DNA of 64,000 bases, taken from positions 114,794-178,793 of the forward strand of contig NZ_RCWA01000007.1 in assembly GCF_018448905.1 (NCBI RefSeq), read 5' to 3'. The notes beneath the pieces are model-generated. The model had not been told where the DNA came from. It did no database searches and worked only from the letters and a program-made list of their open reading frames with translations. Positions 1-64,000 of the stretch are shown here, piece after piece. The DNA is from Photorhabdus heterorhabditis (lineage in GTDB: Bacteria > Pseudomonadota > Gammaproteobacteria > Enterobacterales > Enterobacteriaceae). The position numbers and the translations under genes are program-made. Each line of letters starts with the position of its first letter. Within the stretch, counting starts at the first letter, position 1.

Positions 1-48
1 GCTAATCATAACTATGTTTACTATAAACAACAATTATCTATTTGTTAT

Positions 49-174
49 ATACCCAATGGATTTCAAGATGGATCGCGACGGCAAGGGGGCGAATCCCCGG
101 GAGCATAGATAACTCTGTGACCGGGGTGAGTGAGTGCCGCCAACCAAGAGGCAACTTGAAAGACAACAGGTATA
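49..174 (+). repeat. ERIC element, full length
   Basis: About 126 bp, starting with TATACCCAATGGATTTCAAG and ending in ACAACAGGTATA. It contains the ERIC core palindrome (GCGAATCCCCGGGAGC, then GACCGGGGTGAGTGAGTGC). The rest of 1-286 upstream of radD shows nothing else recognisable. Confidence 0.93.
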
Positions 175-286
175 ACTGATTATAATTTCAATCAATTAGA
201 GAATTATCTTACCTCACTTCTACTCACAGTAAACTCATCGGAAAAATGTTACCCTTTTGCGAGTGTTTTTCTGTTACAGAGCAAAT

Positions 287-2044
287 ATGACATTTACTTT
301 ACGTCCCTATCAGCAAGAAGCCGTGAATGCCACTATTAATCATTTCCGGCACCATCATGAACCCGCTGTCATAGTACTACCAACCGGAGCTGGTAAAAGC
401 CTGGTTATTGCTGAACTGGCAAAATTAGCCCGAGGGAAAGTATTAGTACTGGCTCATGTGAAAGAGCTGGTTGCACAGAACCACAGCAAATATTGCGCTT
501 ATGGGTTACAAGCAGATATTTTTTCCGCCGGATTACAACAGAAACAAAGTTCAGGAAAAGTCGTATTTGGCAGCGTGCAATCTGTCGCCCGTAATCTTGA
601 ACATTTCGATAATCAATTCTCCTTACTGATAATCGATGAATGCCATCGTATCAGTGACGATGAAAACAGCCAGTACCAGCAAATTATTCATCACCTTCGG
701 CAAAATAATCCACAACTACGTATTCTTGGATTAACTGCGACACCTTACAGACTGGCTATTGGTTGGATATATCAATATCACTATCATGGTATGATCCGTG
801 GTGATGAAAATAGTTTTTTCCGTGATTGCATATACGAATTGCCCCTGCGTTATATGATTAAACATGGTTTTCTAGTACCTCCACAGCGGCTGGATATGCC
901 TGTTATACAATATGATTTCAGCCAGGTCCGTTCCAGTCAGCAAGGTATTTTTAATGAAACTGATTTAAATCGCGAAATTAAACGACAAAAACGCATCACA
1001 CCTCATATTATCAGACAAATTATTGAATATTCAGTTGACCGTAAAGGAATCATGCTTTTTGCTGCAACTGTCGAACATGCCAAAGAGATTCTTCAATTAC
1101 TCCCTTCCGGCCAAGCTGCCTTAGTCAGTGCCGATACATTAACCGCCGATCGCGATCTGTTTATCGAAGCCTTTAAAACTCAACAATTGCGTTACATGGT
1201 TAACGTTGCCGTATTAACCACCGGGTTTGATGCACCTCATGTCGATTTAATCGCAATCCTGCGCCCTACTGAATCTGTCAGCCTGTATCAACAGATTATT
1301 GGCCGTGGTCTGAGGTTATTTCCAGGTAAAAAAGATTGCCTTATTCTTGATTACGCAGGAAATCCCCACGATCTCTACACACCGGAAGTCGGTAACCATA
1401 AACCAAATAAACAAAGCCAGCCAGTTCAAGTATTCTGCCCTATCTGCAACTTTGCCAATATGTTCTGGGGAAAGTGCTCCTCCGACGGTGAAGTTATTGA
1501 GCATTTTGGACGTCGCTGTCAAGGCTGGGAAGCGGATCAACATGGCAAACGCCACCAATGCAACTTCCGTTTTCGCTTTAAACTGTGTCCCCATTGTGGC
1601 GCCGAAAATGATATTGCGGCACGGCGTTGTTATAATTGCCAAAAAGTGCTGGTCGATCCCGATGATATGCTGAAAACAGCATTAAAACTCAAAGATGGGC
1701 TGGTACTACGTTGTGGTGGTATGCAACTCATCCCTGGAACTGACAGCAAAGGAGAATGGCTGAAAATCATCTATTACGATGAAGATGGTGCCGATGTTTC
1801 CGAGCGTTTTCGGCTTACAACCTCTGCCCAACGACTAGCCTTTCAGCACCAATTTCTCCGCCAGCATCAGCGTGCTCCGGCTGTCCCTTTTAACTGGACA
1901 ACCGCCTCAGAAGTTGTTCAGAAACAACCTTTATTACGCCACCCAGACTTCGTTATTGCCCGTAAAAAAGGCCAATTCTGGCAGATCCGTGAAAAGATCT
2001 TTGACTATCAAGGACGTTTCCGACGAGCAGATGAATTGTATTAA
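287..2044 (+). CDS. radD: RadD (YejH), DEAD/DEAH-family superfamily 2 helicase
   Basis: Cytoplasmic ATPase/helicase of the RadD (formerly YejH) family, which supports double-strand-break repair with RecA and SSB in E. coli. Visible motifs are Walker A PTGAGKS (residues 32-38), the DEAH-like box IDECH, motif III GLTATP and motif [14 protein letters not shown]-terminal cysteine-rich part (FCPICN, LCPHCG, RRCYNCQ) is typical of the family and probably binds zinc. The 585 residues match the usual length. An in-frame TTG at 257 would give a longer protein, but homologues begin M-x-F-T-L-R-P-Y-Q, which fits the ATG at 287. It is the first gene of the conserved radD-rplY-yejK block. Confidence 0.95.
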
Positions 2045-2109
2045 TATGTGCAAATGGACGTATTCCATTTGCTGTAACTGCCATTTTTCGCTAGAATGCC
2101 GCCCGTTTA

Positions 2110-2196
2110 ACGCTACGTTAAGCCAAATCTCGAACCTGCTGCTGGGTCGCCTGTAGCAGGATTTATTTTCCTCTTATGTGAGAAAGAGAAAAAATA
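2110..2196 (+). promoter_or_regulatory. rplY 5' leader, possible L25 autoregulatory leader
   Basis: The stretch before rplY contains a short inverted repeat (CCTGCTGCTGGG with CCTGTAGCAGG) and a purine-rich ribosome binding region, GAGAAAGAGAAAA. Autogenous control of rplY through its leader is established in enteric bacteria. That this leader has the regulatory fold is inference. Confidence 0.4.
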
Positions 2197-2481
2197 ATGT
2201 TTACTATTAATGCAGAAGTACGTAAAGAACAGGGTAAGGGTGCGAGCCGCCGCCTGCGCAGAGCCAACAAGTTCCCAGCTATCGTATACGGTGGCAACCA
2301 GGAGCCTGTTTCTATTGAACTGGATCACGACCAAGTTATCAATATGGAACGCAAAGCAGAATTTTATAGCGAAATTCTGACTCTGGTTATTGATGGTAAA
2401 GAAACTAAAGTTAAAGTGCAGGCTGTACAGCGCCATCCGTTTAAGCCAAAACTGGCGCACATTGACTTCCTGCGTGCTTAA
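2197..2481 (+). CDS. rplY: 50S ribosomal protein L25
   Basis: Short-form bL25 (94 residues), which binds 5S rRNA in the central protuberance of the large subunit. The N-terminus [20 protein letters not shown] and the segment FPAIVYGG are hallmarks of enterobacterial L25. There is no C-terminal CTC extension, as expected for the E. coli type. The start is fixed by the conserved N-terminus and the purine-rich stretch just upstream. It is monocistronic, followed by a strong hairpin terminator shared with the convergent yejK gene. Its high conservation and its place between radD and yejK mark this as core chromosome. Confidence 0.97.
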
Positions 2482-2514
2482 TTAGCCACAGTCGAGCTTT
2501 TCGGGACGCCGAGT

Positions 2515-2542
2515 AAATAACGCCGCATTTGCGGCGTTATTT
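2515..2542. terminator. Bidirectional hairpin terminator rplY/yejK
   Basis: Perfect 12-bp stem AAATAACGCCGC / GCGGCGTTATTT with a 4-nt ATTT loop. It lies between the convergent rplY and yejK genes, is AT-flanked on both sides, and so can act for both strands. Confidence 0.85.
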
Positions 2543-2552
2543 ATTTATGGTA

Positions 2553-3557
2553 TCAGTGCCCCCCACTACGACGCTGTAATTGGTCACGTAAATTGGGTGG
2601 GGTCCCTCTAATTGTTAAAGTATCCGTCACCGGGTCCCAAAAAATTCTTTCACCAAATAACATCGCATCAAAATTAATCGTCAATCCGCCACCACTGCCG
2701 GCAAATTTAGTTAACTGACGCAATGTACTACGATCTGCCGGGAAACTCTCTTCCAGTTCATATCCCTGTTCCTGAGAAAATTGCTGGAAACTCTGTTCTC
2801 CAAACGTTGGCAATTCCTGAGACAATTCCTTGATCTCAATTTCTTCTCCCGTCTGCAATTGTTCATTGCAATAACTGTATACCTGTTGGCGGTATGCCTG
2901 CCGCTCATTTTTATCAAGCTGCCCCGACTCACAATAATCATCAACTGCCTGTAATAAGCCTTTATTCTGTACCTTAGCATTCATACCTTCACTGGCAGCG
3001 AGAAAGTCCATAAAAAAATCTGAAACTTTACGCCCTACCCGCCCCTTCAAGAAAGTTAAATAACGACTTGATTCAGGATTAGTTTCCCACTCAGTTAAAT
3101 CTACACGAGCAACAATATCAGCATGAGGAATATCTAGATAATGAGTGGTATTCAAATCCAGATTATCGTTAACAGACATACTATTACAGCTATTAAGCAC
3201 AGCAATCAATAAATACTCTACCGCCAAATAGCGATACTGACAGAATAGGACCGTCCCACCCTCAGCAAACGGATATTTAGCCAGTTCATCCCTCAAACGT
3301 GCTGTTGCGGCACGACTGAATCCAAGAAAATCTTCATCACCCTTACGCTGATGTCTGAGAGCTTCTGCTAATTCACTCTCTTCATTAAATAAGCCATAAG
3401 CTTTGCTTTTTGCGCTGTATACACGGTGTAATTCAGCCATCATATCTTCCACCACTTGATCGGTGGCGAGCAGAGAATCACGCAGCACGACATCAAGCGT
3501 CTGTTCATCACGCTTGATTAATTGATGCAAAGCAATCTGGTCTATTTGCAGACTCAT
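2553..3557 (-). CDS. yejK: Nucleoid-associated protein YejK (NdpA)
   Basis: Nucleoid-associated protein of the YejK/NdpA family, 334 residues, which co-purifies with nucleoids in E. coli. The whole length matches the family, including the N-terminus [19 protein letters not shown] and the near-invariant C-terminal block [18 protein letters not shown] followed by GERIFWDP. The ATG at 3557 is preceded by AAAGGAG at ideal spacing; the GTG at 3566 would overlap that ribosome binding site. It is divergent from yejL-yejM and convergent with rplY, as in other enterics. Molecular role beyond DNA/nucleoid binding is not evident from sequence. Confidence 0.95.
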
Positions 3558-3753
3558 TTTTTCCACTCCTTTCGCTGCTTACTTCATTCGCTTTTAACGG
3601 CGTATTCAAACACTGATAACAAACTGCTGCAATAAAAAAACCGGGAAAAAATCGCGTTTACCATGCACTCTTCACTACTATTCACCGACAAATACCAGAA
3701 AATTGCCAAAAACCCCCTAATTATTGCAACATAATATTAACCATGAATTAATT

Positions 3754-3762
3754 TGCTATAAA
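3754..3762 (+). promoter_or_regulatory. Candidate extended -10 promoter for yejL-yejM
   Basis: TGCTATAAA is an extended -10 (TGn-TATAAA) about 67 nt before the yejL start. No good -35 is seen. It sits in the 271-bp divergent gap with yejK. Confidence 0.45.
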
Positions 3763-3828
3763 AGAGCAGAAAATCACTCACCTATACGGTAAGATAGTGT
3801 GCTTTGTTAGTTCAGGAAGTTTAAATTT

Positions 3829-4056
3829 ATGCCACAATCATCCCGTTACAGTGACGAACACGTTGAACGTTTATTAACAGAATTAGTCAGTGTTCTGGAA
3901 AGAAACCATACGCCGACAGACCTTTCTCTAATGGTACTGGGCAATATGGTAACAAATTTAATCAATACGAGTGTGTCTCCTGCACAGCGCAGACATATAG
4001 CTGACTCGTTTGCACACGCGCTTAAATCTTCAGTCAACGAAGATAAAGCCCATTAA
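3829..4056 (+). CDS. yejL: YejL family protein (UPF0352)
   Basis: Small acidic/helical cytoplasmic protein of 75 residues in the YejL (UPF0352) family, of unknown biochemical function. It is recognised by [19 protein letters not shown] at the N-terminus and [10 protein letters not shown] in the middle, both strongly conserved in enterics. The ATG follows GTTCAGGAAGTTTAAATTT, with AGGAAG as a plausible ribosome binding site. It lies 33 bp upstream of yejM and is probably cotranscribed with it, the order found throughout Enterobacterales. No signal peptide or membrane segment is visible. Confidence 0.92.
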
Positions 4057-4089
4057 TTTTTTAACTAAAGACCAAAACGTAAACAAAAT

Positions 4090-5829
4090 ATGGTGACTAG
4101 CCGTCAGCGTTATCGTGAAAAAGTTTCCCAGATGATTAGCTGGGGGCATTGGTTTGCCCTGTTTAATATCCTGCTCAGCCTTGGATTAGGCAGCCGTTAC
4201 TTGTTTATTTCCGACTGGCCGGGCTCACTGTTCGGCCGAGTCTATGCTTTGGTCAGTTGGCTTGGACACTTTAGTTTTATTGTTTTCGCCGCTTACCTGT
4301 TAATTCTGTTTCCGCTGACATTTATTGTCATGTCACAGCGCCTGCTAAGATTCCTTTCGGCTATTTTCGCCACAGCCGGGCTAACGCTGTTGATCTTCGA
4401 CAGCGCCGTATACGACCGTTTCCACCTTCACCTTACACCTTTAGTTTGGGATCTGGTGATCAATCCTGATCAGGGGGAACTGGCACGGGAATGGCAACTG
4501 ATGTTTATCTGTATTCCAGTCATTTTTCTGGTACAGATGTTATTTGGCACTTGGAGTTGGCAGAAACTACGTAGCCTGAATCGGCAACGGGTCAGTAAGC
4601 CATTAGCAGCGGTTTTCATATCTGCCTTTTTGGCTTCCCATCTGATGTATATCTGGTCTGACGCTAATTTTTACCGCCCGATAACCATGCAGCGTTCTAA
4701 CCTACCGCTCTCTTATCCAATGACAGCGCGTAAATTTCTTGAGAAACATGGCCTGCTAGATCAGAAAGAATTTCAGTATCGCCTTATGCAACAGGGTGAT
4801 CCTGCTGCTTTGTCCGTTGAATACCCACTTAATAATCTGACTTATCAGGATCAGGGAAGCGGATACAACCTATTGATACTCGTTGTTGACGGGCTGGATA
4901 ATAAAAATATTACAAAGAATATGCCCGCTCTTTCCCATTTCAGAGAAACCGGCATCCAGTTCAATCAGCATTTCAGTACTGGTATTCAAAATGATACAGC
5001 CTTATTCGGGTTATTTTATGGCATTTCTTCCGGCTACCTAGATGGAATACTTGCTGGGCGTAAATCATCAGCACTATTCAATGCACTGACTCATCAAGGA
5101 TACCAATTTGGGTTATTCTCCTCGGAAGGGTTTAAAACTCCGCTTTATCGTCAGGCATTGCTTTCCGACTATTCATTACCCACTGCGGTCAACCAAAGCA
5201 ACCAACTTACAGTAGAACAATGGCAACAATGGCTGAATTTACCCAATACCAGTACCCCATGGTTTTCTTTACTGAAGATAAATGGATTAGATAAAGCTGC
5301 CGAGCCAGCTGACAAATCAGCACTGGATAACCAAATTAACACCGTATTAGAGACACTGAAAAACAAAAACGCTCTGAATAACACGGTAATTATCATTACC
5401 GCTGACCATAGCGAAATCGCAGCTACCCAGCCACCTAAGTGGATAAATAATGATAGATTCAATCGTGTGCAAATGCATGTTCCCCTGCTTATTCATTGGC
5501 CCGAAACGCCACCACAGACAATCGATAAACTGACTAGCCATCAGGACATCATGACAACATTAATGCAACGCTTGTTGCATGTTAGCAATTCTCCTAATGA
5601 TTATTCTCAAGGTGAAGACCTGTTTGCAGCACAACGTAACAATCCATGGATTATTACTGGTGATAATGGTTCTCTAATTATTACAACCAGTGAAAATACT
5701 TTATTTCTGGATAAGAACGGGGGCTATTACCTATATGACCTCGAAGGCAACGAAGTCAAAGATGCTAAACCCAATCTGGCACAGCTGTTACAGATACTAA
5801 CAGAGGTTAAACATTTCATAGCTAATTAA
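4090..5829 (+). CDS. yejM: YejM/PbgA/LapC inner-membrane regulator of LPS synthesis
   Basis: Essential inner-membrane protein with five N-terminal transmembrane segments (roughly residues 20-190) and a periplasmic sulfatase-like domain. In E. coli it senses LPS and controls LpxC turnover through LapB and FtsH. The N-terminus MVTSRQRYREKVSQMISWGH, the link segment YRPITMQRSNLPLSYPMTAR and the C-terminus ending FIAN all match the family. Length is 579 versus about 586 residues. The fold resembles alkaline phosphatase/sulfatase enzymes, but the family lacks a confirmed catalytic activity. It is followed directly by tRNA-Pro, the conserved enteric order, so this marks the edge of the core region before the island. 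Confidence 0.95.
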   Translation: MVTSRQRYREKVSQMISWGHWFALFNILLSLGLGSRYLFISDWPGSLFGRVYALVSWLGHFSFIVFAAYLLILFPLTFIVMSQRLLRFLSAIFATAGLTLLIFDSAVYDRFHLHLTPLVWDLVINPDQGELAREWQLMFICIPVIFLVQMLFGTWSWQKLRSLNRQRVSKPLAAVFISAFLASHLMYIWSDANFYRPITMQRSNLPLSYPMTARKFLEKHGLLDQKEFQYRLMQQGDPAALSVEYPLNNLTYQDQGSGYNLLILVVDGLDNKNITKNMPALSHFRETGIQFNQHFSTGIQNDTALFGLFYGISSGYLDGILAGRKSSALFNALTHQGYQFGLFSSEGFKTPLYRQALLSDYSLPTAVNQSNQLTVEQWQQWLNLPNTSTPWFSLLKINGLDKAAEPADKSALDNQINTVLETLKNKNALNNTVIIITADHSEIAATQPPKWINNDRFNRVQMHVPLLIHWPETPPQTIDKLTSHQDIMTTLMQRLLHVSNSPNDYSQGEDLFAAQRNNPWIITGDNGSLIITTSENTLFLDKNGGYYLYDLEGNEVKDAKPNLAQLLQILTEVKHFIAN

Positions 5830-5864
5830 ATGCTTAAAAATCAATCGGTCACAAAATTCAGTAC

Positions 5865-5895
5865 TTGCTTTTAGGCAAAAAATCAGTACTATAAT
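5865..5895 (+). promoter_or_regulatory. Promoter for tRNA-Pro
   Basis: TTGCTT and a consensus TATAAT at 5890-5895, separated by a rather long spacer, end 9 nt before the mature tRNA. A transcript starting near 5902 would have only a short leader. Confidence 0.6.
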
Positions 5896-5904
5896 ACGAA
5901 TTAT

Positions 5905-5981
5905 CGGCATGTAGCGCAGCTTGGTAGCGCACCGTCATGGGGTGTCGGGGGTCGTAGGTTCAAATCCTATCATGCCGACCA
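5905..5981 (+). tRNA. proL: tRNA-Pro (GGG)
   Basis: A 77-nt cloverleaf with 7-bp acceptor CGGCATG/CATGCCG, encoded ACCA tail, D arm GCGCAGCTTGGTAGCGC and T arm GGTTCAAATCC. The anticodon GGG lies in ATGGGGT. It closely matches enterobacterial proL. Its 3' half is duplicated in decayed form 1.8 kb downstream, marking it as an integration target. Confidence 0.96.
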
Positions 5982-5992
5982 AATTTCCCTGG

Positions 5993-6022
5993 AAAAACCA
6001 ACCTGTTACGGTTGGTTTTTTT
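5993..6022 (+). terminator. Terminator of tRNA-Pro
   Basis: Stem AAAAACCAACC / GGTTGGTTTTT with a short loop and a T-run. The same hairpin recurs at 7831-7862 and 11103-11132. Confidence 0.85.
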
Positions 6023-6415
6023 ATGGGTGGAATTTGCTGAGGGAAAAATGGCCGACGACAAATGGTAAAAGCACGCTAACTTTGGGATAGGTTTTATTGT
6101 TGGTCAAAGAGGTGTGAAGCTTCTTTTTTCTTGCTGATTTTCTCGGTAATGTCTATTTGAAATCCATTAGAATAATTTATTTTTTTATCTTCATTCTCTT
6201 AATTGTCTTTCTTCTTAAATACAGCCCTCACTTTACACCAACTTGAAGCAGAAAGAATTTGTTGATTCCATTAATGGGATCGAGAGGTAGAAAGTAGAAA
6301 GAAGCTTCATTTTGGGCTGCATACATGAAATCGAATGGTATACTTATTGTTGTAAGTCATTTTGGAAGACGCTATATCTTACTAGGATAAGTAAAAAATT
6401 ATAGAGGAATTTTTA
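6023..6415. other. AT-rich gap, no gene seen
   Basis: This 393-bp stretch lies between the tRNA terminator and the glycosyltransferase. It has no convincing reading frame in either direction. AT-rich sequence just before 6416 presumably holds the promoter, but no clear -35/-10 pair stands out. Confidence 0.5.
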
Positions 6416-7570
6416 ATGAGTATGAATAGCAAAAGTAAAATTAAAGTAGGATTGATTGTTGACGAATTCTTTGGCGCTGCGGATACTCGGTTCGGAGGAT
6501 ATGGTTATTTAGCACGCCATTATATTGCAAAATACTTACCAAACAAGGAGTTTGAATTCGAAGTACTACTAGGTAAGGGTAAAAGCCATTTTTTTGCAGA
6601 GAAATATATTGTAGACAATGTTCCTCTTTATCGACTACCACGTAGAAAATGGTTTGCACGCCAGTGGTTAAAAAATAAAAACTACGATATTTACTTTAGT
6701 GTTGAGTTAACCTATAGCCATGTTATAGAAAATGAACCCAATAAAGGTAAAAAACTAATATTATGGATTCAAGATCCCCGTCCAATGTATGAATGGGATG
6801 AGATTTTTACTGTAAAACTCTTTCCTGAAACATCATATTACGACCAAAAGATTTATGATCTAGTTCATGATTGGTACCAGAAAGGCAGAGTGAAATTCAT
6901 ATCACAAGCGTATTGCCTGAATGATAAAGCTAAAGATTTATATAAATTAGATCCGAACGTTAAGATTGAGTATGTTCCAAACCCTATTGATATTGACGAA
7001 ACATTCGACGTAACCACACACCGAAAAAAGGATATGATTATCTTCTTAGGACGAATTGCGTCTGTAAAACGTGGCTGGTTATTCTGTGAAATCGCAAAGA
7101 AAATGCCTGAATATGATTTTTATGTTTTAGGAAGAGTATACAGAGACGACGATAAAAATCACGAAATAATAGCAGGCTATAAAAATATTGAGAACCTCCA
7201 CTTTACTGGCCATATTGAGGGGGAACAAAAGGATGCAATTTTACGTGATGCAAAAATCTTAGTTAACACTTCAATTCACGAAGCCTTACCCGTTTCTTTC
7301 CTTGAAGCATTATCATTCGGAACTTTACTTGTTAGTAACCGAAATCCTGATGATTTAACATCTAAATTTGGAATTCATGTAGGTGATGTTTTAGGAGATG
7401 GTTTTGATAAAGTAGATTTATTTGTCTCAGCAATCCGTGAATTAATGCAAGATGATATCAAAAGACAAGAAATTGCGAAACAAGCTATTGACTATATTAA
7501 AAAACACCATAGTAATCATAATTTCATTTCTAAAGCTCATCAGATTATAAAAAATGAAGTAGATGGCTAG
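6416..7570 (+). CDS. Glycosyltransferase, GT4-like (GT-B fold)
   Basis: Putative retaining glycosyltransferase of 384 residues. The N-terminal acceptor domain opens KVGLIVDEFFGAADTRFGG. The C-terminal donor-binding domain has FLGRIASVKRG, HFTGHIEGEQKDAIL and the E-x7-E motif within HEALPVSFLEALSFG. Sugar and acceptor cannot be deduced; a surface polysaccharide is likely. The ATG at 6416 has GAGG upstream. The gene is very AT-rich and sits alone between tRNA-Pro and a decayed tRNA 3' duplicate, which suggests horizontal acquisition. No signal peptide or membrane segments are seen, so the enzyme is probably cytoplasmic. Confidence 0.85.
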   Translation: MSMNSKSKIKVGLIVDEFFGAADTRFGGYGYLARHYIAKYLPNKEFEFEVLLGKGKSHFFAEKYIVDNVPLYRLPRRKWFARQWLKNKNYDIYFSVELTYSHVIENEPNKGKKLILWIQDPRPMYEWDEIFTVKLFPETSYYDQKIYDLVHDWYQKGRVKFISQAYCLNDKAKDLYKLDPNVKIEYVPNPIDIDETFDVTTHRKKDMIIFLGRIASVKRGWLFCEIAKKMPEYDFYVLGRVYRDDDKNHEIIAGYKNIENLHFTGHIEGEQKDAILRDAKILVNTSIHEALPVSFLEALSFGTLLVSNRNPDDLTSKFGIHVGDVLGDGFDKVDLFVSAIRELMQDDIKRQEIAKQAIDYIKKHHSNHNFISKAHQIIKNEVDG

Positions 7571-7591
7571 AAAAAAACATTAAAAATTAAA

Positions 7592-7613
7592 TATGGCCTG
7601 TTTGTTCAGGCCA
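7592..7613. terminator. Hairpin downstream of fibre remnant and glycosyltransferase
   Basis: ATGGCCTG / CAGGCCAT stem around a short loop, between convergent coding ends. A near-identical hairpin is at 9268-9290 after another fibre/Tfa remnant. Confidence 0.6.
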
Positions 7614-7621
7614 TTACTCAT

Positions 7622-7782
7622 TTAAATAACCCATACCTTAGATACCTTGGCGTTAGACCCTTGATATACATACCGTAATATTCTGCCATTATTTTCTAAT
7701 CGCAAATACGCATATCCGTTATTTCCAGATGAAATCCCCATAGTTACCCTGTCTTCGGGAAAAATCGCCAACGTAGTATAAT
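7622..7782 (-). pseudogene. 3' remnant of a tail-fibre-like gene
   Basis: Reading the minus strand gives about 50 codons of coherent protein ending at a TAA (7622-7624), including FPEDRVTMGISSGNNGYAYL and, at the very end, VSKVWVI. It looks like the distal tip of a phage-fibre-type protein. The upstream part is gone; the frame runs directly into the decayed tRNA sequence at about 7783. No start codon or ribosome binding site is present, so this is probably dead sequence left by a deletion or integration event. Confidence 0.5.
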
Positions 7783-7862
7783 GTCGGAGGTCGTAAATTA
7801 AACCCCTCTCATGCCGACCAAATTCCTATGGAAAAAACCAACTACTTAGAGTTGGTTTTTTA
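7781..7862 (+). repeat. Decayed duplicate of tRNA-Pro 3' end plus terminator (att-like scar)
   Basis: The first 40 bases (7781-7820) align with the last 40 of tRNA-Pro, ending in an exact CTCATGCCGACCA-type tail. A copy of the tRNA terminator hairpin follows at 7831-7862. Mismatches in the T arm show it is not a functional tRNA. This is the direct-repeat scar expected of site-specific integration into a tRNA 3' end. Confidence 0.75.
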
Positions 7863-7985
7863 TATCTGGGGTTTAGCGCTGGTAAAATCCCGATTTAAAA
7901 CCAGGAATTTACCGCCATTAATAAATCATTTCCCCCCACCTAAAAATATAAAACTATCTAATTAATTAGAATAAAGCTGATTTTA

Positions 7986-8120
7986 TTATCCAAGCGCCCC
8001 AAGGTATTCAATATCGGGAGCCCGTGAGATATCTACATAAATGAATAATACCCGTACCCGATATTTACTCTATCCCAACACCGCGGCTTCATGTTCTAAA
8101 GAGTATTTCTGTTCTGTCAT
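7986..8120 (-). pseudogene. Tail-fibre assembly (Tfa) remnant with internal deletion
   Basis: The first 16 codons, MTEQKYSLEHEAAVLG, match the Tfa genes at 56525 and 60901. A stop follows two codons later, and another frame shows the Tfa C-terminus as VDISRAPDIEY (VDISQAPNIEW in the intact copy). The middle, about 170 codons, is deleted. Its ATG overlaps the stop of the upstream fibre gene (TAATG), the normal fibre-Tfa junction, so the fibre at 8120-8983 once had its chaperone. Confidence 0.8.
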
Positions 8121-8983
8121 TATATTGCTCTCACTATGTAGTTAAACGCAACATTTCGGGGTCTTGATACCCCTATATAAGAAGCTTTCATATCATTCCA
8201 AGTAGAAATTGGCCTAGCAACCCTGGCTCTTAATGAAAGAGTTTTATTTTGAGGGGCATCCCACTGTAATACCCCTAGATTATTAAGTGAGAAATTAAGA
8301 ACATAATCACCTTGACCGCCTTCCTGTAATAAATAAGACCCTTCTTGCCATTTCAATAATGAACGGTTTTGATCAATACCACGCCCATCATCCCATCCAC
8401 GGATAAATTCACCACGTAAATCAGGTAATCTACCACTGGGATAAGCCTTGGCTAACTCCGGAAATTTCGATTTATCAAAGGTCGCACCATTACACTGCAA
8501 CCACCCGCTAGGTGGTATGGCTGTCGGCCAAGGAATAGGAGTACCTACGGGTAGATCATTGGCTCTACTATTATTAATATCTTCACGCAATGAATTTATT
8601 ATTTCCTGAACAAGCTTTTGTGTAACCGCCAATGTGTCGCTATTGCCAATCACATTGGTAAGCTGAACAACACCTTTCTGTGTTAATGAAGCATCAGGAA
8701 CTCTTGTTGTGGTTTTTCGTTCTAATGCTTTATTTAATTGTGTAGTAAGTTTCGCTACATTACCATCATCCAAAACATCCTCACCAGATTGTTCCGCAAT
8801 AAAATCAGCTAAAACCGATGATATAGTTGATGATTGCCGCAATGCCTTATTTAACATATGAGTGGAAACATCATTTGGTGGAAACCCAGTCAGTAAATCC
8901 TTACTTTCTTCATATAATCTCTGACTCACGACATTCGCATTATTACTAATAGAAAAAGCTTTAAAATCATTCTTCTGGCTCAT
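8120..8983 (-). CDS. Tail-fibre-like protein with collar domain (array copy 1)
   Basis: A 287-residue phage-tail-fibre-type protein. The N-terminal domain (about 1-95) has KNDFKAFSISNNANVVSQ and LRQSSTISSVLADFIAEQSG, the unit shared by every array member. Next comes a fibre repeat with LTQKGVVQLT. A tail-collar domain follows from about 155 (PVGTPIPWPTAIPPSGW, LPDLRGEFIRGWDDGRG), then a variable tip ending in RPRNVAFNYIVRAI. The ATG has AAGGA upstream. No signal peptide. No other phage structural genes are near, so export or particle partner is unknown. The downstream Tfa chaperone is reduced to a remnant. Confidence 0.85.
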   Translation of the reverse strand: MSQKNDFKAFSISNNANVVSQRLYEESKDLLTGFPPNDVSTHMLNKALRQSSTISSVLADFIAEQSGEDVLDDGNVAKLTTQLNKALERKTTTRVPDASLTQKGVVQLTNVIGNSDTLAVTQKLVQEIINSLREDINNSRANDLPVGTPIPWPTAIPPSGWLQCNGATFDKSKFPELAKAYPSGRLPDLRGEFIRGWDDGRGIDQNRSLLKWQEGSYLLQEGGQGDYVLNFSLNNLGVLQWDAPQNKTLSLRARVARPISTWNDMKASYIGVSRPRNVAFNYIVRAI

Positions 8984-9123
8984 ATATAATCCTTAAATTA
9001 AATGATATTATTTTATAGACGACTTATCACAATTCAGTGTATTTCAATAAAACAATAATAAAACATCCTTATAACTCAGAAATATGATTATTTTTGTGTA
9101 ATTAAAAGAGTAAAAAACCAATA
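8984..9123 (-). promoter_or_regulatory. Promoter-leader module of array copy 1
   Basis: Candidate -10 TACACA at 9095-9100 with a weak -35 (TATTGG) 17 bp upstream. The leader carries the shared block with TTATAAGGATG and TTTTATTATTG that precedes the other array members. The rest of 9124-9294 shows nothing but the hairpin noted next. Confidence 0.55.
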
Positions 9124-9267
9124 TTTCTTAACCAAAGACACCACGCTAAATCTATTTATATTTAACATCCGAAATCACTCTGCTATTGTATTACTTACTG
9201 AAATATTTTATATCTCAGAGTAATATTTTAGTTCTGTAATTACAGCATCAACAAAATCACTGTCTGA

Positions 9268-9290
9268 ATGGCCTGAATAAACAGGCCATT
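9268..9290 (-). terminator. Hairpin after Tfa remnant
   Basis: TGGCCTG / CAGGCCA stem just past the stop of the Tfa remnant; sequence almost identical to 7592-7613. The U-run is weak. Confidence 0.5.
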
Positions 9291-9294
9291 TTCA

Positions 9295-9354
9295 TCACTT
9301 CGACACTTCCGGCCATTCGATGCCAGGAACTTGATCCAATACAGCCTTATTCAT
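9295..9354 (-). pseudogene. Tfa C-terminal remnant
   Basis: A 19-codon frame, MNKAVLDQVPGIEWPEVSK, ends with the Tfa signature (IEWPE). It starts in TGATG overlap with the preceding fibre-tip remnant. Only the last dozen residues of Tfa survive, attached to a new start. Confidence 0.6.
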
Positions 9355-9852
9355 CAAGCAATCCTCACAATATAATTAAGTGCTACGTTTCGCGGACGTG
9401 TTTCTATTCCTGTTGAAGCAGCAACCGCATTATCCATATAACCGAAGCCACCAGATCCCATTCCGATAGCAATACCTAATCCGCGAGAATCAATTCCGTA
9501 GTTAACTCCTTGGTAAACACTATTGAGAATACGGCTTGGTGTATGTACCTAAACCTTCAGCTCCAGCATTTGAGTTGGACCACATCCGGCCAATCCTATG
9601 ACTATGCGGAGCGATATCTGCCAGTTGATTGGAAAGTAGATATCCGTCCACCCCACGCCCATCATCCCAGCCACGAATAAACTCACCCCGCAAATCGGGT
9701 AATACACCAGATGGATATGCTACCGCTAATTTTGGATATAAAAATTTATCAAAGATCGCTCCATTACATTTCACCCATCCATTTGGTGGTACGTCAGTCG
9801 GCCAGGGAAGAGGTATTCCTACCGGAATCTCTTCAAGTAAAGATATGCCCAT
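9354..9852 (-). pseudogene. Headless, frameshifted fibre tip (collar plus tip)
   Basis: Opens MGISLLEEIPVGIPLPWPTD, straight into a collar domain (VLPDLRGEFIRGWDDGRGVD), with no N-terminal attachment domain. Near 9522 the frame hits TAG. A shifted frame continues as NSVYQGVNYGIDSRGLGIA and ends in RPRNVALNYIVRIA (TGA at 9354-9356), so one frameshift separates two parts of a formerly single tip. Its start overlaps the stop of the intact fibre upstream (TAATG). It looks like an older tip displaced when a new one was joined to the fibre head. Confidence 0.75.
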
Positions 9853-10733
9853 TATGCTGCCCTCACTATGTAATTAAATGCGATATTTCGTGGTCTTGAC
9901 ACCCCTATGAAACTGTAATCCGCTGACCAATCTTTCTGAGTTCCAGAATATACCGATTTTACCGAAATATTTTTATTTTGGGGAATATCCCAGTGCAATT
10001 TTGATAGCTCATTGCGTGAGAAGGTAATAATAAAATTATTCGCCCGATCAACATTCTGTACTAAATAAGCCCCCTCCTGCCATGACAATATTGGACGAAA
10101 TGGATCAACATTTCGACCACTGTCCCAGCCTCGAATAAATTCACCCCTTAGATCAGGCAATTTACCGTCAGGATAAGCCTCAGCTAACTTTGGATACTGT
10201 AATTTATTAAAAAATGCCTCGTTACAGACGAGATGATCTGTAGGTGGATAAGGTAATGGCCACGGAATAGGAGAACCGACAGGAACTTCACTGACCGTTT
10301 TAATCCGATTATCTATCTCTTCGAGGGTATATTTACGTAATGAATTTACTATTTCTTGAACAAGCTTTTGTGTCACTGCCAATGTGTTACTATCGCCAAT
10401 CGCATCTGTAAGCTGGACAACACCTTTTTGTGTTAATGAAGCATTGGGAATGTCTGCTGCAATTTTTTGTTCTAACGCTTTATTTAATTGAGCCGTAATT
10501 TTGGATATATTCCCATCATCAAGAACATCATTGCCCGATCGTGTTGCGATAAAATCAGCTACAACTGATGATATTGTTGACGATTGTCGTAATACCTTAT
10601 TTAATACATGAGTAGAAATATTCTCCGGTGTAAATCCAGTCTGCAAACTTTGATCTTCTTCATATTCTTCTTGACTTACTATATTTGCATTATCACTAAT
10701 AGAAAAAGCTTTAAAATCATTTTGGGGATTCAT
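9852..10733 (-). CDS. Tail-fibre-like protein with collar domain (array copy 2)
   Basis: A 293-residue array member. The shared head domain (NDFKAFSISDNANIVSQEEY, LRQSSTISSVVADFIATRSG) is followed by the LTQKGVVQLTDAIGDSNTLA repeat and a collar domain (VPVGSPIPWPLPYPPTDHL, LPDLRGEFIRGWDSGRNVD). The tip is related to that of copy 1 and ends RPRNIAFNYIVRAA. Start ATG with AAGG at good spacing. In the collar, the usual WDDGRG reads WDSGRN. The promoter-leader module lies directly upstream, and a headless second tip sits directly downstream. Confidence 0.85.
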   Translation of the reverse strand: MNPQNDFKAFSISDNANIVSQEEYEEDQSLQTGFTPENISTHVLNKVLRQSSTISSVVADFIATRSGNDVLDDGNISKITAQLNKALEQKIAADIPNASLTQKGVVQLTDAIGDSNTLAVTQKLVQEIVNSLRKYTLEEIDNRIKTVSEVPVGSPIPWPLPYPPTDHLVCNEAFFNKLQYPKLAEAYPDGKLPDLRGEFIRGWDSGRNVDPFRPILSWQEGAYLVQNVDRANNFIITFSRNELSKLHWDIPQNKNISVKSVYSGTQKDWSADYSFIGVSRPRNIAFNYIVRAA

Positions 10734-10909
10734 GTGTTTTCCTTAAATTAAATAATACCATTTCGCAATCAATGTATTTGAATTATTGTAAAAAAATTCC
10801 AACTCAATTCATTTCAATCAGAGTATAGTTCATAAAAATAATAATGCAGTGTTCTTATTGCTTATAATGTTAACTATTTTTGTATAATTATCAGCAATAG
10901 GAAATTCAA
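10734..10909 (-). promoter_or_regulatory. Promoter-leader module of array copy 2
   Basis: TTGAAT (10904-10909), 17-bp spacer, TATACA (10881-10886), a near-consensus sigma-70 promoter. A leader of roughly 145 nt follows, containing GTTAACATTATAAG and TTATTATTTTTATGAACTAT, shared with the other array members. Confidence 0.75.
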
Positions 10910-11102
10910 CACCTTGGAATATAATATATATTCATAAATACATATTTAACATATTGAAACCATTTTCCTTTTATTCTTCCTCTCTATTTATGAGAAATTT
11001 ACATATAAACCGCCAAAATTAAAAAATGAGACAAGGAAAATAAATAGGAATAATTATTCTCCTACTTTAGTTATTCATGCTTCAAAGACAACAATTCAGT
11101 TA
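10910..11102. other. AT-rich spacer, no gene seen
   Basis: No reading frame, repeat or hairpin of note between the array-2 promoter and the next terminator. Confidence 0.5.
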
Positions 11103-11132
11103 GAAAAACCAACCGATTATGGTTGGTTTTTT
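11103..11132. terminator. Terminator hairpin, third copy of the tRNA-Pro terminator type
   Basis: GAAAAACCAACC / GGTTGGTTTTTT with an 8-nt loop. Stem sequence equals those at 5993-6022 and 7831-7862, but here no tRNA-like sequence is attached. It may serve the minus-strand fibre gene above or be another integration scar. Confidence 0.65.
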
Positions 11133-11149
11133 ATAAGTTAATTAACCCG

Positions 11150-11194
11150 GCTTTTACTTTACTTCGGGCTTAAAGAATATTTCTATTCTGTCAT
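11150..11194 (-). pseudogene. Tfa N-terminal remnant with nonsense codon
   Basis: Starts in TAATG overlap with the array-3 fibre and reads M-T-E-stop-K-Y-S-L, i.e. the Tfa N-terminus MTEQKYSL with Q4 changed to TAG. Similarity is lost after about 12 codons. Confidence 0.65.
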
Positions 11195-12063
11195 TATGCT
11201 GCTCTTACTATGTAATTAAATGCGATGTTGCGGGGGCGGGTTTCGTTTGCAGTAGTTTCCACTACTCCGCCCGTTTTAGCGTCTTGATCAAGAAAACGTA
11301 AATATTGACCGTTCACGGTTGTAACCCACGAAGTGGAGCCTCCAGCTAACACAATGTCTTCCACTGCATATTTTGAAGCTACTTTGTAATGAGTGTGATC
11401 TTGTATCCCTGCTTGCTGCCATGACCCGCACACTCGACCGGGATCTATCCCTCTACCATCATCCCAGCCCCGGATAAATTCCCCTCTTAAATCAGGTAAT
11501 CTACCGTCAGGATAAGCTTCCGCCAACCTCGGATACTGTAATCTATTAAAAGCTGAACCGTTACAAGTAAAATAGCCAATAGGTGGATGGAGTAATGGCC
11601 ACGGAATAGGAGAACCAACAGGAACTTCATTGGCTGTTTTAATCCGATTATCTGTATATTCACGCAGTGAATTTACTATTTCCTGAGCAAGTTTTTGTGT
11701 CACCGCTAATGTGTCACTATTGCCAATCACATTTGTAAGCTGGACAGCCCCTTTTTGTGTTAATGAAGCACTGGGAATGTCTGTTGCAATTTTTTGTTCT
11801 AACGCTTTGTTTAATTGAGCCATGAGTTTAGCTATATTTCCATCATCCAAAACATCACTGCCCGATTCTGTCGCAATAAAATCGGCTACAACAGATGATA
11901 TAGTTGACGCTTGACGCAATGTCTTATTTAACAAATGAATATCAATATCATGGCCTGGTGCTAATCCAGTCTGCAACTCTGAACTACTTTCATATAAACT
12001 CTGACTTACTACATTAGCGCCATTCTTAATAGCAAAAGCTTTAAAATCATTCTTGACACTCAT
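11194..12063 (-). CDS. Tail-fibre-like protein with collar domain (array copy 3)
   Basis: A 289-residue array member starting MSVKNDFKAFAIKNGANVVS; the ATG at 12063 is preceded by GAGGATT. Head domain, then LTQKGAVQLTNVIGNSDTLA, a collar domain (GSPIPWPLLHPPIGYFTCNG, LPDLRGEFIRGWDDGRGID), and a tip distinct from copies 1 and 2. The tip runs from HTHYKVASKYAVEDIVLAGG to ETRPRNIAFNYIVRAA. The tip replacement downstream of a nearly identical head and collar points to recombination at the collar. Its Tfa partner is a remnant with a nonsense codon. Confidence 0.85.
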   Translation of the reverse strand: MSVKNDFKAFAIKNGANVVSQSLYESSSELQTGLAPGHDIDIHLLNKTLRQASTISSVVADFIATESGSDVLDDGNIAKLMAQLNKALEQKIATDIPSASLTQKGAVQLTNVIGNSDTLAVTQKLAQEIVNSLREYTDNRIKTANEVPVGSPIPWPLLHPPIGYFTCNGSAFNRLQYPRLAEAYPDGRLPDLRGEFIRGWDDGRGIDPGRVCGSWQQAGIQDHTHYKVASKYAVEDIVLAGGSTSWVTTVNGQYLRFLDQDAKTGGVVETTANETRPRNIAFNYIVRAA

Positions 12064-12240
12064 ATACAATCCTCACGTTAAGTAATATCACTTATTTACA
12101 AAAAAAACATTAATTATTATGCAAATAACCCATAATAATTCACATTGGTCATAGTCTAGTTCATAAAAATAATAATTCGTTGTTCTTACTCCTTATAAAG
12201 CCAATTATTTCCATATAATTGGCGATAATAAGCAGTTCAA
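12064..12240 (-). promoter_or_regulatory. Promoter-leader module of array copy 3
   Basis: TTGAAC (12235-12240), 17-bp spacer, TATATG (12212-12217), then the shared leader with CTTTATAAGGAG and TTATTATTTTTATGAACTAG. Confidence 0.72.
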
Positions 12241-12258
12241 CATTTTTGAACTGAAAAT

Positions 12259-12382
12259 ATACCTGTTATCTTTCAAGTTGCCTCTTTGTTGACTGCACTC
12301 ACACCGGTCACAGAGTTATCTATGCTCCCGGGGGTTCGCTCCCTTGCCATCACGATCCATCTTGAAATCTATTGGATATATA
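12259..12382 (-). repeat. ERIC element, full length
   Basis: Complete about 124-bp copy, from ATACCTGTTATCTTTCAAG to CTTGAAATCTATTGGATATA. It lies immediately after the stop of array copy 4. Confidence 0.9.
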
Positions 12383-12389
12383 CTTGAAA

Positions 12390-13487
12390 CTATTTTTCTC
12401 TTATTCCTTCTATCTCTTCCTGCAACCTGTTCTGTTTTAAATTCCAAGACGAATCTTCCGGCATTTGGACACGAATATCTAAGCGGCAATTCTCTGGAAT
12501 ATCGCAAGATTCTCCATCTTTATAAAAAACACGTTCATCGTTATCATCGATACATTTAAGTCGCCAATTCTGAAAACGTGCTGGTAAATGAGAATGTTGT
12601 CTGTGAAAAGTTTCGATAATAATAGAACCATCAGGTTGAATACGGTTATCGATAAAAATCAACTCTAACCCATTTTTATCTTTTGGTGCTGAAATACCAC
12701 CATGCTCTCCCCATACATCATCAGCATTACAGCCTGAAATATTTGAAATGCGATATACACCCGTTCCCTCTTTAGTGACTTTTGCGCCTTCAGATTCTTC
12801 ATTAGTTGAAAACTCACCATCAGAGTAGAGTTTGACTATCGGTGAGACTCTCTTGAGAAATCCATTAGCATCGAATGCGCTGTTTACATCTTCAATTAAA
12901 ATTCTTTTTTTTCCTTTAAATTTACCATTTTTGTCAAATGCGTATGTATGTATTCCAAACCCTTCTTGACCTCCAGATGTACTGCCGTATTCAAAAGAAA
13001 TTCCTCTTGAGTGTGGAATCCCTGCACTAGGGTGAGCGACATGAATAGCTAAACCACCTAAGTCCGCCCACCCATTTGGACGTAAGAAACCCGACAATGA
13101 CAAATCGCGCAGGGATGGGTCATCACCTAAATTTGCTGCCTTAGATAAGATACAACCAGATGTTTTTGTATTCGTATTTAACCGAACAAATCGATTATCA
13201 GATTCTACTTTGATTTTTTGTTCTAATGCTTTATTTAATTGTGCAGTGATTTTCGTTACATTACCATCATCCAAAACATCACTGCCCGATTCTGTCGCAA
13301 TAAAGTCAGCTACAACAGATGATATGGTTGACGATTGACGCAATGCTTTATTTAACACATGAAGATCAGACCGTTTTAATTCATAAAATCCATCCTGCAA
13401 TTCTGGACTATTTTCATATATATTTTGATCAACTACATTAGCACCAATCTTAATAGCAAAAGCTTTAAAATCATTCTTAATACTCAT
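12390..13487 (-). CDS. Tail-fibre-like protein, Stf-type tip (array copy 4)
   Basis: A 365-residue array member. The shared head (KNDFKAFAIKIGANVVDQ, LRQSSTISSVVADFIATESG) is joined to a different C-terminal half with no collar. It carries a block known from lambdoid/Stf-like side tail fibres: SNISGCNADDVWGEHGGISA, then DKNGLELIFIDNRIQPDGSI and FHRQHSHLPARFQNWRLK. The ATG at 13487 has GAGGATT upstream. The last residues run into an ERIC element eight bases after the stop, so the original 3' end and any chaperone gene may have been lost. Confidence 0.83.
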   Translation of the reverse strand: MSIKNDFKAFAIKIGANVVDQNIYENSPELQDGFYELKRSDLHVLNKALRQSSTISSVVADFIATESGSDVLDDGNVTKITAQLNKALEQKIKVESDNRFVRLNTNTKTSGCILSKAANLGDDPSLRDLSLSGFLRPNGWADLGGLAIHVAHPSAGIPHSRGISFEYGSTSGGQEGFGIHTYAFDKNGKFKGKKRILIEDVNSAFDANGFLKRVSPIVKLYSDGEFSTNEESEGAKVTKEGTGVYRISNISGCNADDVWGEHGGISAPKDKNGLELIFIDNRIQPDGSIIIETFHRQHSHLPARFQNWRLKCIDDNDERVFYKDGESCDIPENCRLDIRVQMPEDSSWNLKQNRLQEEIEGIREK

Positions 13488-13658
13488 ATACAATCCTCAA
13501 GTTAAATAATATTTTAAAAAAACATATTAAACTATTGTGCAAATAACCCATAGTAATTCACACCAGTCATAGTCTTGTTCAGAAAAATAACAATGAAACA
13601 TTCTTATGAATTAGAATGTTAACTATTTTTACATAATTGACTAAAATAGAAAATTCAA
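13488..13658 (-). promoter_or_regulatory. Promoter-leader module of array copy 4
   Basis: TTGAAT (13653-13658), 17-bp spacer, TATGTA (13630-13635), then the shared leader block. The remaining 13659-13832 is AT-rich with no gene. Confidence 0.7.
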
Positions 13659-13832
13659 TATTAAAATACTTCCATTCCCTATCCTATTTCATTTTTTACC
13701 AAAATTTTCCCATTGAAGATTACGCATCGGATCTTTCAATATATAAATAACCAGTTTATTAATTAACCAGAAACAATATAATTTCATTCCTATTCTATAA
13801 AGTAAAATGCGTTTATTTTCACGCTGCAGTAA

Positions 13833-14420
13833 TTAATATCCGATCGCAAAATATCTCACATAATTATTCGTTAACGCATTTGTAGAATTTCTGCACGTTA
13901 CAATAAACTGACTTGCAGAAACAGGTACAGCAGCAACCCCAGATCCAAAATTATAAAAATCAGCATATGTTGCCACAATCTGGAAACAAGCATTAGGAAA
14001 TGGAATTGTGAAATTTCTATAATCACTTATATTCATAGAGCCGTTTGCCTGTCCCCACTGAATAATTATCCCTGTATCACCACACTTCCACCAACCATTT
14101 GCAACCTTATTAGCAGTATTCACATTAAGATTACAGCACTTTGCAATTTTTCGATCTATCACGCTTTTTAATTGTGTGGTTATTTTGGTTACATCACCAT
14201 CATCCAAAACATCACTGCCTGATTCTGTCGCAATAAAATCGGCTACAGCGGATGATATAACCGACGATTGACGCAATGCCTTATTTAATACATGAATATC
14301 AGGCTGTTTGCCTGAATCAAATCCATCCTGCAACTCTGATCTACTTTCATAATAATATTGACTCAATGCATTTGAATTATTATTAATAGAAAAAGCTTTA
14401 AAATCATTCTTTACACTCAT
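13833..14420 (-). CDS. Tail-fibre-like protein, gp53-like tip (array copy 5)
   Basis: The shortest intact array member, 195 residues. The shared head (KNDFKAFSINNNSNALSQYY, LRQSSVISSAVADFIATESG) is followed directly by a compact tip of about 85 residues. The tip has GWWKCGDTGIIIQWGQANG and FPNACFQIVA and ends RYFAIGY. It resembles the C-terminal domain of putative tail-fibre gp53-like proteins (beta-rich trimerising tips). There is no collar and no linker repeat. The same tip type occurs in the pseudogene at 15980-16285. ATG at 14420 with GAGGATT upstream. Confidence 0.82.
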   Translation of the reverse strand: MSVKNDFKAFSINNNSNALSQYYYESRSELQDGFDSGKQPDIHVLNKALRQSSVISSAVADFIATESGSDVLDDGDVTKITTQLKSVIDRKIAKCCNLNVNTANKVANGWWKCGDTGIIIQWGQANGSMNISDYRNFTIPFPNACFQIVATYADFYNFGSGVAAVPVSASQFIVTCRNSTNALTNNYVRYFAIGY

Positions 14421-14600
14421 ATACAATCCTCACGTTAAATAATATTATTTATTTACAAAAAACACATTAAACTACTATGAAAATAACCTATTAAATAATT
14501 CAACCCTGTCATAGGCTAGTTCAAAAAAATGATAATAAAATATTTTTGCAACCAAAATAAGCAACTATTTTTATATAACTATCAATAATAAACAACCCGA
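14421..14600 (-). promoter_or_regulatory. Promoter-leader module of array copy 5
   Basis: TATATA (14572-14577) with a poor -35 (TCGGGT, 14595-14600) at 17 bp. Leader block with ATTATCATTTTTTTGAACTAG conserved. Nothing recognisable in 14601-14828. Confidence 0.55.
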
Positions 14601-14828
14601 CAGATTGTAATCGAAAAATTCAGTAATACTCTATATTTTCCCAAGTCTATTAACTGAGATTTTTCTTTATCACTTTCCATATCATTCATATATAGCCAAA
14701 ATCTTTATTTAAATTCTGGCTATATTCTTAAGGTATTCATCAAGAGATTATTACCTGAATTGGCATCAGGCTAACCAATAAATAGCCACCAGCCAAATAT
14801 ACCCTCAAAATAATAATTTATCATTATC

Positions 14829-15599
14829 TTATACACCTAAATAAATGACAGGTATCATACTGACATTTAACGGGCGATTTTCGTTTGCCGTTGGCACTAC
14901 CTTTGATGCATCAAAAGCGGCGTATGCTGAATATCCATGATTACTATTAGCATTTGTTCCCGCAGCAACTACTGTTGCGGTACTCGTAACACCATAAAAT
15001 GCGCCACTGGTACGAGTAAAAAGCCCATGCGTCCACCACCCCACATCACCTGTAATATTTCTAATCGCATCTCCCTGTATCACACCTGGCTGCAAACCAG
15101 CACGCACAAATACTCCTCGTCCATCAACAAACAGATTAGGAAGGTTAATTTTACCATCACGCAACTTGATTCCCCATGCTGCCTTATATGCATTGGATAA
15201 ATTATTCAATGCCCGACCAACAATTGAATCAATCGCATAAGCAGCACCATTTGCAATATATTCTCCTTTAGCTAAATCTGATGCTGGATGTGCAGATAAA
15301 TAGATATCACCTGAACGTTTAGCACTAACATTTTCCAAAGCCTTTTTTAATTGTGCCGTGAGTTTCGCTACATTACCATCATCCAAAACATCTTCACCAG
15401 ATTGTTCTGCAATAAAATCAGCTAAAACCGATGATATGGTTGATGATTGACGCAATGTCTTATTTAACAAATGAACATGAATAGTACTATTTGGTGCTAA
15501 TCCAGTCTGCAATTCTGGACTGCTTTCATATAAATTTTGACTCACCACATTAGCACCACTCTGAATAGAAAAAGCTTTAAAATCATTTTTTACACTCAT
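14829..15599 (-). CDS. Tail-fibre-like protein, divergent collar/tip (array copy 6)
   Basis: A 256-residue array member with the shared head (KNDFKAFSIQSGANVVSQNL, LRQSSTISSVLADFIAEQSG). The second half differs from the other collars: GDIYLSAHPASDLAKGEYIA, then NLPNLFVDGRGVFVRAG, then GDAIRNITGDVGWW, and an end reading NENRPLNVSMIPVIYLGV. That layout (collar-like loop, GDAIRN-I-G segment, RP-N-ending) is typical of prophage tail-fibre tips. The ATG has GAGGG at suitable spacing. No Tfa remnant is visible after its stop. Confidence 0.83.
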   Translation of the reverse strand: MSVKNDFKAFSIQSGANVVSQNLYESSPELQTGLAPNSTIHVHLLNKTLRQSSTISSVLADFIAEQSGEDVLDDGNVAKLTAQLKKALENVSAKRSGDIYLSAHPASDLAKGEYIANGAAYAIDSIVGRALNNLSNAYKAAWGIKLRDGKINLPNLFVDGRGVFVRAGLQPGVIQGDAIRNITGDVGWWTHGLFTRTSGAFYGVTSTATVVAAGTNANSNHGYSAYAAFDASKVVPTANENRPLNVSMIPVIYLGV

Positions 15600-15777
15600 A
15601 TAAAACCCTCAAATTAAATAATATTATTTATTGACAAAAAACACATCAAACCATTATTAATATAACCCATAACAATTCACGTTAGTCATAGCCTAGTTCA
15701 TAAAAATAATAATAAAACATTCTCATGAGTTAGAATGCCAATTGCTTTTATATAATTATTAAAATCAAAATAATTTT
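15600..15777 (-). promoter_or_regulatory. Promoter-leader module of array copy 6
   Basis: TATATA at 15749-15754 and the shared leader (CATTCTAACTCATGAGAATG, TTATTATTATTTTTATGAAC) are present, but the -35 position reads AAAATT. AT-rich 15778-15979 holds no gene. Confidence 0.5.
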
Positions 15778-15979
15778 ATTTATAAATATCTCAATATATT
15801 ATTATCAAAAAGTAGCATTGGATGAATAAATTAACTATGACATATCACCATCGGACTAAAAATAAATTCAAAGGTCTAAGTTTCGTTGAGTACAGAACTC
15901 AAACTTCAATCTAAAATATCCAGATTCCCAAATTCAATTTAACAATATAAATCACTAACACTTTCACTATAAAAATATA

Positions 15980-16285
15980 TCAATATCCTATTGCAAACCA
16001 AAACGCAGAGATTTCAATCGGGTATGCCCAATAATTAAATTCTGTTACAGATAGTTTGTTCGCAACAATATTATATGATGATTTTATATCAGTTTTATTA
16101 CTTAAGGTTAATAAAACATTTACACAAACATTAGGAAACTGAATAGGAAAATTAACGGGTGTATTATGTCCTGTCCAGTTCACGGTTCCCCACTGATAAA
16201 CCACTCCTGTATCCCCACATTTTCACCAACCATTAATATCCTTACCAGCTGTATTCATATTAACTTTAGTTATTTCATAAATAAT
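15980..16285 (-). pseudogene. Fibre tip remnant, gp53-like, ERIC-truncated with nonsense codon
   Basis: Reads ITKVNMNTAGKDINGW-stop-KCGDTGVVYQWG and on to FWFAIGY, aligning with the tip of array copy 5 (NVNTANKVANGWWKCGDTGI). The second W of GWW is TGA. The entire head is missing; a short ERIC (16286-16370) abuts the 5' edge, and the array promoter survives beyond it at 16485-16513. The chain of an intact promoter, an ERIC and a tip fragment shows a former array copy destroyed by deletion. Confidence 0.8.
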
Positions 16286-16370
16286 ATATACCCTTCATCT
16301 TTCAAGCTGCTGCTTTGTTGGATGCGTTCACTTGCCGCCGCGCTGCAATCTGAAATCTATTGGGTATATT
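16286..16370 (-). repeat. Short ERIC (internal deletion form, about 84 bp)
   Basis: Both ERIC ends are present, but the central palindrome with the CCCCGGGAGC core is missing. Same deletion type as at 18674, 19149 and 21194. Confidence 0.85.
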
Positions 16371-16484
16371 AAATTATTATACGAATGACTTATCTCCATT
16401 CGGGTCAATTAGACGTCTTGATCAGACGTCTAATTTAAAAACAATCAATCAAATATTATTATAATTTAGGATATTAACCACTTT

Positions 16485-16513
16485 TGTATAATTGGTTACA
16501 ATAGGTAATTTAA
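16485..16513 (-). promoter_or_regulatory. Orphan array promoter
   Basis: TTAAAT (16508-16513), 17 bp, TATACA (16485-16490), matching the array promoters. The gene it served is now only the remnant at 15980-16285. Confidence 0.6.
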
Positions 16514-16550
16514 TATTAAAAAGTTATTATCCCCCTCTTTCATTTCTTAC

Positions 16551-16678
16551 TATACCTGTTATCTTTCAAGTTGCTGCTTTATTGGCTGCTTTCACTTACC
16601 CCAGTCACATCGTTATCTATGCTCCTGAGGATACGTTCACTTGCCGCCGCACTGCAATTTGAAATCTATTGGGTATAT
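16551..16678 (-). repeat. ERIC element, full length
   Basis: About 128 bp, TATACCTGTTATCTTTCAAG to GAAATCTATTGGGTATATA, with the core partly degenerate (CTCCTGAGGATACG). Confidence 0.88.
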
Positions 16679-16730
16679 AATTTTTCTATTTCAGGTTATA
16701 GATTGAATCTCTTTCAGTATCCTATTTTCA

Positions 16731-18146
16731 TTATTTCGGCTGCTCCGGCCATTCAATATTGGGTGCTAATGAAACATCAATTCTGCTCAACATCACCCTA
16801 TATTGCTTCCATGCCAACAGATCTGTTTTTTCTTCTTCGGTGGCAATACCTAAATCGACAGCATCTTGTAGTGGCCCGACAAGATTATTAACTTTAGCCA
16901 GTGACTGGAATTTCTCATGTTCTGCTTGCTGTATTAATTCCTCTTTAGTCGGAACATAAGTATTATCAGATTCTATTTCCGTATCCTTCCCAACAACTTT
17001 GTCAGCAGGTTTATTCAACGAGTTATATTCTTGAGCCCAAGGGGTCCATGGATTATCATGGAATTGGCTACGTGTATATATCCGACTGCTGTTATAAACA
17101 AAATAACGTTGAATAACCCCAGCCGCTTTCAATACAATAAGCGAACCGGCAAGTGGTTCAGGATAATTGACGCCATTTTTAGCATGAGCATTATATTCCT
17201 GATAATAAATCCCTGGTGTTTTGTAGTAATCCAGATTCACATTATCACCTAAACCAATCGCCTGCCCACTCAAAATGTCCTGAGAAGAAATAGTGATATC
17301 CGTAGATAAAGATTTTCCATTTACCTTACGGATTCCGGCAATATATCGAGAATCAGATTCTATTTTTGTATATGCGCCAATCTCCTCTGCCGAAGGTTTA
17401 TTCAGAGTGTTATATTCTCTAGCCCAAGGGGTCCATGGATTATCATGAAACTGGCTACGTGTATATACCCGACTACTGTTATAAACAAAATAACGTTGAA
17501 CGATCCCAGCCGCTTTCAACACAACAAGAGAACCCGCGAGCGGTTCAGGGTAATTAAGGCCACTTTTGGCATGGGCATCATACTCTTGGTGATAAATTCC
17601 TGGTGTTTTATAGCTACTTAAATCCGCCTTATCACCTAAACTAATCGCCAGCCCACCCAAAATATCCTGGGAAGTAATAGTGATATCCTCAGACAGTGCT
17701 TTCCCATTAATTTTTCGGGTATTAGGTATTTTGGCATTAATATTTTCAAGTAATGAATTTACTATTTCCTGAACCAACTTTTGTGTAACAGCTACTGTGG
17801 TACTATTACCCAACACATCCGTAAGCTGAACAACCCCTTTTTGTGTTAATGACGCATTGGGAACTTCTGTTGTGATTTTTTGTTTTAAAGCTTTATTTAA
17901 TTGCTCGGTAAGTTTCGCTATATCACCATCATCCAGAACATTATCGCCAGATTGTGTTGCGATAAAATTAGCTATTACAGATGATATTGTTGATGATTGA
18001 CGTAATACTTTGTTTAATAGATTAATAGGAATATTATCTGGTGGAAACCCAGTCTGCAAGCTCTGGTCTTTCTCATATTTATCTTGACTCACTACATTAG
18101 CATCATTACTAATAGAAAAAGCCTTAAAATTATTCTTGGCACTCAT
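16731..18146 (-). CDS. Tail-fibre-like protein with two knob repeats and fused Tfa C-terminus (array copy 7)
   Basis: The longest array member, 471 residues. The shared head (FKAFSISNDANVVSQDKY) and LTQKGVVQLTDVLGNSTTVA come first. Two tandem repeats of about 115 residues follow, each with KINGKALSEDIT-type start, YYKTPGIYYQEYNAHAKNG, NYPEPLAGSL and SQFHDNPWTPWAQEYN. This is the pyocin-knob-like domain seen in R-pyocin and prophage fibres. The last about 70 residues (LQDAVDLGIATEEEKTDLLA to SLAPNIEWPEQPK) are the C-terminus of a Tfa chaperone, so fibre and chaperone ends are fused in one frame. ATG at 18146 with a weak GGGG upstream. Confidence 0.83.
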   Translation of the reverse strand: MSAKNNFKAFSISNDANVVSQDKYEKDQSLQTGFPPDNIPINLLNKVLRQSSTISSVIANFIATQSGDNVLDDGDIAKLTEQLNKALKQKITTEVPNASLTQKGVVQLTDVLGNSTTVAVTQKLVQEIVNSLLENINAKIPNTRKINGKALSEDITITSQDILGGLAISLGDKADLSSYKTPGIYHQEYDAHAKSGLNYPEPLAGSLVVLKAAGIVQRYFVYNSSRVYTRSQFHDNPWTPWAREYNTLNKPSAEEIGAYTKIESDSRYIAGIRKVNGKSLSTDITISSQDILSGQAIGLGDNVNLDYYKTPGIYYQEYNAHAKNGVNYPEPLAGSLIVLKAAGVIQRYFVYNSSRIYTRSQFHDNPWTPWAQEYNSLNKPADKVVGKDTEIESDNTYVPTKEELIQQAEHEKFQSLAKVNNLVGPLQDAVDLGIATEEEKTDLLAWKQYRVMLSRIDVSLAPNIEWPEQPK

Positions 18147-18181
18147 ATACACCCCTTAGTTTAAATAGAATGATTTACATC

Positions 18182-18308
18182 ATACCCTTCATCCTTCAAG
18201 TTGCTGCTTTGTTGGCTGCGTTCACTTACCCCAGTCACATAGTTATCTATGCTCCTGGGGATGCGTTCTCTTGCCGCCGCGCTGCAATTTGAAATCTATT
18301 GGGTATAA
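18182..18308 (-). repeat. ERIC element, full length
   Basis: About 127 bp, CATACCCTTCATCCTTCAAG to TATTGGGTATA, with core GCTCCTGGGGATGCG. It lies between array copy 7 and its promoter module, so it interrupts the leader. Confidence 0.9.
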
Positions 18309-18339
18309 ATATATTAAATCATTGTTTAAAGGCAATTAT

Positions 18340-18447
18340 TAATAATTTAGGACAACCATAGTTTAATTCATAAAAATAATAATAAAATGTCCTTCTAACT
18401 CAGAAGAATAATTATTTTTGTATAATTAGCAGTAAGAAAAAATCCAA
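18340..18447 (-). promoter_or_regulatory. Promoter module of array copy 7, separated from the gene by an ERIC
   Basis: TTGGAT (18442-18447), 17 bp, TATACA (18419-18424), followed by the leader block (TTATTATTATTTTTATGAAT). The ERIC insertion lengthens the leader to roughly 270 nt. Confidence 0.7.
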
Positions 18448-18673
18448 CAAATTTCAACTAGAAATATACTCAGGCCATTCATATTCAACATCTAAAATTA
18501 TTTCACTTTGTCATTACTTATTTTTATATTTAAAATTACAGACTAAATTTTTCAATATTCAAAAAACGCTACCTATTTAGACAGCGCTTTATCAATAATA
18601 TGTCAAGACCATATAACTTTTTTTTACTTTGGTTGTTTCAGACAATTAACATCAGAAATGAGGAAAATACCTT

Positions 18674-18757
18674 TATACCCTTCATCCTTCAAGCTGCTAC
18701 TTTGTTGGATGCGTTCATTTGCCGCCGCACTGCAACTTGAAATCTATTGGGTATATT
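18674..18757 (-). repeat. Short ERIC (about 84 bp)
   Basis: TATACCCTTCATCCTTCAAG to TATTGGGTATATT with the central palindrome deleted. Confidence 0.85.
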
Positions 18758-18759
18758 AC

Positions 18760-18848
18760 AGCCTAGTTCAAAAATAATAATAATAGAATTTTATTCTAAC
18801 TCAGAACGTTAACTGTTTTTATATAATTAGCAGCAATAAATAATTCAA
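18760..18848 (-). promoter_or_regulatory. Orphan array promoter-leader, gene lost
   Basis: Perfect-looking TTGAAT (18843-18848), 17 bp, TATATA (18820-18825), plus the shared leader (GTTAACGTTCTGAGTTAGAA, TATTATTATTTTTGAACTAG). No fibre gene follows; an ERIC sits where the gene should begin. Confidence 0.65.
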
Positions 18849-19148
18849 TACCTAAAAATAACTCTTTTTCTATTTCCATTTATATTTCTGCCTATGCCCT
18901 ATAATTTTCTTATAACATCCTCTTGTTCAATTAAATAAGTGGTATAAAATAACAATCATAAATCTTATTCCATTTTAATTCATCTATCTAATGAAATAAG
19001 AATAGTCTCATTAAATTGTAGAGGTATTTCTATGATTTTCAGATCGAATATTAATATTAAAATAGATATTTTGCTAAAAACATGGAGAAAATATCGATAT
19101 TAGGTTTGAAGTTAAGCCAGAACCGGTTCCGGCTTTTATTATCATTTT
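18849..19148. other. AT-rich gap, no gene seen
   Basis: No supported reading frame or RNA structure. Confidence 0.5.
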
Positions 19149-19292
19149 TATACCCGTTATCTTTCAAGTTGCTGCTTTGTTGGCTGCATTCACTTGCCGC
19201 TGCACTGCAACTTGAAATCTATTGGGTATATGCTCCCGGGGATTCGCCCTCTTGCCGTCTCGATGTATCTTGAAATCCATAGGGTATGTATA
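19149..19292 (-). repeat. Short ERIC joined to half of a full ERIC
   Basis: An 84-bp short ERIC (19149-19232) runs directly into the terminal half of another ERIC (TGCTCCCGGGGATTCGCCCT to CCATAGGGTATGTATA). This composite suggests insertion of one copy at the core of another, or recombination between them. Confidence 0.75.
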
Positions 19293-19497
19293 AAACCAAT
19301 AAGTCGCCTGACTCCAACTGTTTAACTATCGTTTCTTCATGTAACGATTGATTGGTTGATTGATCAACTAATATACAACCCTAAAGACAATCGTCAGCAA
19401 GATCACTCAACATCCCTATGCACAAGATCGCTCACTTCGTCATACAAGATACTTATACAAAAATATTTTAATGTTTAAAATATTTTTTAAAAACTGC

Positions 19498-19525
19498 TTG
19501 ACTATGAAGTTTTTCTGATTAAAAT
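19498..19525 (+). promoter_or_regulatory. Promoter for the 24-codon small ORF
   Basis: TTGACT, 16-bp spacer, TAAAAT; the strongest sigma-70 match in this gap. A CRP-like palindrome (CGTGAAACAAATCACATTT) lies downstream at about 19547-19565. Confidence 0.55.
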
Positions 19526-19586
19526 CACAGCCACAATTTAGATTTTCGTGAAACAAATCACATTTTACCTATAAAGAGAGTTCATC

Positions 19587-19661
19587 ATGAAATCTGTTAC
19601 ATCTTTCATATCAAGTGTTCATAGCGTTGTTATCTACCTGTCAACGCCTCGCTTTCTGTAA
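19587..19661 (+). CDS. Candidate 24-residue small protein
   Basis: ATG with AAAGAGAG upstream encodes M-K-S-V-T-S-F-I-S-S-V-H-S-V-V-I-Y-L-S-T, then P-R-F-L and a stop. It has its own apparent promoter (19498) and a hairpin terminator (19686-19713), so the unit would be a transcript of about 180 nt. The peptide is short, serine-rich and hydrophobic, compatible with a membrane-active type I toxin-like peptide, a leader peptide, or an RNA-only gene. No antisense RNA or downstream regulated gene is evident. I do not recognise the family. Confidence 0.35.
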   Translation: MKSVTSFISSVHSVVIYLSTPRFL

Positions 19662-19685
19662 GCCTTCTTTTTAACCGATACGTGA

Positions 19686-19713
19686 AAAGCCAGTTTCTAA
19701 GCTGGCTTTTATA
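19686..19713 (+). terminator. Terminator of the small transcript
   Basis: AAAAGCCAG / CTGGCTTTT stem with an 8-nt loop and a short T-run, 25 bp after the small ORF stop. Confidence 0.75.
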
Positions 19714-19919
19714 TTGCTAAAATATCCTCTAACTCCCTTAAAAAATCATCCCATGCTAACAATGCTGAATACAATCATTGATAAATTTCTTTAAATAAAA
19801 TTATCAGCAATCCATCACTCTTAAGTCACATAGTTAAGTGCAGTATCATTAGATTGAGAGTAAACAGGTTCGTATTCCTTTAAATAATTCATTGGGTATT
19901 TTGTCATCCCAAGTCTTTC

Positions 19920-19976
19920 GAGGTGATTATTTGATCGGTTTACTGGCAGTGATGAAATACTGCCACTAATCACCTC
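19920..19976. repeat. Nested palindrome (cruciform-prone)
   Basis: Outer arms GAGGTGATTA / TAATCACCTC enclose inner arms ACTGGCAGT / ACTGCCACT, partly self-complementary, with short loops. It abuts an ERIC. Between 19714 and 19919 only a 28-codon frame without a ribosome binding site is seen, not called as a gene. Confidence 0.6.
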
Positions 19977-20089
19977 TCTTCAAGTTGCCTCCTTGTTAGC
20001 TGCACTCACCCCGGTCACATAGTTCACTATGCTCCCGGGGGTTCGCTCCTTTGCCGTCACGATGCATCTTGAAATCCATAGAATATATT
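19976..20089 (-). repeat. ERIC element, slightly truncated
   Basis: About 114 bp from CTCTCTTCAAGTTGCC to CTTGAAATCCATAG; one outer end is missing at the palindrome junction. Confidence 0.85.
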
Positions 20090-20136
20090 CATTTAGTCGA
20101 ATCCATTTGTTATTAATAATCCAATGCGTTAAGAAT

Positions 20137-21162
20137 TCATTTCTTCAACAAGGCAACTTCATCCGCATTTTTCTGGCACAACAGAGTAAGATTAGTAATA
20201 GAACGGGTAAGATTATCTATAGTACTCTTCAACTTTTTAATATCCATTTCCAGCTGCTTATTTTTTATATCCAATGCACTCATTCTTGCCAATTCAGCAT
20301 ATAATTGCTGACCATTCACCGCCTCCGCACTGTTCCTTGAAATATCCCCGGCAGCAACATTCACAATCTTACGTTGATTACCCGGTTTTCCTACAGAAAC
20401 AACATTCGATTTGCTGGCAACAGAATTCGCACCGAGTGCAATACTTCCACTTGCTGTTACAGAGGCGTTTTGACCAATCGCAATTCCCTGAGACGCACTA
20501 ACATTAACCTTTTGCCCCACGGCAATAGAAGATGAAGATGCGGATTTAGAGTCTGATCCTAATATAATGCTCCTACTTCCTGTTACAGAAGAGTTTTGAC
20601 CAATCACAATTGCCTGAGACCCACTAACACTAACCTTTTGTCCCACAGCAATAGAAGACGTGCCGCTGGATACAGAGCCTTCTCCTAATGCAACGCTCGC
20701 ACTTCCTGTCGCAGAAGAGTTTTGACTAATCGCAATTGCCTGATTCCCCCTGGCAATCGCTTTTTGCCCCAGAGCAACAGCAGCAGAACCACTGGATACA
20801 GAGTCTGCTCCCAATGCAACACTCGAATTTCCTGTTGCAGAGGCGTTTTGACTAATTGCTACTGCCTGAGACCCACTGGCAAGAACCTTTTGCCCCAGAG
20901 TAATAGAAGCGGTACCATTGGATACAGAATCAGCACCAATCGCAATTGGCCATATAACTTTATCGACTTTATTCTCATCCTCCTTCCGACCTGCCAGTTG
21001 ATTTTGCCCAATAGCAATAGCGGCCTCACTAATTGACTTAGAAGCTAATGGTGAAGCACCAACTGCTATAGCATTTATTGCTGGTGCTTCTGCATTCCCA
21101 AGGATAACTGAATCTTTACCAACTTGATCAGTTACAGTTATATTTATATTCTTTGTAGACAT
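20137..21162 (-). CDS. YadA-head-repeat protein without signal peptide or anchor
   Basis: A 341-residue protein built from about 14-residue repeats of the trimeric-autotransporter head type (GSQAVAISQNASATGNSSVA, SVALGADSVSSG). A neck-like segment follows (KIVNVAAGDIS, SAEAVNGQQLYAE), then a C-terminal coiled coil of about 60 residues. YadA-like heads fold as left-handed parallel beta-roll trimers. The N-terminus MSTKNINITVTDQVGKDSV has no signal peptide, and the C-terminus has no 4-strand beta-barrel anchor, so it cannot be a conventional type V adhesin. Its position beside the fibre array suggests a fibre-like role; this is inference. Ribosome binding site AAGAGG. Confidence 0.8.
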   Translation of the reverse strand: MSTKNINITVTDQVGKDSVILGNAEAPAINAIAVGASPLASKSISEAAIAIGQNQLAGRKEDENKVDKVIWPIAIGADSVSNGTASITLGQKVLASGSQAVAISQNASATGNSSVALGADSVSSGSAAVALGQKAIARGNQAIAISQNSSATGSASVALGEGSVSSGTSSIAVGQKVSVSGSQAIVIGQNSSVTGSRSIILGSDSKSASSSSIAVGQKVNVSASQGIAIGQNASVTASGSIALGANSVASKSNVVSVGKPGNQRKIVNVAAGDISRNSAEAVNGQQLYAELARMSALDIKNKQLEMDIKKLKSTIDNLTRSITNLTLLCQKNADEVALLKK

Positions 21163-21193
21163 ATATACCTCTTAATTCAGAAATTAAATTACC

Positions 21194-21277
21194 ATACCCT
21201 TCATCCTTCAAGTTGCTGCTTTGTTGGCTGTTTTAACTTGCCGCCGAGCTGCAAATTGAAATCTATTGGGTATATAA
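21194..21277 (-). repeat. Short ERIC (about 84 bp)
   Basis: ATACCCTTCATCCTTCAAG to TATTGGGTATATA with the central palindrome missing. Confidence 0.85.
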
Positions 21278-21777
21278 TAATTCATCTTCATACTTGTCAT
21301 CATGAAATATTAAATCAAATTGATTTAACTTTAAAAACACATTATAACCCCCACTTTTCACGCGAGCTTAAATTAAATCCACTCATCGTTAAAATAAAGT
21401 ATTATACGTAAAACTCAATTTGTAAATAAATTAAAATTATGAGGCTGTGAAATATATTTCATGGAGTTATTTAATGTATCACGCAGCTTCATTAAATACA
21501 ATGACTTATCAATAATGTTAATATAAACCAACCGACACTATGTTATTTTCATATATTTCATTGTTAACAATACAACTATTTATATAATTTACCCAAGTAA
21601 ATGCAGTTAGTATACTGATTATCAATACTCCATTTTTATAGAATAAATTATTAAGGATGTTGGATTCAATTAATAATTGCAATTTTTCAGAAAGGTGTTC
21701 AGTTGCTATAGTCGGTATCTTTCCTGCCAAAGGCAAAACACCCCAGGAAATAAAAAAATGGATATCCAATAAATTAC
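21278..21777. other. AT-rich gap with possible coding remnant
   Basis: A minus-strand frame at 21518-21787 has a hydrophobic stretch (GVLIISILTAFTWVNYI) but starts at an ERIC edge and has no ribosome binding site. It could be a fragment of a lost gene. Nothing else is seen. Confidence 0.3.
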
Positions 21778-21905
21778 TTATACCCAATAGATTTCAAGAT
21801 GCATCGCGACGGCAAGGGAGCGAATCCCCGGGAGCATAGATAACTATGTGACCGGGGTGAGTGAGTGCAGCCAACAAAGAGGCAACTTGAAAGATAACAG
21901 GTATA
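21778..21905 (+). repeat. ERIC element, full length
   Basis: About 127 bp, TATACCCAATAGATTTCAAG to GATAACAGGTATA, with an intact core (GAATCCCCGGGAGC). Confidence 0.93.
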
Positions 21906-21959
21906 TCATATATTCTCAGCCTAATAGCCAAGAATATATGAAATAACAACCAGCGGGTA

Positions 21960-22598
21960 TTAATAACTCAATGCATCAAGAAGTCGTTTCTTCAATAATG
22001 CAACATCATCTATACTATTCTGAACCAACAGAGTAAGATTGGCTATATCACTTTCCAGCGATTCAATCTTTTCTGCCAGTTCTTTATTCTTTGCATCCAA
22101 TAATATATCAATCCTTGTCGATTCAGCATATAATTGCTGACCATTTACCGCCTCAGTACTGTGATTTGAAATATCCCCAGCAGCAACATGTATAATCTTA
22201 CGCTCGTGGCCCGTTTTTCCTACAGAAACAACATTCGGTTTATTAGCAATAGCATCTGCACCTAATGCAACGCTGCCTTGTTCTGTTGCAGAAGAGTGTT
22301 GGCCAATCGCCACGGCCTGAGTTGCACTCGCAGTCACCTTTTGCCCTAAAGCGATAGAAGCCAAGCCACTGGATACGGAATCAGCACCAATCGCAATTGG
22401 CCAAACTACCTTTGCATCACCCTGTTTACCCGCCAGTTGATTTTGCCCAATAGCAATGGCCGCTTCACTGATTGTTTTAGAATTTCGGGGTGATGCACCT
22501 ATTGCAATAGAATGTACTGCCGGTGCTTCTGCATGTCCAAGTACAACTGAATCTTTGCCCGTTGTTTGTTCAGCTATATCGGTATTTTCAATAGACAT
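21960..22598 (-). CDS. YadA-head-repeat protein, shorter paralogue
   Basis: A 212-residue paralogue of the 20137-21162 protein. It has the same N-terminal block (GKDSVVLGHAEAPAVHSIAI, SEAAIAIGQNQLAG), fewer head repeats, the same neck (KIIHVAAGDIS, STEAVNGQQLYAE) and a C-terminal coiled coil ending in LLDALSY. Again no signal peptide and no outer-membrane anchor. The length difference is mostly loss of central repeats. The ATG follows AGAGG. The N-terminal 75 residues and the neck are much more alike than the repeats, as expected if repeat number varies by recombination. Confidence 0.8.
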   Translation of the reverse strand: MSIENTDIAEQTTGKDSVVLGHAEAPAVHSIAIGASPRNSKTISEAAIAIGQNQLAGKQGDAKVVWPIAIGADSVSSGLASIALGQKVTASATQAVAIGQHSSATEQGSVALGADAIANKPNVVSVGKTGHERKIIHVAAGDISNHSTEAVNGQQLYAESTRIDILLDAKNKELAEKIESLESDIANLTLLVQNSIDDVALLKKRLLDALSY

Positions 22599-22622
22599 AT
22601 TAAACCTCTTAATTTATAGATT

Positions 22623-22645
22623 AAATATACCTGTTATCTTTCAAA
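22623..22645 (-). repeat. ERIC end fragment
   Basis: ATATACCTGTTATCTTTCAA, one ERIC terminus only, upstream of the 212-residue YadA-like gene. Confidence 0.6.
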
Positions 22646-22711
22646 TAGTTTACGAACCGTTATCCTTGCAACATGCAACAATCCAAATCTCGTTTATACC
22701 TCGGTAAAAAC

Positions 22712-23254
22712 TTATTTTACGGGACGCATTTCACTGACAGTATCAGCCAGTTCAATCAATGCAAGATGGCAATCTCGTCCGGTAATGATCACCGTCTGAT
22801 TAATTGGCCGTTGGTTTAATGCCTTGATAACTTCATCCGGTGATAAATAACCATTACTTATCATATAAGTCAGTTCACCAAGCACCACCAATGATAATGT
22901 AGGATCATGCATCATACGCAACGCATGCTGCCAGACCCCAGTAGCAGCAATATCCTTGGTACGATTTTGCGCTTCTCCAGCCAAGTCCACCGATATTAGC
23001 TGAAATTCAACTCCATACAGCTGCAACAAAGCACGCTCACCCGCTGACCATGCTTCCTTAATAAACTGGACAACCCCCGCCTTTAATCCATGACCTAATG
23101 CTCGCGTAATCGTCCCTATCGCTGCGGTTGTTCTCCCTTCGCCATTACCGGTATAGACGATCACAATCCCTCTACTTTCCTGAGCGGCTGCAACCTGAGC
23201 CATAAATCTCTCTTTCTGCCGCTGTTTTCTCTGTTTATATCGCTCCTCACTCAT
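22712..23254 (-). CDS. btuR: BtuR/CobA-family corrinoid adenosyltransferase, degenerate active site
   Basis: Homologue of the ATP:cob(I)alamin adenosyltransferase that adds the upper 5'-deoxyadenosyl ligand; 180 residues against about 196 in E. coli. Overall alignment is clear (MSEERYKQRKQRQKERF, ALNQRPINQTVIITGRDCHL, ELADTVSEMRPVK). However the P-loop, GNGKGKT in E. coli, reads GNGEGRT, losing the lysine. The usual VLDELTYM reads VLGELTYM, and the last about 16 residues are absent. It may be inactive or altered. It is last in the sumT-cobD-pduX-cysG(N)-btuR operon, with ribosome binding site AACATG-proximal and weak. Confidence 0.85.
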   Translation of the reverse strand: MSEERYKQRKQRQKERFMAQVAAAQESRGIVIVYTGNGEGRTTAAIGTITRALGHGLKAGVVQFIKEAWSAGERALLQLYGVEFQLISVDLAGEAQNRTKDIAATGVWQHALRMMHDPTLSLVVLGELTYMISNGYLSPDEVIKALNQRPINQTVIITGRDCHLALIELADTVSEMRPVK

Positions 23255-23272
23255 TTATATGACTCCAACATG

Positions 23273-23956
23273 TTAGTCCGCTAAAGAACAATTATCTGTT
23301 TTGTTTGTATTGGCTGGAGATGATTCAGAAAGCAATGTTTCTACCACACGATCAACTTGTTGACGATCTTGACGGATCAACGATTGCATTAATGGTTCAC
23401 TAGTAAAAAACCGCTCCCAAAAATAACGACGAGCTGCCAGATTATCAAAATGCTGTTTTACCCGTTGTCGGAGTGCTCCACCGTAAGCAGCCAAATGCCC
23501 AAGATGTATCGGTAGCAGTTGTTCTAGTTTTTCACGCAATAACCTGACCAATACCGGTGCACTGCCACCAGAGGAGATAGCAATCACCAGTGGAGAACGA
23601 TCAATGACTGACGGTGTAATAAAACTGGCCCGATGTGGCTCATCCACCACATTACAGAAAATGCGCCGTGACGTCGCACAATCACTAATATAACGATTAA
23701 CGGCGGTATCATTGGTCGCAGCAATAACCAACCAGCAGAGATCAAGCCAATGAGGTTCGAACTCACCGCAAATCAGTGTTACCTGACCAGCTGCATCCCA
23801 GATATGGAATTGTGAGGTGAATTCCCGTGCGTTAACCCGTAGATGGGCGCCAGCGTCTAATAACAGACGCGCTTTACGCTCGGCCACCTTACCGCCGCCA
23901 ACCAGCAGACAGGTTTTATCCCGGATCTGACAAAATATCGGCAAATAATCCAACAT
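23273..23956 (-). CDS. Precorrin-2 dehydrogenase, stand-alone N-terminal half of CysG
   Basis: NAD-dependent oxidation of precorrin-2 to sirohydrochlorin, the substrate of the cobalt chelatase CbiK. The 227 residues match the N-terminal module of siroheme synthase Cys[39 protein letters not shown] (NAD-binding), [16 protein letters not shown], and [16 protein letters not shown]. The methyltransferase module is encoded separately at 25932. The ATG at 23956 has AGGAGG upstream; the longer frame to 24058 would overlap pduX. Whether it retains ferrochelatase activity cannot be told. Confidence 0.9.
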
Positions 23957-23973
23957 GATCCCTCCTCCTATAG

Positions 23974-24834
23974 TTAACGCACACCACCGGGTATCATACT
24001 CAACATATGCTGACGCGGATAAAAACGGGTGATGCCCCGGCGCTTCAACCACCAGCATAAGTATTCAACATCATGATGATGGCGATCACACAATAACCCG
24101 ACAACACTGCCACTATGAGCAACATTCAGCCCGTAAATACCACTCAGTTCTACCAGTGCCAGCAAACTATCAAATGCCGGTTTTACCAACAGCTTTTGGC
24201 TAGCTTGTGCACTGAGCGTTGTGGCTTCCCCCAGTCGCCAGCAATCCCGTGTAGCAACGGCCTCACCGAATAGTTTCCAGGCATGCTCTAGCGCTGCGGC
24301 ATTCTCCAGTAATGTTAGATGACGATCTAAACGGTGATAATCAGCTGTGATCAATGTTTCCGGGCTTTCTAATAACAGAATATCGACAGGTGGCTGCCAG
24401 TGACATGAAATTTGAGTGGCGCCCGTTTGATGATCAAACAAAGTAAGCTGGCTGAACAGCGTACTATCAGTAGGCTCCAACTGGACACAAAAACCAGCCA
24501 GTGTCGTTTCATCAAGGGTTTTCCCCAGATAACGAGCCGTCGCCAAAGCCGTAGCGGCAATATCAGCGGTACTACTTGCCAACCCTTTTGCTACCGGAAT
24601 CGTAGAAGTCAAGGAGATGCGTAAACCTCGCGCCATCTCCACCGGCAAGTCAAAATACGCCAATACCGCTTTCATCATTTGGCGCATACGAGGACGCTCA
24701 CGTTTTTCCGGTACCCCCTCTGTAATGGAAACCTCACTGAACCAATTCACCGGACAGGAGATTAACTTTTCACCACCCAGAATCCATCCTTGGATCAGTT
24801 CACCGCACGATGCAGGGCAGCGAGCTTTAGCCAT
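23974..24834 (-). CDS. pduX: L-threonine kinase PduX (GHMP family)
   Basis: Phosphorylates L-threonine to L-threonine O-3-phosphate, the precursor of the aminopropanol linker of cobalamin. GHMP-kinase signature [19 protein letters not shown] is at about residues 80-98. The N-terminus [20 protein letters not shown] matches PduX, and a C-terminal GHMP-type segment [10 protein letters not shown] is present. Length 286 versus about 300. It overlaps the end of cobD by 8 bp and precedes the CysG-N gene by 17 bp. This is the second gene for linker synthesis next to cobD, whose substrate it makes. Confidence 0.92.
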
Positions 24835-25900
24835 AACCCAATACCTGATGTAACGCCGATATCAGACGATGATTATCATGCTCGCTCTTTATGGCGACCC
24901 GGTAATGAGCTGCACTCAAACCCGGATAGTTAGCGCAATGACGGATGAGTATTCGGTGTTTCAATAATGCTTGCTGTAGATCGATTTCCGGGCGCAAACA
25001 GCGCAGGAAAATGTAATTCGCTGCGGGAGGCCAAACGCACAATTCCGGTAACGCGGCCAGTGCTTGATAGAGCCAACGTTGCTGCTGAGCTAGCCAACAG
25101 TGTGTTGCCTGAATGTAAGCGTTATCATTGAGAATGATTTCACCGGCCAATGCCGCAAAAGCATTAATGGTCCACGGCTCCCGCCAATGTTTCATTTCTC
25201 GGATACCCCTCACATCACTACTAACCAGATAACCAAGGCGTAGCCCTGGGATGGCAAAAAACTTGGTTAATGAACGCAGAATATAGAGACGGGGAAAATC
25301 AGCTATCTGAGGAATAAATCCGGCAGTATCCGGGAGAAAATCGATAAATGCCTCATCGACAATCAGCGCAATATTATGTTGACGGCAACGTTCAAATACC
25401 GCCTGCAATAACGCAGTATCTGGCATCAAACCGGTTGGATTATTGGGTGTAGCAAGAAACAGACAATCAGGGCGACAACGATCCAATTCCACCAGCAAAC
25501 ACTCATCAGGCTGATAACCATCAGCTTCACTCATCACATAATCATTAATCTGGCAATCAACCCGCTGTAAGGCTCTCCGGTATTCAGCAAATCCCGGTAT
25601 TAATAACATGGCCCGACGCGGCTTAAGATAATTCACCACAGCGTAAATTAATTCGGTAGCACCGTTACCTGCGATCAGGTTTTCGATAGCGCAATGATGA
25701 GCCTGTGCCAACGCTGCATGTAACCGGCGATATTCTGTATCAGGATAATGCTCTGCGCGCTGTAATTGGTCGATAATGGCTGTTTTCAGGGATTCCGGCA
25801 TGCCCAACGGGTTAATATTAGCGCTGAAATCCGTTATCTCTTCTGCTGTAACACCAATTTTCAGCGCCATCTCCAACACATTACCGCCATGTTCGTTCAT
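24827..25900 (-). CDS. cobD: L-threonine-O-3-phosphate decarboxylase
   Basis: PLP enzyme converting threonine phosphate to (R)-1-amino-2-propanol O-2-phosphate, then attached by CbiB. The 357-residue sequence has the class I/II aminotransferase fold: TPNNPTG, VDEAFIDF, and the PLP-lysine segment RSLTKFFAIPGLRLGY. The N-terminus MNEHGGNVLEMALKIG is characteristic of CobD. The ATG at 25900 (with AGGG upstream) is preferred to the TTG at 25903. It overlaps pduX. Together CobD, PduX and CbiB give a full linker branch in this window. Confidence 0.93.
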   Translation of the reverse strand: MNEHGGNVLEMALKIGVTAEEITDFSANINPLGMPESLKTAIIDQLQRAEHYPDTEYRRLHAALAQAHHCAIENLIAGNGATELIYAVVNYLKPRRAMLLIPGFAEYRRALQRVDCQINDYVMSEADGYQPDECLLVELDRCRPDCLFLATPNNPTGLMPDTALLQAVFERCRQHNIALIVDEAFIDFLPDTAGFIPQIADFPRLYILRSLTKFFAIPGLRLGYLVSSDVRGIREMKHWREPWTINAFAALAGEIILNDNAYIQATHCWLAQQQRWLYQALAALPELCVWPPAANYIFLRCLRPEIDLQQALLKHRILIRHCANYPGLSAAHYRVAIKSEHDNHRLISALHQVLGYG

Positions 25901-25931
25901 CAAATACCCTATCCAGATGTTAAATAGAAAA

Positions 25932-26717
25932 TCAGAGCGCCATCAGTGATGGGACTGAAGCCAATAACAAACGATCCCGGCTAAAAGCCAATGTTTCCCG
26001 TAGACGCACCACATCACCGATAACAATCAATGCCGGAGCAGTCAATCCTTGGGCCGCCACTTGCTGCGCCAGAGTCATTAACGTTGCGCTGGCAACCTGC
26101 TGTTGCTGATGGCTGGCATACATCACAACCGCAGCCGGGGTTGTCGGCGCTTTACCACCGGCAATAAGTTGTTCACAAATGCTTGCCAGTTGAGTCATCC
26201 CCATCAGAATCACTAACGTACCTTCTAGCTTTGCCAGCGTCGCCCAATCTTGCGGCTCATTTCCCTGACGCAGGTGACCCGTAATAACGTGAAAACCCGA
26301 AGCATAATCACGATGGGTAACCGGAATTCCCGCACAAGCCAGACCACCAATTGATGAGCTGATACCCGGTACAACTTCAAAAGGGATTTTCGCCAGTGCT
26401 AACGCTTCGGCCTCCTCACCACCACGGCCAAACACATAAGGATCGCCCCCTTTCAACCGGACGACGTTTAACCCTTGTTGTGCACACTCCACCAGGATTT
26501 GATTAATTTGCTGTTGCGGCACTGGGTGATAATTCGGTGTTTTACCGACGTTAATCATTTTACAACCATCAGGTGCTTCCGATAACAGATCTGTGCTGAC
26601 TAACCGATCATACACCAGCGCATCAGCCTGACGGATACAATGCAATCCTCTGACAGTAATCAGCGCTGCATCACCCGGCCCCGCACCTACCAACCAAACT
26701 TTTCCGCTATTGATCAT
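25932..26717 (-). CDS. cobA: Uroporphyrinogen-III C-methyltransferase (SUMT)
   Basis: Methylates uroporphyrinogen III at C2 and C7 with S-adenosylmethionine to give precorrin-2, the first committed step to corrinoids and siroheme. 261 residues: VWLVGAGPGDAALITVRG, the SAM-binding RLKGGDPYVFGRGGEE, VVPGISSSIGG and GIPVTHRDYASGF are all SUMT signatures. It corresponds to the C-terminal half of CysG, separated here from its partner by cobD and pduX. GGGG precedes the ATG. It is the first gene of the leftward five-gene operon. Confidence 0.94.
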   Translation of the reverse strand: MINSGKVWLVGAGPGDAALITVRGLHCIRQADALVYDRLVSTDLLSEAPDGCKMINVGKTPNYHPVPQQQINQILVECAQQGLNVVRLKGGDPYVFGRGGEEAEALALAKIPFEVVPGISSSIGGLACAGIPVTHRDYASGFHVITGHLRQGNEPQDWATLAKLEGTLVILMGMTQLASICEQLIAGGKAPTTPAAVVMYASHQQQQVASATLMTLAQQVAAQGLTAPALIVIGDVVRLRETLAFSRDRLLLASVPSLMAL

Positions 26718-27017
26718 TTTTCTTACCCCGTAACGAAAGTCTGTTGGAAGATATATTACCGATAGCCCGCAATACGATATGGTGTGAGATCAATAATTCT
26801 TCACTTTTGTTAATGAGAATATGTCTGGCACATTCTAACCTTATCTGTTTGTTTCTCCTGATAACCTGTCCCCGCAGCTTGTACCTACATCGTTTTCATT
26901 ATAATACCTAATGTTTTTGTGATTGCAGTTGTCTTTTTGACCAAATCGCTGGCATTTAATACTGATTTATAAAAAAAGATGCCAACATACGCCTTATTAC
27001 AGACAGAGGGCGTAGCT
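26718..27017. promoter_or_regulatory. Divergent promoter region sumT / eutA
   Basis: About 300 bp between divergent operons. On the minus strand TATTAT (near 26900) is a candidate -10 for the sumT operon. No cobalamin riboswitch signature is seen here, unlike at 51.7 kb. GAGGG at 27006-27010 is the eutA ribosome binding site. Confidence 0.4.
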
Positions 27018-28430
27018 ATGGAAGCCAAAGAATTATTCAGTGTCGGTATTGACATCGGTACCACCACCACACAGGTGATTTTTTCGCGTCTGTTGCTGGT
27101 GAACCGTGCAACGGTATCCCAAGTACCACGTTATGAATTTGTTCGCCGCGAGATCATCTGGCAAAGCCCAGTGTTATTTACGCCCGTAGACTTTGCCGGG
27201 CAACTGCGCGAAAACGAACTACTCGGTTTGATTCAGGAACAGTATCAAGCAGCAGGGATCGATCCAGAAAATATCGACTCCGGTGCCGTGATCATTACTG
27301 GTGAAACCGCTAAAACATGCAATGCTCGCCCTGCGATCATGGCACTGGCACAGAAACTGGGAGATTTTGTTGTAGCAACCGCAGGGCCGCATCTGGAATC
27401 AGTGATTGCCGGTTTTGGTTCTGGTGCTCAGGCATTGTCACAACAGAAAATGGTTAAAGTGCTCAACATTGACATTGGCGGCGGCACAGCGAACTACGCT
27501 TTATTCGATGCTGGCCGATTGGTTGCCTCTGCTTGTTTAAATGTCGGTGGCCGCTTATTAGAAACCGACCCACAAGGAAAGGTTTTACGAGCACATCCGC
27601 CCGGAACACGGATTGTTCATTCACTGTTTGGTGAAAACACAGATGTTCAACATCTGACAGCCACGCAATTGCAACAGATTACTGAACGAATGTCACAGTT
27701 GCTGTGGGAGGTCGCCGTTGGGCATCTCACACCATTGGCAAAACAATTACTGATGACAGAACCACTACCAGATTGCGGTAAGCTCTATGCTGTCACTCTC
27801 TCCGGTGGCGTAGGTGAATGTTATCGTGAAGCATCAGACAATGATCCATTCCGTTTTCATGATCTGGGGCCGCTATTGGCGCAGGCGATTCATCGTGATA
27901 ATGATTTCGCCAAACTGCCATTGCAAGTACCAAAACAAACTGTGCGCGCCACCGTGATTGGCGCTGGCGCTCATACATTATCACTATCCGGTAGCACTAT
28001 CTGGCTTGATACGCTATCACTACCCCTGTGTAACATTCCCGTCGTCCATCCTGAAGCAGAAACCACTGAATCACTGGTAGAAGACTGGTTACACGCGCTG
28101 ACACACATGGATCTCAATGCCGAACAAGATCTGTATGCATTGGCTCTGCCCGATACCTTGCCGGTAAATTACGCCGCCGTACAGACCTGTATCGCGGCTT
28201 TACAAGATTTTTCCGCCCGCTATTCCTCTTCTCATCCGCTGCTGATCGTTGCCAGCCAAGATTTCGGCAAGGCACTGGGTATGCTGCTACATCCCTTGAT
28301 GGGAGGACGGCAATTGGCGGTTATAGACGAAGTTATTACTCGCACCGGAGATTATATCGACATTGGCATTCCACTATTTGGTGGCACCGTCGTTCCCGTC
28401 ACCATCAAATCATTGGCTTTTCCTTCCTGA
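27018..28430 (+). CDS. eutA: Ethanolamine ammonia-lyase reactivating factor EutA
   Basis: Chaperone-like ATPase that exchanges damaged cobalamin on EutBC for adenosylcobalamin. 470 residues: the ASKHA nucleotide-binding motif FSVGIDIGTTTTQVIFSRL sits at the N-terminus, phosphate-2 motif NIDIGGGTANYALFD mid-protein, and VTLSGGVGECY further on. The ATG at 27018 follows AGAGGG, better than 26979. EutB starts 12 bp after its stop. The eut cluster here is only eutABC; no shell, transporter (eutH) or aldehyde/alcohol enzymes are in the window. Confidence 0.94.
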   Translation: MEAKELFSVGIDIGTTTTQVIFSRLLLVNRATVSQVPRYEFVRREIIWQSPVLFTPVDFAGQLRENELLGLIQEQYQAAGIDPENIDSGAVIITGETAKTCNARPAIMALAQKLGDFVVATAGPHLESVIAGFGSGAQALSQQKMVKVLNIDIGGGTANYALFDAGRLVASACLNVGGRLLETDPQGKVLRAHPPGTRIVHSLFGENTDVQHLTATQLQQITERMSQLLWEVAVGHLTPLAKQLLMTEPLPDCGKLYAVTLSGGVGECYREASDNDPFRFHDLGPLLAQAIHRDNDFAKLPLQVPKQTVRATVIGAGAHTLSLSGSTIWLDTLSLPLCNIPVVHPEAETTESLVEDWLHALTHMDLNAEQDLYALALPDTLPVNYAAVQTCIAALQDFSARYSSSHPLLIVASQDFGKALGMLLHPLMGGRQLAVIDEVITRTGDYIDIGIPLFGGTVVPVTIKSLAFPS

Positions 28431-28442
28431 GAGAGCGTAAAT

Positions 28443-29804
28443 ATGAAACTAAAAACACAGCTTTTTGGTAAAACATATCAGTTTAAAGATATTAAACAGG
28501 TGCTGGCAATGGCCAACGAACTGCGTTCAGGGGATATATTGGCCGGGGTGGCTGCCGAAAATTCTCAACAACGCGTAGCCGCTAAACACGTCCTCTCGGA
28601 AATGACGATAGCGGATATCCGTATGAACCCAGTTATTCCCTATGAAGAGGATTCCGTTACCCGCATTATTCAGGACGACATTAACGAAATCGCCTATGCC
28701 CGCATCAAAAACTGGCGCATTGGCGAACTGCGTGAATACATACTGAACGATGAAACCAGCGTGGATGATATTGCCTTTCTTCGCAAAGGGATTAGTTCTG
28801 AAGTCGTCGCGGCGGTGGCAAAAATCAGCTCTAATGCTGACCTGATCTATGGCGCGAAAAAAATGCCGGTGATCAAAAAAGCCAATACCACCATTGGGAT
28901 GCCGGGAACATTCAGTGCTCGTCTTCAACCTAACGATACCCGTGACGATGTACAAAGTATCCGCGCTCAAATTTACGAAGGATTATCCTTCGGCGTGGGT
29001 GATGCGGTTATCGGCGTTAACCCGGTAACAGATGACGTAGAAAACCTGACTCGCGTGCTAGACACCCTCTACGAGGTAATCGACAAGTTCGCTATCCCAA
29101 CACAAGGCTGTGTCTTAGCCCATGTCACCACGCAAATAGAAGCGATTAAGCGTGGCGCTCCGGGTGGTTTAATCTTCCAAAGTATTTGTGGCAGTGAAAA
29201 AGGGCTGAAAGAGTTTGGGGTAGAGCTGGAAATGTTGGATGAAGCACGTGCTATTGGCGCGGAATATTGCCGTCTTGCCGGCAGCAACTGCCTGTATCTT
29301 GAAACCGGACAAGGTTCAGCCCTCTCTGCCGGCGCTCACTTTGGCGCTGATCAGGTCACGTTGGAAGCACGAAACTACGGCTTAGCGTGCCACTATGATC
29401 CATTCCTGGTGAATACCGTTGTCGGTTTCATTGGGCCGGAATATCTCTACAATGACCGCCAGATCATCCGCGCCGGACTGGAAGATCACTTTATGGGAAA
29501 ACTCAGCGGCGTTTCAATGGGATGTGATTGCTGCTATACCAATCACGCCGATTCCGATCAAAACCAGAATGAAAACCTAATGATCCTATTAGCAACCGCA
29601 GGATGTAACTTCATCATGGGAATGCCACTTGGTGATGACATCATGCTCAACTACCAGACTTCCGCTTTCCACGATACCGCCACCATTCGTCATTTACTCA
29701 ATCTGCGCCCATCTCCAGAATTTGAACGTTGGCTGGAGCACATGGGATTAATGGCAAATGGCCGTTTAACATCACGTGCGGGTGATGCATCGTTCTTTTT
29801 CTGA
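28443..29804 (+). CDS. eutB: Ethanolamine ammonia-lyase large subunit
   Basis: Large, substrate-binding subunit of the adenosylcobalamin-dependent lyase that splits ethanolamine to acetaldehyde and ammonia. The 453 residues cover the complete TIM-barrel protein: KLKTQLFGKTYQFKDIKQVL, FSARLQPNDTRDDVQSIRAQ, GLIFQSICGSEKGLKEFGV, LETGQGSALSAGAHFGADQV and the C-terminus GRLTSRAGDASFFF. It is tightly coupled between eutA and eutC (gaps of 12 and 16 bp). All conserved blocks are intact, so the enzyme is probably functional given AdoCbl. Confidence 0.96.
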   Translation: MKLKTQLFGKTYQFKDIKQVLAMANELRSGDILAGVAAENSQQRVAAKHVLSEMTIADIRMNPVIPYEEDSVTRIIQDDINEIAYARIKNWRIGELREYILNDETSVDDIAFLRKGISSEVVAAVAKISSNADLIYGAKKMPVIKKANTTIGMPGTFSARLQPNDTRDDVQSIRAQIYEGLSFGVGDAVIGVNPVTDDVENLTRVLDTLYEVIDKFAIPTQGCVLAHVTTQIEAIKRGAPGGLIFQSICGSEKGLKEFGVELEMLDEARAIGAEYCRLAGSNCLYLETGQGSALSAGAHFGADQVTLEARNYGLACHYDPFLVNTVVGFIGPEYLYNDRQIIRAGLEDHFMGKLSGVSMGCDCCYTNHADSDQNQNENLMILLATAGCNFIMGMPLGDDIMLNYQTSAFHDTATIRHLLNLRPSPEFERWLEHMGLMANGRLTSRAGDASFFF

Positions 29805-29820
29805 TTCTTTACTGAGATAA

Positions 29821-30681
<861 letters not shown>

Positions 30682-30735
30682 TGGAATGGCAGCTATACCC
30701 TATGGATTATCTTCCCTTTACAACAGCAGCACAAT

Positions 30736-30840
30736 AAAGCGCTGACCACAGCCGCCACTGGTGTGATATTCGCCATATCTCATTCACCCACACCAAACAA
30801 TTTCACGCCAGGCGCGGCTTGTTCTAACATCAACAAGGCC
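30736..30840 (-). pseudogene. cobT internal fragment
   Basis: Minus-strand reading gives [17 protein letters not shown], stop, DMANITPVAAVVSA, which aligns with intact CobT ([31 protein letters not shown]) encoded at 36.5 kb. Only about 35 codons remain, with an in-frame stop. It marks the left edge of the insertion between eutC and cobT. Confidence 0.85.
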
Positions 30841-31149
30841 CTTTATATACCAGACTAAATAAATATGCGGCGGCTGCCGGTAAAAAATTATAGATACGAC
30901 TGGTACAATTTAATGTATAGAAAGTAATAAAATATAAATTTTTAACCGAAAAAATACAATATTTTGTGTGTTCTTATCAAGAAATTATTTATTTTTATAT
31001 TGTAATCAATATTTTTCACAAAAATGTTAATATGGAAATCCAGCTAATCTACGAAATACAGGGTTAAAATCAGCATTTATTAGGTATAACAAAACAATAG
31101 TTATGTTATAATAAGTCATTATATCGACAAAATATTATAGGTTAAATAA
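30841..31149. other. AT-rich upstream region of the six-gene array
   Basis: No gene. TTATGTTATAATAAG near 31100-31115 contains a TATAAT-like -10, the likely promoter of the array. Confidence 0.45.
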
Positions 31150-31569
31150 ATGGATTTGGAAAAATTAAGAAAATTAACCCTCAGTAGTGGATTCACATTT
31201 AAAGAACTTCTTATGATGCAAAGGACTTTTAAAAATCTTGACGATGATGAAAGAAGATATGTAATAAAGTATTACACAAAAAGCGATAATATTTACAACG
31301 TTATAATAGTGCTTGCTGAAGATGCCGGTGATCCCGTGTTATTTTTTTCTCTCATGTATGTAGGCTGCATAATAATGGAGATTTTCCTCTATGACGAGAA
31401 TTCAATATTCTATTTATCATTAGTATCAATTCTTTATATCATTTCAACAATAATATGCATATGCTATAAATCTTTTTATCACCGCTATCGTTATAATTTT
31501 TTCACATGCATAAAATTAGTCATTTTCTATCTTCGCCTAAAAATAAAAGAAAATTTAAAGCAGTTATAA
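31150..31569 (+). CDS. Small membrane protein, array member 1 (divergent)
   Basis: 139 residues, unrecognised family. The N-terminus (MDLEKLRKLTLSSGFTFKEL) is homologous to the five following genes, but the rest is divergent and lacks their DCFCHY motif. Two hydrophobic segments (about 63-80 and 86-105) predict an inner-membrane hairpin with a basic C-terminus (LRLKIKENLKQL). It leads a tandem of six paralogues that converges on a DUF4225-type putative toxin gene. By analogy with multi-copy immunity arrays it may be an immunity protein; this is inference. Confidence 0.7.
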   Translation: MDLEKLRKLTLSSGFTFKELLMMQRTFKNLDDDERRYVIKYYTKSDNIYNVIIVLAEDAGDPVLFFSLMYVGCIIMEIFLYDENSIFYLSLVSILYIISTIICICYKSFYHRYRYNFFTCIKLVIFYLRLKIKENLKQL

Positions 31570-31585
31570 AAACGAGTTTAAAAAA

Positions 31586-31999
31586 ATGAATTTAACTGGC
31601 TTAAGAAAATTAATATTAAATAGTGGATTCACTTTAAAAGAATTGCTTAAGATAAAGAGAAAATTTATTATGCTATATAAAGATGATCCTGATGTTTATG
31701 ATAAGTACCAAAGTAAAACAGATTGCTTTTGTCATTACCTGTTACTTATGGGTGAAGAAGTAGCCACGCCATTAATATATTCAACATTAATTCATTTATT
31801 TATAATATCAGGAATGTTTTTCAGTGATATGGTATATGGAATTCCATTGATGACCTTTGTTTACTTATCAACAACAACATTCGCTTTATTTTATTTCAGC
31901 TATTCTGTTTACTGTAATTTCATCACAGGATTAAAATTAGCAATACTCTATATACGCTTTAAAATAAAAAGTAAATTTAACCCTTTAGTTCATCAATAA
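31586..31999 (+). CDS. Small membrane protein, array member 2
   Basis: 137 residues. N-terminus MNLTGLRKLILNSGFTLKEL, then a basic stretch, the YDKYQSKTDCFCHYLLLMGE motif with two cysteines, two hydrophobic segments (about 63-110) and the basic tail FKIKSKFNPLVHQ. The first 55 residues are nearly identical to members 3-6, while the membrane region varies. It starts 16 bp after member 1, indicating cotranscription. Function is unknown; candidate immunity protein. Confidence 0.7.
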   Translation: MNLTGLRKLILNSGFTLKELLKIKRKFIMLYKDDPDVYDKYQSKTDCFCHYLLLMGEEVATPLIYSTLIHLFIISGMFFSDMVYGIPLMTFVYLSTTTFALFYFSYSVYCNFITGLKLAILYIRFKIKSKFNPLVHQ

Positions 32000-32051
32000 A
32001 ATAGGATTAAAATAACTAATTATAAAACCAAATAAAATCGAGTTTAAATAA

Positions 32052-32453
32052 ATGAACCTAACTGACTTAAGAAAATTAATATTAAATAGTGGATTCACTT
32101 TAAAAGAATTGCTTAAGATAAAGAGAAGCTTTCTTGTCCTGCATAAAGATGACCCATATATTTATGATAAATATCAAAGCAAAACAGATTGTTTTTGTCA
32201 TTATCTGATATTTATAGCCGAAGAAGTTTCTTTGCCGTTAACATTTTCCACTCCAATTTGTTTATTTATAATATCAGGTATGTATTTCAGTGGGAAAGCA
32301 TATGGAATTCCATTAATGTTTTCAATTTACTTATTTTTTGCCATTTCTGCTTTTATTTACTATAGTCTCTCTGTTGGCTGTAATTTAATCACAGGCTCAA
32401 AACTGTTAATTTTCCACATTCGCTTTAAAATAAAAAGTAAATTTAACCCTTGA
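32052..32453 (+). CDS. Small membrane protein, array member 3
   Basis: 133 residues. Same plan: MNLTDLRKLILNSGFTLKEL, DKYQSKTDCFCHYLIFIAEE, a two-helix membrane hairpin (PICLFIISGMYFSGKAYGIP) and tail RFKIKSKFNP. Its N-terminal variant RSFLVLHKDDPYIYDKY is shared with member 6, whereas members 2, 4 and 5 have KFIMLYKDDPDVYDKY-type text, a mosaic pattern that suggests gene conversion. The intergenic leader before it (GAGTTTAAATAA) is repeated before the other members. Confidence 0.7.
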   Translation: MNLTDLRKLILNSGFTLKELLKIKRSFLVLHKDDPYIYDKYQSKTDCFCHYLIFIAEEVSLPLTFSTPICLFIISGMYFSGKAYGIPLMFSIYLFFAISAFIYYSLSVGCNLITGSKLLIFHIRFKIKSKFNP

Positions 32454-32517
32454 GTTCATTAATAAAACAGGATAAAAACAACCAATTATAAAACCCAATA
32501 AAATCGAGTCTAAATAA

Positions 32518-32919
32518 ATGAACCTAACTGACTTAAGAAAATTAATATTAAATAGTGGATTCACTTTAAAAGAATTGCTTAAGATAAAGAGAAAATTTAT
32601 TATGCTATATAAAGATGACCCTGATGTTTATGATAAATACCAAAGTAAAACAGATTGTTTTTGTCATTATCTATTACTTATAGCTGAATACATAGCTATA
32701 CCATTGATATATTTGACTCCAATTTGCTTATTTATGATAACAGGTATGTTTTTCAGTGATATGGCATATGGAATTCCATTAATGACATCTATCTACCTAT
32801 TCTTTACAATTTTTTCCTTAATTTATTATAGCTTCTCTGTTAAATGCAATCCTATCACAGGATTAAAATTAGCAATATTCTATATTCGTTTTAAAATAAA
32901 AAGTAAATTTAACCCTTGA
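32518..32919 (+). CDS. Small membrane protein, array member 4
   Basis: 133 residues, with the shared N-terminus and DCFCHY motif. Its membrane hairpin differs (AEYIAIPLIYLTPICLFMIT, then MTSIYLFFTIFSLIYYSF). The C-terminal ITGLKLAIFYIRFKIKSKFN is near-identical to the others. The conserved ends and variable centre imply that specificity, if any, lies in the membrane or periplasmic loop. No signal peptide; probably inserted by its first hydrophobic segment. Confidence 0.7.
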   Translation: MNLTDLRKLILNSGFTLKELLKIKRKFIMLYKDDPDVYDKYQSKTDCFCHYLLLIAEYIAIPLIYLTPICLFMITGMFFSDMAYGIPLMTSIYLFFTIFSLIYYSFSVKCNPITGLKLAIFYIRFKIKSKFNP

Positions 32920-32978
32920 GTTCATCAATAAAACATGATAAAAATAACTAATTATAAAATGAAATCGAACCTAAATAA

Positions 32979-33389
32979 ATGAACCTAACTGACTTAAGAA
33001 AATCAATATTAAATAGTGGCTTCACCTTAAAAGAATTACTTAAGATGAAGAGAAACTTTATTATGCTATATAAAGATGACCCTGATGTTTATGATAAATA
33101 CCAAAGTAAAACAGATTGCTTTTGTCATTATCTGTTACTTATAGCTGAAGAAGTCGCTATGCCATTATTATTTTTCACTCCGATTTTTTTATTTATAATT
33201 TCAGGTATGTTTTTCAGTGAGAAAGCATATGGAATTCCATTAATGTTTTCGATTTATTTATTTATTTTAATCTCATCTTTTATTTATTACAGCCTTTCCG
33301 TTCGCTGTAATTTAATCACAGGCTCAAAATTGTTAATTTTCTATATTCGTTTTAAAATAAAAAGTAAATTTAACTCTTGCGCTCATTAA
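32979..33389 (+). CDS. Small membrane protein, array member 5
   Basis: 136 residues, same architecture as the neighbours. The N-terminus MNLTDLRKSILNSGFTLKEL is followed by KMKRNFIMLYKDDPDVYDKY and the DCFCHY motif. The membrane hairpin begins AEEVAMPLLFFTPIFLFIIS, and the tail ends FNSCAH. Spacer before it is about 60 bp and resembles the other spacers. Function unknown; candidate immunity protein. Confidence 0.7.
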   Translation: MNLTDLRKSILNSGFTLKELLKMKRNFIMLYKDDPDVYDKYQSKTDCFCHYLLLIAEEVAMPLLFFTPIFLFIISGMFFSEKAYGIPLMFSIYLFILISSFIYYSLSVRCNLITGSKLLIFYIRFKIKSKFNSCAH

Positions 33390-33444
33390 TAAAATAGGAT
33401 TAAAATAACCAATTATAAAACCAAATAAAATCGAGTTTAAACAA

Positions 33445-33849
33445 ATGAACCTAACTGACTTAAGAAAATTAATATTAAATAGTGGATTCACCTTAAAAGA
33501 ATTGCTTAAGATAAAGAGAAGCTTTCTTGTCCTGCATAAAGATGATCCACACATTTATGATAAATATCAAAGCAAAACAGATTGTTTTTGTCATTACCTA
33601 CTGTTTATAGCTGCAGAAGTCGCTGCACCGTTAATATTGTTGACTTCAGTTTGTTTATTGATGATATCAAGTATGTTTTTCGATGAAAAAATACAAAGCA
33701 TTCTATTAATGTCATCTATTTATTTATTTTTCTTTATTTCTTTTTTAATTTATTACAGTCTCTCTGTTAGTTGTAATCCTGTGACAGGATTGAAATTAAC
33801 AATATTCTATATTCGTTTTAAAATTAAAAATAAACTTCAATCATCATGA
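33445..33849 (+). CDS. Small membrane protein, array member 6
   Basis: 134 residues. Head is nearly identical to member 3 (KIKRSFLVLHKDDPHIYDKY), followed by DCFCHY. A distinct hairpin (APLILLTSVCLLMISSMFFD) and tail FKIKNKLQSS follow. Its 3' end overlaps the end of the DUF4225-type gene by 13 bp, tail to tail, so array and toxin are transcribed toward each other and share their last codons. Confidence 0.7.
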   Translation: MNLTDLRKLILNSGFTLKELLKIKRSFLVLHKDDPHIYDKYQSKTDCFCHYLLFIAAEVAAPLILLTSVCLLMISSMFFDEKIQSILLMSSIYLFFFISFLIYYSLSVSCNPVTGLKLTIFYIRFKIKNKLQSS

Positions 33850-34655
33850 AATTTATGTCTTATTTCATCTGCCAAAAGTTTGACTTTATATAAACTACCA
33901 GATACCTGAACGGTTAACATAGGCTTTGATGTTAATTGCCATTTCCTGGTAAAATCCTCATTAATATACCTGAACAATTTTCCAGAGCCTGGCTTGACAG
34001 GCAAACCACTTGCATTCTTCGGTTTAAGCTTGAGCATTCCATACGTTCCGTATGTACTTGACAATAAATCAACAGAACTATAAGCAATATCACCCACACC
34101 ATCATCATAACCTAAAGCATGAGAAATATATCGATAGCCTCTTCTCACCCTACCTATTTTTTGATTTCCATAAAGAATGGGACTTATAGACTCATAGGTA
34201 TTATTAAGCCCATGCGCCAACAAAACAACTCCCATTGATTGAACCCTTTTAGATCTTACTAGTCTCCCTGAATTGAAAACTGCAGCCCCAGCAGCTGTTT
34301 GAACACTACCAGCAACAACGCCACCCCCTATTTTTGCATATTTAACCACGCCCTGATCTTCAAATATATCGGTTATAATATATTTGGTATAATCCTTACG
34401 TCTTAAAACCTGATATTCTTTTTCCGTTATTTCATATTCATCTTTTACTTCATAAACCAATCTCTTTTTTTCATTTACATCAAATGTGTTTTTAAATTCA
34501 CGTGTTTTTATATTAACAAAATCATCAATTTCTTTTAAATATGACATTCTTAATTGGCTATCCTCTATAAAAAAGGTAGCAGCCAAATGTGCTTTACGCT
34601 TCAACAACGAAGCGTAATTATTTAAATCATAAGAGAGATGAGATATCCCTTTCAT
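33837..34655 (-). CDS. DUF4225-type protein, putative toxin
   Basis: 272 residues from the ATG at 34655 (GAGG upstream). The C-terminal half matches what I know as the DUF4225 family: a glycine-rich hydrophobic segment (GGGVVAGSVQTAAGAAVF), VVLLAHGLNNTYESISPILY and YISHALGYDDGVGDIAYSSV. The N-terminal 120 residues are charged and helical. The glycine-rich segment could insert in membranes, but the mechanism is unknown. It begins 7 bp after the hcp-like frame on the same strand and faces six small membrane-protein genes. That layout resembles type VI effector-immunity loci. Toxin function is inference. Confidence 0.72.
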   Translation of the reverse strand: MKGISHLSYDLNNYASLLKRKAHLAATFFIEDSQLRMSYLKEIDDFVNIKTREFKNTFDVNEKKRLVYEVKDEYEITEKEYQVLRRKDYTKYIITDIFEDQGVVKYAKIGGGVVAGSVQTAAGAAVFNSGRLVRSKRVQSMGVVLLAHGLNNTYESISPILYGNQKIGRVRRGYRYISHALGYDDGVGDIAYSSVDLLSSTYGTYGMLKLKPKNASGLPVKPGSGKLFRYINEDFTRKWQLTSKPMLTVQVSGSLYKVKLLADEIRHKFHDD

Positions 34656-34662
34656 AAAAACC

Positions 34663-35130
34663 TCAATAAACGTTATCTTCCCATATGCTATATGCACTTG
34701 TGCCAGACATAACATGTTCCCACGTGATTGACTGATACATTAAAGATAAACTTTCCTGAGGCTGACACTCATTATGCGTAGATGAATTTGGATAAAAACC
34801 ATTCAATCCACATATATATGCGCCAGTGAGTTTTATCTTATAATAAAGTTCTAAACCACCTTTACTTGATGTTCTGTAAAAATAAAAAATACATTGTAGC
34901 GATTCTTTATTGGTTATCGCTGCACCCAAAAGAGGAGATGATTTATCTATTGGCTTTCTTATTTCAACCGGCTGATGATTAACATTCTGACTTCTGGTTA
35001 TGTTCGATGTCAATTCATAAACAAAGATATGATCTTCATGACCAATCTGACATGTGTTACCAATAGAATCAACCGTTGAACATCCTTGTGATATTAACCC
35101 TTGTTTATCACCCTTAATTTCTAAATAGAT
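34663..35130 (-). pseudogene. Type VI secretion Hcp protein, 5' end cut off by ERIC
   Basis: The frame reads IYLEIKGDKQGLISQGCSTV, TCQIGHEDHIFVYEL, NVNHQPVEIRKPIDKSSPLL, KESLQCIFYFYRTSSKG, ending TSAYSIWEDNVY. These are the conserved blocks of Hcp, the tube protein of type VI secretion. The frame is open up to 35130, where an ERIC begins and introduces an in-frame TGA. The usual first 3-5 codons with the ATG are missing. The only in-frame start candidate left is a TTG at codon 41, which would remove part of the barrel. Probably inactive or dependent on an unusual start. No other T6SS genes are in the window. Confidence 0.85.
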
Positions 35131-35259
35131 TATACCTGTTATCTTTCAAGTTGCCTCTTTGTTGGCTGCACTCACTCACCCCAGTCACATAGTTATCTAT
35201 GCTCCCGGGGATTCGCTCCCTGGCCGTCGCGATGCATCTTGAAATCTATTGGGTATATA
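35131..35259 (-). repeat. ERIC element, full length, inserted at the hcp 5' end
   Basis: About 129 bp, TATACCTGTTATCTTTCAAG to ATCTATTGGGTATATAT. The sequence from 35260 to about 35610 is AT-rich with no gene and presumably held the hcp promoter. Confidence 0.93.
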
Positions 35260-35610
35260 TTCGCCATAAAAAAACCATTAAATTAGTCAATATTCAAAAA
35301 CATAAATATATATTACATTAATGACAAATATAATCAGATATTGATTTTATTCGCAAAAAACGTGATAAATTTCATGACAATAAAAATCAATTCAACCATT
35401 TAGGGTTATAAGCATAATTTAATACCTTGAGATATTTAACTTAAATCAATATTGAGATATTTCTTAACCAAAGATAGCTACGTATAATGAAACCATTGGC
35501 TAGAAAATATTACGATATATATTTACTTGAATTCTTAAAATTATCACCCAAGAACAATGAACTCATATAAAAATGGCTATTTAACAATAAAGTATTATTG
35601 GGATAAGTAA

Positions 35611-35680
35611 TTATTCTTTGATATTCAAGCTAAAGCCCGCATCACAACCCGAGTGAACAGAGTAGAAAGCAATTGAGTCT
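35611..35680 (+). pseudogene. RelE/HigB-type toxin remnant
   Basis: Reads DIQAKARITTRVNRVESN then stop, matching the segment D-I-R-A-K-A-R-I-x-x-R-x-N-R of phage-derived Gp49-like/HigB toxins. The rest of the toxin is deleted and the frame abuts the antitoxin gene. Confidence 0.6.
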
Positions 35681-35706
35681 TGGCGAGATTACCAACAGAG
35701 GAAACC

Positions 35707-35925
35707 ATGAGTAGATCACTCAGTCACGATGAAGCAGTCATTGAAATGCTCCGTAAAGACCCTAAGTTCGCTGAAATATACCTTCACACTGCTTTTGAAG
35801 AACTTGATGAAGAGGGCGGAGAAACTGGCTTTTTATTAGCACTTCGCCATGTTGTTGAAGCATGTGGCGATATGTCACTGGTCTCCGAACGAACTGGACT
35901 TTCACGCGAAACTCCTGACAATTAA
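35707..35925 (+). pseudogene. HigA-like antitoxin, C-terminally truncated
   Basis: 72 residues from the ATG at 35707 (AGAGGAAACC upstream). MSRSLSHDEAVIEMLRKDPK and ALRHVVEACGDMSLVSERTG match the addiction-module antidote family that pairs with Gp49/HigB toxins. The helix-turn-helix is cut after GLSRET, where relatives continue with L-Y-R-A-L-S. The last three codons (PDN) are foreign, and the stop overlaps the end of cobT by 4 bp. Because the partner toxin is also deleted, the locus is most likely dead. It marks the right edge of the insertion. Confidence 0.72.
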
Positions 35926-36971
35926 AACGGCAACACAATATTACTTTCAGCCAGCAGTCCCATATTGTTATACATAGCACAAGCCGCATCCACCAAATGC
36001 ATAGCCAACGCAGCGCCACTCCCCTCCCCCAAACGCATTCCCAAATGCAAATAAGGCTCTAATTGCAAGTGCTGCAACGCAATAATTGAACCTTTCTCTG
36101 ACGATAAATGCGAAGGAATCAGGTAATGGCGCACATCAGGAGCAATACGACAAGCGGCCAGCGCCGCCGCGTAAGAAGGAAAACCATCCAGAATCACCGG
36201 CAGTCCAGCAGAGGCCGCGCCAAGTATCACGCCGGCCATACCCACCAAATCATAACCACCGACCTTTGCCAATACATCAATACTGTTGCTAGCATCAGGT
36301 CGATTGACGCCAATCGCCTGTCGCACAACCGCCACTTTGTGATGCAAGCGTTCTCTGGGGAAATTAGCTCCCATTCCTACGATCTGTTGTGGATCGCTGT
36401 CCGTAAAAACGCTGACTACAGCCGCCGCCGGTGTGGTGTTTGCCATACCCAATTCACCCACACCAAACAGTTTCACGCCAGTCGCAACCTGTTCCAGCGT
36501 CAGGCGTGCCGCTGCCAACAACAGATCTTCGGCTTGCTGGCAGCTCATGGCCGGTCCATGAGCAATATTGCCACTGCCACGCCCCATCTTCATATTCACC
36601 AGTCCCGGCAGCGGATCACTGTCAATGCCCACATCGACCACTTTCACCTCTGCGCCCGCATTTGCTGCCAACACGCAAACACCCGTGATCCCTTTCATCA
36701 TATTCTGCGCATGAATAGCGGTTACCGGCTTGGGAGATATCGTCACTCCTTCGTCATACACCCCATGATCCGCAACCATCACAATGATCTGCTTACGATC
36801 AATATGATGGCCCGATAATCCCCGCATGCCCGCAAGTTGAATTGCCAAATGTTCCAGACGTCCGAAACTGCCCGTTGGTTTAACCAGCCCATCCAATCGG
36901 GTAGCCGTGCGCGCCATAGCAATATTATCCAGCGGCATAATAGCATTCAGGATCGATGAAAATGTTTGCAT
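35922..36971 (-). CDS. cobT: Nicotinate-nucleotide:dimethylbenzimidazole phosphoribosyltransferase
   Basis: Makes alpha-ribazole phosphate from dimethylbenzimidazole and nicotinate mononucleotide for the lower ligand. 349 residues: [74 protein letters not shown], and the catalytic-glutamate region [13 protein letters not shown]. The ATG at 36971 lies 4 bp after the cobC stop. The C-terminus PF is intact even though the insertion abuts it. A fragment of a second copy lies at 30.74 kb. No dimethylbenzimidazole-producing bluB is in the window. Confidence 0.95.
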
Positions 36972-36975
36972 GGTG

Positions 36976-37593
36976 TTATTCCCGCATCTCAGGTTGCCAA
37001 CCAGACTGGTTGTTAAATGTACGCAGAGTGGCAAATCCACGATGGATTTCCACTACACTGTATGTTCCCTGTTCAAAATGAAAATGCCACATGGCAGAAG
37101 GCGGCATCGTTAACAAACGTGCCAATAGCAGGCTCAGTACTCCCTGATGGGCAACTAATAGCTGATTAGCCTGACTTTCTTGTGTCAGCAGTCGTTGCAC
37201 CACATTTTCTATACGTGCGGCAAACGACGAAAAAGTTTCACCGCCGGTAGGAGATGCCTGTTGCCAGTCTGCTAACCAGGCAGCCCACGCTTCTGCATCT
37301 TCATGCTGCAAATTACGGTGATGGCGCATTTCCCACTCACCAAAATCCATTTCATTAAGTTGCTCATCAATGCTAGCTGATAATGAGCTATCTGCCAGAA
37401 TAATCTCCGCAGTATGACGCGCCCGCCATAGCGCGCTGCTTGTCGCTTGCGAAAATTTTACTGCCGATAAATAGTGAGCAACTTGCCGGGCCTGATTTAT
37501 CCCCGTTTTAGTCAACGCTATATCCGTCATACCACAGAAAACACCGTTCAAATTCGCTGCCGTCTGACCATGCCGAACCAAAAATAGTCTCAT
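36976..37593 (-). CDS. cobC: Alpha-ribazole phosphatase
   Basis: Histidine-phosphatase family enzyme removing the phosphate from alpha-ribazole phosphate or adenosylcobalamin 5'-phosphate. 205 residues with the RHG catalytic motif in [20 protein letters not shown], the second arginine in [14 protein letters not shown], and the distal histidine in [17 protein letters not shown]. It is the promoter-proximal gene of the two-gene cobC-cobT unit. higBA now separates this unit from cobUS, which in Salmonella is contiguous with cobT. Confidence 0.93.
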
Positions 37594-37645
37594 TATCGTT
37601 ACTCAATCTGAGATATGTTTAAGAACAGCTGATTCAGAGACATAT

Positions 37646-37708
37646 ATACCCTTCATCTTTCAAAATTCCCATCTTTGATGGTTTCTCGCATGAAGATGGG
37701 GAATATAT
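37646..37708. repeat. ERIC-edge-like palindrome
   Basis: Begins ATATACCCTTCATCTTTCAA like an ERIC terminus, then forms a hairpin (ATTCCCATCTTTGATGG against CATGAAGATGGGGAAT). It could be a rearranged ERIC or a distinct repeat. The rest of 37594-37904 carries promoters for cobC and higBA but no gene. Confidence 0.5.
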
Positions 37709-37904
37709 AGATCTTGTTCTACAACCTCATCAGCACAAATGACATGAACTAATGTCACTACTTACCCGTGTAGAAATACTATTTTGTTTTTTTAAATCCT
37801 GCGTATCATGTGCTCTTTAGGGATATGTCGTTCCTTTTTGGTTTCACTATGCCTCTATTTTGGGTACAATTCTTTTTATCGAGAACAAGCTAGAGGAAAG
37901 GCCA

Positions 37905-38201
37905 ATGATTGGTAGTTTTAAGGACGGAGAAACAGGCTCATTGGCACGGTTCTATTTTGACAGCATTCGAGGGGGAGACATACCCGCTACTATCATTAAT
38001 CCTTTACGTAGAAAGCTTTCTCTTCTGGAAGCTTCTACTACAGAGAAATCTCTGTTTTCTCCACGCAGTAATAACTATGAGCGCCTTTCAGGAAACTTGG
38101 ATGGATGGTCTAGCATTCGCGTATCTATTCAATGGAGGCTCATTTTTCGCTGGCGTGATGGCCATGCTTATGATCTTTACCTTGACCCGCATAAATACTA
38201 A
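37905..38201 (+). CDS. higB: HigB-type toxin (RelE/ParE superfamily)
   Basis: 98 residues from the ATG at 37905, which has AGAGGAAAG upstream; the longer frame from 37860 has none. RelE/HigB fold features: MIGSFKDGETGSLARFYFDS, a basic helix (PLRRKLSLLEAS), LSGNLDGWSSIRVSIQWRLI and a terminal YDLYLDPHKY. HigB toxins are mRNA interferases acting at the ribosome. It precedes its antitoxin by 9 bp, the reversed order typical of higBA. The pair sits between cobC and cobS, where it splits the cobalamin genes. Confidence 0.88.
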   Translation: MIGSFKDGETGSLARFYFDSIRGGDIPATIINPLRRKLSLLEASTTEKSLFSPRSNNYERLSGNLDGWSSIRVSIQWRLIFRWRDGHAYDLYLDPHKY

Positions 38202-38210
38202 GGAGGCTTT

Positions 38211-38516
38211 ATGGATACCAGAACAGCAGAACCTACCACTGTAGGCGAGATGTTAACTGAAGAGTTTTTAAAACCTTTAGGAATAACACAGCAACAATTG
38301 GCGAATGCTATGGGTATTTCTCGTAAGGTTATCAGTCAGATCGTAAATCATTCCCGCCGCCTGTCTGTTGAAGAAGCGACACAATTGGCTGGTTTATTTG
38401 AAACGGACGAGGACTTTTGGATTAATCTTCAGGCGGCTCATGATCGCTGGGAAAGTCGTCAGATTTCCGCCCGTAAGCATTACACGCCTATTACTGTAAT
38501 TCTCTCGGCTAGCTAA
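38211..38516 (+). CDS. higA: HigA-type antitoxin (XRE family)
   Basis: 101 residues. A helix-turn-helix is visible in ITQQQLANAMGISRKVISQI, followed by the HigA-type tail SRRLSVEEATQLAGLFET and EDFWINLQAAHDRWE. It neutralises HigB and normally represses the operon through an operator upstream of higB. AAGGAGG precedes the ATG. Complete in length, so the pair is probably active. Its stop is 46 bp from the end of the convergent cobS gene, and no terminator is clear between them. Confidence 0.9.
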   Translation: MDTRTAEPTTVGEMLTEEFLKPLGITQQQLANAMGISRKVISQIVNHSRRLSVEEATQLAGLFETDEDFWINLQAAHDRWESRQISARKHYTPITVILSAS

Positions 38517-38562
38517 TGCCTGGCACTAGAATAGGGAGTTGGGCATTCTGTTAGAAAGTTAC

Positions 38563-39309
38563 TCACAGTAACGCCAGTAAAAACACCAACTCCCCAACTT
38601 CTACAGACGCGCCAAGGGTATCACCGGTCTGACCGCCTAAACGGCGGTGCAGATACACCGCCAGCAACCCAATAACCAATAGCGTGATTGCCCATGCCAA
38701 CACACCAGACCATTGCGTCAACAGGGCAATCAACACCACGCCAACTAACAGCGTCAACAATGTCTGATTCCCATTAACCCGGCCAATATAAAGATTTCCC
38801 AATCCAGCTCCTTCACGGGCACAACGTTGACGATACATTAACAGTACAATTGCGCTCCTACCTGCCACTGATGCAGCCGCCAAGGTCATTAACATAGGCG
38901 CATCACGCAATGCTAATTCGCTTACCACCAGCACTTTCGCCAAAATAAGGAAGATCAACGCCAATCCACCATTGGTTCCTAAACAGCTATCACGCATGAT
39001 TTCCAGCATTCTTTCCCGCTTACGAGCTGAAAACACGCCATCACAGGTATCCGCTAAACCATCAAGATGAAATGCCCCCGTGAGCAATGCCAAGGCTAAT
39101 ACGTAACCTAATGCCGCCAATGGCGTACCACACCAAGGTGCAAGCAGGGTAAAAAGAGCAGCAGCAAGCAGACCGACAATCAATCCAACCAATGGGAAAC
39201 TCACAATACCACGCACGTATTGATCCATTTCCAATCCTTGCGTCCAACGCGACGGTACTGGGATACGCGTCATAAACTGTAAGGTGGCGAGAAAAAGACG
39301 CAGATTCAC
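38563..39309 (-). CDS. cobS: Adenosylcobinamide-GDP ribazoletransferase
   Basis: Integral membrane enzyme joining adenosylcobinamide-GDP with alpha-ribazole (phosphate) to give adenosylcobalamin (phosphate). 248 residues with 5-7 hydrophobic helices. Conserved blocks: [36 protein letters not shown] (metal-binding aspartates, D-G-L-A-D-T-x-D), [19 protein letters not shown] and [17 protein letters not shown]. It overlaps cobU by 4 bp and is the last gene of the long leftward operon starting at cbiA. Confidence 0.94.
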
Positions 39310-39884
39310 TTAATTTTTACCTCAATCCCCGATACCGTCAGAAATACCTCACTGGCCGCCGCCGCCAGCCGCTGGTTAACTCTTCCAGCTATGTCGCAGA
39401 AATGACGGGCCAAACGGTTCTCCGGCACAATGCCCATGCCCAATTCGTTAGTCACCAGATATATCGGAGACGTCATGCAGGCACAAGCCGCTAATAGATC
39501 ACTAATTTGCTGCTGAATCCCTATCTCTAATACCGCAAAATCCATGTGTTCCGGTGGTGTTTCTCCTGCTAGATCAAATAATAAGTTGGTAATCAGTGTG
39601 GTAATACATTCAAGAATGACAGTTTCCCCCGGCTGGGTTTGTGTCATGATGACTGCGCCAAGATCGTGATAGCCTTCCCATGTGCGCCAATGGGAAGGCC
39701 GGTTTTCGCGGTGCAAACGTATTCGCTCAGCCATTTCACTGTCTGTCACCACAGAAGTCGCAATATAAAATACTTGCTTACTCGCTTGTGCAGCCAATTT
39801 CTCCGCCAGCAAACTTTTACCACTGCGAGCGCCGCCGGTAATCAGAATCACGGCGCCGAACCTTGTTGATGGGTTTTCATACAC
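39306..39884 (-). CDS. cobU: Adenosylcobinamide kinase / guanylyltransferase
   Basis: Bifunctional enzyme that phosphorylates adenosylcobinamide and transfers GMP to it. 192 residues. The Walker A motif GGARSGKS is at about residues 17-24, the family motif [20 protein letters not shown] lies in the C-terminal half, and [14 protein letters not shown] contains the guanylylated histidine region. The start overlaps the end of cbiP by 37 bp, implying translational coupling; a shorter start within this overlap is possible. Confidence 0.94.
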
Positions 39885-41386
39885 TGATAAATCCGTTCTA
39901 TATCCAAGTGCTTACGCATAGCTTTCGCCAAACGATCAAACTGTGTTTGTTTGTAGTGAGCGTAATCCAATGTATCACCTTGATAAGCCATCAGCCCTTT
40001 ACGTTGACGTAAAGCATTAAGCAGAGCACGGGTAAAGTTAGCACTATCAAACAAGCCATGAATATAACTTCCCATCACACTGCTATCTCGATTAACGGCA
40101 CCATCAAACCAATTGCCTGAATGGCCGTTACGATCAGTAATACAGGCAAATGGTGTCGCATCTGTCCCCAGTAACGAGCTGCCCATATGAATCTCATAAC
40201 CTCGGATAGGCTGCTCAATGCAATCTGACAGCAAACCCGATAACCCAGACCAACAACGACCGTTTACTCTGGTTGTCACTTTTTCATGATCAAACCGGGT
40301 TTCCATATCCAGCAATCCAAGGCCATCCATCCGTTCAATACCCGATTCCACGCCATCGATAATCCACCTCCCTAACATTTGATAACCACCACAAATACCG
40401 ATAACAGGGATACCTGCTTGATGCGCTGTCAGCAAAGCATCCGCTAACCCGTTCTGCCGCAACCATTGCAAATCTCCCAATGTGTTTTTGCTACCGGGCA
40501 AAATGATCAGATCCGACAACTGCAACGCCGATGATTGAGTCACATAACGCAAGCGAACATCCGGTTGCACCGCCAGTGCATTAAAATCAGTAAAATTGGC
40601 AATATGAGGTAAACGAATCACCGCAATATCCAACTCCTTTTCTGCGGCATCCGCATATTTGCCGGTTTGCAGCGCTACACCGTCTTCATCTTCCAGATCG
40701 ATATCCAACCAAGGCATCACCCCTAACACCGGTACTCCGGTTAAGGCTTCAATCTGTTCAAGACCCGGCTGGAGTAAGCTAATATCACCACGAAATTTGT
40801 TGATGATTACCCCTTTTACCCGCACTTTTTCCTCTGGGCGCAACAGTGCCAGCGTACCGTAGATGGCAGCAAATACCCCACCTCGATCGATATCCGCGAC
40901 CAATAGCACAGGCGCATCCACCATTTCCGCCATTCCCATGTTGACAATGTCTCGATCGCGCAAATTGATCTCCGCCGGACTGCCAGCCCCTTCCAGCACA
41001 ATCACGTCATATTCACGAGCCAGACTATGAAAAACTTCTCTGATTTGTTGCTGCAAATGGGGTTTATATTGGTGATACTCCACCGCATTCATGCTACAGG
41101 CGACTTTTCCCATTAGCACAACCTGAGCCTTGCGGTCGCTGGTCGGTTTAAGCAATACCGGGTTCATCCGTACATCAGGCTCGATACCCGCCGCTTCTGC
41201 CTGAAAAATCTGCGCCCTTCCCATTTCTTCACCGTTAATAGTGATACCAGAATTCAGCGCCATGTTCTGTGATTTGAACGGTGCACAGCGGTAACCATCT
41301 TGAACAAAGATACGACATAATCCCGCAACTAATACGCTCTTCCCAACATCAGATGCCGTACCCTGCAACATTAAAGATAAACCCAT
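39848..41386 (-). CDS. cbiP: Cobyric acid synthase
   Basis: ATP- and glutamine-dependent amidation of adenosylcobyrinic acid a,c-diamide at b, d, e and g to give cobyric acid. 512 residues. The N-terminal P-loop-like segment is [40 protein letters not shown] follows. The class I glutaminase triad region [15 protein letters not shown] is at about 320-335, and a C-terminal YIHGLFD carries the histidine. The ATG at 41386 has GAGG upstream; the longer frame to 41425 overlaps cbiL. In Salmonella cbiMNQO lies between cbiL and cbiP; here only 20 bp separate them. Confidence 0.95.
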
Positions 41387-41406
41387 AATGCGACCTCTCT
41401 TATTAT

Positions 41407-42120
41407 TTACTCCCCAGTACGCCACTGTTTGTTCACTAAGATGGTGGAGAAATAAGGTAATTTCTGATCAATCGCCACTTGATCCAAGCGGCGCCAGCAC
41501 TGTTCACCTGGCAATGAGGCATCTGCCATCAACAGGGCATGTTCAAACAAATTCAGACGAGCCAACAACGTACACACCATGGCAAAACGGCCATAAACTT
41601 TCATCAGCACCACACAATCATGGTTTTGCAGTGCCTGTTCCAACTCGGCTTCCGGCGCAGTACAGGACATGACTGCCATTGATTGCTGTTCCATTGCCAG
41701 CGGTAATACAGTACGCGCTGCAATCGCCGCAAAAGAGGTGATACCTGGGATAATTTCCAACCACTCTTGCCGACCAATGCGTGCCAATAAAAAGACCCAG
41801 GTACTGAACAGCATGGCATCACCAAGCGTGATAAACCCCACCTGCCGCCCTTTCATCACTTCATCTTTCAGTTGTTGCGCCACTTCATCCCATACAACTT
41901 GTTTTTCTTCGTCATTACTGCTCATCGGGAAATGACAAGTGCGAATTTCAGTGTGTGATGAGAGGTATTCACGCACAATGGAAAGCGCCAAACTGTCACC
42001 CCCTTTACGCCCGGCAGGTGCATAAAGCACATCAAGGCGGGAAAGTATCCGGGCAGCCCGAACAGTAATCAAATCACTGGCACCAGGGCCAACGCCCATA
42101 GCATAAAGTTTTCCTTCCAT
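41407..42120 (-). CDS. cbiL: Cobalt-factor II (precorrin-2) C20-methyltransferase
   Basis: Adds the C20 methyl to cobalt-sirohydrochlorin. 237 residues with the corrinoid methyltransferase pattern: [19 protein letters not shown] (SAM loop), [28 protein letters not shown]. The ATG at 42120, AGGAGG at 7 nt, shares its A with the cbiK stop (TGATG). Slightly divergent at G-D-A-M-L-F where G-D-P-x-x-Y/F is usual, but this GDxxLFSTW form is common in CbiL. Confidence 0.93.
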
Positions 42121-42914
42121 CACACCACCTCCTGTTGATCTACCTGTAACGCATCGGCCAGGTGTTGAACGAACATCTGGCGAATCAACGGATTTTCACC
42201 TAATCCCTGTAACCAAGATTGGGTTTTGATCCCAACCGCTTCCAATTGAGAACGCCATGAATCCGGCTCGTCTGATGCCATATCGTTAATCGCATGGTCG
42301 CCAGCCACCAGCATTAATGGCATCAAATGTACTTTACGCACCGCCTGCCGCCGCAAGCGGATGATGATATTATCGATTTCCGGGTAGCTTTCCACCGCAC
42401 CAACTAATGCCGGGAAATTATGTGAACTCATCAGGTGATCAAGACACGCATAGGCAGAAAAAGCATGATGGGTTGCACCATGCCCCATAAACACTACACG
42501 CTCATCCGCCGCCAGCGGGGGGATTTGATTTTTCAGGGCAACAAGCAGTTGTTGATAATCAGCAAAGCTGTTAAGTAACGGTGTACCAACAACTAAACGT
42601 TGAAAATGACCATTAAAGGTACGCACTTCGCTGACAATCTTTTCATATTCGTCACCGTTGATAACATGCAGGGACTGAATAGCCACATCCTGATAACCTT
42701 CATTGACTAAACGCTCCAGCGCCTGACGTGGGTTATCTACCTGTAAACCATCACGCTTTTGCAATTTACGAATGATCATTTCAGAGGTGAACGCACGATA
42801 CAAATCACGATCATTGTAAGCAGCCGCCAGTTGTTGTTCACAAGCCTCAATATTCTTCTGCCGGGTTTGCTGATAGCTAGTTCCAAAACTGATAATTAGC
42901 AGTGCTTTTTTCAT
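42120..42914 (-). CDS. cbiK: Anaerobic cobalt chelatase (sirohydrochlorin cobaltochelatase)
   Basis: ATP-independent class II chelatase inserting cobalt into sirohydrochlorin. 264 residues: MKKALLIISFGTSYQQTRQK, the first metal-binding histidine in VVFMGHGATHHAF, the glutamate in VGAVESYPEIDNII, and the second histidine in MPLMLVAGDHAINDM. These correspond to H145, E175 and H207 of Salmonella CbiK. Presence of CbiK confirms the cobalt-early, oxygen-independent pathway. No signal peptide, so cytoplasmic rather than the periplasmic variant. Confidence 0.95.
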   Translation of the reverse strand: MKKALLIISFGTSYQQTRQKNIEACEQQLAAAYNDRDLYRAFTSEMIIRKLQKRDGLQVDNPRQALERLVNEGYQDVAIQSLHVINGDEYEKIVSEVRTFNGHFQRLVVGTPLLNSFADYQQLLVALKNQIPPLAADERVVFMGHGATHHAFSAYACLDHLMSSHNFPALVGAVESYPEIDNIIIRLRRQAVRKVHLMPLMLVAGDHAINDMASDEPDSWRSQLEAVGIKTQSWLQGLGENPLIRQMFVQHLADALQVDQQEVV

Positions 42915-42929
42915 TTTATTACCCTCGTT

Positions 42930-43727
42930 TTATTGCCCTCGTTGTTCTTGCCAGTGAATCAGGTGCTGGACAAATTCATCCAATGAGCTAACCCGCTCTC
43001 CTTCATCATGCTGTAAAGACGAAGCTGGACGGCATACCACAATGCAGGGGATATTAAGTGCCAGACAAGGAGCCACTTTCTGCTGATATCCCCCTTCTGC
43101 ACCGGATTCTTTGGTGATCACCACATCGGGATGGCAAAATTCATACAGTGCATGATTGAATTCAGCGGTAAACGGGCCGCGCAAGGCAATAATATGATCA
43201 ACACCTAGCCCCAAAGCCTCACACTGAACCAGTACCTCCGCCGTTGGCAGTACCCGTACCAACAAGGTTTTTTCCGGTAGTAAACGCTGATATAGCGCCA
43301 GTTGCTTGCTGCCGGTGGTTAGCAAAATTCGCTGCCCTAGTGTCCGGGCAATGTCACAAGCCGCTTCCACACTATCGGCTTTGTGCAACAACGGGTGATT
43401 GAGTAAATCAATCTCACTAGGGCGTTGATAACGGGTGAGCTTCAACGACAAGCGACGACAGGCGGTAATCACGTTTTGACTGAGCGCTTCCGCATAAGGA
43501 TGAGAAGCATCAATCACCCAACGTACTTTATGCTGATCAAAGTAATGCATCATTGCCTCAGTATCCATTCGCCCCACCACCACATCCCCCCGAATTTCTC
43601 CCGCCAGTTGTCTCCCTGCATCAGTAGCAACCGAAAGACGGTAACGCACGCCTGCCGCGTCTAATGCCCGACAGAGTAGTCGGGCGTCACTGGTACCACC
43701 AAAAACATGGACTGCCGGAGGATTCAT
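42930..43727 (-). CDS. cbiJ: Cobalt-precorrin-6A reductase
   Basis: NADPH-dependent reduction of the macrocycle at cobalt-precorrin-6A. 265 residues. The N-terminal motif VHVFGGTSDARLLCRAL, the central WVIDASHPYAEALSQNVI, LLTTGSKQLALY and the C-terminal VVITKESGAEGGYQQKVAPC are all CbiJ/CobK signatures. It overlaps cbiH by 4 bp and is followed by cbiK after a 15-bp gap, so lies within the single operon. Confidence 0.93.
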   Translation of the reverse strand: MNPPAVHVFGGTSDARLLCRALDAAGVRYRLSVATDAGRQLAGEIRGDVVVGRMDTEAMMHYFDQHKVRWVIDASHPYAEALSQNVITACRRLSLKLTRYQRPSEIDLLNHPLLHKADSVEAACDIARTLGQRILLTTGSKQLALYQRLLPEKTLLVRVLPTAEVLVQCEALGLGVDHIIALRGPFTAEFNHALYEFCHPDVVITKESGAEGGYQQKVAPCLALNIPCIVVCRPASSLQHDEGERVSSLDEFVQHLIHWQEQRGQ

Positions 43728-44449
43728 AATTCATATCCTCGTGGTGTGATCATCAGTCCATCACGGCAATAAGTCGTTTGATTGCCAACGATGACCAGAC
43801 TGGTCATATCCACGGGTGAAAAATCCATCTCGCTAAACGTGGTGATCCATTTATCTTGTTTTTTACGTGCGGCAGCCTTCACTACCCCCACTGGGGTCTG
43901 GGCTGCTTTCCATGGACGCATAAGTTCAAATGCTTTGGCGAGATGCCCTTCACGGCCACGGCTGCGTGGGTTATAAAAACAAATAACAAAATCAGCTTGC
44001 GCGGCAGCAATAATACGTTTCTCAATCATCGGCCACGGCGTTAGCAGATCACTTAAACTGATATGACAAAAATCATGCATCAACGGCGCGCCTAACAACG
44101 ATGCGGCGGCAATACTGGCGGTGATCCCCGCGACTAACTTAACTTCAAGATCACATTGTTGCTGGCAAACTAACTCCAGCACTAAACCAGCCATACCATA
44201 GATCCCCGCATCCCCACTGCTGATTAAGGCCACCTTGCGACCGGACAAAGCCAGATCAATTGCTGTCTGACAGCGCTCAATCTCCTTACACATACCGGTT
44301 TTAATCACTTCTTTATCCATCGTCAGATGTTTGACCAAATGGGTGTAGGTTTTATAGCCAACAACAATTTCAGCTTCACGGATCGCGGCAATGGCTTCCT
44401 GTGTCATCATGGATTCATTGCCTGGTCCAATACCAATTACGGTTAACAT
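43724..44449 (-). CDS. cbiH: Cobalt-factor III C17-methyltransferase
   Basis: Methylates C17 with ring contraction of cobalt-factor III. 241 residues: [73 protein letters not shown] and FVICFYNPRSRGREGHLAKA. Overlaps cbiG by 7 bp and cbiJ by 4 bp. All family blocks are intact; length equals Salmonella CbiH. Confidence 0.94.
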   Translation of the reverse strand: MLTVIGIGPGNESMMTQEAIAAIREAEIVVGYKTYTHLVKHLTMDKEVIKTGMCKEIERCQTAIDLALSGRKVALISSGDAGIYGMAGLVLELVCQQQCDLEVKLVAGITASIAAASLLGAPLMHDFCHISLSDLLTPWPMIEKRIIAAAQADFVICFYNPRSRGREGHLAKAFELMRPWKAAQTPVGVVKAAARKKQDKWITTFSEMDFSPVDMTSLVIVGNQTTYCRDGLMITPRGYEL

Positions 44450-45504
44450 GATTGTGATACCCCCAAAGTGATAGTGACGCCCTGCTCACGCAGGGTCCGA
44501 CCAACCAGTTTTCCTTCACTCATCAACCAAGCGACAGGTTGTGAAACACTGCCAACTCCCACCGTCTGGCGCACAAAATCGGAAGCGGGAAAACGCTGTT
44601 CATGGCGACTTAGCTCATTAACACTGAATAACTCAAACGGTACACGCCAACGCTGTGCAAGCTGATTCAGCGCTGGTTCATCCTTTTTAATGACCACACT
44701 ACCGATGGCGCGAAGGGCCATCAGGTCAAAATGATTTTCTGACATATGCTTCCGCAATAGCTCAACCAGTGTTTGCAACGGTGTATCCCGGCGACAACCA
44801 ATCCCAGCCACAACACGTTTCGGCACTAATTTGTAGGCTGGCAAAGGCAATTCTGGTAGCAAATCCCGCAATGTGACACACACCAATGCATCCAATTCCG
44901 GCAACATATCCAAACAGGCTACCGGGACAAAACCTCGGGTATCACAGTGCTCGCATTCACTAAGCAGTAGTTCATCCCACCACAATCCCACTTTCTGACC
45001 ACTGACCAGCATTTGGTTTATCACCTTCACCACGTGGCGAAAATCCTGCATATCGGCATCTAATTGAGTGGCAAGGGTATCCAGTGCCGCCATCCCGTTA
45101 ACATCCGTGGCAGTCGTAATTACCGGATCGGCCCCCAGTAGTTCCGCCAGAGAGTAAGTCAATGCATTTGCCCCACCCACATGACCGGATAACAGGCTAA
45201 TGACATGCTGACCTTGTTCATCAATCACCACCACGGCGGGATCATGCATTTTGTCGTTTATCAGCGGCGCAATCATACGTACCGTGATCCCAAGAGCCGC
45301 CACGACCACCAGCGCCGAATAGCTTTTAAATGCCTCGCGTAAGGTATCGCCAAAACTGCCATTGAAAGGGATAAACCCCGGTTCCAGCAACTTTTCGCTG
45401 GTAAAACAGGTCAGAGGGAGATGCGTTTTCAACCGACGTACCAGTCTGACCCCGCCCGGCGTCAAACAGAACACAGCTATCGACTCATGCCCGGCGATAT
45501 TCAT
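44443..45504 (-). CDS. cbiG: Cobalt-precorrin-5A hydrolase
   Basis: Opens the delta-lactone and releases the two-carbon fragment as acetaldehyde. 353 residues. N-terminal half [18 protein letters not shown] and [20 protein letters not shown]; central [18 protein letters not shown]-terminal [20 protein letters not shown] and [13 protein letters not shown]. The ATG at 45504, preceded by GGGG, is preferred over 45519. Overlaps cbiF by 20 bp and cbiH by 7 bp. Confidence 0.93.
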
Positions 45505-46258
45505 GGCTAAACCCCGCATCGTAGAGCCTGGAATTGTGGTATTCCTCTCCCAAGAAAGCCCCTACCAAAATCAAAGCCGTTTTACGAATACCTGCTTCGC
45601 GTACTTTTTCGGCGATATCTGCTAATGTGCCGCGCACAGTACAGCTTTCAGCCCAAGTTGCTTTGTATATCACCGCAACCGGCGTTGTGACAGGGTAACC
45701 ACCGGCCTGAAGACGCGCAGCCACATGTTCCATCTTCTGTACAGAAAGGTAGATAGCCATTGAAGTTTGATGAGCAGCGAAGGATTCTAACTGTTCGAGC
45801 GGTGGCACCGGTGTACGCCCCTCAATCCGGGTAATGATCAGGCTTTGCGACACTTCCGGTACCGTGTATTCCACTCCTAACTGCGCTGCTGCGCCAAGAA
45901 AAGCACTGACGCCCGGCACCGAGACAAAACCCATGCCCGCATCGGTTAAAGCTTCTCCTTGCTCGCGAATAGAACCATACAACGAGAGATCGCCAGTTTG
46001 CAGTCGAACCACCAATTTACCTGCATGGACGCCATCAACCATCAATGTAACAATCTGTTCCAGTGTCAGACCGGCGCTGTCATGGCATTCAGCCTCTGGT
46101 GGACAATAATCCAACAGTTCGGTATTAATCAGCGAACCGGCATAAATCACCACCTGCGCTTGTTGCAACAAACGGTAGCCTTTCAAGGTGATCAATTCCT
46201 TGTCACCCGGTCCGGCCCCCACAAACCAGACTTTCCGGGGATCAAAATGCTCAGACAT
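45485..46258 (-). CDS. cbiF: Cobalt-precorrin-4 C11-methyltransferase
   Basis: Methylates C11. 257 residues, equal to Salmonella. [60 protein letters not shown] and [19 protein letters not shown] are family blocks. The ATG at 46258 has AGGAGG at 9 nt; the longer frame to 46408 lies inside cbiT and is rejected. Overlaps cbiT by 8 bp. Confidence 0.94.
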
Positions 46259-46820
46259 AGCCCCCCTCCTTGTAACAGGAAATAAGATAAGCCGGATTAT
46301 TCGGTTTGAAATAGTGACCGCTGCCAAGTGATGCCAGAGTAGATGCCTGTAGCTGTATGCATTCCAAGTTACTGATTTGACATGTCCGCAAATGCGCCAA
46401 TGCATCATTCAGATTATTCAGTAAAATAAAAGTCAGTACCAAACGGCCACCGGGGTACATGTGATCCAGCGCCCAGTCGATCAGTGCCGTCAATTGTCCA
46501 CCACTACCACCAATAAATACCGCATCTGCCATGACCTCCAATGCCAATGGCGCTTCTCCGGCAATGATTTCTACATTATGACAACCCAACCGCTGACGAT
46601 TCTCGCCTATCAAAGCTAATGCCGCCGGGTTACGCTCAATGGCAGTGACAGTCAGCGCCGGAAATCGCAAAGCCGCCTCCAGCGCCACACTGCCTGTACC
46701 TGCCCCCACATCAATCAACTGTTTGACATTAATCAACTCCAGCCGCTCCAGTGCTAATGCACGTACCGGCTCTTTAGTCATCGGCACTTTTTGGCCGCGT
46801 AAAAATTCATCATCTCTCAT
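46251..46820 (-). CDS. cbiT: Cobalt-precorrin-6B C15-methyltransferase (decarboxylating)
   Basis: Decarboxylates the C12 acetate and methylates C15, in partnership with CbiE. 189 residues with a class I SAM fold: [37 protein letters not shown] (motif I), [14 protein letters not shown] and [18 protein letters not shown]. Start overlaps cbiE by 11 bp. In other taxa CbiE and CbiT are fused as CobL; here they are separate as in Salmonella. Confidence 0.94.
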
Positions 46821-47412
46821 TTAGGATCACCACCACATTCATGTCATAGTTAGTCGCCACCGCTTCAGGCCGCAGGCGGTGAATACGCTCATTGGACAAA
46901 GAGAGGTTCTCACCAATAATCAATGTACGATTCAGACCACGTTGAATAATGGCCTGCGCAATTGCCCACGGGCCTACGCGCCCATCAGTTACCATCCCTA
47001 CTTTGTCGTGTTGCAGAAGCCAATCAAAATCTGGGGTACGCCCATGACCGCTGGTCAGATAGATATCGTTCATATCCAACGCGGCTTTGGCACATAGATA
47101 CTGAATTGAACTGATACCCGGAATAATGCGCAGATCATCTGCGGTAAAATATTCAGATAATAGTTTGCCGATGCCATACAACAGCGGATCACCAGACGCT
47201 AATACCACAATATGACGAGTGCTGTTGTTCTGTAGCCAGACAATTAAGCTGGCAAGATCCGCATCCAATACGCGAGTTTCATGAGTTATGCCGCTAAATA
47301 TCTCCAGATGTCGCCTGCCACCCACCAATACCTCCGCCTCAGTGATATAACGTTGTGCCTGCGGTAACAGATACGCAGTATCACCGGGACCAATACCGAC
47401 TGCGGTGATCAT
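46810..47412 (-). CDS. cbiE: Cobalt-precorrin-7 C5-methyltransferase
   Basis: Methylates C5. 200 residues: [78 protein letters not shown]. Overlaps cbiD by 4 bp and cbiT by 11 bp. All SAM-binding loops are canonical. Confidence 0.94.
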
Positions 47413-48545
47413 CTCATCTCCTCCAAAATGTCATGCAATGGACGGCTAGTACCTAATATCTGATTATCAAAGGAGAACATAATGGCATCACAACGCGGTG
47501 GGTTAACGGCAAAACGCAACATCTCACTCATCCGTTCGCAAATACGTTCAGCAATGCGGTTATAAACTGCTTGCAGACCCTGTTCTGCGATCAGTTCCAT
47601 AGCCGCTTCTGTGGTATCACAACGATTAACCTCCAACAGCAGTGCCTGCGGTGCGCCCAGCAGCGCCAGATACGCAATTAAGGTTTCCATGCGACCATCA
47701 GCAATATGACTGTGGGTATGAAAAATGCCGGCTGCTACTTTCACCAACTTGCCGGGATGTCCTACTAACATGATATGGCGGAACCCAAGCCGTACTGCTT
47801 CCTGCAACATGTAACCAACGAAGTTACTCATGGTTACCACCAGCTGACCATCAAGCCCCAGTTGTTCACGTACAAAACGCTCACCGTGATTACCAGGAAC
47901 CAGAATGACCTTTTCAGCGCCCGCCGCACGTTTCATTTCCAGCTCTAGCGCTAATGAGCGTTTCCAACTCTCTTCCGACATAGGTGTGACGATACCGGTG
48001 GTACCAATGATGGAAATACCACCCAGTATCCCTAATCGCCCGTTGTAAGTTTTTTTTGCCCGCTCTTCACCTTCCGGTGCGAAAATTTCGACTTCCGCCC
48101 CCCGCGTAGGACCAATCGCTTCCCGAACGGCTGCTTCAATGGTCTGGCGCGGTGTACGGTTAATGGCCGCACTACCTATTGGCAGCCCAACACCTTTGCG
48201 AGTGACCGTGCCAACACCTTCGCCACCACGCAAATTGATCTCTCCGTGGTCGCACAGGGTGACACGGGCAAAAATCAACATACCGTGGGTCGCATCCACA
48301 TCATCACCCCCATCTTTACGAATAGCCGCAGTAGCCTGCTGACCCTCAATCAGGGGTTGTTCGACATTAAGACGCAGTGTCACACCAGAAGGCGTAACAA
48401 TAGAAACATGGTCAATCACTTGCTGGCGCAGTACCATCAATGCGGCAACCTTAGCGGCGGCAGTGGCACAGGAACCGGTGGTATAACCTTTGCGATACTG
48501 TTTACCGTTATGCCAGATGCTATCCAATTGCATGGTGTCGCTCAT
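47409..48545 (-). CDS. cbiD: Cobalt-precorrin-5B C1-methyltransferase
   Basis: Methylates C1 in the anaerobic pathway; unrelated in fold to the other methyltransferases. 378 residues: [80 protein letters not shown] and [20 protein letters not shown] are diagnostic. Overlaps cbiC by 4 bp. Presence of CbiD with CbiG and CbiK defines the anaerobic route. Confidence 0.95.
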
Positions 48546-49174
48546 GGCGCCTCCCGCAATCGGTATAAAATGGCATTGATAATTGCCGCTGCGACGTTGC
48601 TACCTCCTTTACGGCCTGCGGCTGCAATACAGGGCAATTCACTTTGCATCAGCGCAGCTTTCGATTCCGCAGCGCCAACAAATCCGACGGGTACCCCAAC
48701 CACCGCTAAGGGTGAAGCCTGCCTTTCCAGCAAGCGGAACAACGCGGTTGGCGCATTACCGAACACGAATATTTTGTCGCCTTCCTCATCCAGTGCGACA
48801 TCCACCGCTGCCATAGAGCGGGTGATACCCCGCGCTTTCGCTATCGCCACTACACGCGGGTCACTGATATAACAACGACTCTCACACCCCATCTGATGTA
48901 ACAACGTTTTGTTAATACCGGACTGAGCCATCGTGGTATCGGTATACAAAATGCATCCTCGACGCAATGCTTCAGTCATGTGGGTCAGCACATCTGGCGA
49001 GAACCACAAAATATCCAGCCAATCAAAATCCGCAGTAGTGTGGATCACCCGTTTAATTACCGCTTCTTGCATCTCATCAACAAAACGATAATCAGGATGC
49101 TCACGGGCAATAATGTCGCCAATGATTGCGAAGCTATTCTGTTCAATTTGCTGAGGTTTCTGGAGGTAATTCAT
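48542..49174 (-). CDS. cbiC: Cobalt-precorrin-8 methylmutase
   Basis: Moves the C11 methyl to C12 to give cobyrinic acid. 210 residues. The catalytic histidine is in [14 protein letters not shown] (about residue 45); [32 protein letters not shown] and [18 protein letters not shown] follow. Sits 14 bp after cbiB and overlaps cbiD. Complete. Confidence 0.95.
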
Positions 49175-49188
49175 AACATTGCCCTTTT

Positions 49189-50148
49189 CTAAGCTATTCC
49201 GACCAACAGTAAGCGCAACAGAGCAAACAACAGTAAAGCCAGTTGCGAAGCTACCATCATCAAATGGATACTGAGCGGGATATCCGTCAGCGCGATTTTA
49301 CGGCGTTCATCACCAATCCAAGGTTTATCTACCCGTTCACCAAAGTAATAATTCGGACCACCAAGGCGGATACCTAACGCGCCAGCAACCGTCGCTTCCG
49401 GCCAGGCACAGTTAGGACTGGCATGCTGATAACGATCGCGCCAACCAATACGCAGCGCCTGACGAAAATCAACCTGAATAAACCAAGCTGCTACACTCAG
49501 TAACAACCAGCTCAACCGCGCCGGCAGCCAGTTCGCCAGATCATCCATACGGGCGGAGACATACCCGATAGCGCGGTATTCCGGCGTTTTGTATCCCACC
49601 ATAGAATCAAGGGTATTGACCGCTTTATAAGCCATTGCCAACGGCGCTCCGCCAATCATCAGGAAAAACAGTGGGGCAATAACACCGTCAACGCTGTTTT
49701 CCGCCACCGTCTCTACCGCCGCACGCGTAATTTGTGGTACATCCAATTGAGACGTATCCCGCCCAACAATCCACGACAATTGTTGGCGACTTTCATCCAA
49801 TGAACCACGCTGCAAGACACGATGTACCGCCATAGCCGCATCACTCAGACAACGACCAGCCAGTAGAGTGTAAATCATCCATATTTCGGCCAACCAACCG
49901 ATCCAAGGATGAATGTAATTCATCAACCACAAGCATCCCCAACTCACCAGCCAAGTCAGCCCGACAACCACTATCCACAACCCCGCTCCACCGACCTTCA
50001 ATGCACGTTCACTGTGACAACAGTGCCGGATAGCCCGTTGTACCAGTGAGATCAGCTTGCCAATCCACCGCACGGGATGGGGCCAATGCGGTGGATCACC
50101 TAACCAACTATCGAGCAGGAAAGCAGCAAACCAAGCAGCAAGGGTCAT
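49189..50148 (-). CDS. cbiB: Adenosylcobinamide-phosphate synthase
   Basis: Inner-membrane enzyme attaching aminopropanol phosphate to adenosylcobyric acid. 319 residues with about five membrane helices. Blocks: LLDSWLGDPPHWPHPVRWIG, AAVETVAENSVDGVIAPLFF, YKAVNTLDSMVGYKTPEYRA, ASPNCAWPEATVAGALGIRL and RLGGPNYYFGE. The ATG at 50148 has AGGAGG and overlaps the cbiA stop (ATGA); the longer frame to 50259 is inside cbiA. Confidence 0.95.
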   Translation of the reverse strand: MTLAAWFAAFLLDSWLGDPPHWPHPVRWIGKLISLVQRAIRHCCHSERALKVGGAGLWIVVVGLTWLVSWGCLWLMNYIHPWIGWLAEIWMIYTLLAGRCLSDAAMAVHRVLQRGSLDESRQQLSWIVGRDTSQLDVPQITRAAVETVAENSVDGVIAPLFFLMIGGAPLAMAYKAVNTLDSMVGYKTPEYRAIGYVSARMDDLANWLPARLSWLLLSVAAWFIQVDFRQALRIGWRDRYQHASPNCAWPEATVAGALGIRLGGPNYYFGERVDKPWIGDERRKIALTDIPLSIHLMMVASQLALLLFALLRLLLVGIA

Positions 50149-51527
50149 AACAGCCTCCTGGCAAGTGCCAACCAGCGATCCAGCAGACCGGGACGCTGAG
50201 CAAAATGGATATGAAGATAACTGGCCAGAGTTTGCTGTACCTGATATCCCCCGGCCCATTGCTGTATCACCATGTCGTCACGCCATTTAGTACAGTCAAA
50301 AACCGAAGGTACCGAACTGATAAAATCGGAATAGTGAAACTCATGCCCTCGCAAAATTTCGCCTTTTTTGGCCAGTAAAGTGTCACAACGAGCTTGAGCC
50401 TGACAGTAACCAAAGCGCATTAGCCGCGTTCCCATCCGACTCTCTCCTGGCAGAATGCCCGTCATCTGGTGGCGTTTCCCTTCTCCGTCGGTCAATGACT
50501 CACCAAGGTACATCAGACCACCACATTCAGCATAAAGCGGAACCTGCCGGTGATGAGCATCCTGTAAAACCTCCCGCATAGCACTATTGGCGGCCAGTTC
50601 AGCGGCATATATTTCAGGGTAGCCGCCACCAAGATAAATCATCTGGCAATCAGGCAAACGGCGATCATGCAGTGGACTAAAACGGTGAATCTGTACACCA
50701 GCCTGCTCCAGCATTTCCAGATTGTCTGGGTAATAAAAGTTAAAAGCTTCATCATCCGCTAATGCCAGCGTCAAACCATCAGCCAACGCGGGATCAGGTA
50801 ATGGAGGGGCCTCACCTTCCGGTAAAATAGGACAGTCACAAAGCGCTAACAGACGATCAAGGTTGATATAGGTTTCAACCTGTTGAGCCAACCGCTGCCA
50901 ACGAGCATCATCAGCAACCTGCTCCTGCGCAGGAATAAGGCCAAGATGACGGGATGGCAACGATACATCCTTCATCACCGGCAAACGCCCCAGCACCGGA
51001 ACACCACAATAATGTTCAATGGCATAACGGATCAGTTCGAAATGATTTTCAGAATTGACGCGATTAACAATGACTCCTGCGATCGTCAGAGAAGGATCGA
51101 AACGACAGAACCCTAAAACAGTTGCAGCTACAGAAGTGGATACGGCCTTACCATCTACCAACAAAATCACCGGGCATCCCAACTGCTTAGCCATTGCAGC
51201 ACTACTGCAATAATTAGGGTCAATACCGTAACCATCATACAGCCCCATCACACCTTCAATGACCGCCACATCAGCATAGCGCATATGCTGATTATAAAGA
51301 CCATTGAGAGTCGCTGTTGGCAGCATAAACGCATCAAGATTATGGGATGCCACACCGCATACGGTGCTATGCCAGCCACTATCCAGATAATCTGGCCCTA
51401 CTTTAAACGGCTGAACCGCCAACCCTCGCAGCATCAGCGCGCGTAAAATGCCGAGGGTAACGGTAGTTTTACCACAACCACTGCCAGTACCCGCGATAAC
51501 AAATGCTTTCCTGCCTGACCATTGCAT
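50145..51527 (-). CDS. cbiA: Cobyrinic acid a,c-diamide synthase
   Basis: Glutamine- and ATP-dependent amidation of cobyrinic acid at a and c. 460 residues. N-terminal P-loop in FVIAGTGSGCGKTTVTLGIL; GVMGLYDGYG; central SPLHDRRLPDCQMIYLGGGY; class I glutaminase cysteine in PLYAECGGLMYLGESL; C-terminal YLHIHFAQRP. The true start is the ATG at 51527; an upstream extension to 51731 reads through the riboswitch and is not real. It is the first gene of the 15-gene operon, so under riboswitch control. Confidence 0.95.
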   Translation of the reverse strand: MQWSGRKAFVIAGTGSGCGKTTVTLGILRALMLRGLAVQPFKVGPDYLDSGWHSTVCGVASHNLDAFMLPTATLNGLYNQHMRYADVAVIEGVMGLYDGYGIDPNYCSSAAMAKQLGCPVILLVDGKAVSTSVAATVLGFCRFDPSLTIAGVIVNRVNSENHFELIRYAIEHYCGVPVLGRLPVMKDVSLPSRHLGLIPAQEQVADDARWQRLAQQVETYINLDRLLALCDCPILPEGEAPPLPDPALADGLTLALADDEAFNFYYPDNLEMLEQAGVQIHRFSPLHDRRLPDCQMIYLGGGYPEIYAAELAANSAMREVLQDAHHRQVPLYAECGGLMYLGESLTDGEGKRHQMTGILPGESRMGTRLMRFGYCQAQARCDTLLAKKGEILRGHEFHYSDFISSVPSVFDCTKWRDDMVIQQWAGGYQVQQTLASYLHIHFAQRPGLLDRWLALARRLL

Positions 51528-51639
51528 AAAAAATTCCCGACATATCGATCGGAAAATGAGCGTCGATAAGACGTGCCAGCCTTGCGCACACCACTTGGAT
51601 GACAACCCGCTTCCCACCGAAGGAGTTAATGTCTCTTGC

Positions 51640-51800
51640 CTATCAGGTCGGTCTTCTGGCTTAGCATCATCCTTCTCCGCTTCCTTCCCAGTCGTTCCGA
51701 CCAGTGGCATTAGCAGAGTCGTCAGCATCACAGCAGCGGGGGCTGCGGAGGATTTTCACCTCCTTCCCACACACCATTAGGTGCGATATTAACCCGACGG
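51640..51800 (-). promoter_or_regulatory. Cobalamin (AdoCbl) riboswitch upstream of cbiA
   Basis: On the minus strand, in order: GGGAAGGAGGTGAAAATCC, GCAGCCCCCGCTGCTGTGA, GACGA, the GCCACTG segment, GGGAAGG, GATGATGCTAAGCCAGAAGACC. These are the conserved blocks of the cobalamin riboswitch, including the B12-box AGCCAGAAGACC-type end. It sits about 110 nt upstream of cbiA and should repress the operon when cobalamin is abundant. This is the only such element I find in the window. Confidence 0.93.
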
Positions 51801-52186
51801 CGGCTTATTTATTTTTAACGTGGCCTACTCTTTAAGTTATTAAATTATTAGATAACTAATGATATATTCACTTTTATCATAATAACCTTATTAACTTTAT
51901 TTAATTAAAATGCAAATTAAATATATATTTTTCACATCAAAAAAATGATGACAATGATTATTTTCGGCGATAAATTTATGCGTTTTATAGTAAAAATCAT
52001 CGCTAACCTGCTAACAAAGATAGTAGCAACACAGTACCAGATTAAACGTTGATCATAATCAACTATCTATCCATATCACATCAGCTTATGATGCTGTTTA
52101 TCGTAAAATTGCTTTTTACATCACTGTATAAACCCAATCACAATAAGAACTGCCGATATTATTAGATACCACGATTCTGCGTATGC
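51801..52186. other. AT-rich promoter region of the cbi operon
   Basis: No gene between the riboswitch and the small ORF at 52187. The region is very AT-rich and must contain the leftward cbi promoter; no single -35/-10 pair stands out. Confidence 0.45.
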
Positions 52187-52489
52187 TTGGTGCCTGTTTT
52201 TATTATGCCCACAGTCAGAACAAATCAATCTACTCATTCCCCAGAAGATCAACCCGGCCTCATGCCACTTGCTTTAGTTTATATTTTGGAACAAGGACAT
52301 AAACCCGAGGCGCGTACATTACCGGAACAGCACCTGCTACTATGGGTATACCGTTACTTGAAACTCGTTCAAGCAACCAAACTAGAAAATGATTTTTATC
52401 GGATTTTAGCCACCATTGCGACTGACTATTTAAAAACCCTTCAAACTGAACTAAAACTAACCGTAGCAGAACTAGAATTATTCCACTAA
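52187..52489 (+). CDS. Hypothetical helical protein
   Basis: 100 residues from GTG 52187, or 94 from ATG 52205; no clear ribosome binding site for either. The sequence (GHKPEARTLPEQHLLLWVYR, then YLKLVQATKLENDFYRILAT, ending LKLTVAELELFH) looks like a real amphipathic-helical protein but matches no family I recognise. It is isolated: riboswitch-driven operon diverges on one side, an ERIC lies on the other. It has no signal peptide or hydrophobic helix. It could be a fragment of a larger protein. Confidence 0.5.
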   Translation: MVPVFIMPTVRTNQSTHSPEDQPGLMPLALVYILEQGHKPEARTLPEQHLLLWVYRYLKLVQATKLENDFYRILATIATDYLKTLQTELKLTVAELELFH

Positions 52490-52614
52490 CACTTTTATTA
52501 TTCCTCAATAAATGCTCTGGATGGAAATTTAAGTAACGATTAATAAATTTACATTCCTCCAGAGTTTAAATTCTATTTAACCAACCCATCATTTGTAATA
52601 TCAGAAAAACCCTT

Positions 52615-52766
52615 ATATACCCAATAGATTTCAAGATGCATCGCGACGGCAAGGGAGCGAATCCCCGGGAGCATAGATAACATAGATAACTATGTCATAG
52701 AGAACTCTGTGACTGGGGTGAGTAAGTTCAGCCAACAAAGAGGTAACTTGAAAGATAACAGGTATA
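52615..52766 (+). repeat. ERIC element, extended (about 152 bp)
   Basis: Full ERIC ends and core, but the centre contains an extra about 25 bp made by partial duplication (CATAGATAACATAGATAACTATGTCATAGAGAACT region). Nothing else is seen in 52490-53033 except a likely protease promoter. Confidence 0.9.
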
Positions 52767-53033
52767 TTGATCGTTACAGCTCTATTGCAGTATATAAAAC
52801 GGTTCAACTGATTTTTATGTTATTTATTATTGGCTATGGATAACAGGCATCCAATAGAATGATTTTATGCGCTAAAAAAACTGTCTATTAATTCATAAAT
52901 TAGTAAACATTAAATACTCATATAGAGGATTTATTAAAGCTTTAAAAAATACTTAGCGATAATTTTTTCTTCATTGAATGTCTGTTTCCATTACATGGAA
53001 AGATCAAAAATGTAAACAACATGAGGTAAAAAC

Positions 53034-54548
53034 ATGAGAAAAATCTTTTTAGCTACACTTATTACAGGGATTGTGTCAGCAAGTTGTTCCGCACAAGCGC
53101 TTCCCGAAAATAACAACGAGCACATTGCTGATCTGCAAGACAATACCAGCAACGAAGCTCCGCTATTAAAATCTACGGACCCGGGCGCTGAACGATTTAA
53201 GCATGTGGGTAAACTAAGCGGTCGCGGCCTGTGTACCGCAACACTTATTGCCGGTTCAGAAACCCCTGATGCCAATCAACAAGCACTTATTCTTTCCGCA
53301 GGCCATTGTTTTGATTCTTCATTAGATACTAATGAAGTAGTGATTGACCAACCTGTAGGCCCTGGTTGGACATACACACCAAATTACTTTATTGACTTAA
53401 TTAATAAACACCAACCTGTTGATGTTGATAGAGTTTTATACGCAACAATGAAAGGCGGTGACCTTGCAGTTTTCAGACTTAAAGCAACTTATGGTGAGTT
53501 GGCAAATCGCGGAATACTGCCGGTGACGTTACACAAAGATTATGAAGCAGTAGCAAGTCATCCCATTGAACTGGCTCACATTCCGGTCAATGGTGTAGAT
53601 GGTGATAAACGTTATCTACGCTATTCAGCTTGCGACATTACTGGAAAAGCCTCGCTTGTATATGAAGGTATCTGGGCTTGGTCTCCGGCTGTTTCTGTTA
53701 ATTGCGCCGGGGTTGCGGGAGGCACTTCTGGTTCACCGGTTATATTGAAAGATCAATCCAAGATAATTGGTGTATTAAATACCACCGTTGACCGAAGTTA
53801 CTCGGGTTGCGGTCTTAATCGTCCGTGTGAATTTATTATCGATCACAGTTTCTCTCGTACTGGCGCCAGTTACTATATTCCTATTGATAAAATTGCACAT
53901 GCATTTACCCCTGATGGAAAACTGGATTTAAGTAAATTTGATGATGGAAAAGGGATCACTATTAACGCTAACGGTCCACTAATTACGAAGGGCACAGTTG
54001 ACAACAAACCTACCACTTGGAATTTACGTCTTGAGGAAAAGGGGTTTGATAAGATTCGCTATAAGGGAGGGCTTGCGAGTAATGTTGATTGTTCAGATCC
54101 TAAAGGATACAGCAAACCTATTTCAGTCACTACCCAACCGCTGGAAAAACTTGCCGTTCCTTCCAATGAAGGGATTTATACCATGTGTGTTATTGGGCAA
54201 CATTCTGCAAATAAACTCTGGCAGAGTACATCTAATGCATCAATAAAATTACGTGAAATTGACAATACTCCTCCATCAACAAAACCAGAGATAAGATTAA
54301 TTTTTGAAGCAGATGACCGATGGGTTGTTAACCCTATTTTTAGTCCGTGGGAAATTGTTGATTTACGTATAAAATCAGGGCCAGTGAAATCTACAAAATG
54401 TGATGATTACACAGGTTACTCTATTTATAGAAGAATACCGATCTCACTTATGAAGAAAGATGCCCCAATACGTTTTTGTGTATATGGCTTAGATCAAGCG
54501 GGTAACAAAGGCCCAATATCCTTTAATGACTTTAGCGATAAGAAATAA
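53034..54548 (+). CDS. Secreted trypsin-like serine protease
   Basis: 504 residues. A Sec signal peptide (MRKIFLATLITGIVSASCSA, cleavage probably after QA at about 22-23) is followed by a chymotrypsin-fold domain. The catalytic triad is histidine in LILSAGHCFDSS, aspartate in MKGGDLAVFRLKA and serine in AGVAGGTSGSPVILKDQS. Extra cysteines (GLCTATL, SACDIT, CAGVAG, GCGLNRPCEF) suggest disulfides. After about residue 300 two repeats of a beta-rich domain follow. GAGG precedes the ATG, and a terminator follows. Likely an extracellular enzyme; substrate unknown. Confidence 0.85.
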   Translation: MRKIFLATLITGIVSASCSAQALPENNNEHIADLQDNTSNEAPLLKSTDPGAERFKHVGKLSGRGLCTATLIAGSETPDANQQALILSAGHCFDSSLDTNEVVIDQPVGPGWTYTPNYFIDLINKHQPVDVDRVLYATMKGGDLAVFRLKATYGELANRGILPVTLHKDYEAVASHPIELAHIPVNGVDGDKRYLRYSACDITGKASLVYEGIWAWSPAVSVNCAGVAGGTSGSPVILKDQSKIIGVLNTTVDRSYSGCGLNRPCEFIIDHSFSRTGASYYIPIDKIAHAFTPDGKLDLSKFDDGKGITINANGPLITKGTVDNKPTTWNLRLEEKGFDKIRYKGGLASNVDCSDPKGYSKPISVTTQPLEKLAVPSNEGIYTMCVIGQHSANKLWQSTSNASIKLREIDNTPPSTKPEIRLIFEADDRWVVNPIFSPWEIVDLRIKSGPVKSTKCDDYTGYSIYRRIPISLMKKDAPIRFCVYGLDQAGNKGPISFNDFSDKK

Positions 54549-54561
54549 ATCTTTCAAAATT

Positions 54562-54585
54562 GGCCAGCATTTGCTGGCCTTTTTT
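54562..54585 (+). terminator. Terminator of the protease gene
   Basis: GGCCAGCA / TGCTGGCC with a 2-nt loop and six T residues. Confidence 0.9.
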
Positions 54586-54946
54586 ATATTCACTGATAAA
54601 TATAAAATCAATTAAAACCTCTTGGTTTTTTTCAAATTTAATGTAATTAGCATCACCTTCAACAATATTAAAACAACAAATATACATAGCACTCTTATTT
54701 AATTAATTACATTACTTTAAAGTTAAACAAAACCTACTTGTTATTATTTACAGAACAATCAATCCGCCCAAGACATATTTATCAACATTTCATCAGGTTA
54801 CATTCAAATACATCTCATAAAATTAATTTTTTACAAAAAAACTCAGCATATAAAAATATGAATTATACTTATGATATCAATAACGCTCAACAACACTTGC
54901 TCAATAGCAAATAAAATAGTTCTAATAAGATGAATGCTTAATATCC
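54586..54946. other. AT-rich gap, no gene seen
   Basis: No supported frame, repeat or RNA gene. Confidence 0.5.
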
Positions 54947-55076
54947 TATATACCCAATAGATTTCAGTTTGCATCACGGCGGCAAGGGAGCGGAATCCCC
55001 GGGAGCATAGAGAACTTTGTGGCTGGGGTAAGTGAACGCAGCCAAAAAAGCAGCGGCTTGAAAGATGAAGGGTATA
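54947..55076 (+). repeat. ERIC element, full length
   Basis: TATACCCAATAGATTTCAG to GATGAAGGGTATA with the core GGAATCCCCGGGAGC. From 55077 to 55440 no gene is seen. Confidence 0.9.
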
Positions 55077-55440
55077 GTTACCAAATTCTATATAAGATTC
55101 CAGATAACTCTCCAATTTATTTAGTTATAAAAAATTTCCACGATTAAAATACGCAAGGTAGAAAAATACAACAACTGATTTAGTTCATAATCAATCTATT
55201 TCTATCATGATTGAGGAAGATATGTACCTTACTAACATATGTGAACTATTTTGACTATTAACAGAAACGGGTTGTTTTACGACCAACAATTGTTCACAAT
55301 TAGACCACTCACGATACTATCTCCGATAATCGTCATTTTGGTCATTTATTAATACATGGATGCAGCCGATTTTTACCATTTTTATTTCCATTTAATGCTT
55401 TAGCACACTGCTTCGACATAAGTTATTGCTAGTTTATAGA

Positions 55441-55466
55441 TTCTGTAAAACCTTGGTTTAGTGGAA
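55441..55466 (+). repeat. Left DNA-invertase-like crossover site
   Basis: 26 bp: half-site TTCTGTAAAACC, core TT, half-site GGTTTAGTGGAA. The two halves are imperfect inverted repeats around a 2-bp core, the architecture of Gin/Hin/Pin sites. It encodes LGLVE at the start of the fibre-tip frame. Its inverted partner is at 61588-61613. Confidence 0.65.
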
Positions 55467-56525
55467 ACGGTGAATCTGGCGAAAAGTGCTGTGCCGAGTA
55501 GCCGGAAAATTAATGGCAAGGCGTTGAATGGGGATGTCAGTTTAAGTGCCGGGGATGTTGGGGCTTTTCCTAGACTGAGATCAATTGATGAAATACCAAC
55601 ACTGGGATATAACGGCCCGTTCCGTGGTGGAGCATCTGTCAATTATGCAAAAGGAGTTAGCGTTGGTGATAGCGACTACGGACAGATCTGGGTTGATTCT
55701 AGCGGGAGACTATTTGCGCAATTTTCAAACAATAATGGCGCAAAGCATGGCGGTGAATGTGTTTATATGGACGATATTACACCTATTGAGCAAAAAGCTA
55801 ATAATGCGGTGCCGAGTAGTCGGAAAATTAATGGGAAGGCGTTGAGTGGGGATGTCAGTTTAAGTGCCGGGGATGTGGGAGCGTTTTCTGGATTTATTTT
55901 TGTCAACAGTATCCCGACACGTGGTTATGTTGGGGTCTGGGGCGGGTCTAAGAACGCTGGCTGGGTTAAAGGACTTAATATTGGTACAGTAGGTGGCGAT
56001 GTGGGTCAGTTATACATTGATCCCAACGGAAATCTTCATGCATATTTTTTAAATAACAACGGGAGTGTAAACGGCGGTATTGTCACTACTCACCCTGTCG
56101 GCTCCCCCATTCCATGGCCGAAACCAAATCCTCCATCGGATTACCTTACGTGCAATGGTCAAACGTTTAATAAATCCTTATACCCAAAATTAGCAGAGGT
56201 TTATCCTGTCGGTAGAGTACCTGATTTGCGCGGTGAATTTATCCGTGGTTGGGATGATGGGCGCGGTGTTGATCTAGGGCGTGTATGCGGGTCATGGCAG
56301 GGGGACTCAATTCGTAATATTACCGGCAATTTTGGTAATCCAACAACAGAAAGCGGTGGTAGCGCATCTGGTGCATTCAGTTACACATATCGACCGGGTG
56401 GGCGTGCGCAGGGCGCAGGAGGTGGTTCTTTATCATTTACATTTGACGCATCACGTGTCGTCCCAACAGCTAACGAAAATAGACCCCGCAATATCGCATT
56501 TAACTACATAGTGAGAGCAGCATAA
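55461..56525 (+). CDS. Headless tail-fibre tip (invertible cassette, left arm)
   Basis: 354 residues from a GTG inside the crossover site; no ribosome binding site, so probably expressed only if fused to a fibre head. Two repeats of about 105 residues begin SSRKINGKALNGDVSLSAGD (second copy LSGDVSLSAGD). A collar domain (HPVGSPIPWPKPNPPSDYLT, VPDLRGEFIRGWDDGRGVDL) and a tip with GDSIRNITGNFG follow, ending NENRPRNIAFNYIVRAA. The frame upstream of the site stops immediately (TAA), and no N-terminal domain is nearby. Stop overlaps the Tfa start (TAATG). Confidence 0.8.
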   Translation: METVNLAKSAVPSSRKINGKALNGDVSLSAGDVGAFPRLRSIDEIPTLGYNGPFRGGASVNYAKGVSVGDSDYGQIWVDSSGRLFAQFSNNNGAKHGGECVYMDDITPIEQKANNAVPSSRKINGKALSGDVSLSAGDVGAFSGFIFVNSIPTRGYVGVWGGSKNAGWVKGLNIGTVGGDVGQLYIDPNGNLHAYFLNNNGSVNGGIVTTHPVGSPIPWPKPNPPSDYLTCNGQTFNKSLYPKLAEVYPVGRVPDLRGEFIRGWDDGRGVDLGRVCGSWQGDSIRNITGNFGNPTTESGGSASGAFSYTYRPGGRAQGAGGGSLSFTFDASRVVPTANENRPRNIAFNYIVRAA

Positions 56526-57151
56526 TGACAGAACAAAAATATTCTTTAGAACCGGAAACAGCAATATTAGGTAAGAATGGATTAGCCACTCAAGCAGGTT
56601 GGATAAAGGTTTATCACACTAATCAGATGACAAGAGAATTTACCAATGCTGATATGGAATATCTCATGCTGGGTGTCAGTGTATCAGCAGGCGCCTATCC
56701 AGATGCGCCCGAACTCCCTCAATCCCATGATGTGGCTGTTCGTCGCAGTGAAGATAAACATTATTGGGAAATCGTGCCTGACTACCGTGGAAAAATGGCT
56801 TATGACACACAAAACCGTCAAAAATGTGAAATCACTGAGCTGGGTGAATTGCCAGAAACATTGACATTCAAGCAGCCGGTCACTGATTTTGATACCTGGG
56901 ATGGAGAAAAATGGGTAACAGATACTAAAGCCCAAAAAGCCAGTCAAATTGAACAGGCAGAACAGCAACGTTCGGCATTGAGTCAGAATGCGAATGAAAC
57001 GGTTGCATTGCTGCAAGACACCGTTGACTTAGACATGGCCACTGAAGCTGAAAAAGTAGCTCTACAGACATGGAAGAAATACAGAGTGATGTTGAGCCGG
57101 GTTGATATTTCCCAAGCTCCCAATATTGAATGGCCGGAGCAGCCGAAATAA
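56525..57151 (+). CDS. tfa: Tail-fibre assembly chaperone Tfa (left arm)
   Basis: 208 residues of the caudoviral tail-fibre assembly family, which helps fold and trimerise the matching fibre tip. N-terminus MTEQKYSLEPETAILGKNGL; REFTNADMEYLMLGVSVSAG; AVRRSEDKHYWEIVPDYRGK; a helical segment; and a C-terminus ISQAPNIEWPEQPK. It is translationally coupled to the fibre tip. Very similar to the right-arm copy at 60275-60901; the tip-specific region near the middle differs most. Confidence 0.9.
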   Translation: MTEQKYSLEPETAILGKNGLATQAGWIKVYHTNQMTREFTNADMEYLMLGVSVSAGAYPDAPELPQSHDVAVRRSEDKHYWEIVPDYRGKMAYDTQNRQKCEITELGELPETLTFKQPVTDFDTWDGEKWVTDTKAQKASQIEQAEQQRSALSQNANETVALLQDTVDLDMATEAEKVALQTWKKYRVMLSRVDISQAPNIEWPEQPK

Positions 57152-57444
57152 ACTCCGGATCATACATGAACTGTACCTTAAAATGCGGAATATCCAACTG
57201 ATAAAGGTGTAGTTCCTATAACGAAATTACAATACTGAATTTAAGGAATAAATAGAATTTCAAAGGGTGAAAAACTTTATTCTTTCCTTCTCAGGGGATA
57301 ATACTACAACTGTAAATCAATATTATCATTTGCAATTGTACATAATCCCCTTTTTTCATCATAAACTACTCAGCATGTACTGGATGCTAATAAATGAGGG
57401 GCGTTTCCCCTCATTCCATACTATGAGCTTATATGTAAAGAATT

Positions 57445-58140
57445 CTATTTTTTGGCTACGCCAATTATAATGTAGTTCCATTTTTTAGGAACTATTTTTG
57501 AAAATAGAAATCGGTCAAAAAAATTTAATATTTTTCTTTGTTTTTCTGTTCTTCCAAAACAGGAAATAAATCCTGTAGTGATATATTCAACACTTGAGAA
57601 TTGATGCAAAAACTCATTCATATCGTCTATTGTTACATATCTCCATTCATCTCCCCATTGGATAAACTTAGATCTTAATATCTTATGTGCAGGAGAAGCT
57701 GATAGATTTTCAGTAAACCAATATTCGCCTCCTTTTCTTAAGGATTTGTAGATTTCTGATATGGCAATTTTTTGATTTTCAGCATTATTATTACGCCCTA
57801 TACCGCCGATAACTGATTTAGAAATCACAATATCTAATTCATTTTCATATGGTATGTCTAGCGCATTTATATCTTTATATGTAATGAAGTTACTAATATT
57901 ATGGTTTTTGTGTTTTTGGTAGGCTTTTTTATTTGGGCCACCGAGATCTGAGCAAATTACTTTCGCGCCATTTAGTCCGGCCCATAATGACAACCCACCA
58001 TTCCGGCTGCCGATTTCTAAAACCTTAGAATTTTCTAAGTCAATATTTCCTTTTAAAAGCCAAAAGCACAAGCACTTAGACCAGCTGCTAATATCCCATT
58101 CAATGATATCGTTTAAAGTAGAGCGTGAAATATTTTTCAT
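57445..58140 (-). CDS. Class I SAM-dependent methyltransferase
   Basis: 231 residues. Motif I is VLEIGSRNGGLSLWAGLNGA with the acidic motif II VICSDLGGP. DINALDIPYENELDIVISKS and YKSLRKGGEYWFTENL are later methyltransferase motifs. The substrate is unknown; the neighbouring sugar transferase suggests surface-glycan modification. The gene is very AT-rich and lies inside the putative invertible segment, transcribed toward the left Tfa gene. The 293-bp convergent gap (57152-57444) shows nothing else. Confidence 0.82.
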   Translation of the reverse strand: MKNISRSTLNDIIEWDISSWSKCLCFWLLKGNIDLENSKVLEIGSRNGGLSLWAGLNGAKVICSDLGGPNKKAYQKHKNHNISNFITYKDINALDIPYENELDIVISKSVIGGIGRNNNAENQKIAISEIYKSLRKGGEYWFTENLSASPAHKILRSKFIQWGDEWRYVTIDDMNEFLHQFSSVEYITTGFISCFGRTEKQRKILNFFDRFLFSKIVPKKWNYIIIGVAKK

Positions 58141-58868
58141 TAGATTACACCTAACGTTGATTTATGTCGGGATAATTCCCGATATGAAGGATATTAAGAT
58201 AGAATTGAAGTTCAGAGAGCAATACATCATCCCTATAGGAGAAATAAAATAAGAACTCCATAAATGTAATCTTACTTAGCAATAAGAAATCGAGGGATGT
58301 GGTAAGTGCATAGATTATATGGATTTTTCTCATTTGTTGTTATCAATAGGAAGTCATAACAGTAGTAGAAATTAGTTTCGTTTTCTAAAAACAAAAAATT
58401 GAGATCTGGTCAAGTTCCTTATTAGTACTATATGGTGTATCCTTTTGTTACAGTATTTATAACCACCTAATATCTCAGTAAAGCAGGGTAATGTAAACAG
58501 GAAAGTTCTAAATTTCTCTTAGTAACTTAAGTATTAATTACGAAAAAACACGATAATAGTACATGGTATAGTAAACAAGACGTTTATTAACTCATCCTCT
58601 CCTGATTTTCAGCAACTAATAGAACAGTGTATTGAAGCTCTTTTATATTGATAGAAGTATTCTGGTTTATAAAGATACCAGATTATTCTTATTCACATGA
58701 CGAAAAATAATCAGTATAGTATCGATAGAAAATTTGGCTGAATGAAAAAATGGAATCTCAGTTTTTCTTGTTTTTTTGAGAGTTAAACTACTTTCTACTA
58801 CTACATGATATATTGTTGATATATAAATATGAAAACTATGAAAAATCACCTAATCCAAACTGTTACCA
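58141..58868. other. AT-rich gap, no convincing gene
   Basis: Two minus-strand 60-codon frames (58151-58333 and 58667-58849) lack ribosome binding sites and family resemblance. No RNA or repeat is seen. The region likely carries divergent promoters for the methyltransferase and the glycosyltransferase side. Confidence 0.4.
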
Positions 58869-59064
58869 GTTGCCGCACTCTTTATCTTTTGCCTTTTAGC
58901 TCACATAGCTTTGGGTTATTGTTTAAAAATAGGGTATGTACTCGCTGTATTCTTTATTTTTCTATTGCTAAACAAGGCGGATAAAATTTATAGAGTTCTT
59001 CTTGTCATTCTTGGTATAGCTCTCATTTATGATTCATTCTTTATGGAGGTAAAATCATCATGAA
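58869..59064 (+). pseudogene. N-terminal remnant of a multi-pass membrane protein
   Basis: One frame reads KLLPVAALFIFCLLAHIALG, YCLKIGYVLAVFFIFLLLNK, ADKIYRVLLVILGIALIYDS and stops at TGA overlapping the glycosyltransferase start. This strongly hydrophobic, positively bracketed text resembles the first helices of an inner-membrane enzyme such as a phosphoethanolamine transferase. The start region is out of frame. Probably a truncated gene; identity is uncertain. Confidence 0.4.
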
Positions 59065-60130
59065 AAAAATAATTATCGTAGGTTATGAGCTTAGTGGTTT
59101 TGGTGGCACAGAGACTGTTTGTCAGAAGTGTGTATCTTTACTCTCCAAAAACAATGCAGATGTAGATATTAGTTTTATCTTTTTCAAAGAAAATAAGAAT
59201 GCCTCTAATGACGATTGGCTAAAAGGAATAAAGTTTAAACGTATCTTTTCGGAAATCAGGAATCCAACACTTCGCCGAATTCATTTTGCGTTTCAATTTT
59301 CAAGGTACATTAAGCAAGAGAATCCTGATTTGATTATCGCCATTTCTACACGAGGTTGTTACATATCCAACTTAGCTAGGAAAATTTCATTCACAAAAAT
59401 ACCTATATTCTCTTGGGTCCACCTTTCCCTATATTCCGCGTATAAAGCAATATTTACACTGAAAGCAGATTACCACTTGTCTATTAGTACTGGTAATACC
59501 AATTACCTGATTAATATGGGAGTTCCTCATAATAAAATACATACGATTTTTAACCCAATATCAAGAACACCAATAACTATTACTCGTCCTAAAAATATAT
59601 CGAGATTTATCTATGTAGGAAGAATCGTTGCAAACAAGGGGAAAAATTTGCAAAGTATGTTCCATGCTCTTTCACAAATTAAAGGAGACTGGGAATTACA
59701 TATCTTGGGATCAGGAAATGATGTGAGTATTCTACAATCATTAGCAGTTGATTTAAATATAGAACAAAAAATTTTATGGCATGGCTGGCAAGTAAATCCT
59801 TGGGACTACATTATCAATAATATAAAAGAAGTAACCTCGCTATTACTTACATCAATACATGAAGGTTTGCCAATGGTACTTGGTGAAGCTAATTCCTATG
59901 GCATTTATTGTGTCAGTTCTGACTGCAAAACAGGTCCATCAGATATTATTCAAAACTCTATGAATGGAACTCTATATCCTGTTGATAAACCTGATGTATT
60001 GGTAAATCTATTACAAGATATTGTTAACGGAAAACCACTACCTAACAGTATTGATATAAAAAATACGATAGAAAAATTCTATGATGATAATTATTTGAGC
60101 AGAATTGAATCTGCACTGAATATTTCTTAA
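59060..60130 (+). CDS. WaaB/RfaB-like glycosyltransferase (GT4)
   Basis: 356 residues resembling the LPS 1,6-galactosyltransferase WaaB: GYELSGFGGTETVCQK at the N-terminus, PIFSWVHLSLYSAYKAIF, ADYHLSISTG, FIYVGRIVANKGKNLQSM, WELHILGSGND, ILWHGWQVNPWDYI. The E-x7-E equivalent is in SIHEGLPMVLGEANSYGIYC, followed by SSDCKTGPSDIIQNSMNGTL. GGAGG precedes the ATG. Probably adds a hexose to LPS core or O-antigen, acceptor unknown. It lies between the two convergent fibre-tip/Tfa arms, and is AT-rich. 60131-60274 shows nothing. Confidence 0.85.
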   Translation: MKKIIIVGYELSGFGGTETVCQKCVSLLSKNNADVDISFIFFKENKNASNDDWLKGIKFKRIFSEIRNPTLRRIHFAFQFSRYIKQENPDLIIAISTRGCYISNLARKISFTKIPIFSWVHLSLYSAYKAIFTLKADYHLSISTGNTNYLINMGVPHNKIHTIFNPISRTPITITRPKNISRFIYVGRIVANKGKNLQSMFHALSQIKGDWELHILGSGNDVSILQSLAVDLNIEQKILWHGWQVNPWDYIINNIKEVTSLLLTSIHEGLPMVLGEANSYGIYCVSSDCKTGPSDIIQNSMNGTLYPVDKPDVLVNLLQDIVNGKPLPNSIDIKNTIEKFYDDNYLSRIESALNIS

Positions 60131-60274
60131 ATACTAGGGCTTAATTAACACTTTTTCAGTTCCCTATGTTTAAAACTTTTTTATCAGAAAACAATGAAAA
60201 ATCAAGATGATTCCAGATTAGTACTAAACTGTCTTACTATTGTCATCGGGCTGCATAAGCAGCCCTTGTTGTTA

Positions 60275-60901
60275 TCATTCTGGTATCTCAGGCCATTTAA
60301 TATTAGGGGCTAATGAAACATCAACCCGACTCAGTAAGACCACATACTTTTTCCATTCAGGCAACAGTGCCTGTTCTTCTTCCGATGCCAATTCAGCATC
60401 AACAGCATATTGGAGCAACGTGATGGTTTCATTAGCTTGTTTGCTCAATGTGTCTCGCAATTGTTCTGCCTGCTCAATCTCACTGGCTTTTATTGCTGCT
60501 TCGTCAGTTACCCATTTCGAGCCATCCCATCGGTCAAAGTGAGTAACGGGCTGTTTGAACGTCAGGTTTTCGGGTAATTCACCCAGCTCAGTAATTTCTT
60601 GCGGCAAACGAGTTTGTGTGTTGTAAGCTGTTTTTCCGCGGTAATCAGGCACGATTTCCCAACGGCATTTATCTTCACTGCGACGAACAGCCACACCATG
60701 GGATTGAGGGAGTTCGGGCGCATCGGGATAAGCACCGGCTGATACACTGACACCCAGCATGAGATATTCCATATCAGCGTTGGTGAATTCTCTTGTCATC
60801 TGATTAGTGTGATAAACCTTTATCCAACCTGCTTGATTGGCTAATCCATCTTTACCCAATACGGCTGTTTCATGTTCTAAAGAGTATTTCTGTTCTGTCA
60901 T
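60275..60901 (-). CDS. tfa: Tail-fibre assembly chaperone Tfa (right arm)
   Basis: 208 residues, paralogue of the left-arm Tfa: MTEQKYSLEHETAVLGKDGL, REFTNADMEYLMLGVSVSAG, ENLTFKQPVTHFDRWDGSKW, ending VSLAPNIKWPEIPE. The first 130 residues are almost identical to the left arm; the rest diverges, suggesting recombination between arms. It starts in TAATG overlap with the right-arm tip. It is complete, so the chaperones are retained here although those of the 8-18 kb array have decayed. Confidence 0.9.
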   Translation of the reverse strand: MTEQKYSLEHETAVLGKDGLANQAGWIKVYHTNQMTREFTNADMEYLMLGVSVSAGAYPDAPELPQSHGVAVRRSEDKCRWEIVPDYRGKTAYNTQTRLPQEITELGELPENLTFKQPVTHFDRWDGSKWVTDEAAIKASEIEQAEQLRDTLSKQANETITLLQYAVDAELASEEEQALLPEWKKYVVLLSRVDVSLAPNIKWPEIPE

Positions 60902-61593
60902 TATGCTGCTCTCACTATGTAGTTAAATGCGATATTGCGGGGTCTATTTTCGTTAGCAGTAGGTACAGCACGTGATGCGTTAAACACTAAATTAGTATTA
61001 GCTGTTTCAGAATCAAATCTGCGAGTGTTTGATCGCCATGACATTGTATTTTTTCCTAAAAACACGCCTGTGGCTTCTGTTACTGCGTCAAATCCATAAT
61101 TTCCGCCGAACGACACATCACCAGTAATATTTCTAATAGCATCTCCTTGCCAGGTTCCACACACACGCCCAGGATCAACGCCCCGACCATCATCCCAACC
61201 TCGAATAAACTCGCCTCTTAAGTCGGGTACCCTACCGGCAGGATAAGCTTCCGCTAGCTTCGGATATAAAGATTTATTAAATGTTTGGCCGTTGCACGTA
61301 AGGTAACCGACGGGCGTATAGCGGTGGGGGTATGGCATTGGGACGCCGACAGGTACAATCAAGCTACCTGCTTCATCTTTTGTATATGCCCCCACATCTC
61401 CCGCACTGGGTTTATTATTCGGACTATAAACACGTAAGCCGGACTCATAAATGTATCTTTTCGCCCAGATGTCTTGACTAGATACAACATCTTTGCCTTC
61501 TCCGGATTTTACATATCCAGTCGCATCCACATTCCCGTTTACAATCCCACCCGATTTTGGAAACGCGTTCTTAGCCAAATTCATCGTTTCCAC
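60901..61593 (-). CDS. Headless tail-fibre tip (invertible cassette, right arm)
   Basis: 230 residues from GTG in the crossover site (or ATG at 61584). NLAKNAFPKSGGIVNGNVDA, then SGEGKDVVSSQDIWAKRYIY and a collar domain (VGVPMPYPHRYTPVGYLTCN, VPDLRGEFIRGWDDGRGVDP). The tip has GDAIRNITGDVSFGG, differing from the left arm, and ends NENRPRNIAFNYIVRAA. No head domain and no ribosome binding site. The frame continues upstream only as VTENIG and then stops. As a mirror of the left arm, it is the alternative tip of a two-state cassette, or a stored spare. Confidence 0.8.
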   Translation of the reverse strand: METMNLAKNAFPKSGGIVNGNVDATGYVKSGEGKDVVSSQDIWAKRYIYESGLRVYSPNNKPSAGDVGAYTKDEAGSLIVPVGVPMPYPHRYTPVGYLTCNGQTFNKSLYPKLAEAYPAGRVPDLRGEFIRGWDDGRGVDPGRVCGTWQGDAIRNITGDVSFGGNYGFDAVTEATGVFLGKNTMSWRSNTRRFDSETANTNLVFNASRAVPTANENRPRNIAFNYIVRAA

Positions 61594-61613
61594 TAAACCA
61601 ATGTTTTCTGTAA
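61588..61613 (-). repeat. Right DNA-invertase-like crossover site (inverted)
   Basis: On the minus strand TTACAGAAAACA, core TT, GGTTTAGTGGAA. It equals the left site at 21 of 26 positions, including the whole inner half-site GGTTTAGTGGAA and the TT core, in opposite orientation. Confidence 0.65.
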
Positions 61614-61712
61614 CCGATTAACTCACCGCAATTCTTGCCAGGGCAGCGCTTTAAAGCATTAAACGAAGCCGGATACGATAAAAATCGGGTCGATTTACGT
61701 GTCAATAAATAA
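61614..61712 (+). pseudogene. C-terminal fragment of an unknown gene cut at the crossover site
   Basis: Open frame of 32 codons beginning exactly after the crossover site: NSPQFLPGQRFKALNEAGYD, then KNRVDLRVNK and TAA. It reads like real protein but has no start. I do not recognise it. 61713-62017 is gene-free. Confidence 0.4.
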
Positions 61713-62050
61713 CCAAAATGAAGATTTAGCAAGAAATGCATTCACTATGAATAGATTGCGAACAAGTTTTGGCTAATAAATTAGCGGGTTTGCATGACTC
61801 ATTTGCTCAAATCTTCAAGATCCAAATCGAGTTGGTAAGTATGATATAGAACTATTGACTCTTTCCTGATTCGCTAAATTCTACCCATGGGCTTTAACTT
61901 CATAGGATTAACGCTATTGGAACAATAGGTATCGGCTTCTGTTTTTGTTGCAGGTCATTTCATGATGGTTTCTGTACATTTTTTCACAAAATTAGCCTTT
62001 GAGGTAATTTAGCTTAAATGCTAATATTAATTTCAGGGGGAGGAAAAAAA

Positions 62051-62380
62051 GTGTTTAGAGTTATCTATCATGATGAAGCAGTCAAGGAAGCCGATAACTT
62101 ACCGAAACTTATAAAAGTGAAGTATGATCGGCTAGTTAAAAAATTAGAAGAAAACCCTCGGCTCCTGCGGGAACCGAACACAAAGCCGCTTGGTGATGGG
62201 CTTTACGAGATCCGCACAATGGGCGGTGACATAGCTCGCGGCATTTGGGTTTATGAAGTGGGTAGCAAGATCTATATGCTTCGCATTTTCATTAAGAAAA
62301 CCCAACAGACGCCAAAAAGCGAAATCGAGCTAGCTAAGCGCAGACTGGAGGAAATCAAACATGAAATTAAAAACCCATGA
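62051..62380 (+). CDS. RelE/HigB-type toxin (Gp49-like family)
   Basis: 109 residues from the GTG at 62051, which has GGGGGAGG upstream; the ATG at 62018 has no such site. FRVIYHDEAVKEADNLPKLI, a basic helix, DGLYEIRTMGGDIARGIWVY and YMLRIFIKKTQQTPKSEIEL match the phage-derived Gp49-like/HigB toxin family. The C-terminus ends in KRRLEEIKHEIKNP. It overlaps the antitoxin gene by 20 bp, indicating coupling. Probably inhibits translation by mRNA cleavage; intact length suggests activity. Confidence 0.88.
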   Translation: MFRVIYHDEAVKEADNLPKLIKVKYDRLVKKLEENPRLLREPNTKPLGDGLYEIRTMGGDIARGIWVYEVGSKIYMLRIFIKKTQQTPKSEIELAKRRLEEIKHEIKNP

Positions 62381-62639
62381 CGAATTACATGCTGAATGGA
62401 TGAAAGATCCGGAATACCGGGCAGCATACGAAGCAGAAGAACGAAAAGAAAAATTACAAGCGTTGCTAGCTGAATGGCGTAATAATGCAGGTATTACACG
62501 CGCTCAAGTGGCAGAACGTATGGGAGTTAAGCCACCGACAGTTTCTCGCATGGAAAGCAATATTAACAAAGCCAGCATAGATACTCTTGCGCGTTATGCC
62601 CGAGCCTGTGGTATCGAAAAACCCCAGATAACGCTTTAA
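62361..62639 (+). CDS. HigA-type antitoxin (XRE family)
   Basis: 92 residues. The N-terminal LKTHDELHAEWMKDPEYRAA binds toxin in related pairs; the helix-turn-helix is ITRAQVAERMGVKPPTVSRM, and the end reads KASIDTLARYARACGIEKPQ. Complete. It is followed by a hairpin (62671-62691). A strongly decayed fusion of the same toxin and antitoxin reading lies at 63273-63345. Confidence 0.9.
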   Translation: MKLKTHDELHAEWMKDPEYRAAYEAEERKEKLQALLAEWRNNAGITRAQVAERMGVKPPTVSRMESNINKASIDTLARYARACGIEKPQITL

Positions 62640-62670
62640 CTTTCGCCCGATCTACCTGATATCAAGAAAA

Positions 62671-62691
62671 TGGCGGGGATTTAATCCCCGC
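62671..62691 (+). terminator. Hairpin after the toxin-antitoxin operon
   Basis: GGCGGGGAT / ATCCCCGCC stem with a tiny loop. No T-run, so a weak terminator or a regulatory hairpin. Confidence 0.55.
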
Positions 62692-62708
62692 CGACTTTGG
62701 AGGTGATT

Positions 62709-63066
62709 ATGTTTTTCTCAGTAGGTGTTGAATTTCCGAAAGATGAAAACACCGCGTATGGTTTGGTTATTCCTGCGTTGTGTACCGAAGATTATGGTTG
62801 CGAACAGTAGCGGTGTTGAACAAATCCAAGACCCTGGCTATCTGGTCTATACAAAAAACGCAGAATATCAATATATTGACAGTTGGTTTGTTATTGATGT
62901 TGATTTATCTGAATTTTCCGGAAATTAGCAGCGTATTAATATCTCATTACCCGATATACCCGATACACTCATTCAGCGTATTGATAATCGAGTTAAAGAA
63001 AGCCCAACACAATATCGAGATAGAAGCCACTTTTTAGCGGAAGCAGCAAGACATGAACTTAGGTAG
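62709..63066 (+). pseudogene. HicB-family antitoxin, broken
   Basis: Opens with GGAGG and an ATG: MFFSVGVEFPKDENTAYGLV, ALCTEDYGCEQ, stop. A shifted frame continues GVEQIQDPGYLVYTKNAEYQ and DSWFVIDVDLSEFSGN, stop, then QRINISLPD and QRIDNRVKESPTQYRDRSHF, ending AARHEL. Together these cover the HicB partial RNase-H fold and its ribbon/HTH tail, with an internal deletion causing a frameshift plus one nonsense codon. No hicA toxin is adjacent. Confidence 0.8.
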
Positions 63067-63144
63067 CACTATGGTGCACGGATGCACCATAGTGCTCAAA
63101 ATCATTCAACTGACGTCGTATGGATGCAAAGTCCGAGTTAAGTT

Positions 63145-63272
63145 ATATACTCGTCATCTTTCAAGTTGCTTCTTTGTTGGCTGCACTCACTCACCCCGGT
63201 CACATAGTTATCTATGCTCCCGGGGATTCGCTCCCTTGCCGCCGCGATACATCTTGAAATCCATAGGGTATA
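63145..63272 (-). repeat. ERIC element, full length
   Basis: TATACTCGTCATCTTTCAAG to ATCCATAGGGTATA, with the core GCTCCCGGGGATTCGC. Confidence 0.92.
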
Positions 63273-63345
63273 AGCGCACTTTTTTATTAAGAAAACTCAA
63301 AAGACACTAACTGTTTCTCATATGGAAAGTAATTTAAAAGTTTTC
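63273..63345 (+). pseudogene. Fused toxin-antitoxin remnant
   Basis: Reads AHFFIKKTQKT then LTVSHMESNLKVF. The first part matches the toxin C-terminus (FIKKTQQT), the second the antitoxin helix (PTVSRMESNIN), so about 80 intervening codons are deleted. It directly follows an ERIC. Confidence 0.65.
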
Positions 63346-63591
63346 TACGGAAATTTATAGTGACATCTTATGTTCTTATAATCTGTCTAGTTATCAGATG
63401 ATATTCTTAGAGCTACTCTTGGCCTAGCCAAATTTTGTTGTAAATCGTCTGTTACGAAATTTTCAAGAAGTCCACCAAAGTACTAAAAATATCCTAATAC
63501 TTTTATTTCATTAACATTAAGTACAGAGTTTTAATCCAGATTAAGTTTAATAAGATATAAATATACTGCCATCTTTGTCAGCATTTTTGTT

Positions 63592-63828
63592 TTATTCTAT
63601 TACGTAACCATAACCTACTACTGGTGATCTATCTGTCTGGTAGATCACAGTCAAACCTTTCCAAGGCTTCACTCTTGGGCTAAAATCATCATGATATATT
63701 AAAACTCTACATGGAGAACTAACGCTACTTCCTACTTTATATTTAAAATAATAATTTAATGTAATCAGGGTTTGAAATATCCAACAAGCTCTTCCTTTTT
63801 GATAAAGACTTTCAGGAGTATTATCAGG
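63592..63828 (-). pseudogene. Unidentified coding remnant
   Basis: A 78-codon minus-strand frame, PDNTPESLYQKGRACWIFQT, YFKYKVGSSVSSPCRVLIYH, KPWKGLTVIYQTDRSPVVGY, reads like protein but has no start and an upstream in-frame stop. I do not recognise the family. 63346-63591 shows nothing else. Confidence 0.35.
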
Positions 63829-63959
63829 TTCTTACGTAATTGATAGTTAAGTCGCTGATCGTTGGGTTACCAACAGGGCGCGAGCATACTTTTTTAACGC
63901 CTATTGAAAGTAGAGTAATGACATGATCTAATCACGCTTATTTCTCTTCAGATAGCTCA

Positions 63960-64000
63960 ATGATGACTCTGATTGAACACCTCGCCGTTGTTAAAGAAAC
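63960..64000 (+). mobile_element. Start of a probable ISAs1-family transposase
   Basis: ATG at 63960/63963 begins MMTLIEHLAVVKE and runs off the window. ISAs1 (H-repeat) transposases begin in this way (M-x-L-I-E-H-x-x-x-x-K-D/E). CAGGGCGCGAGCATAC at about 63875 could be the left inverted repeat. Only 13 codons are visible. Confidence 0.45.

Follow-up and report, generated by a model that had tools for sequence, protein, structure and literature searches.

The locus described here raises the question of how two inverted crossover sites enclosing fibre-tip genes could act as a switch when neither a fibre head nor an invertase gene lies beside them. The window, i.e. the whole stretch of 64,000 nucleotides of Photorhabdus heterorhabditis DNA that was analysed, carries two 26-bp sites in inverted orientation, site 1 at 55441–55466 (+ strand, TTCTGTAAAACCTTGGTTTAGTGGAA) and site 2 at 61588–61613 (− strand, TTACAGAAAACATTGGTTTAGTGGAA). 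As an earlier note on this DNA had claimed, 21 of their 26 bases are equal, both have a TT core and the 12-bp half-site GGTTTAGTGGAA, and each site is an imperfect palindrome; the half-sites match at 8/12 positions. A search pattern composed only after these two sites had been seen found two matches in the window at up to three mismatches, versus 0.04 expected, with none of 100 shuffles reaching two, and nine matches genome-wide at up to two mismatches (sites 1 and 2 included), versus none for the reversed-pattern control. The window pair has the features of Gin/Hin/Cin/Pin (Din) sites, namely two 26-bp imperfect palindromes with the same 2-bp core in inverted orientation, and the assignment of a fibre-tip segment with sites of this type is well supported.

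The two convergent arms proposed in the earlier note are borne out by Collar (PF07484) and Tfa (PF02413) domains at 55461–57151 (+) and 60275–61593 (−). Arm A consists of a fibre-tip frame with the Collar domain (55461–56525, +) and a Tfa chaperone (56525–57151, +), and its cargo is a methyltransferase-like gene (57445–58140, −) that travels with this arm in P. asymbiotica (G002), where arm A is found at the fibre head. In arm B, the Collar-containing tip frame (60901–61593, −) and the Tfa chaperone (60275–60901, −) are accompanied by a family-4 glycosyltransferase as cargo (59060–60130, +). The LGLVE or IGLVE frame that leads from each site into its arm shares its codon phase with the fibre gene that is intact on contig C43. 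The left edge of the locus, outside the switch, is marked by a trypsin-like protease gene (53034–54548, +), which has a counterpart in all 13 genomes of the genus that were compared and a Pfam Trypsin_2 score of 27.2 bits, slightly below the cut-off of 27.6.

No fibre head adjoins site 1 or site 2, as had been stated, and the window stops at the end of contig C7. Intact fibre genes containing matching sites are present on contigs C43, C26, and C16 of the same genome (G000). The order protease, site 1, arms, site 2, spacer, site 3, arms, site 4, fibre head, tail genes is contiguous in G007, G008, G010, and G012 and is split over two contigs in G000, where C43 holds the head half, including an intact gene composed of head, site, and tip. 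Site orientation alternates along the locus (1+, 2−, 3+, 4−), every site leads into an arm made of a tip or of a tip and Tfa, and site 4 lies within the intact fibre gene. More than two alternating sites for one head, a Min-like arrangement, are therefore present, in G000 across two contigs only; likewise, a head that ends in a site belongs to the whole locus (C43, site 4), not to the window pair alone. In G000, the assembly does not span the junction of C7 and C43, where the spacer from site 2 to site 3 belongs, and the join is inferred from the order in the other genomes, by which the window's pair is the first two of four sites in an inversion locus. The head is absent from the window because it is located at the far end of the locus and the contig ends before it; a biological reason for its absence was considered and rejected, since the contig end and the four-site layout account for it. 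Of the 6.17-kb invertible segment first proposed, the sites and arms stand, while its status as a stand-alone switch does not.

The invertase is also located elsewhere. As had been noted, no such gene is present in the window, which ends with its contig, or near the sites, and no Din-family invertase adjoins the segment. The suggested genome search for a Gin/Pin-type recombinase yielded one full-length Gin-type invertase, on contig C26, whose best solved relatives are the DNA-invertase entries 4m6f (E 7e-83) and 3uj3 (E 2e-81), both of them Gin. In 11 of the 13 genomes, a Gin-type gene is located at a tail locus of the P2 type, separate from this one, and the contigs break there in a twelfth. 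An invertase at least 94% identical is retained in 12 of the 13, one copy (G011) having an internal stop; G012 has the four-site locus, yet no invertase above 50% identity. In view of G012 and G011, some loci may be frozen. Being outside the locus, the enzyme would therefore act in trans.

What remains of an invertase gene next to the sites are decayed 5′ ends. Beside site 1, at approximately 55270–55379 (−), about codons 1–37 of a Gin-type gene, with a stop after about 20 codons, were recognized by multiple alignment with the intact gene and by translation, while the site 1 flank alone gave no BLASTN match. Beside site 2, the remnant at 61675–61776 (+), which has no ATG and a stop after 33 codons, is supported by BLASTN (74% over 90 bp, E 1.2e-10) as well as by alignment and translation. 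The BLASTN comparison took in one (L101) of ten further invertase loci. Both remnants include a pair of Fis-like 15-mers, called with the Fis consensus: on the side of site 1, a proximal one at 55340–55354, 86 bp from the site, and a distal one at 55292–55306, 48 bp from the proximal; on the side of site 2, a proximal one at 61700–61714, also 86 bp from the site, and a distal one at 61749–61763, 49 bp from the proximal. The intact invertase genes have a Fis-like pair at the corresponding place, and the enhancer of Hin lies within the intact hin gene.

Two readings of these remnants were weighed. They could be functionless debris of the acquisition of arms as blocks of invertase, site, and tip, a reading that we hold to be possible, if somewhat short of probable, and that is consistent with the only moderate conservation of the distal Fis-like site and with the fair conservation of the entire flank, from the remnant through to the site, for which shared descent or conversion could account. 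Against it, a pair 48–49 bp apart is found 86–151 bp outward, inside the remnant, at 23 of 24 headless sites; G1 and C15 of the distal 15-mer are invariant in 23/23 flanks; identity between the two flank types is highest at the two Fis-like sites (G006_s3 was omitted from this comparison); and each of the 21 five-prime fragments that were counted has its stop within codons 31–58, just beyond the pair (codons 9–30). The scores themselves are modest. The intact gene's pair scores 32, compared with a maximum of 32 and a mean of 28.1 in 30 shuffles of its 1.7-kb region; the pair ranks 12 of 208 and, in a second test, 10 of 209, with 225 as the best start of a pair; taken singly, the sites come 41 and 9 of 257, and the proximal site overlaps serine-motif codons. 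A Fis scan of 55301–61700, a span that cuts off both window pairs, found nothing above shuffles, and was superseded by the aligned flank test, which covers both; the flanks being related, Fisher's combined value was left aside. The Fis-like pair in the remnant is best described as a candidate enhancer.

Evidence for recombination comes from the sites and from comparison between strains. In the 20 sites kept for the half-site test (11 of 31 were dropped, as belonging to genomes without all four sites), outer half-sites depend on position in the locus (p = 0.0015, and p = 0.0005 for region −30 to −1), with a smaller effect of genome (p = 0.0015), whereas inner half-sites show no effect of position (p = 0.48). 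Since outer halves track position and inner halves do not, crossover is placed at the 2-bp core, as read from aligned sequences. The four inner halves of G000 are identical to one another, and its sites are intact. Such sameness within a genome was dropped as proof of inversion, because inversion alone does not produce it, and it fails in G010 and G012.

The comparison loci comprised 22 of the best 80 of 238 viral loci (at least 65% identity) and 12 of 20 from another set. Loci L153 and L169 are collinear, then inverted over 2,360 bp between sites, then collinear again; the inverted stretch is the segment from site 3 to site 4 and ends near the sites. Among the matches above threshold, the arm that adjoins the head in L137 occurs in L162, L165, and L166 at the far end and in inverted orientation. 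Opposite orientations between strains are thus demonstrated, at the level of aligned genomes, for the site 3–site 4 segment and not for the window's own pair. For G000 and the strain closest to it, L154, a direct inversion is not supported: the record of L154 matches the window segment over a 31-bp stub only, and the head tips of this same-species-like pair differ, that of L154 being missing from G000 despite 99.4% identity over 3.6 kb of tail genes. This difference indicates that inversion is not the only route by which arms come and go.

The last observation fits the view that the locus is a frozen relic of a past switch, its present variety being due to homologous recombination between conserved stubs or flanks together with horizontal transfer of arms. 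In its favour are also the outer flanks of sites 2 and 3, inverted repeats 93–94% identical over ~172 bp that could recombine homologously, the head of G003, which lies near an arm-B relative but is not fused to it, and the lack of a close invertase in G012. We nonetheless regard this view as unlikely, as the positional signal breaks off at the 2-bp core rather than where the conserved stub ends, the inversion of a whole segment between collinear flanks terminates near the sites, and both the four matching inner halves of G000 and the retained Gin-type invertase speak against it. It is similarly improbable that the locus is served by a recombinase other than that of C26, or by an invertase whose gene lies in the unassembled spacer between C7 and C43: further Gin-type copies (81–87% identity) do exist outside the P2-type locus in G003, G006, G008, G010, and G011, but the cassette stretches retrieved from other genomes, four of them complete across the spacer, gave no full-length invertase match, and the only other PF00239 protein of G000, a serine recombinase on C19 that is 35% identical to the C26 enzyme, was set aside.

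The reading that we prefer is that the window is the head-distal half of a four-site multi-inversion locus of the Gin/Hin type, which diversifies the fibre of a tailocin-like particle with an invertase supplied in trans, and we consider it quite probable. The module served has sheath, hub, spike, and baseplate families (14 distinct proteins, 20 scans); no capsid, portal, or terminase was named among these 14, other ORFs being viewed by eye, and three of the scanned proteins have best PHROGs that are classified as structural proteins within the 'head and packaging' category. By its genes, the module appears to be a contractile tail of tailocin-like type. The Gin-type invertase from the P2-type tail locus would bind the sites in trans, two inverted sites would be paired on a Fis-bound enhancer, provided locally by the decayed gene start beside each headless site, and the intervening DNA would be inverted. 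Inversion between sites 3 and 4, or 1 and 4, would place a new tip behind the fibre head, while inversion between sites 1 and 2, the window's own, would only re-order the reserve; arm A would need one inversion to reach the head, and arm B two. Headless arms are expected to be silent until joined to the head, a switched tip would direct the particle to different bacteria, and the nearby sugar and methyl transferases may modify the producer's own surface.

The layout resembles that of the multi-site Min system of plasmid p15B. As in Min and the P1 C-segment, a Din-family invertase would join several tip arms to one head, but the invertase gene of those systems lies in the locus, while in Photorhabdus there is none in the locus and the arms carry surface-modifying cargo (for P1, PMC6906374). 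PMC12529663 describes inversion of the e14 P segment in trans by PinQ of prophage Qin, a precedent for trans action by the invertase of another prophage; the P segment is likewise part of a fibre gene, with a published repeat that has TTGGTTT in common with the Photorhabdus sites, but e14 has two sites, one segment, and its own PinE, compared with four sites here. The Fis-bound enhancer of Salmonella Hin/hix lies ~100 bp from the site, according to PMC3798978, compared with 86–87 bp to the proximal Fis-like 15-mer here, although Hin/hix switches a promoter and the Photorhabdus sites serve fibre tips. In carotovoricin Er, fibre-gene inversion alters the target range of a tail-like bacteriocin (Nguyen 2001, as cited in PMC10598620 and PMC13280938), a likeness to the present locus, from which it differs in containing an invertase gene (per PMC13280938). 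R64-type shufflons rely on the tyrosine recombinase Rci and their own type of repeat, whereas the Photorhabdus sites are of the serine-invertase type.

The xenorhabdicin locus of Xenorhabdus, as presented in a 2026 study of this sister genus (PMC13280938), has additional fibre genes that lack a head and differ by inversion from one close strain to another, a variable region with glycosyltransferases and a Mig-14 gene, and no invertase in the tail locus, invertases being elsewhere in the genome; the recombination mechanism is left open there. The likeness extends to inverted headless fibre genes, an invertase outside the locus, and glycosyltransferase cargo, but xenorhabdicin is a P2-type R-tailocin for which that text gives no mechanism, and the Photorhabdus locus belongs to a different contractile-tail module. 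The 26-bp sites, the four-site order, the crossover signature at the core, and the invertase-gene remnants go beyond that account (PMC13280938).

With regard to this open question in Xenorhabdus, it is now possible to name, in Photorhabdus, the sites, the crossover point, a candidate local enhancer, and a probable enzyme, and the inversion of headless fibre genes without a local invertase becomes testable. More tentatively, we can speculate on a genome-wide shuffler, in which the invertase of the P2-type locus acts in trans on one or more additional tail loci, the headless sites there having kept only the gene start with its Fis enhancer, a proposal that falls a little below an even chance. 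If it is true, a gene reduced to its own cis-regulator would make distant orphan sites switchable, and the choice of tip would be coupled to neighbouring surface-modifying enzymes. The locus may also exemplify an invertase gene of which nothing but the enhancer has survived, and it shows a reserve of fibre tips at a single conserved position across a genus whose members are insect pathogens and symbionts of nematodes.

Two 26-bp sites lie in inverted orientation where the earlier note had placed them (site 1, 55441–55466, forward strand; site 2, 61588–61613, reverse strand), with 21 of 26 bases equal, a TT core, and a 12-bp half in common. Each is an imperfect palindrome with 8 of 12 positions matching, and sequence comparison confirms that the inner half, which opens into the arm, is in the codon phase of an intact fibre gene. 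The convergent arms (arm A, 55461–57151, forward; arm B, 60275–61593, reverse) each comprise, as that note had claimed, a fibre tip followed by a Tfa chaperone, the tip having a Collar domain; methyltransferase and family-4 glycosyltransferase genes lie between them. The search pattern, composed post hoc with both sites already known, matches the window twice against 0.04 expected, and the whole genome (5.05 Mb, up to two mismatches) nine times, with no match for the reversed control. We take the sites to be of the Gin/Hin kind. The e14 repeat printed in an excerpt of PMC12529663 shares TTGGTTT with them. Since an in-frame stop is present inside the outer half of site 1, and another just before site 2, 9 bp outward, the headless arms are expected to stay silent unless they start from a GTG of their own. 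Two other fibre genes of the source genome (L015 on contig C16 and L016 on contig C29) have sites whose core is TC; recombination between these and TT-core sites is not expected. At 8000–18100 there are additional pieces resembling tips and Tfa, together with weak fibre-head matches (64–70% over 130–300 bp), and no site lies nearby at up to three mismatches.

The window reaches the end of its contig, C7. The protease gene at 53034–54548 is matched in all 13 Photorhabdus genomes compared, and eight of them also have on that contig, 13–22 kb from the protease gene, a fibre head belonging to a single family (alignment A2): P. asymbiotica DSM 15149 (G002), P. bodei (G005), P. khanii (G006), G007, P. 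luminescens DSM 3368 (G008), P. namnaonensis (G009), P. noenieputensis (G010), and P. thracensis DSM 15199 (G012, complete). In G007, G008, G010, and G012, the protease gene is followed in turn by site 1, its arms, site 2, a spacer, site 3, further arms, site 4, the head, and the baseplate genes. The head of G009 reads away from the protease; its tail module (L087, L088) also points away, and the head and site 1 have the same arm start. In the source genome, the locus is split, with sites 1 and 2 in the window and sites 3 and 4, the head, and the baseplate genes on contig C43, where site 3 is identical to site 2 of the window and 93–94% identity extends ~170 bp outward. The left end of C43 (L014 1–486) carries, by eye, a piece of an IS30-like transposase, which probably explains the missing join between C7 and C43, and 95 bp there are identical to locus L154 past its tip. 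A dispersed ~130-bp element (54947–55081, 63144–63275, and other copies) occurs several times in the window, with many matches in each Photorhabdus genome.

C43 encodes a tail sheath (PHROG tail sheath, DUF3383), a structural protein of the KPP10 type that we presume to be the tube, a tail assembly chaperone, and a tape-measure-like protein, together with members of hub, spike, and baseplate families. Among the 14 distinct proteins scanned, none is named as a capsid, portal, or terminase; for three of them, the best PHROG falls in the head and packaging category. The genes on the far side look, by eye, like housekeeping genes.

The position of the crossover was approached with 20 of the 31 listed sites, those of the five genomes in which all four are present; the other 11 were omitted. 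Over the outer positions −30 to −1, sites at the same position in different genomes are more alike than sites at different positions (effect 0.25, p = 0.0005), as is also true of the outer half-site (0.12, p = 0.0015); the inner half-site has no such effect (0.002, p = 0.48). The genome of origin also has an effect, both on the outer half (0.06, p = 0.0015) and on the inner half (0.09, p = 0.0005). Because position affects the outer half and not the inner one, the outward sequence belongs to the place and the inward sequence is interchangeable, which puts the switch-over at the 2-bp core. Of the 34 head loci examined, 28 have a site adjoining the head, three end at the head, and three lack a site at that point. 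Among the 28 head-adjacent sites, 26 have TTATAAAAAACC as the outer half, and the inner half varies.

Arrangements differ between strains. Locus L153 (P. luminescens DSM 3368) and L169 (an IMG/VR contig) are collinear up to the head site (93–94%); the 2,360 bp between the sites are inverted (83%), and collinearity resumes outside site 3 (78%). The head arm of L137 (P. akhurstii) is found inverted at the far end of L162, L165, and L166 (89–91%), and arm A with the methyltransferase gene (55447–58595, in four pieces) matches a stretch at the head of G002 (81–88%). In P. australis DSM 17609 (G003), a relative of arm B with the glycosyltransferase adjoins the head without being fused to it. In G002, the block outward of site 2 is reversed relative to the protease, an outcome expected from either an inversion between sites 2 and 3 or homologous recombination within the 172-bp repeats. 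This block holds a toxin–antitoxin-like pair (Gp49 and HTH, 62018–62639), whose G002 relative lies beside site 3 in the other orientation with the toxin gene matched in part only. A HicB-like antitoxin gene that is open near these sites in other genomes has a seemingly broken relative at 62660–63121, where the alignment falls into two pieces. The segment 58471–59030 matches the start alone of a longer G002 gene (480 aa) that resembles, by eye, a sulfatase-family protein of G008. Evidence against a pure inversion account comes from L154, from the closest strain (99.4% over 3.6 kb), whose head tip is absent from the source genome.

Two PF00239 proteins are encoded in the source genome, and that on contig C26 has DNA-invertase entries (4m6f, 3uj3) as its best structure matches. 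Its gene is 62 bp away from a site, and the distance to a P2-type tail gene is 4.4 kb. Twelve of the 13 genomes have an enzyme with at least 94% identity to it, the G011 copy having one internal stop; in 11 of the 12, the invertase and P2-type genes share a contig and are no more than ~5 kb apart, and in G005 they are on separate contigs. Further copies (81–87%) are present in G003, G006, G008, G010, and G011. The 22 stretches compared contain no full-length invertase match besides that of C26 itself, and in the single contig of G007 the invertase maps to 26 kb and the cassette locus to 3.50–3.53 Mb. P. thracensis, with no close invertase (best match 50%), is a natural control; its cassette locus is present, its P2-type gene reaches just 66%, and no invertase exceeds 50%. 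Such enzymes can act on another prophage, as an excerpt of PMC12529663 describes for PinQ.

The intact C26 invertase gene is directed away from its site and includes, in codons 9–30, a Fis-like pair 48 bp apart, which ranks top in nine of ten other invertase loci, these genes being near-identical. The outer flanks of the headless sites align to the start of this gene in 17 of 24 cases by BLASTN (E < 1e-3), including the right flank of the window (E 1.2e-10) but not the left, and in a multiple alignment 23 of 24 cover the whole region of the pair. All three flanks of the source genome that were translated have early stops. A Fis-like pair stands at the aligned place in 23 of the 24 flanks, 48–49 bp apart and 86–151 bp outward of the site, and G1, A8, T9, and C15 of the distal Fis-like site are invariant in 23 of 23. 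An excerpt of PMC3798978 places the proximal Fis site of Salmonella ~100 bp from hixL. When the two flank types are compared, identity rises from 0.49 outward of the pair to 0.67 in the distal site, is 0.54 in the gap and 0.83 in the proximal site, and falls to 0.62 and then 0.52 further inward. Selection for Fis binding is likely on these patterns, yet not proven, because the rank tests are modest, the pair of the intact gene scores no higher than the top value among 30 shuffles, and there is overlap between the proximal site and the serine-motif codons. All 21 five-prime invertase fragments counted stop at codons 31–58, a count that does not take in two longer fragments (83–84% identical) extending to codons 70 and 75; such fragments also occur elsewhere in the P2-type locus (L003 1753–1857, 13708–13788).

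With alternating sites, the inversions 1/2, 3/4, 1/4, and 2/3 reach 16 arrangements, spacer orientation counted. An arm now at site 3 or 1 is one step from the head and an arm at site 2 two steps, so that the inversion of the window itself (1/2) would change the reserve and leave the expressed fibre unchanged. The cargo near the arms or in the spacer of the loci examined comprises glycosyltransferases (GT2, GT4, GT25), methyltransferases, Mig-14, and a sulfatase-family protein. A self-protection role is proposed for such glycosyltransferases in Xenorhabdus (excerpt of PMC13280938) and may, by inference, apply in Photorhabdus.

We consider it probable that this is a four-site inversion locus of the Gin/Hin type, on which a C26-type invertase acts in trans and the remnants serve as local enhancers. 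Confidence in this reading and in the broader one below is tempered because the G011 enzyme is broken, extra Gin-type copies exist, and the shuffle control is weak. Searches limited to open-licence PMC papers turned up none that treats this Photorhabdus locus or enhancers derived from invertase-gene remnants. Fibre inversion by a Din-family enzyme and action in trans are already known; the new variation is a locus that has four sites, lacks an enzyme of its own, and holds remnants nearby that resemble enhancers. More tentatively, fibres may be shuffled genome-wide, with one invertase serving at least one further tail locus in trans and the remnants kept as its Fis enhancer.
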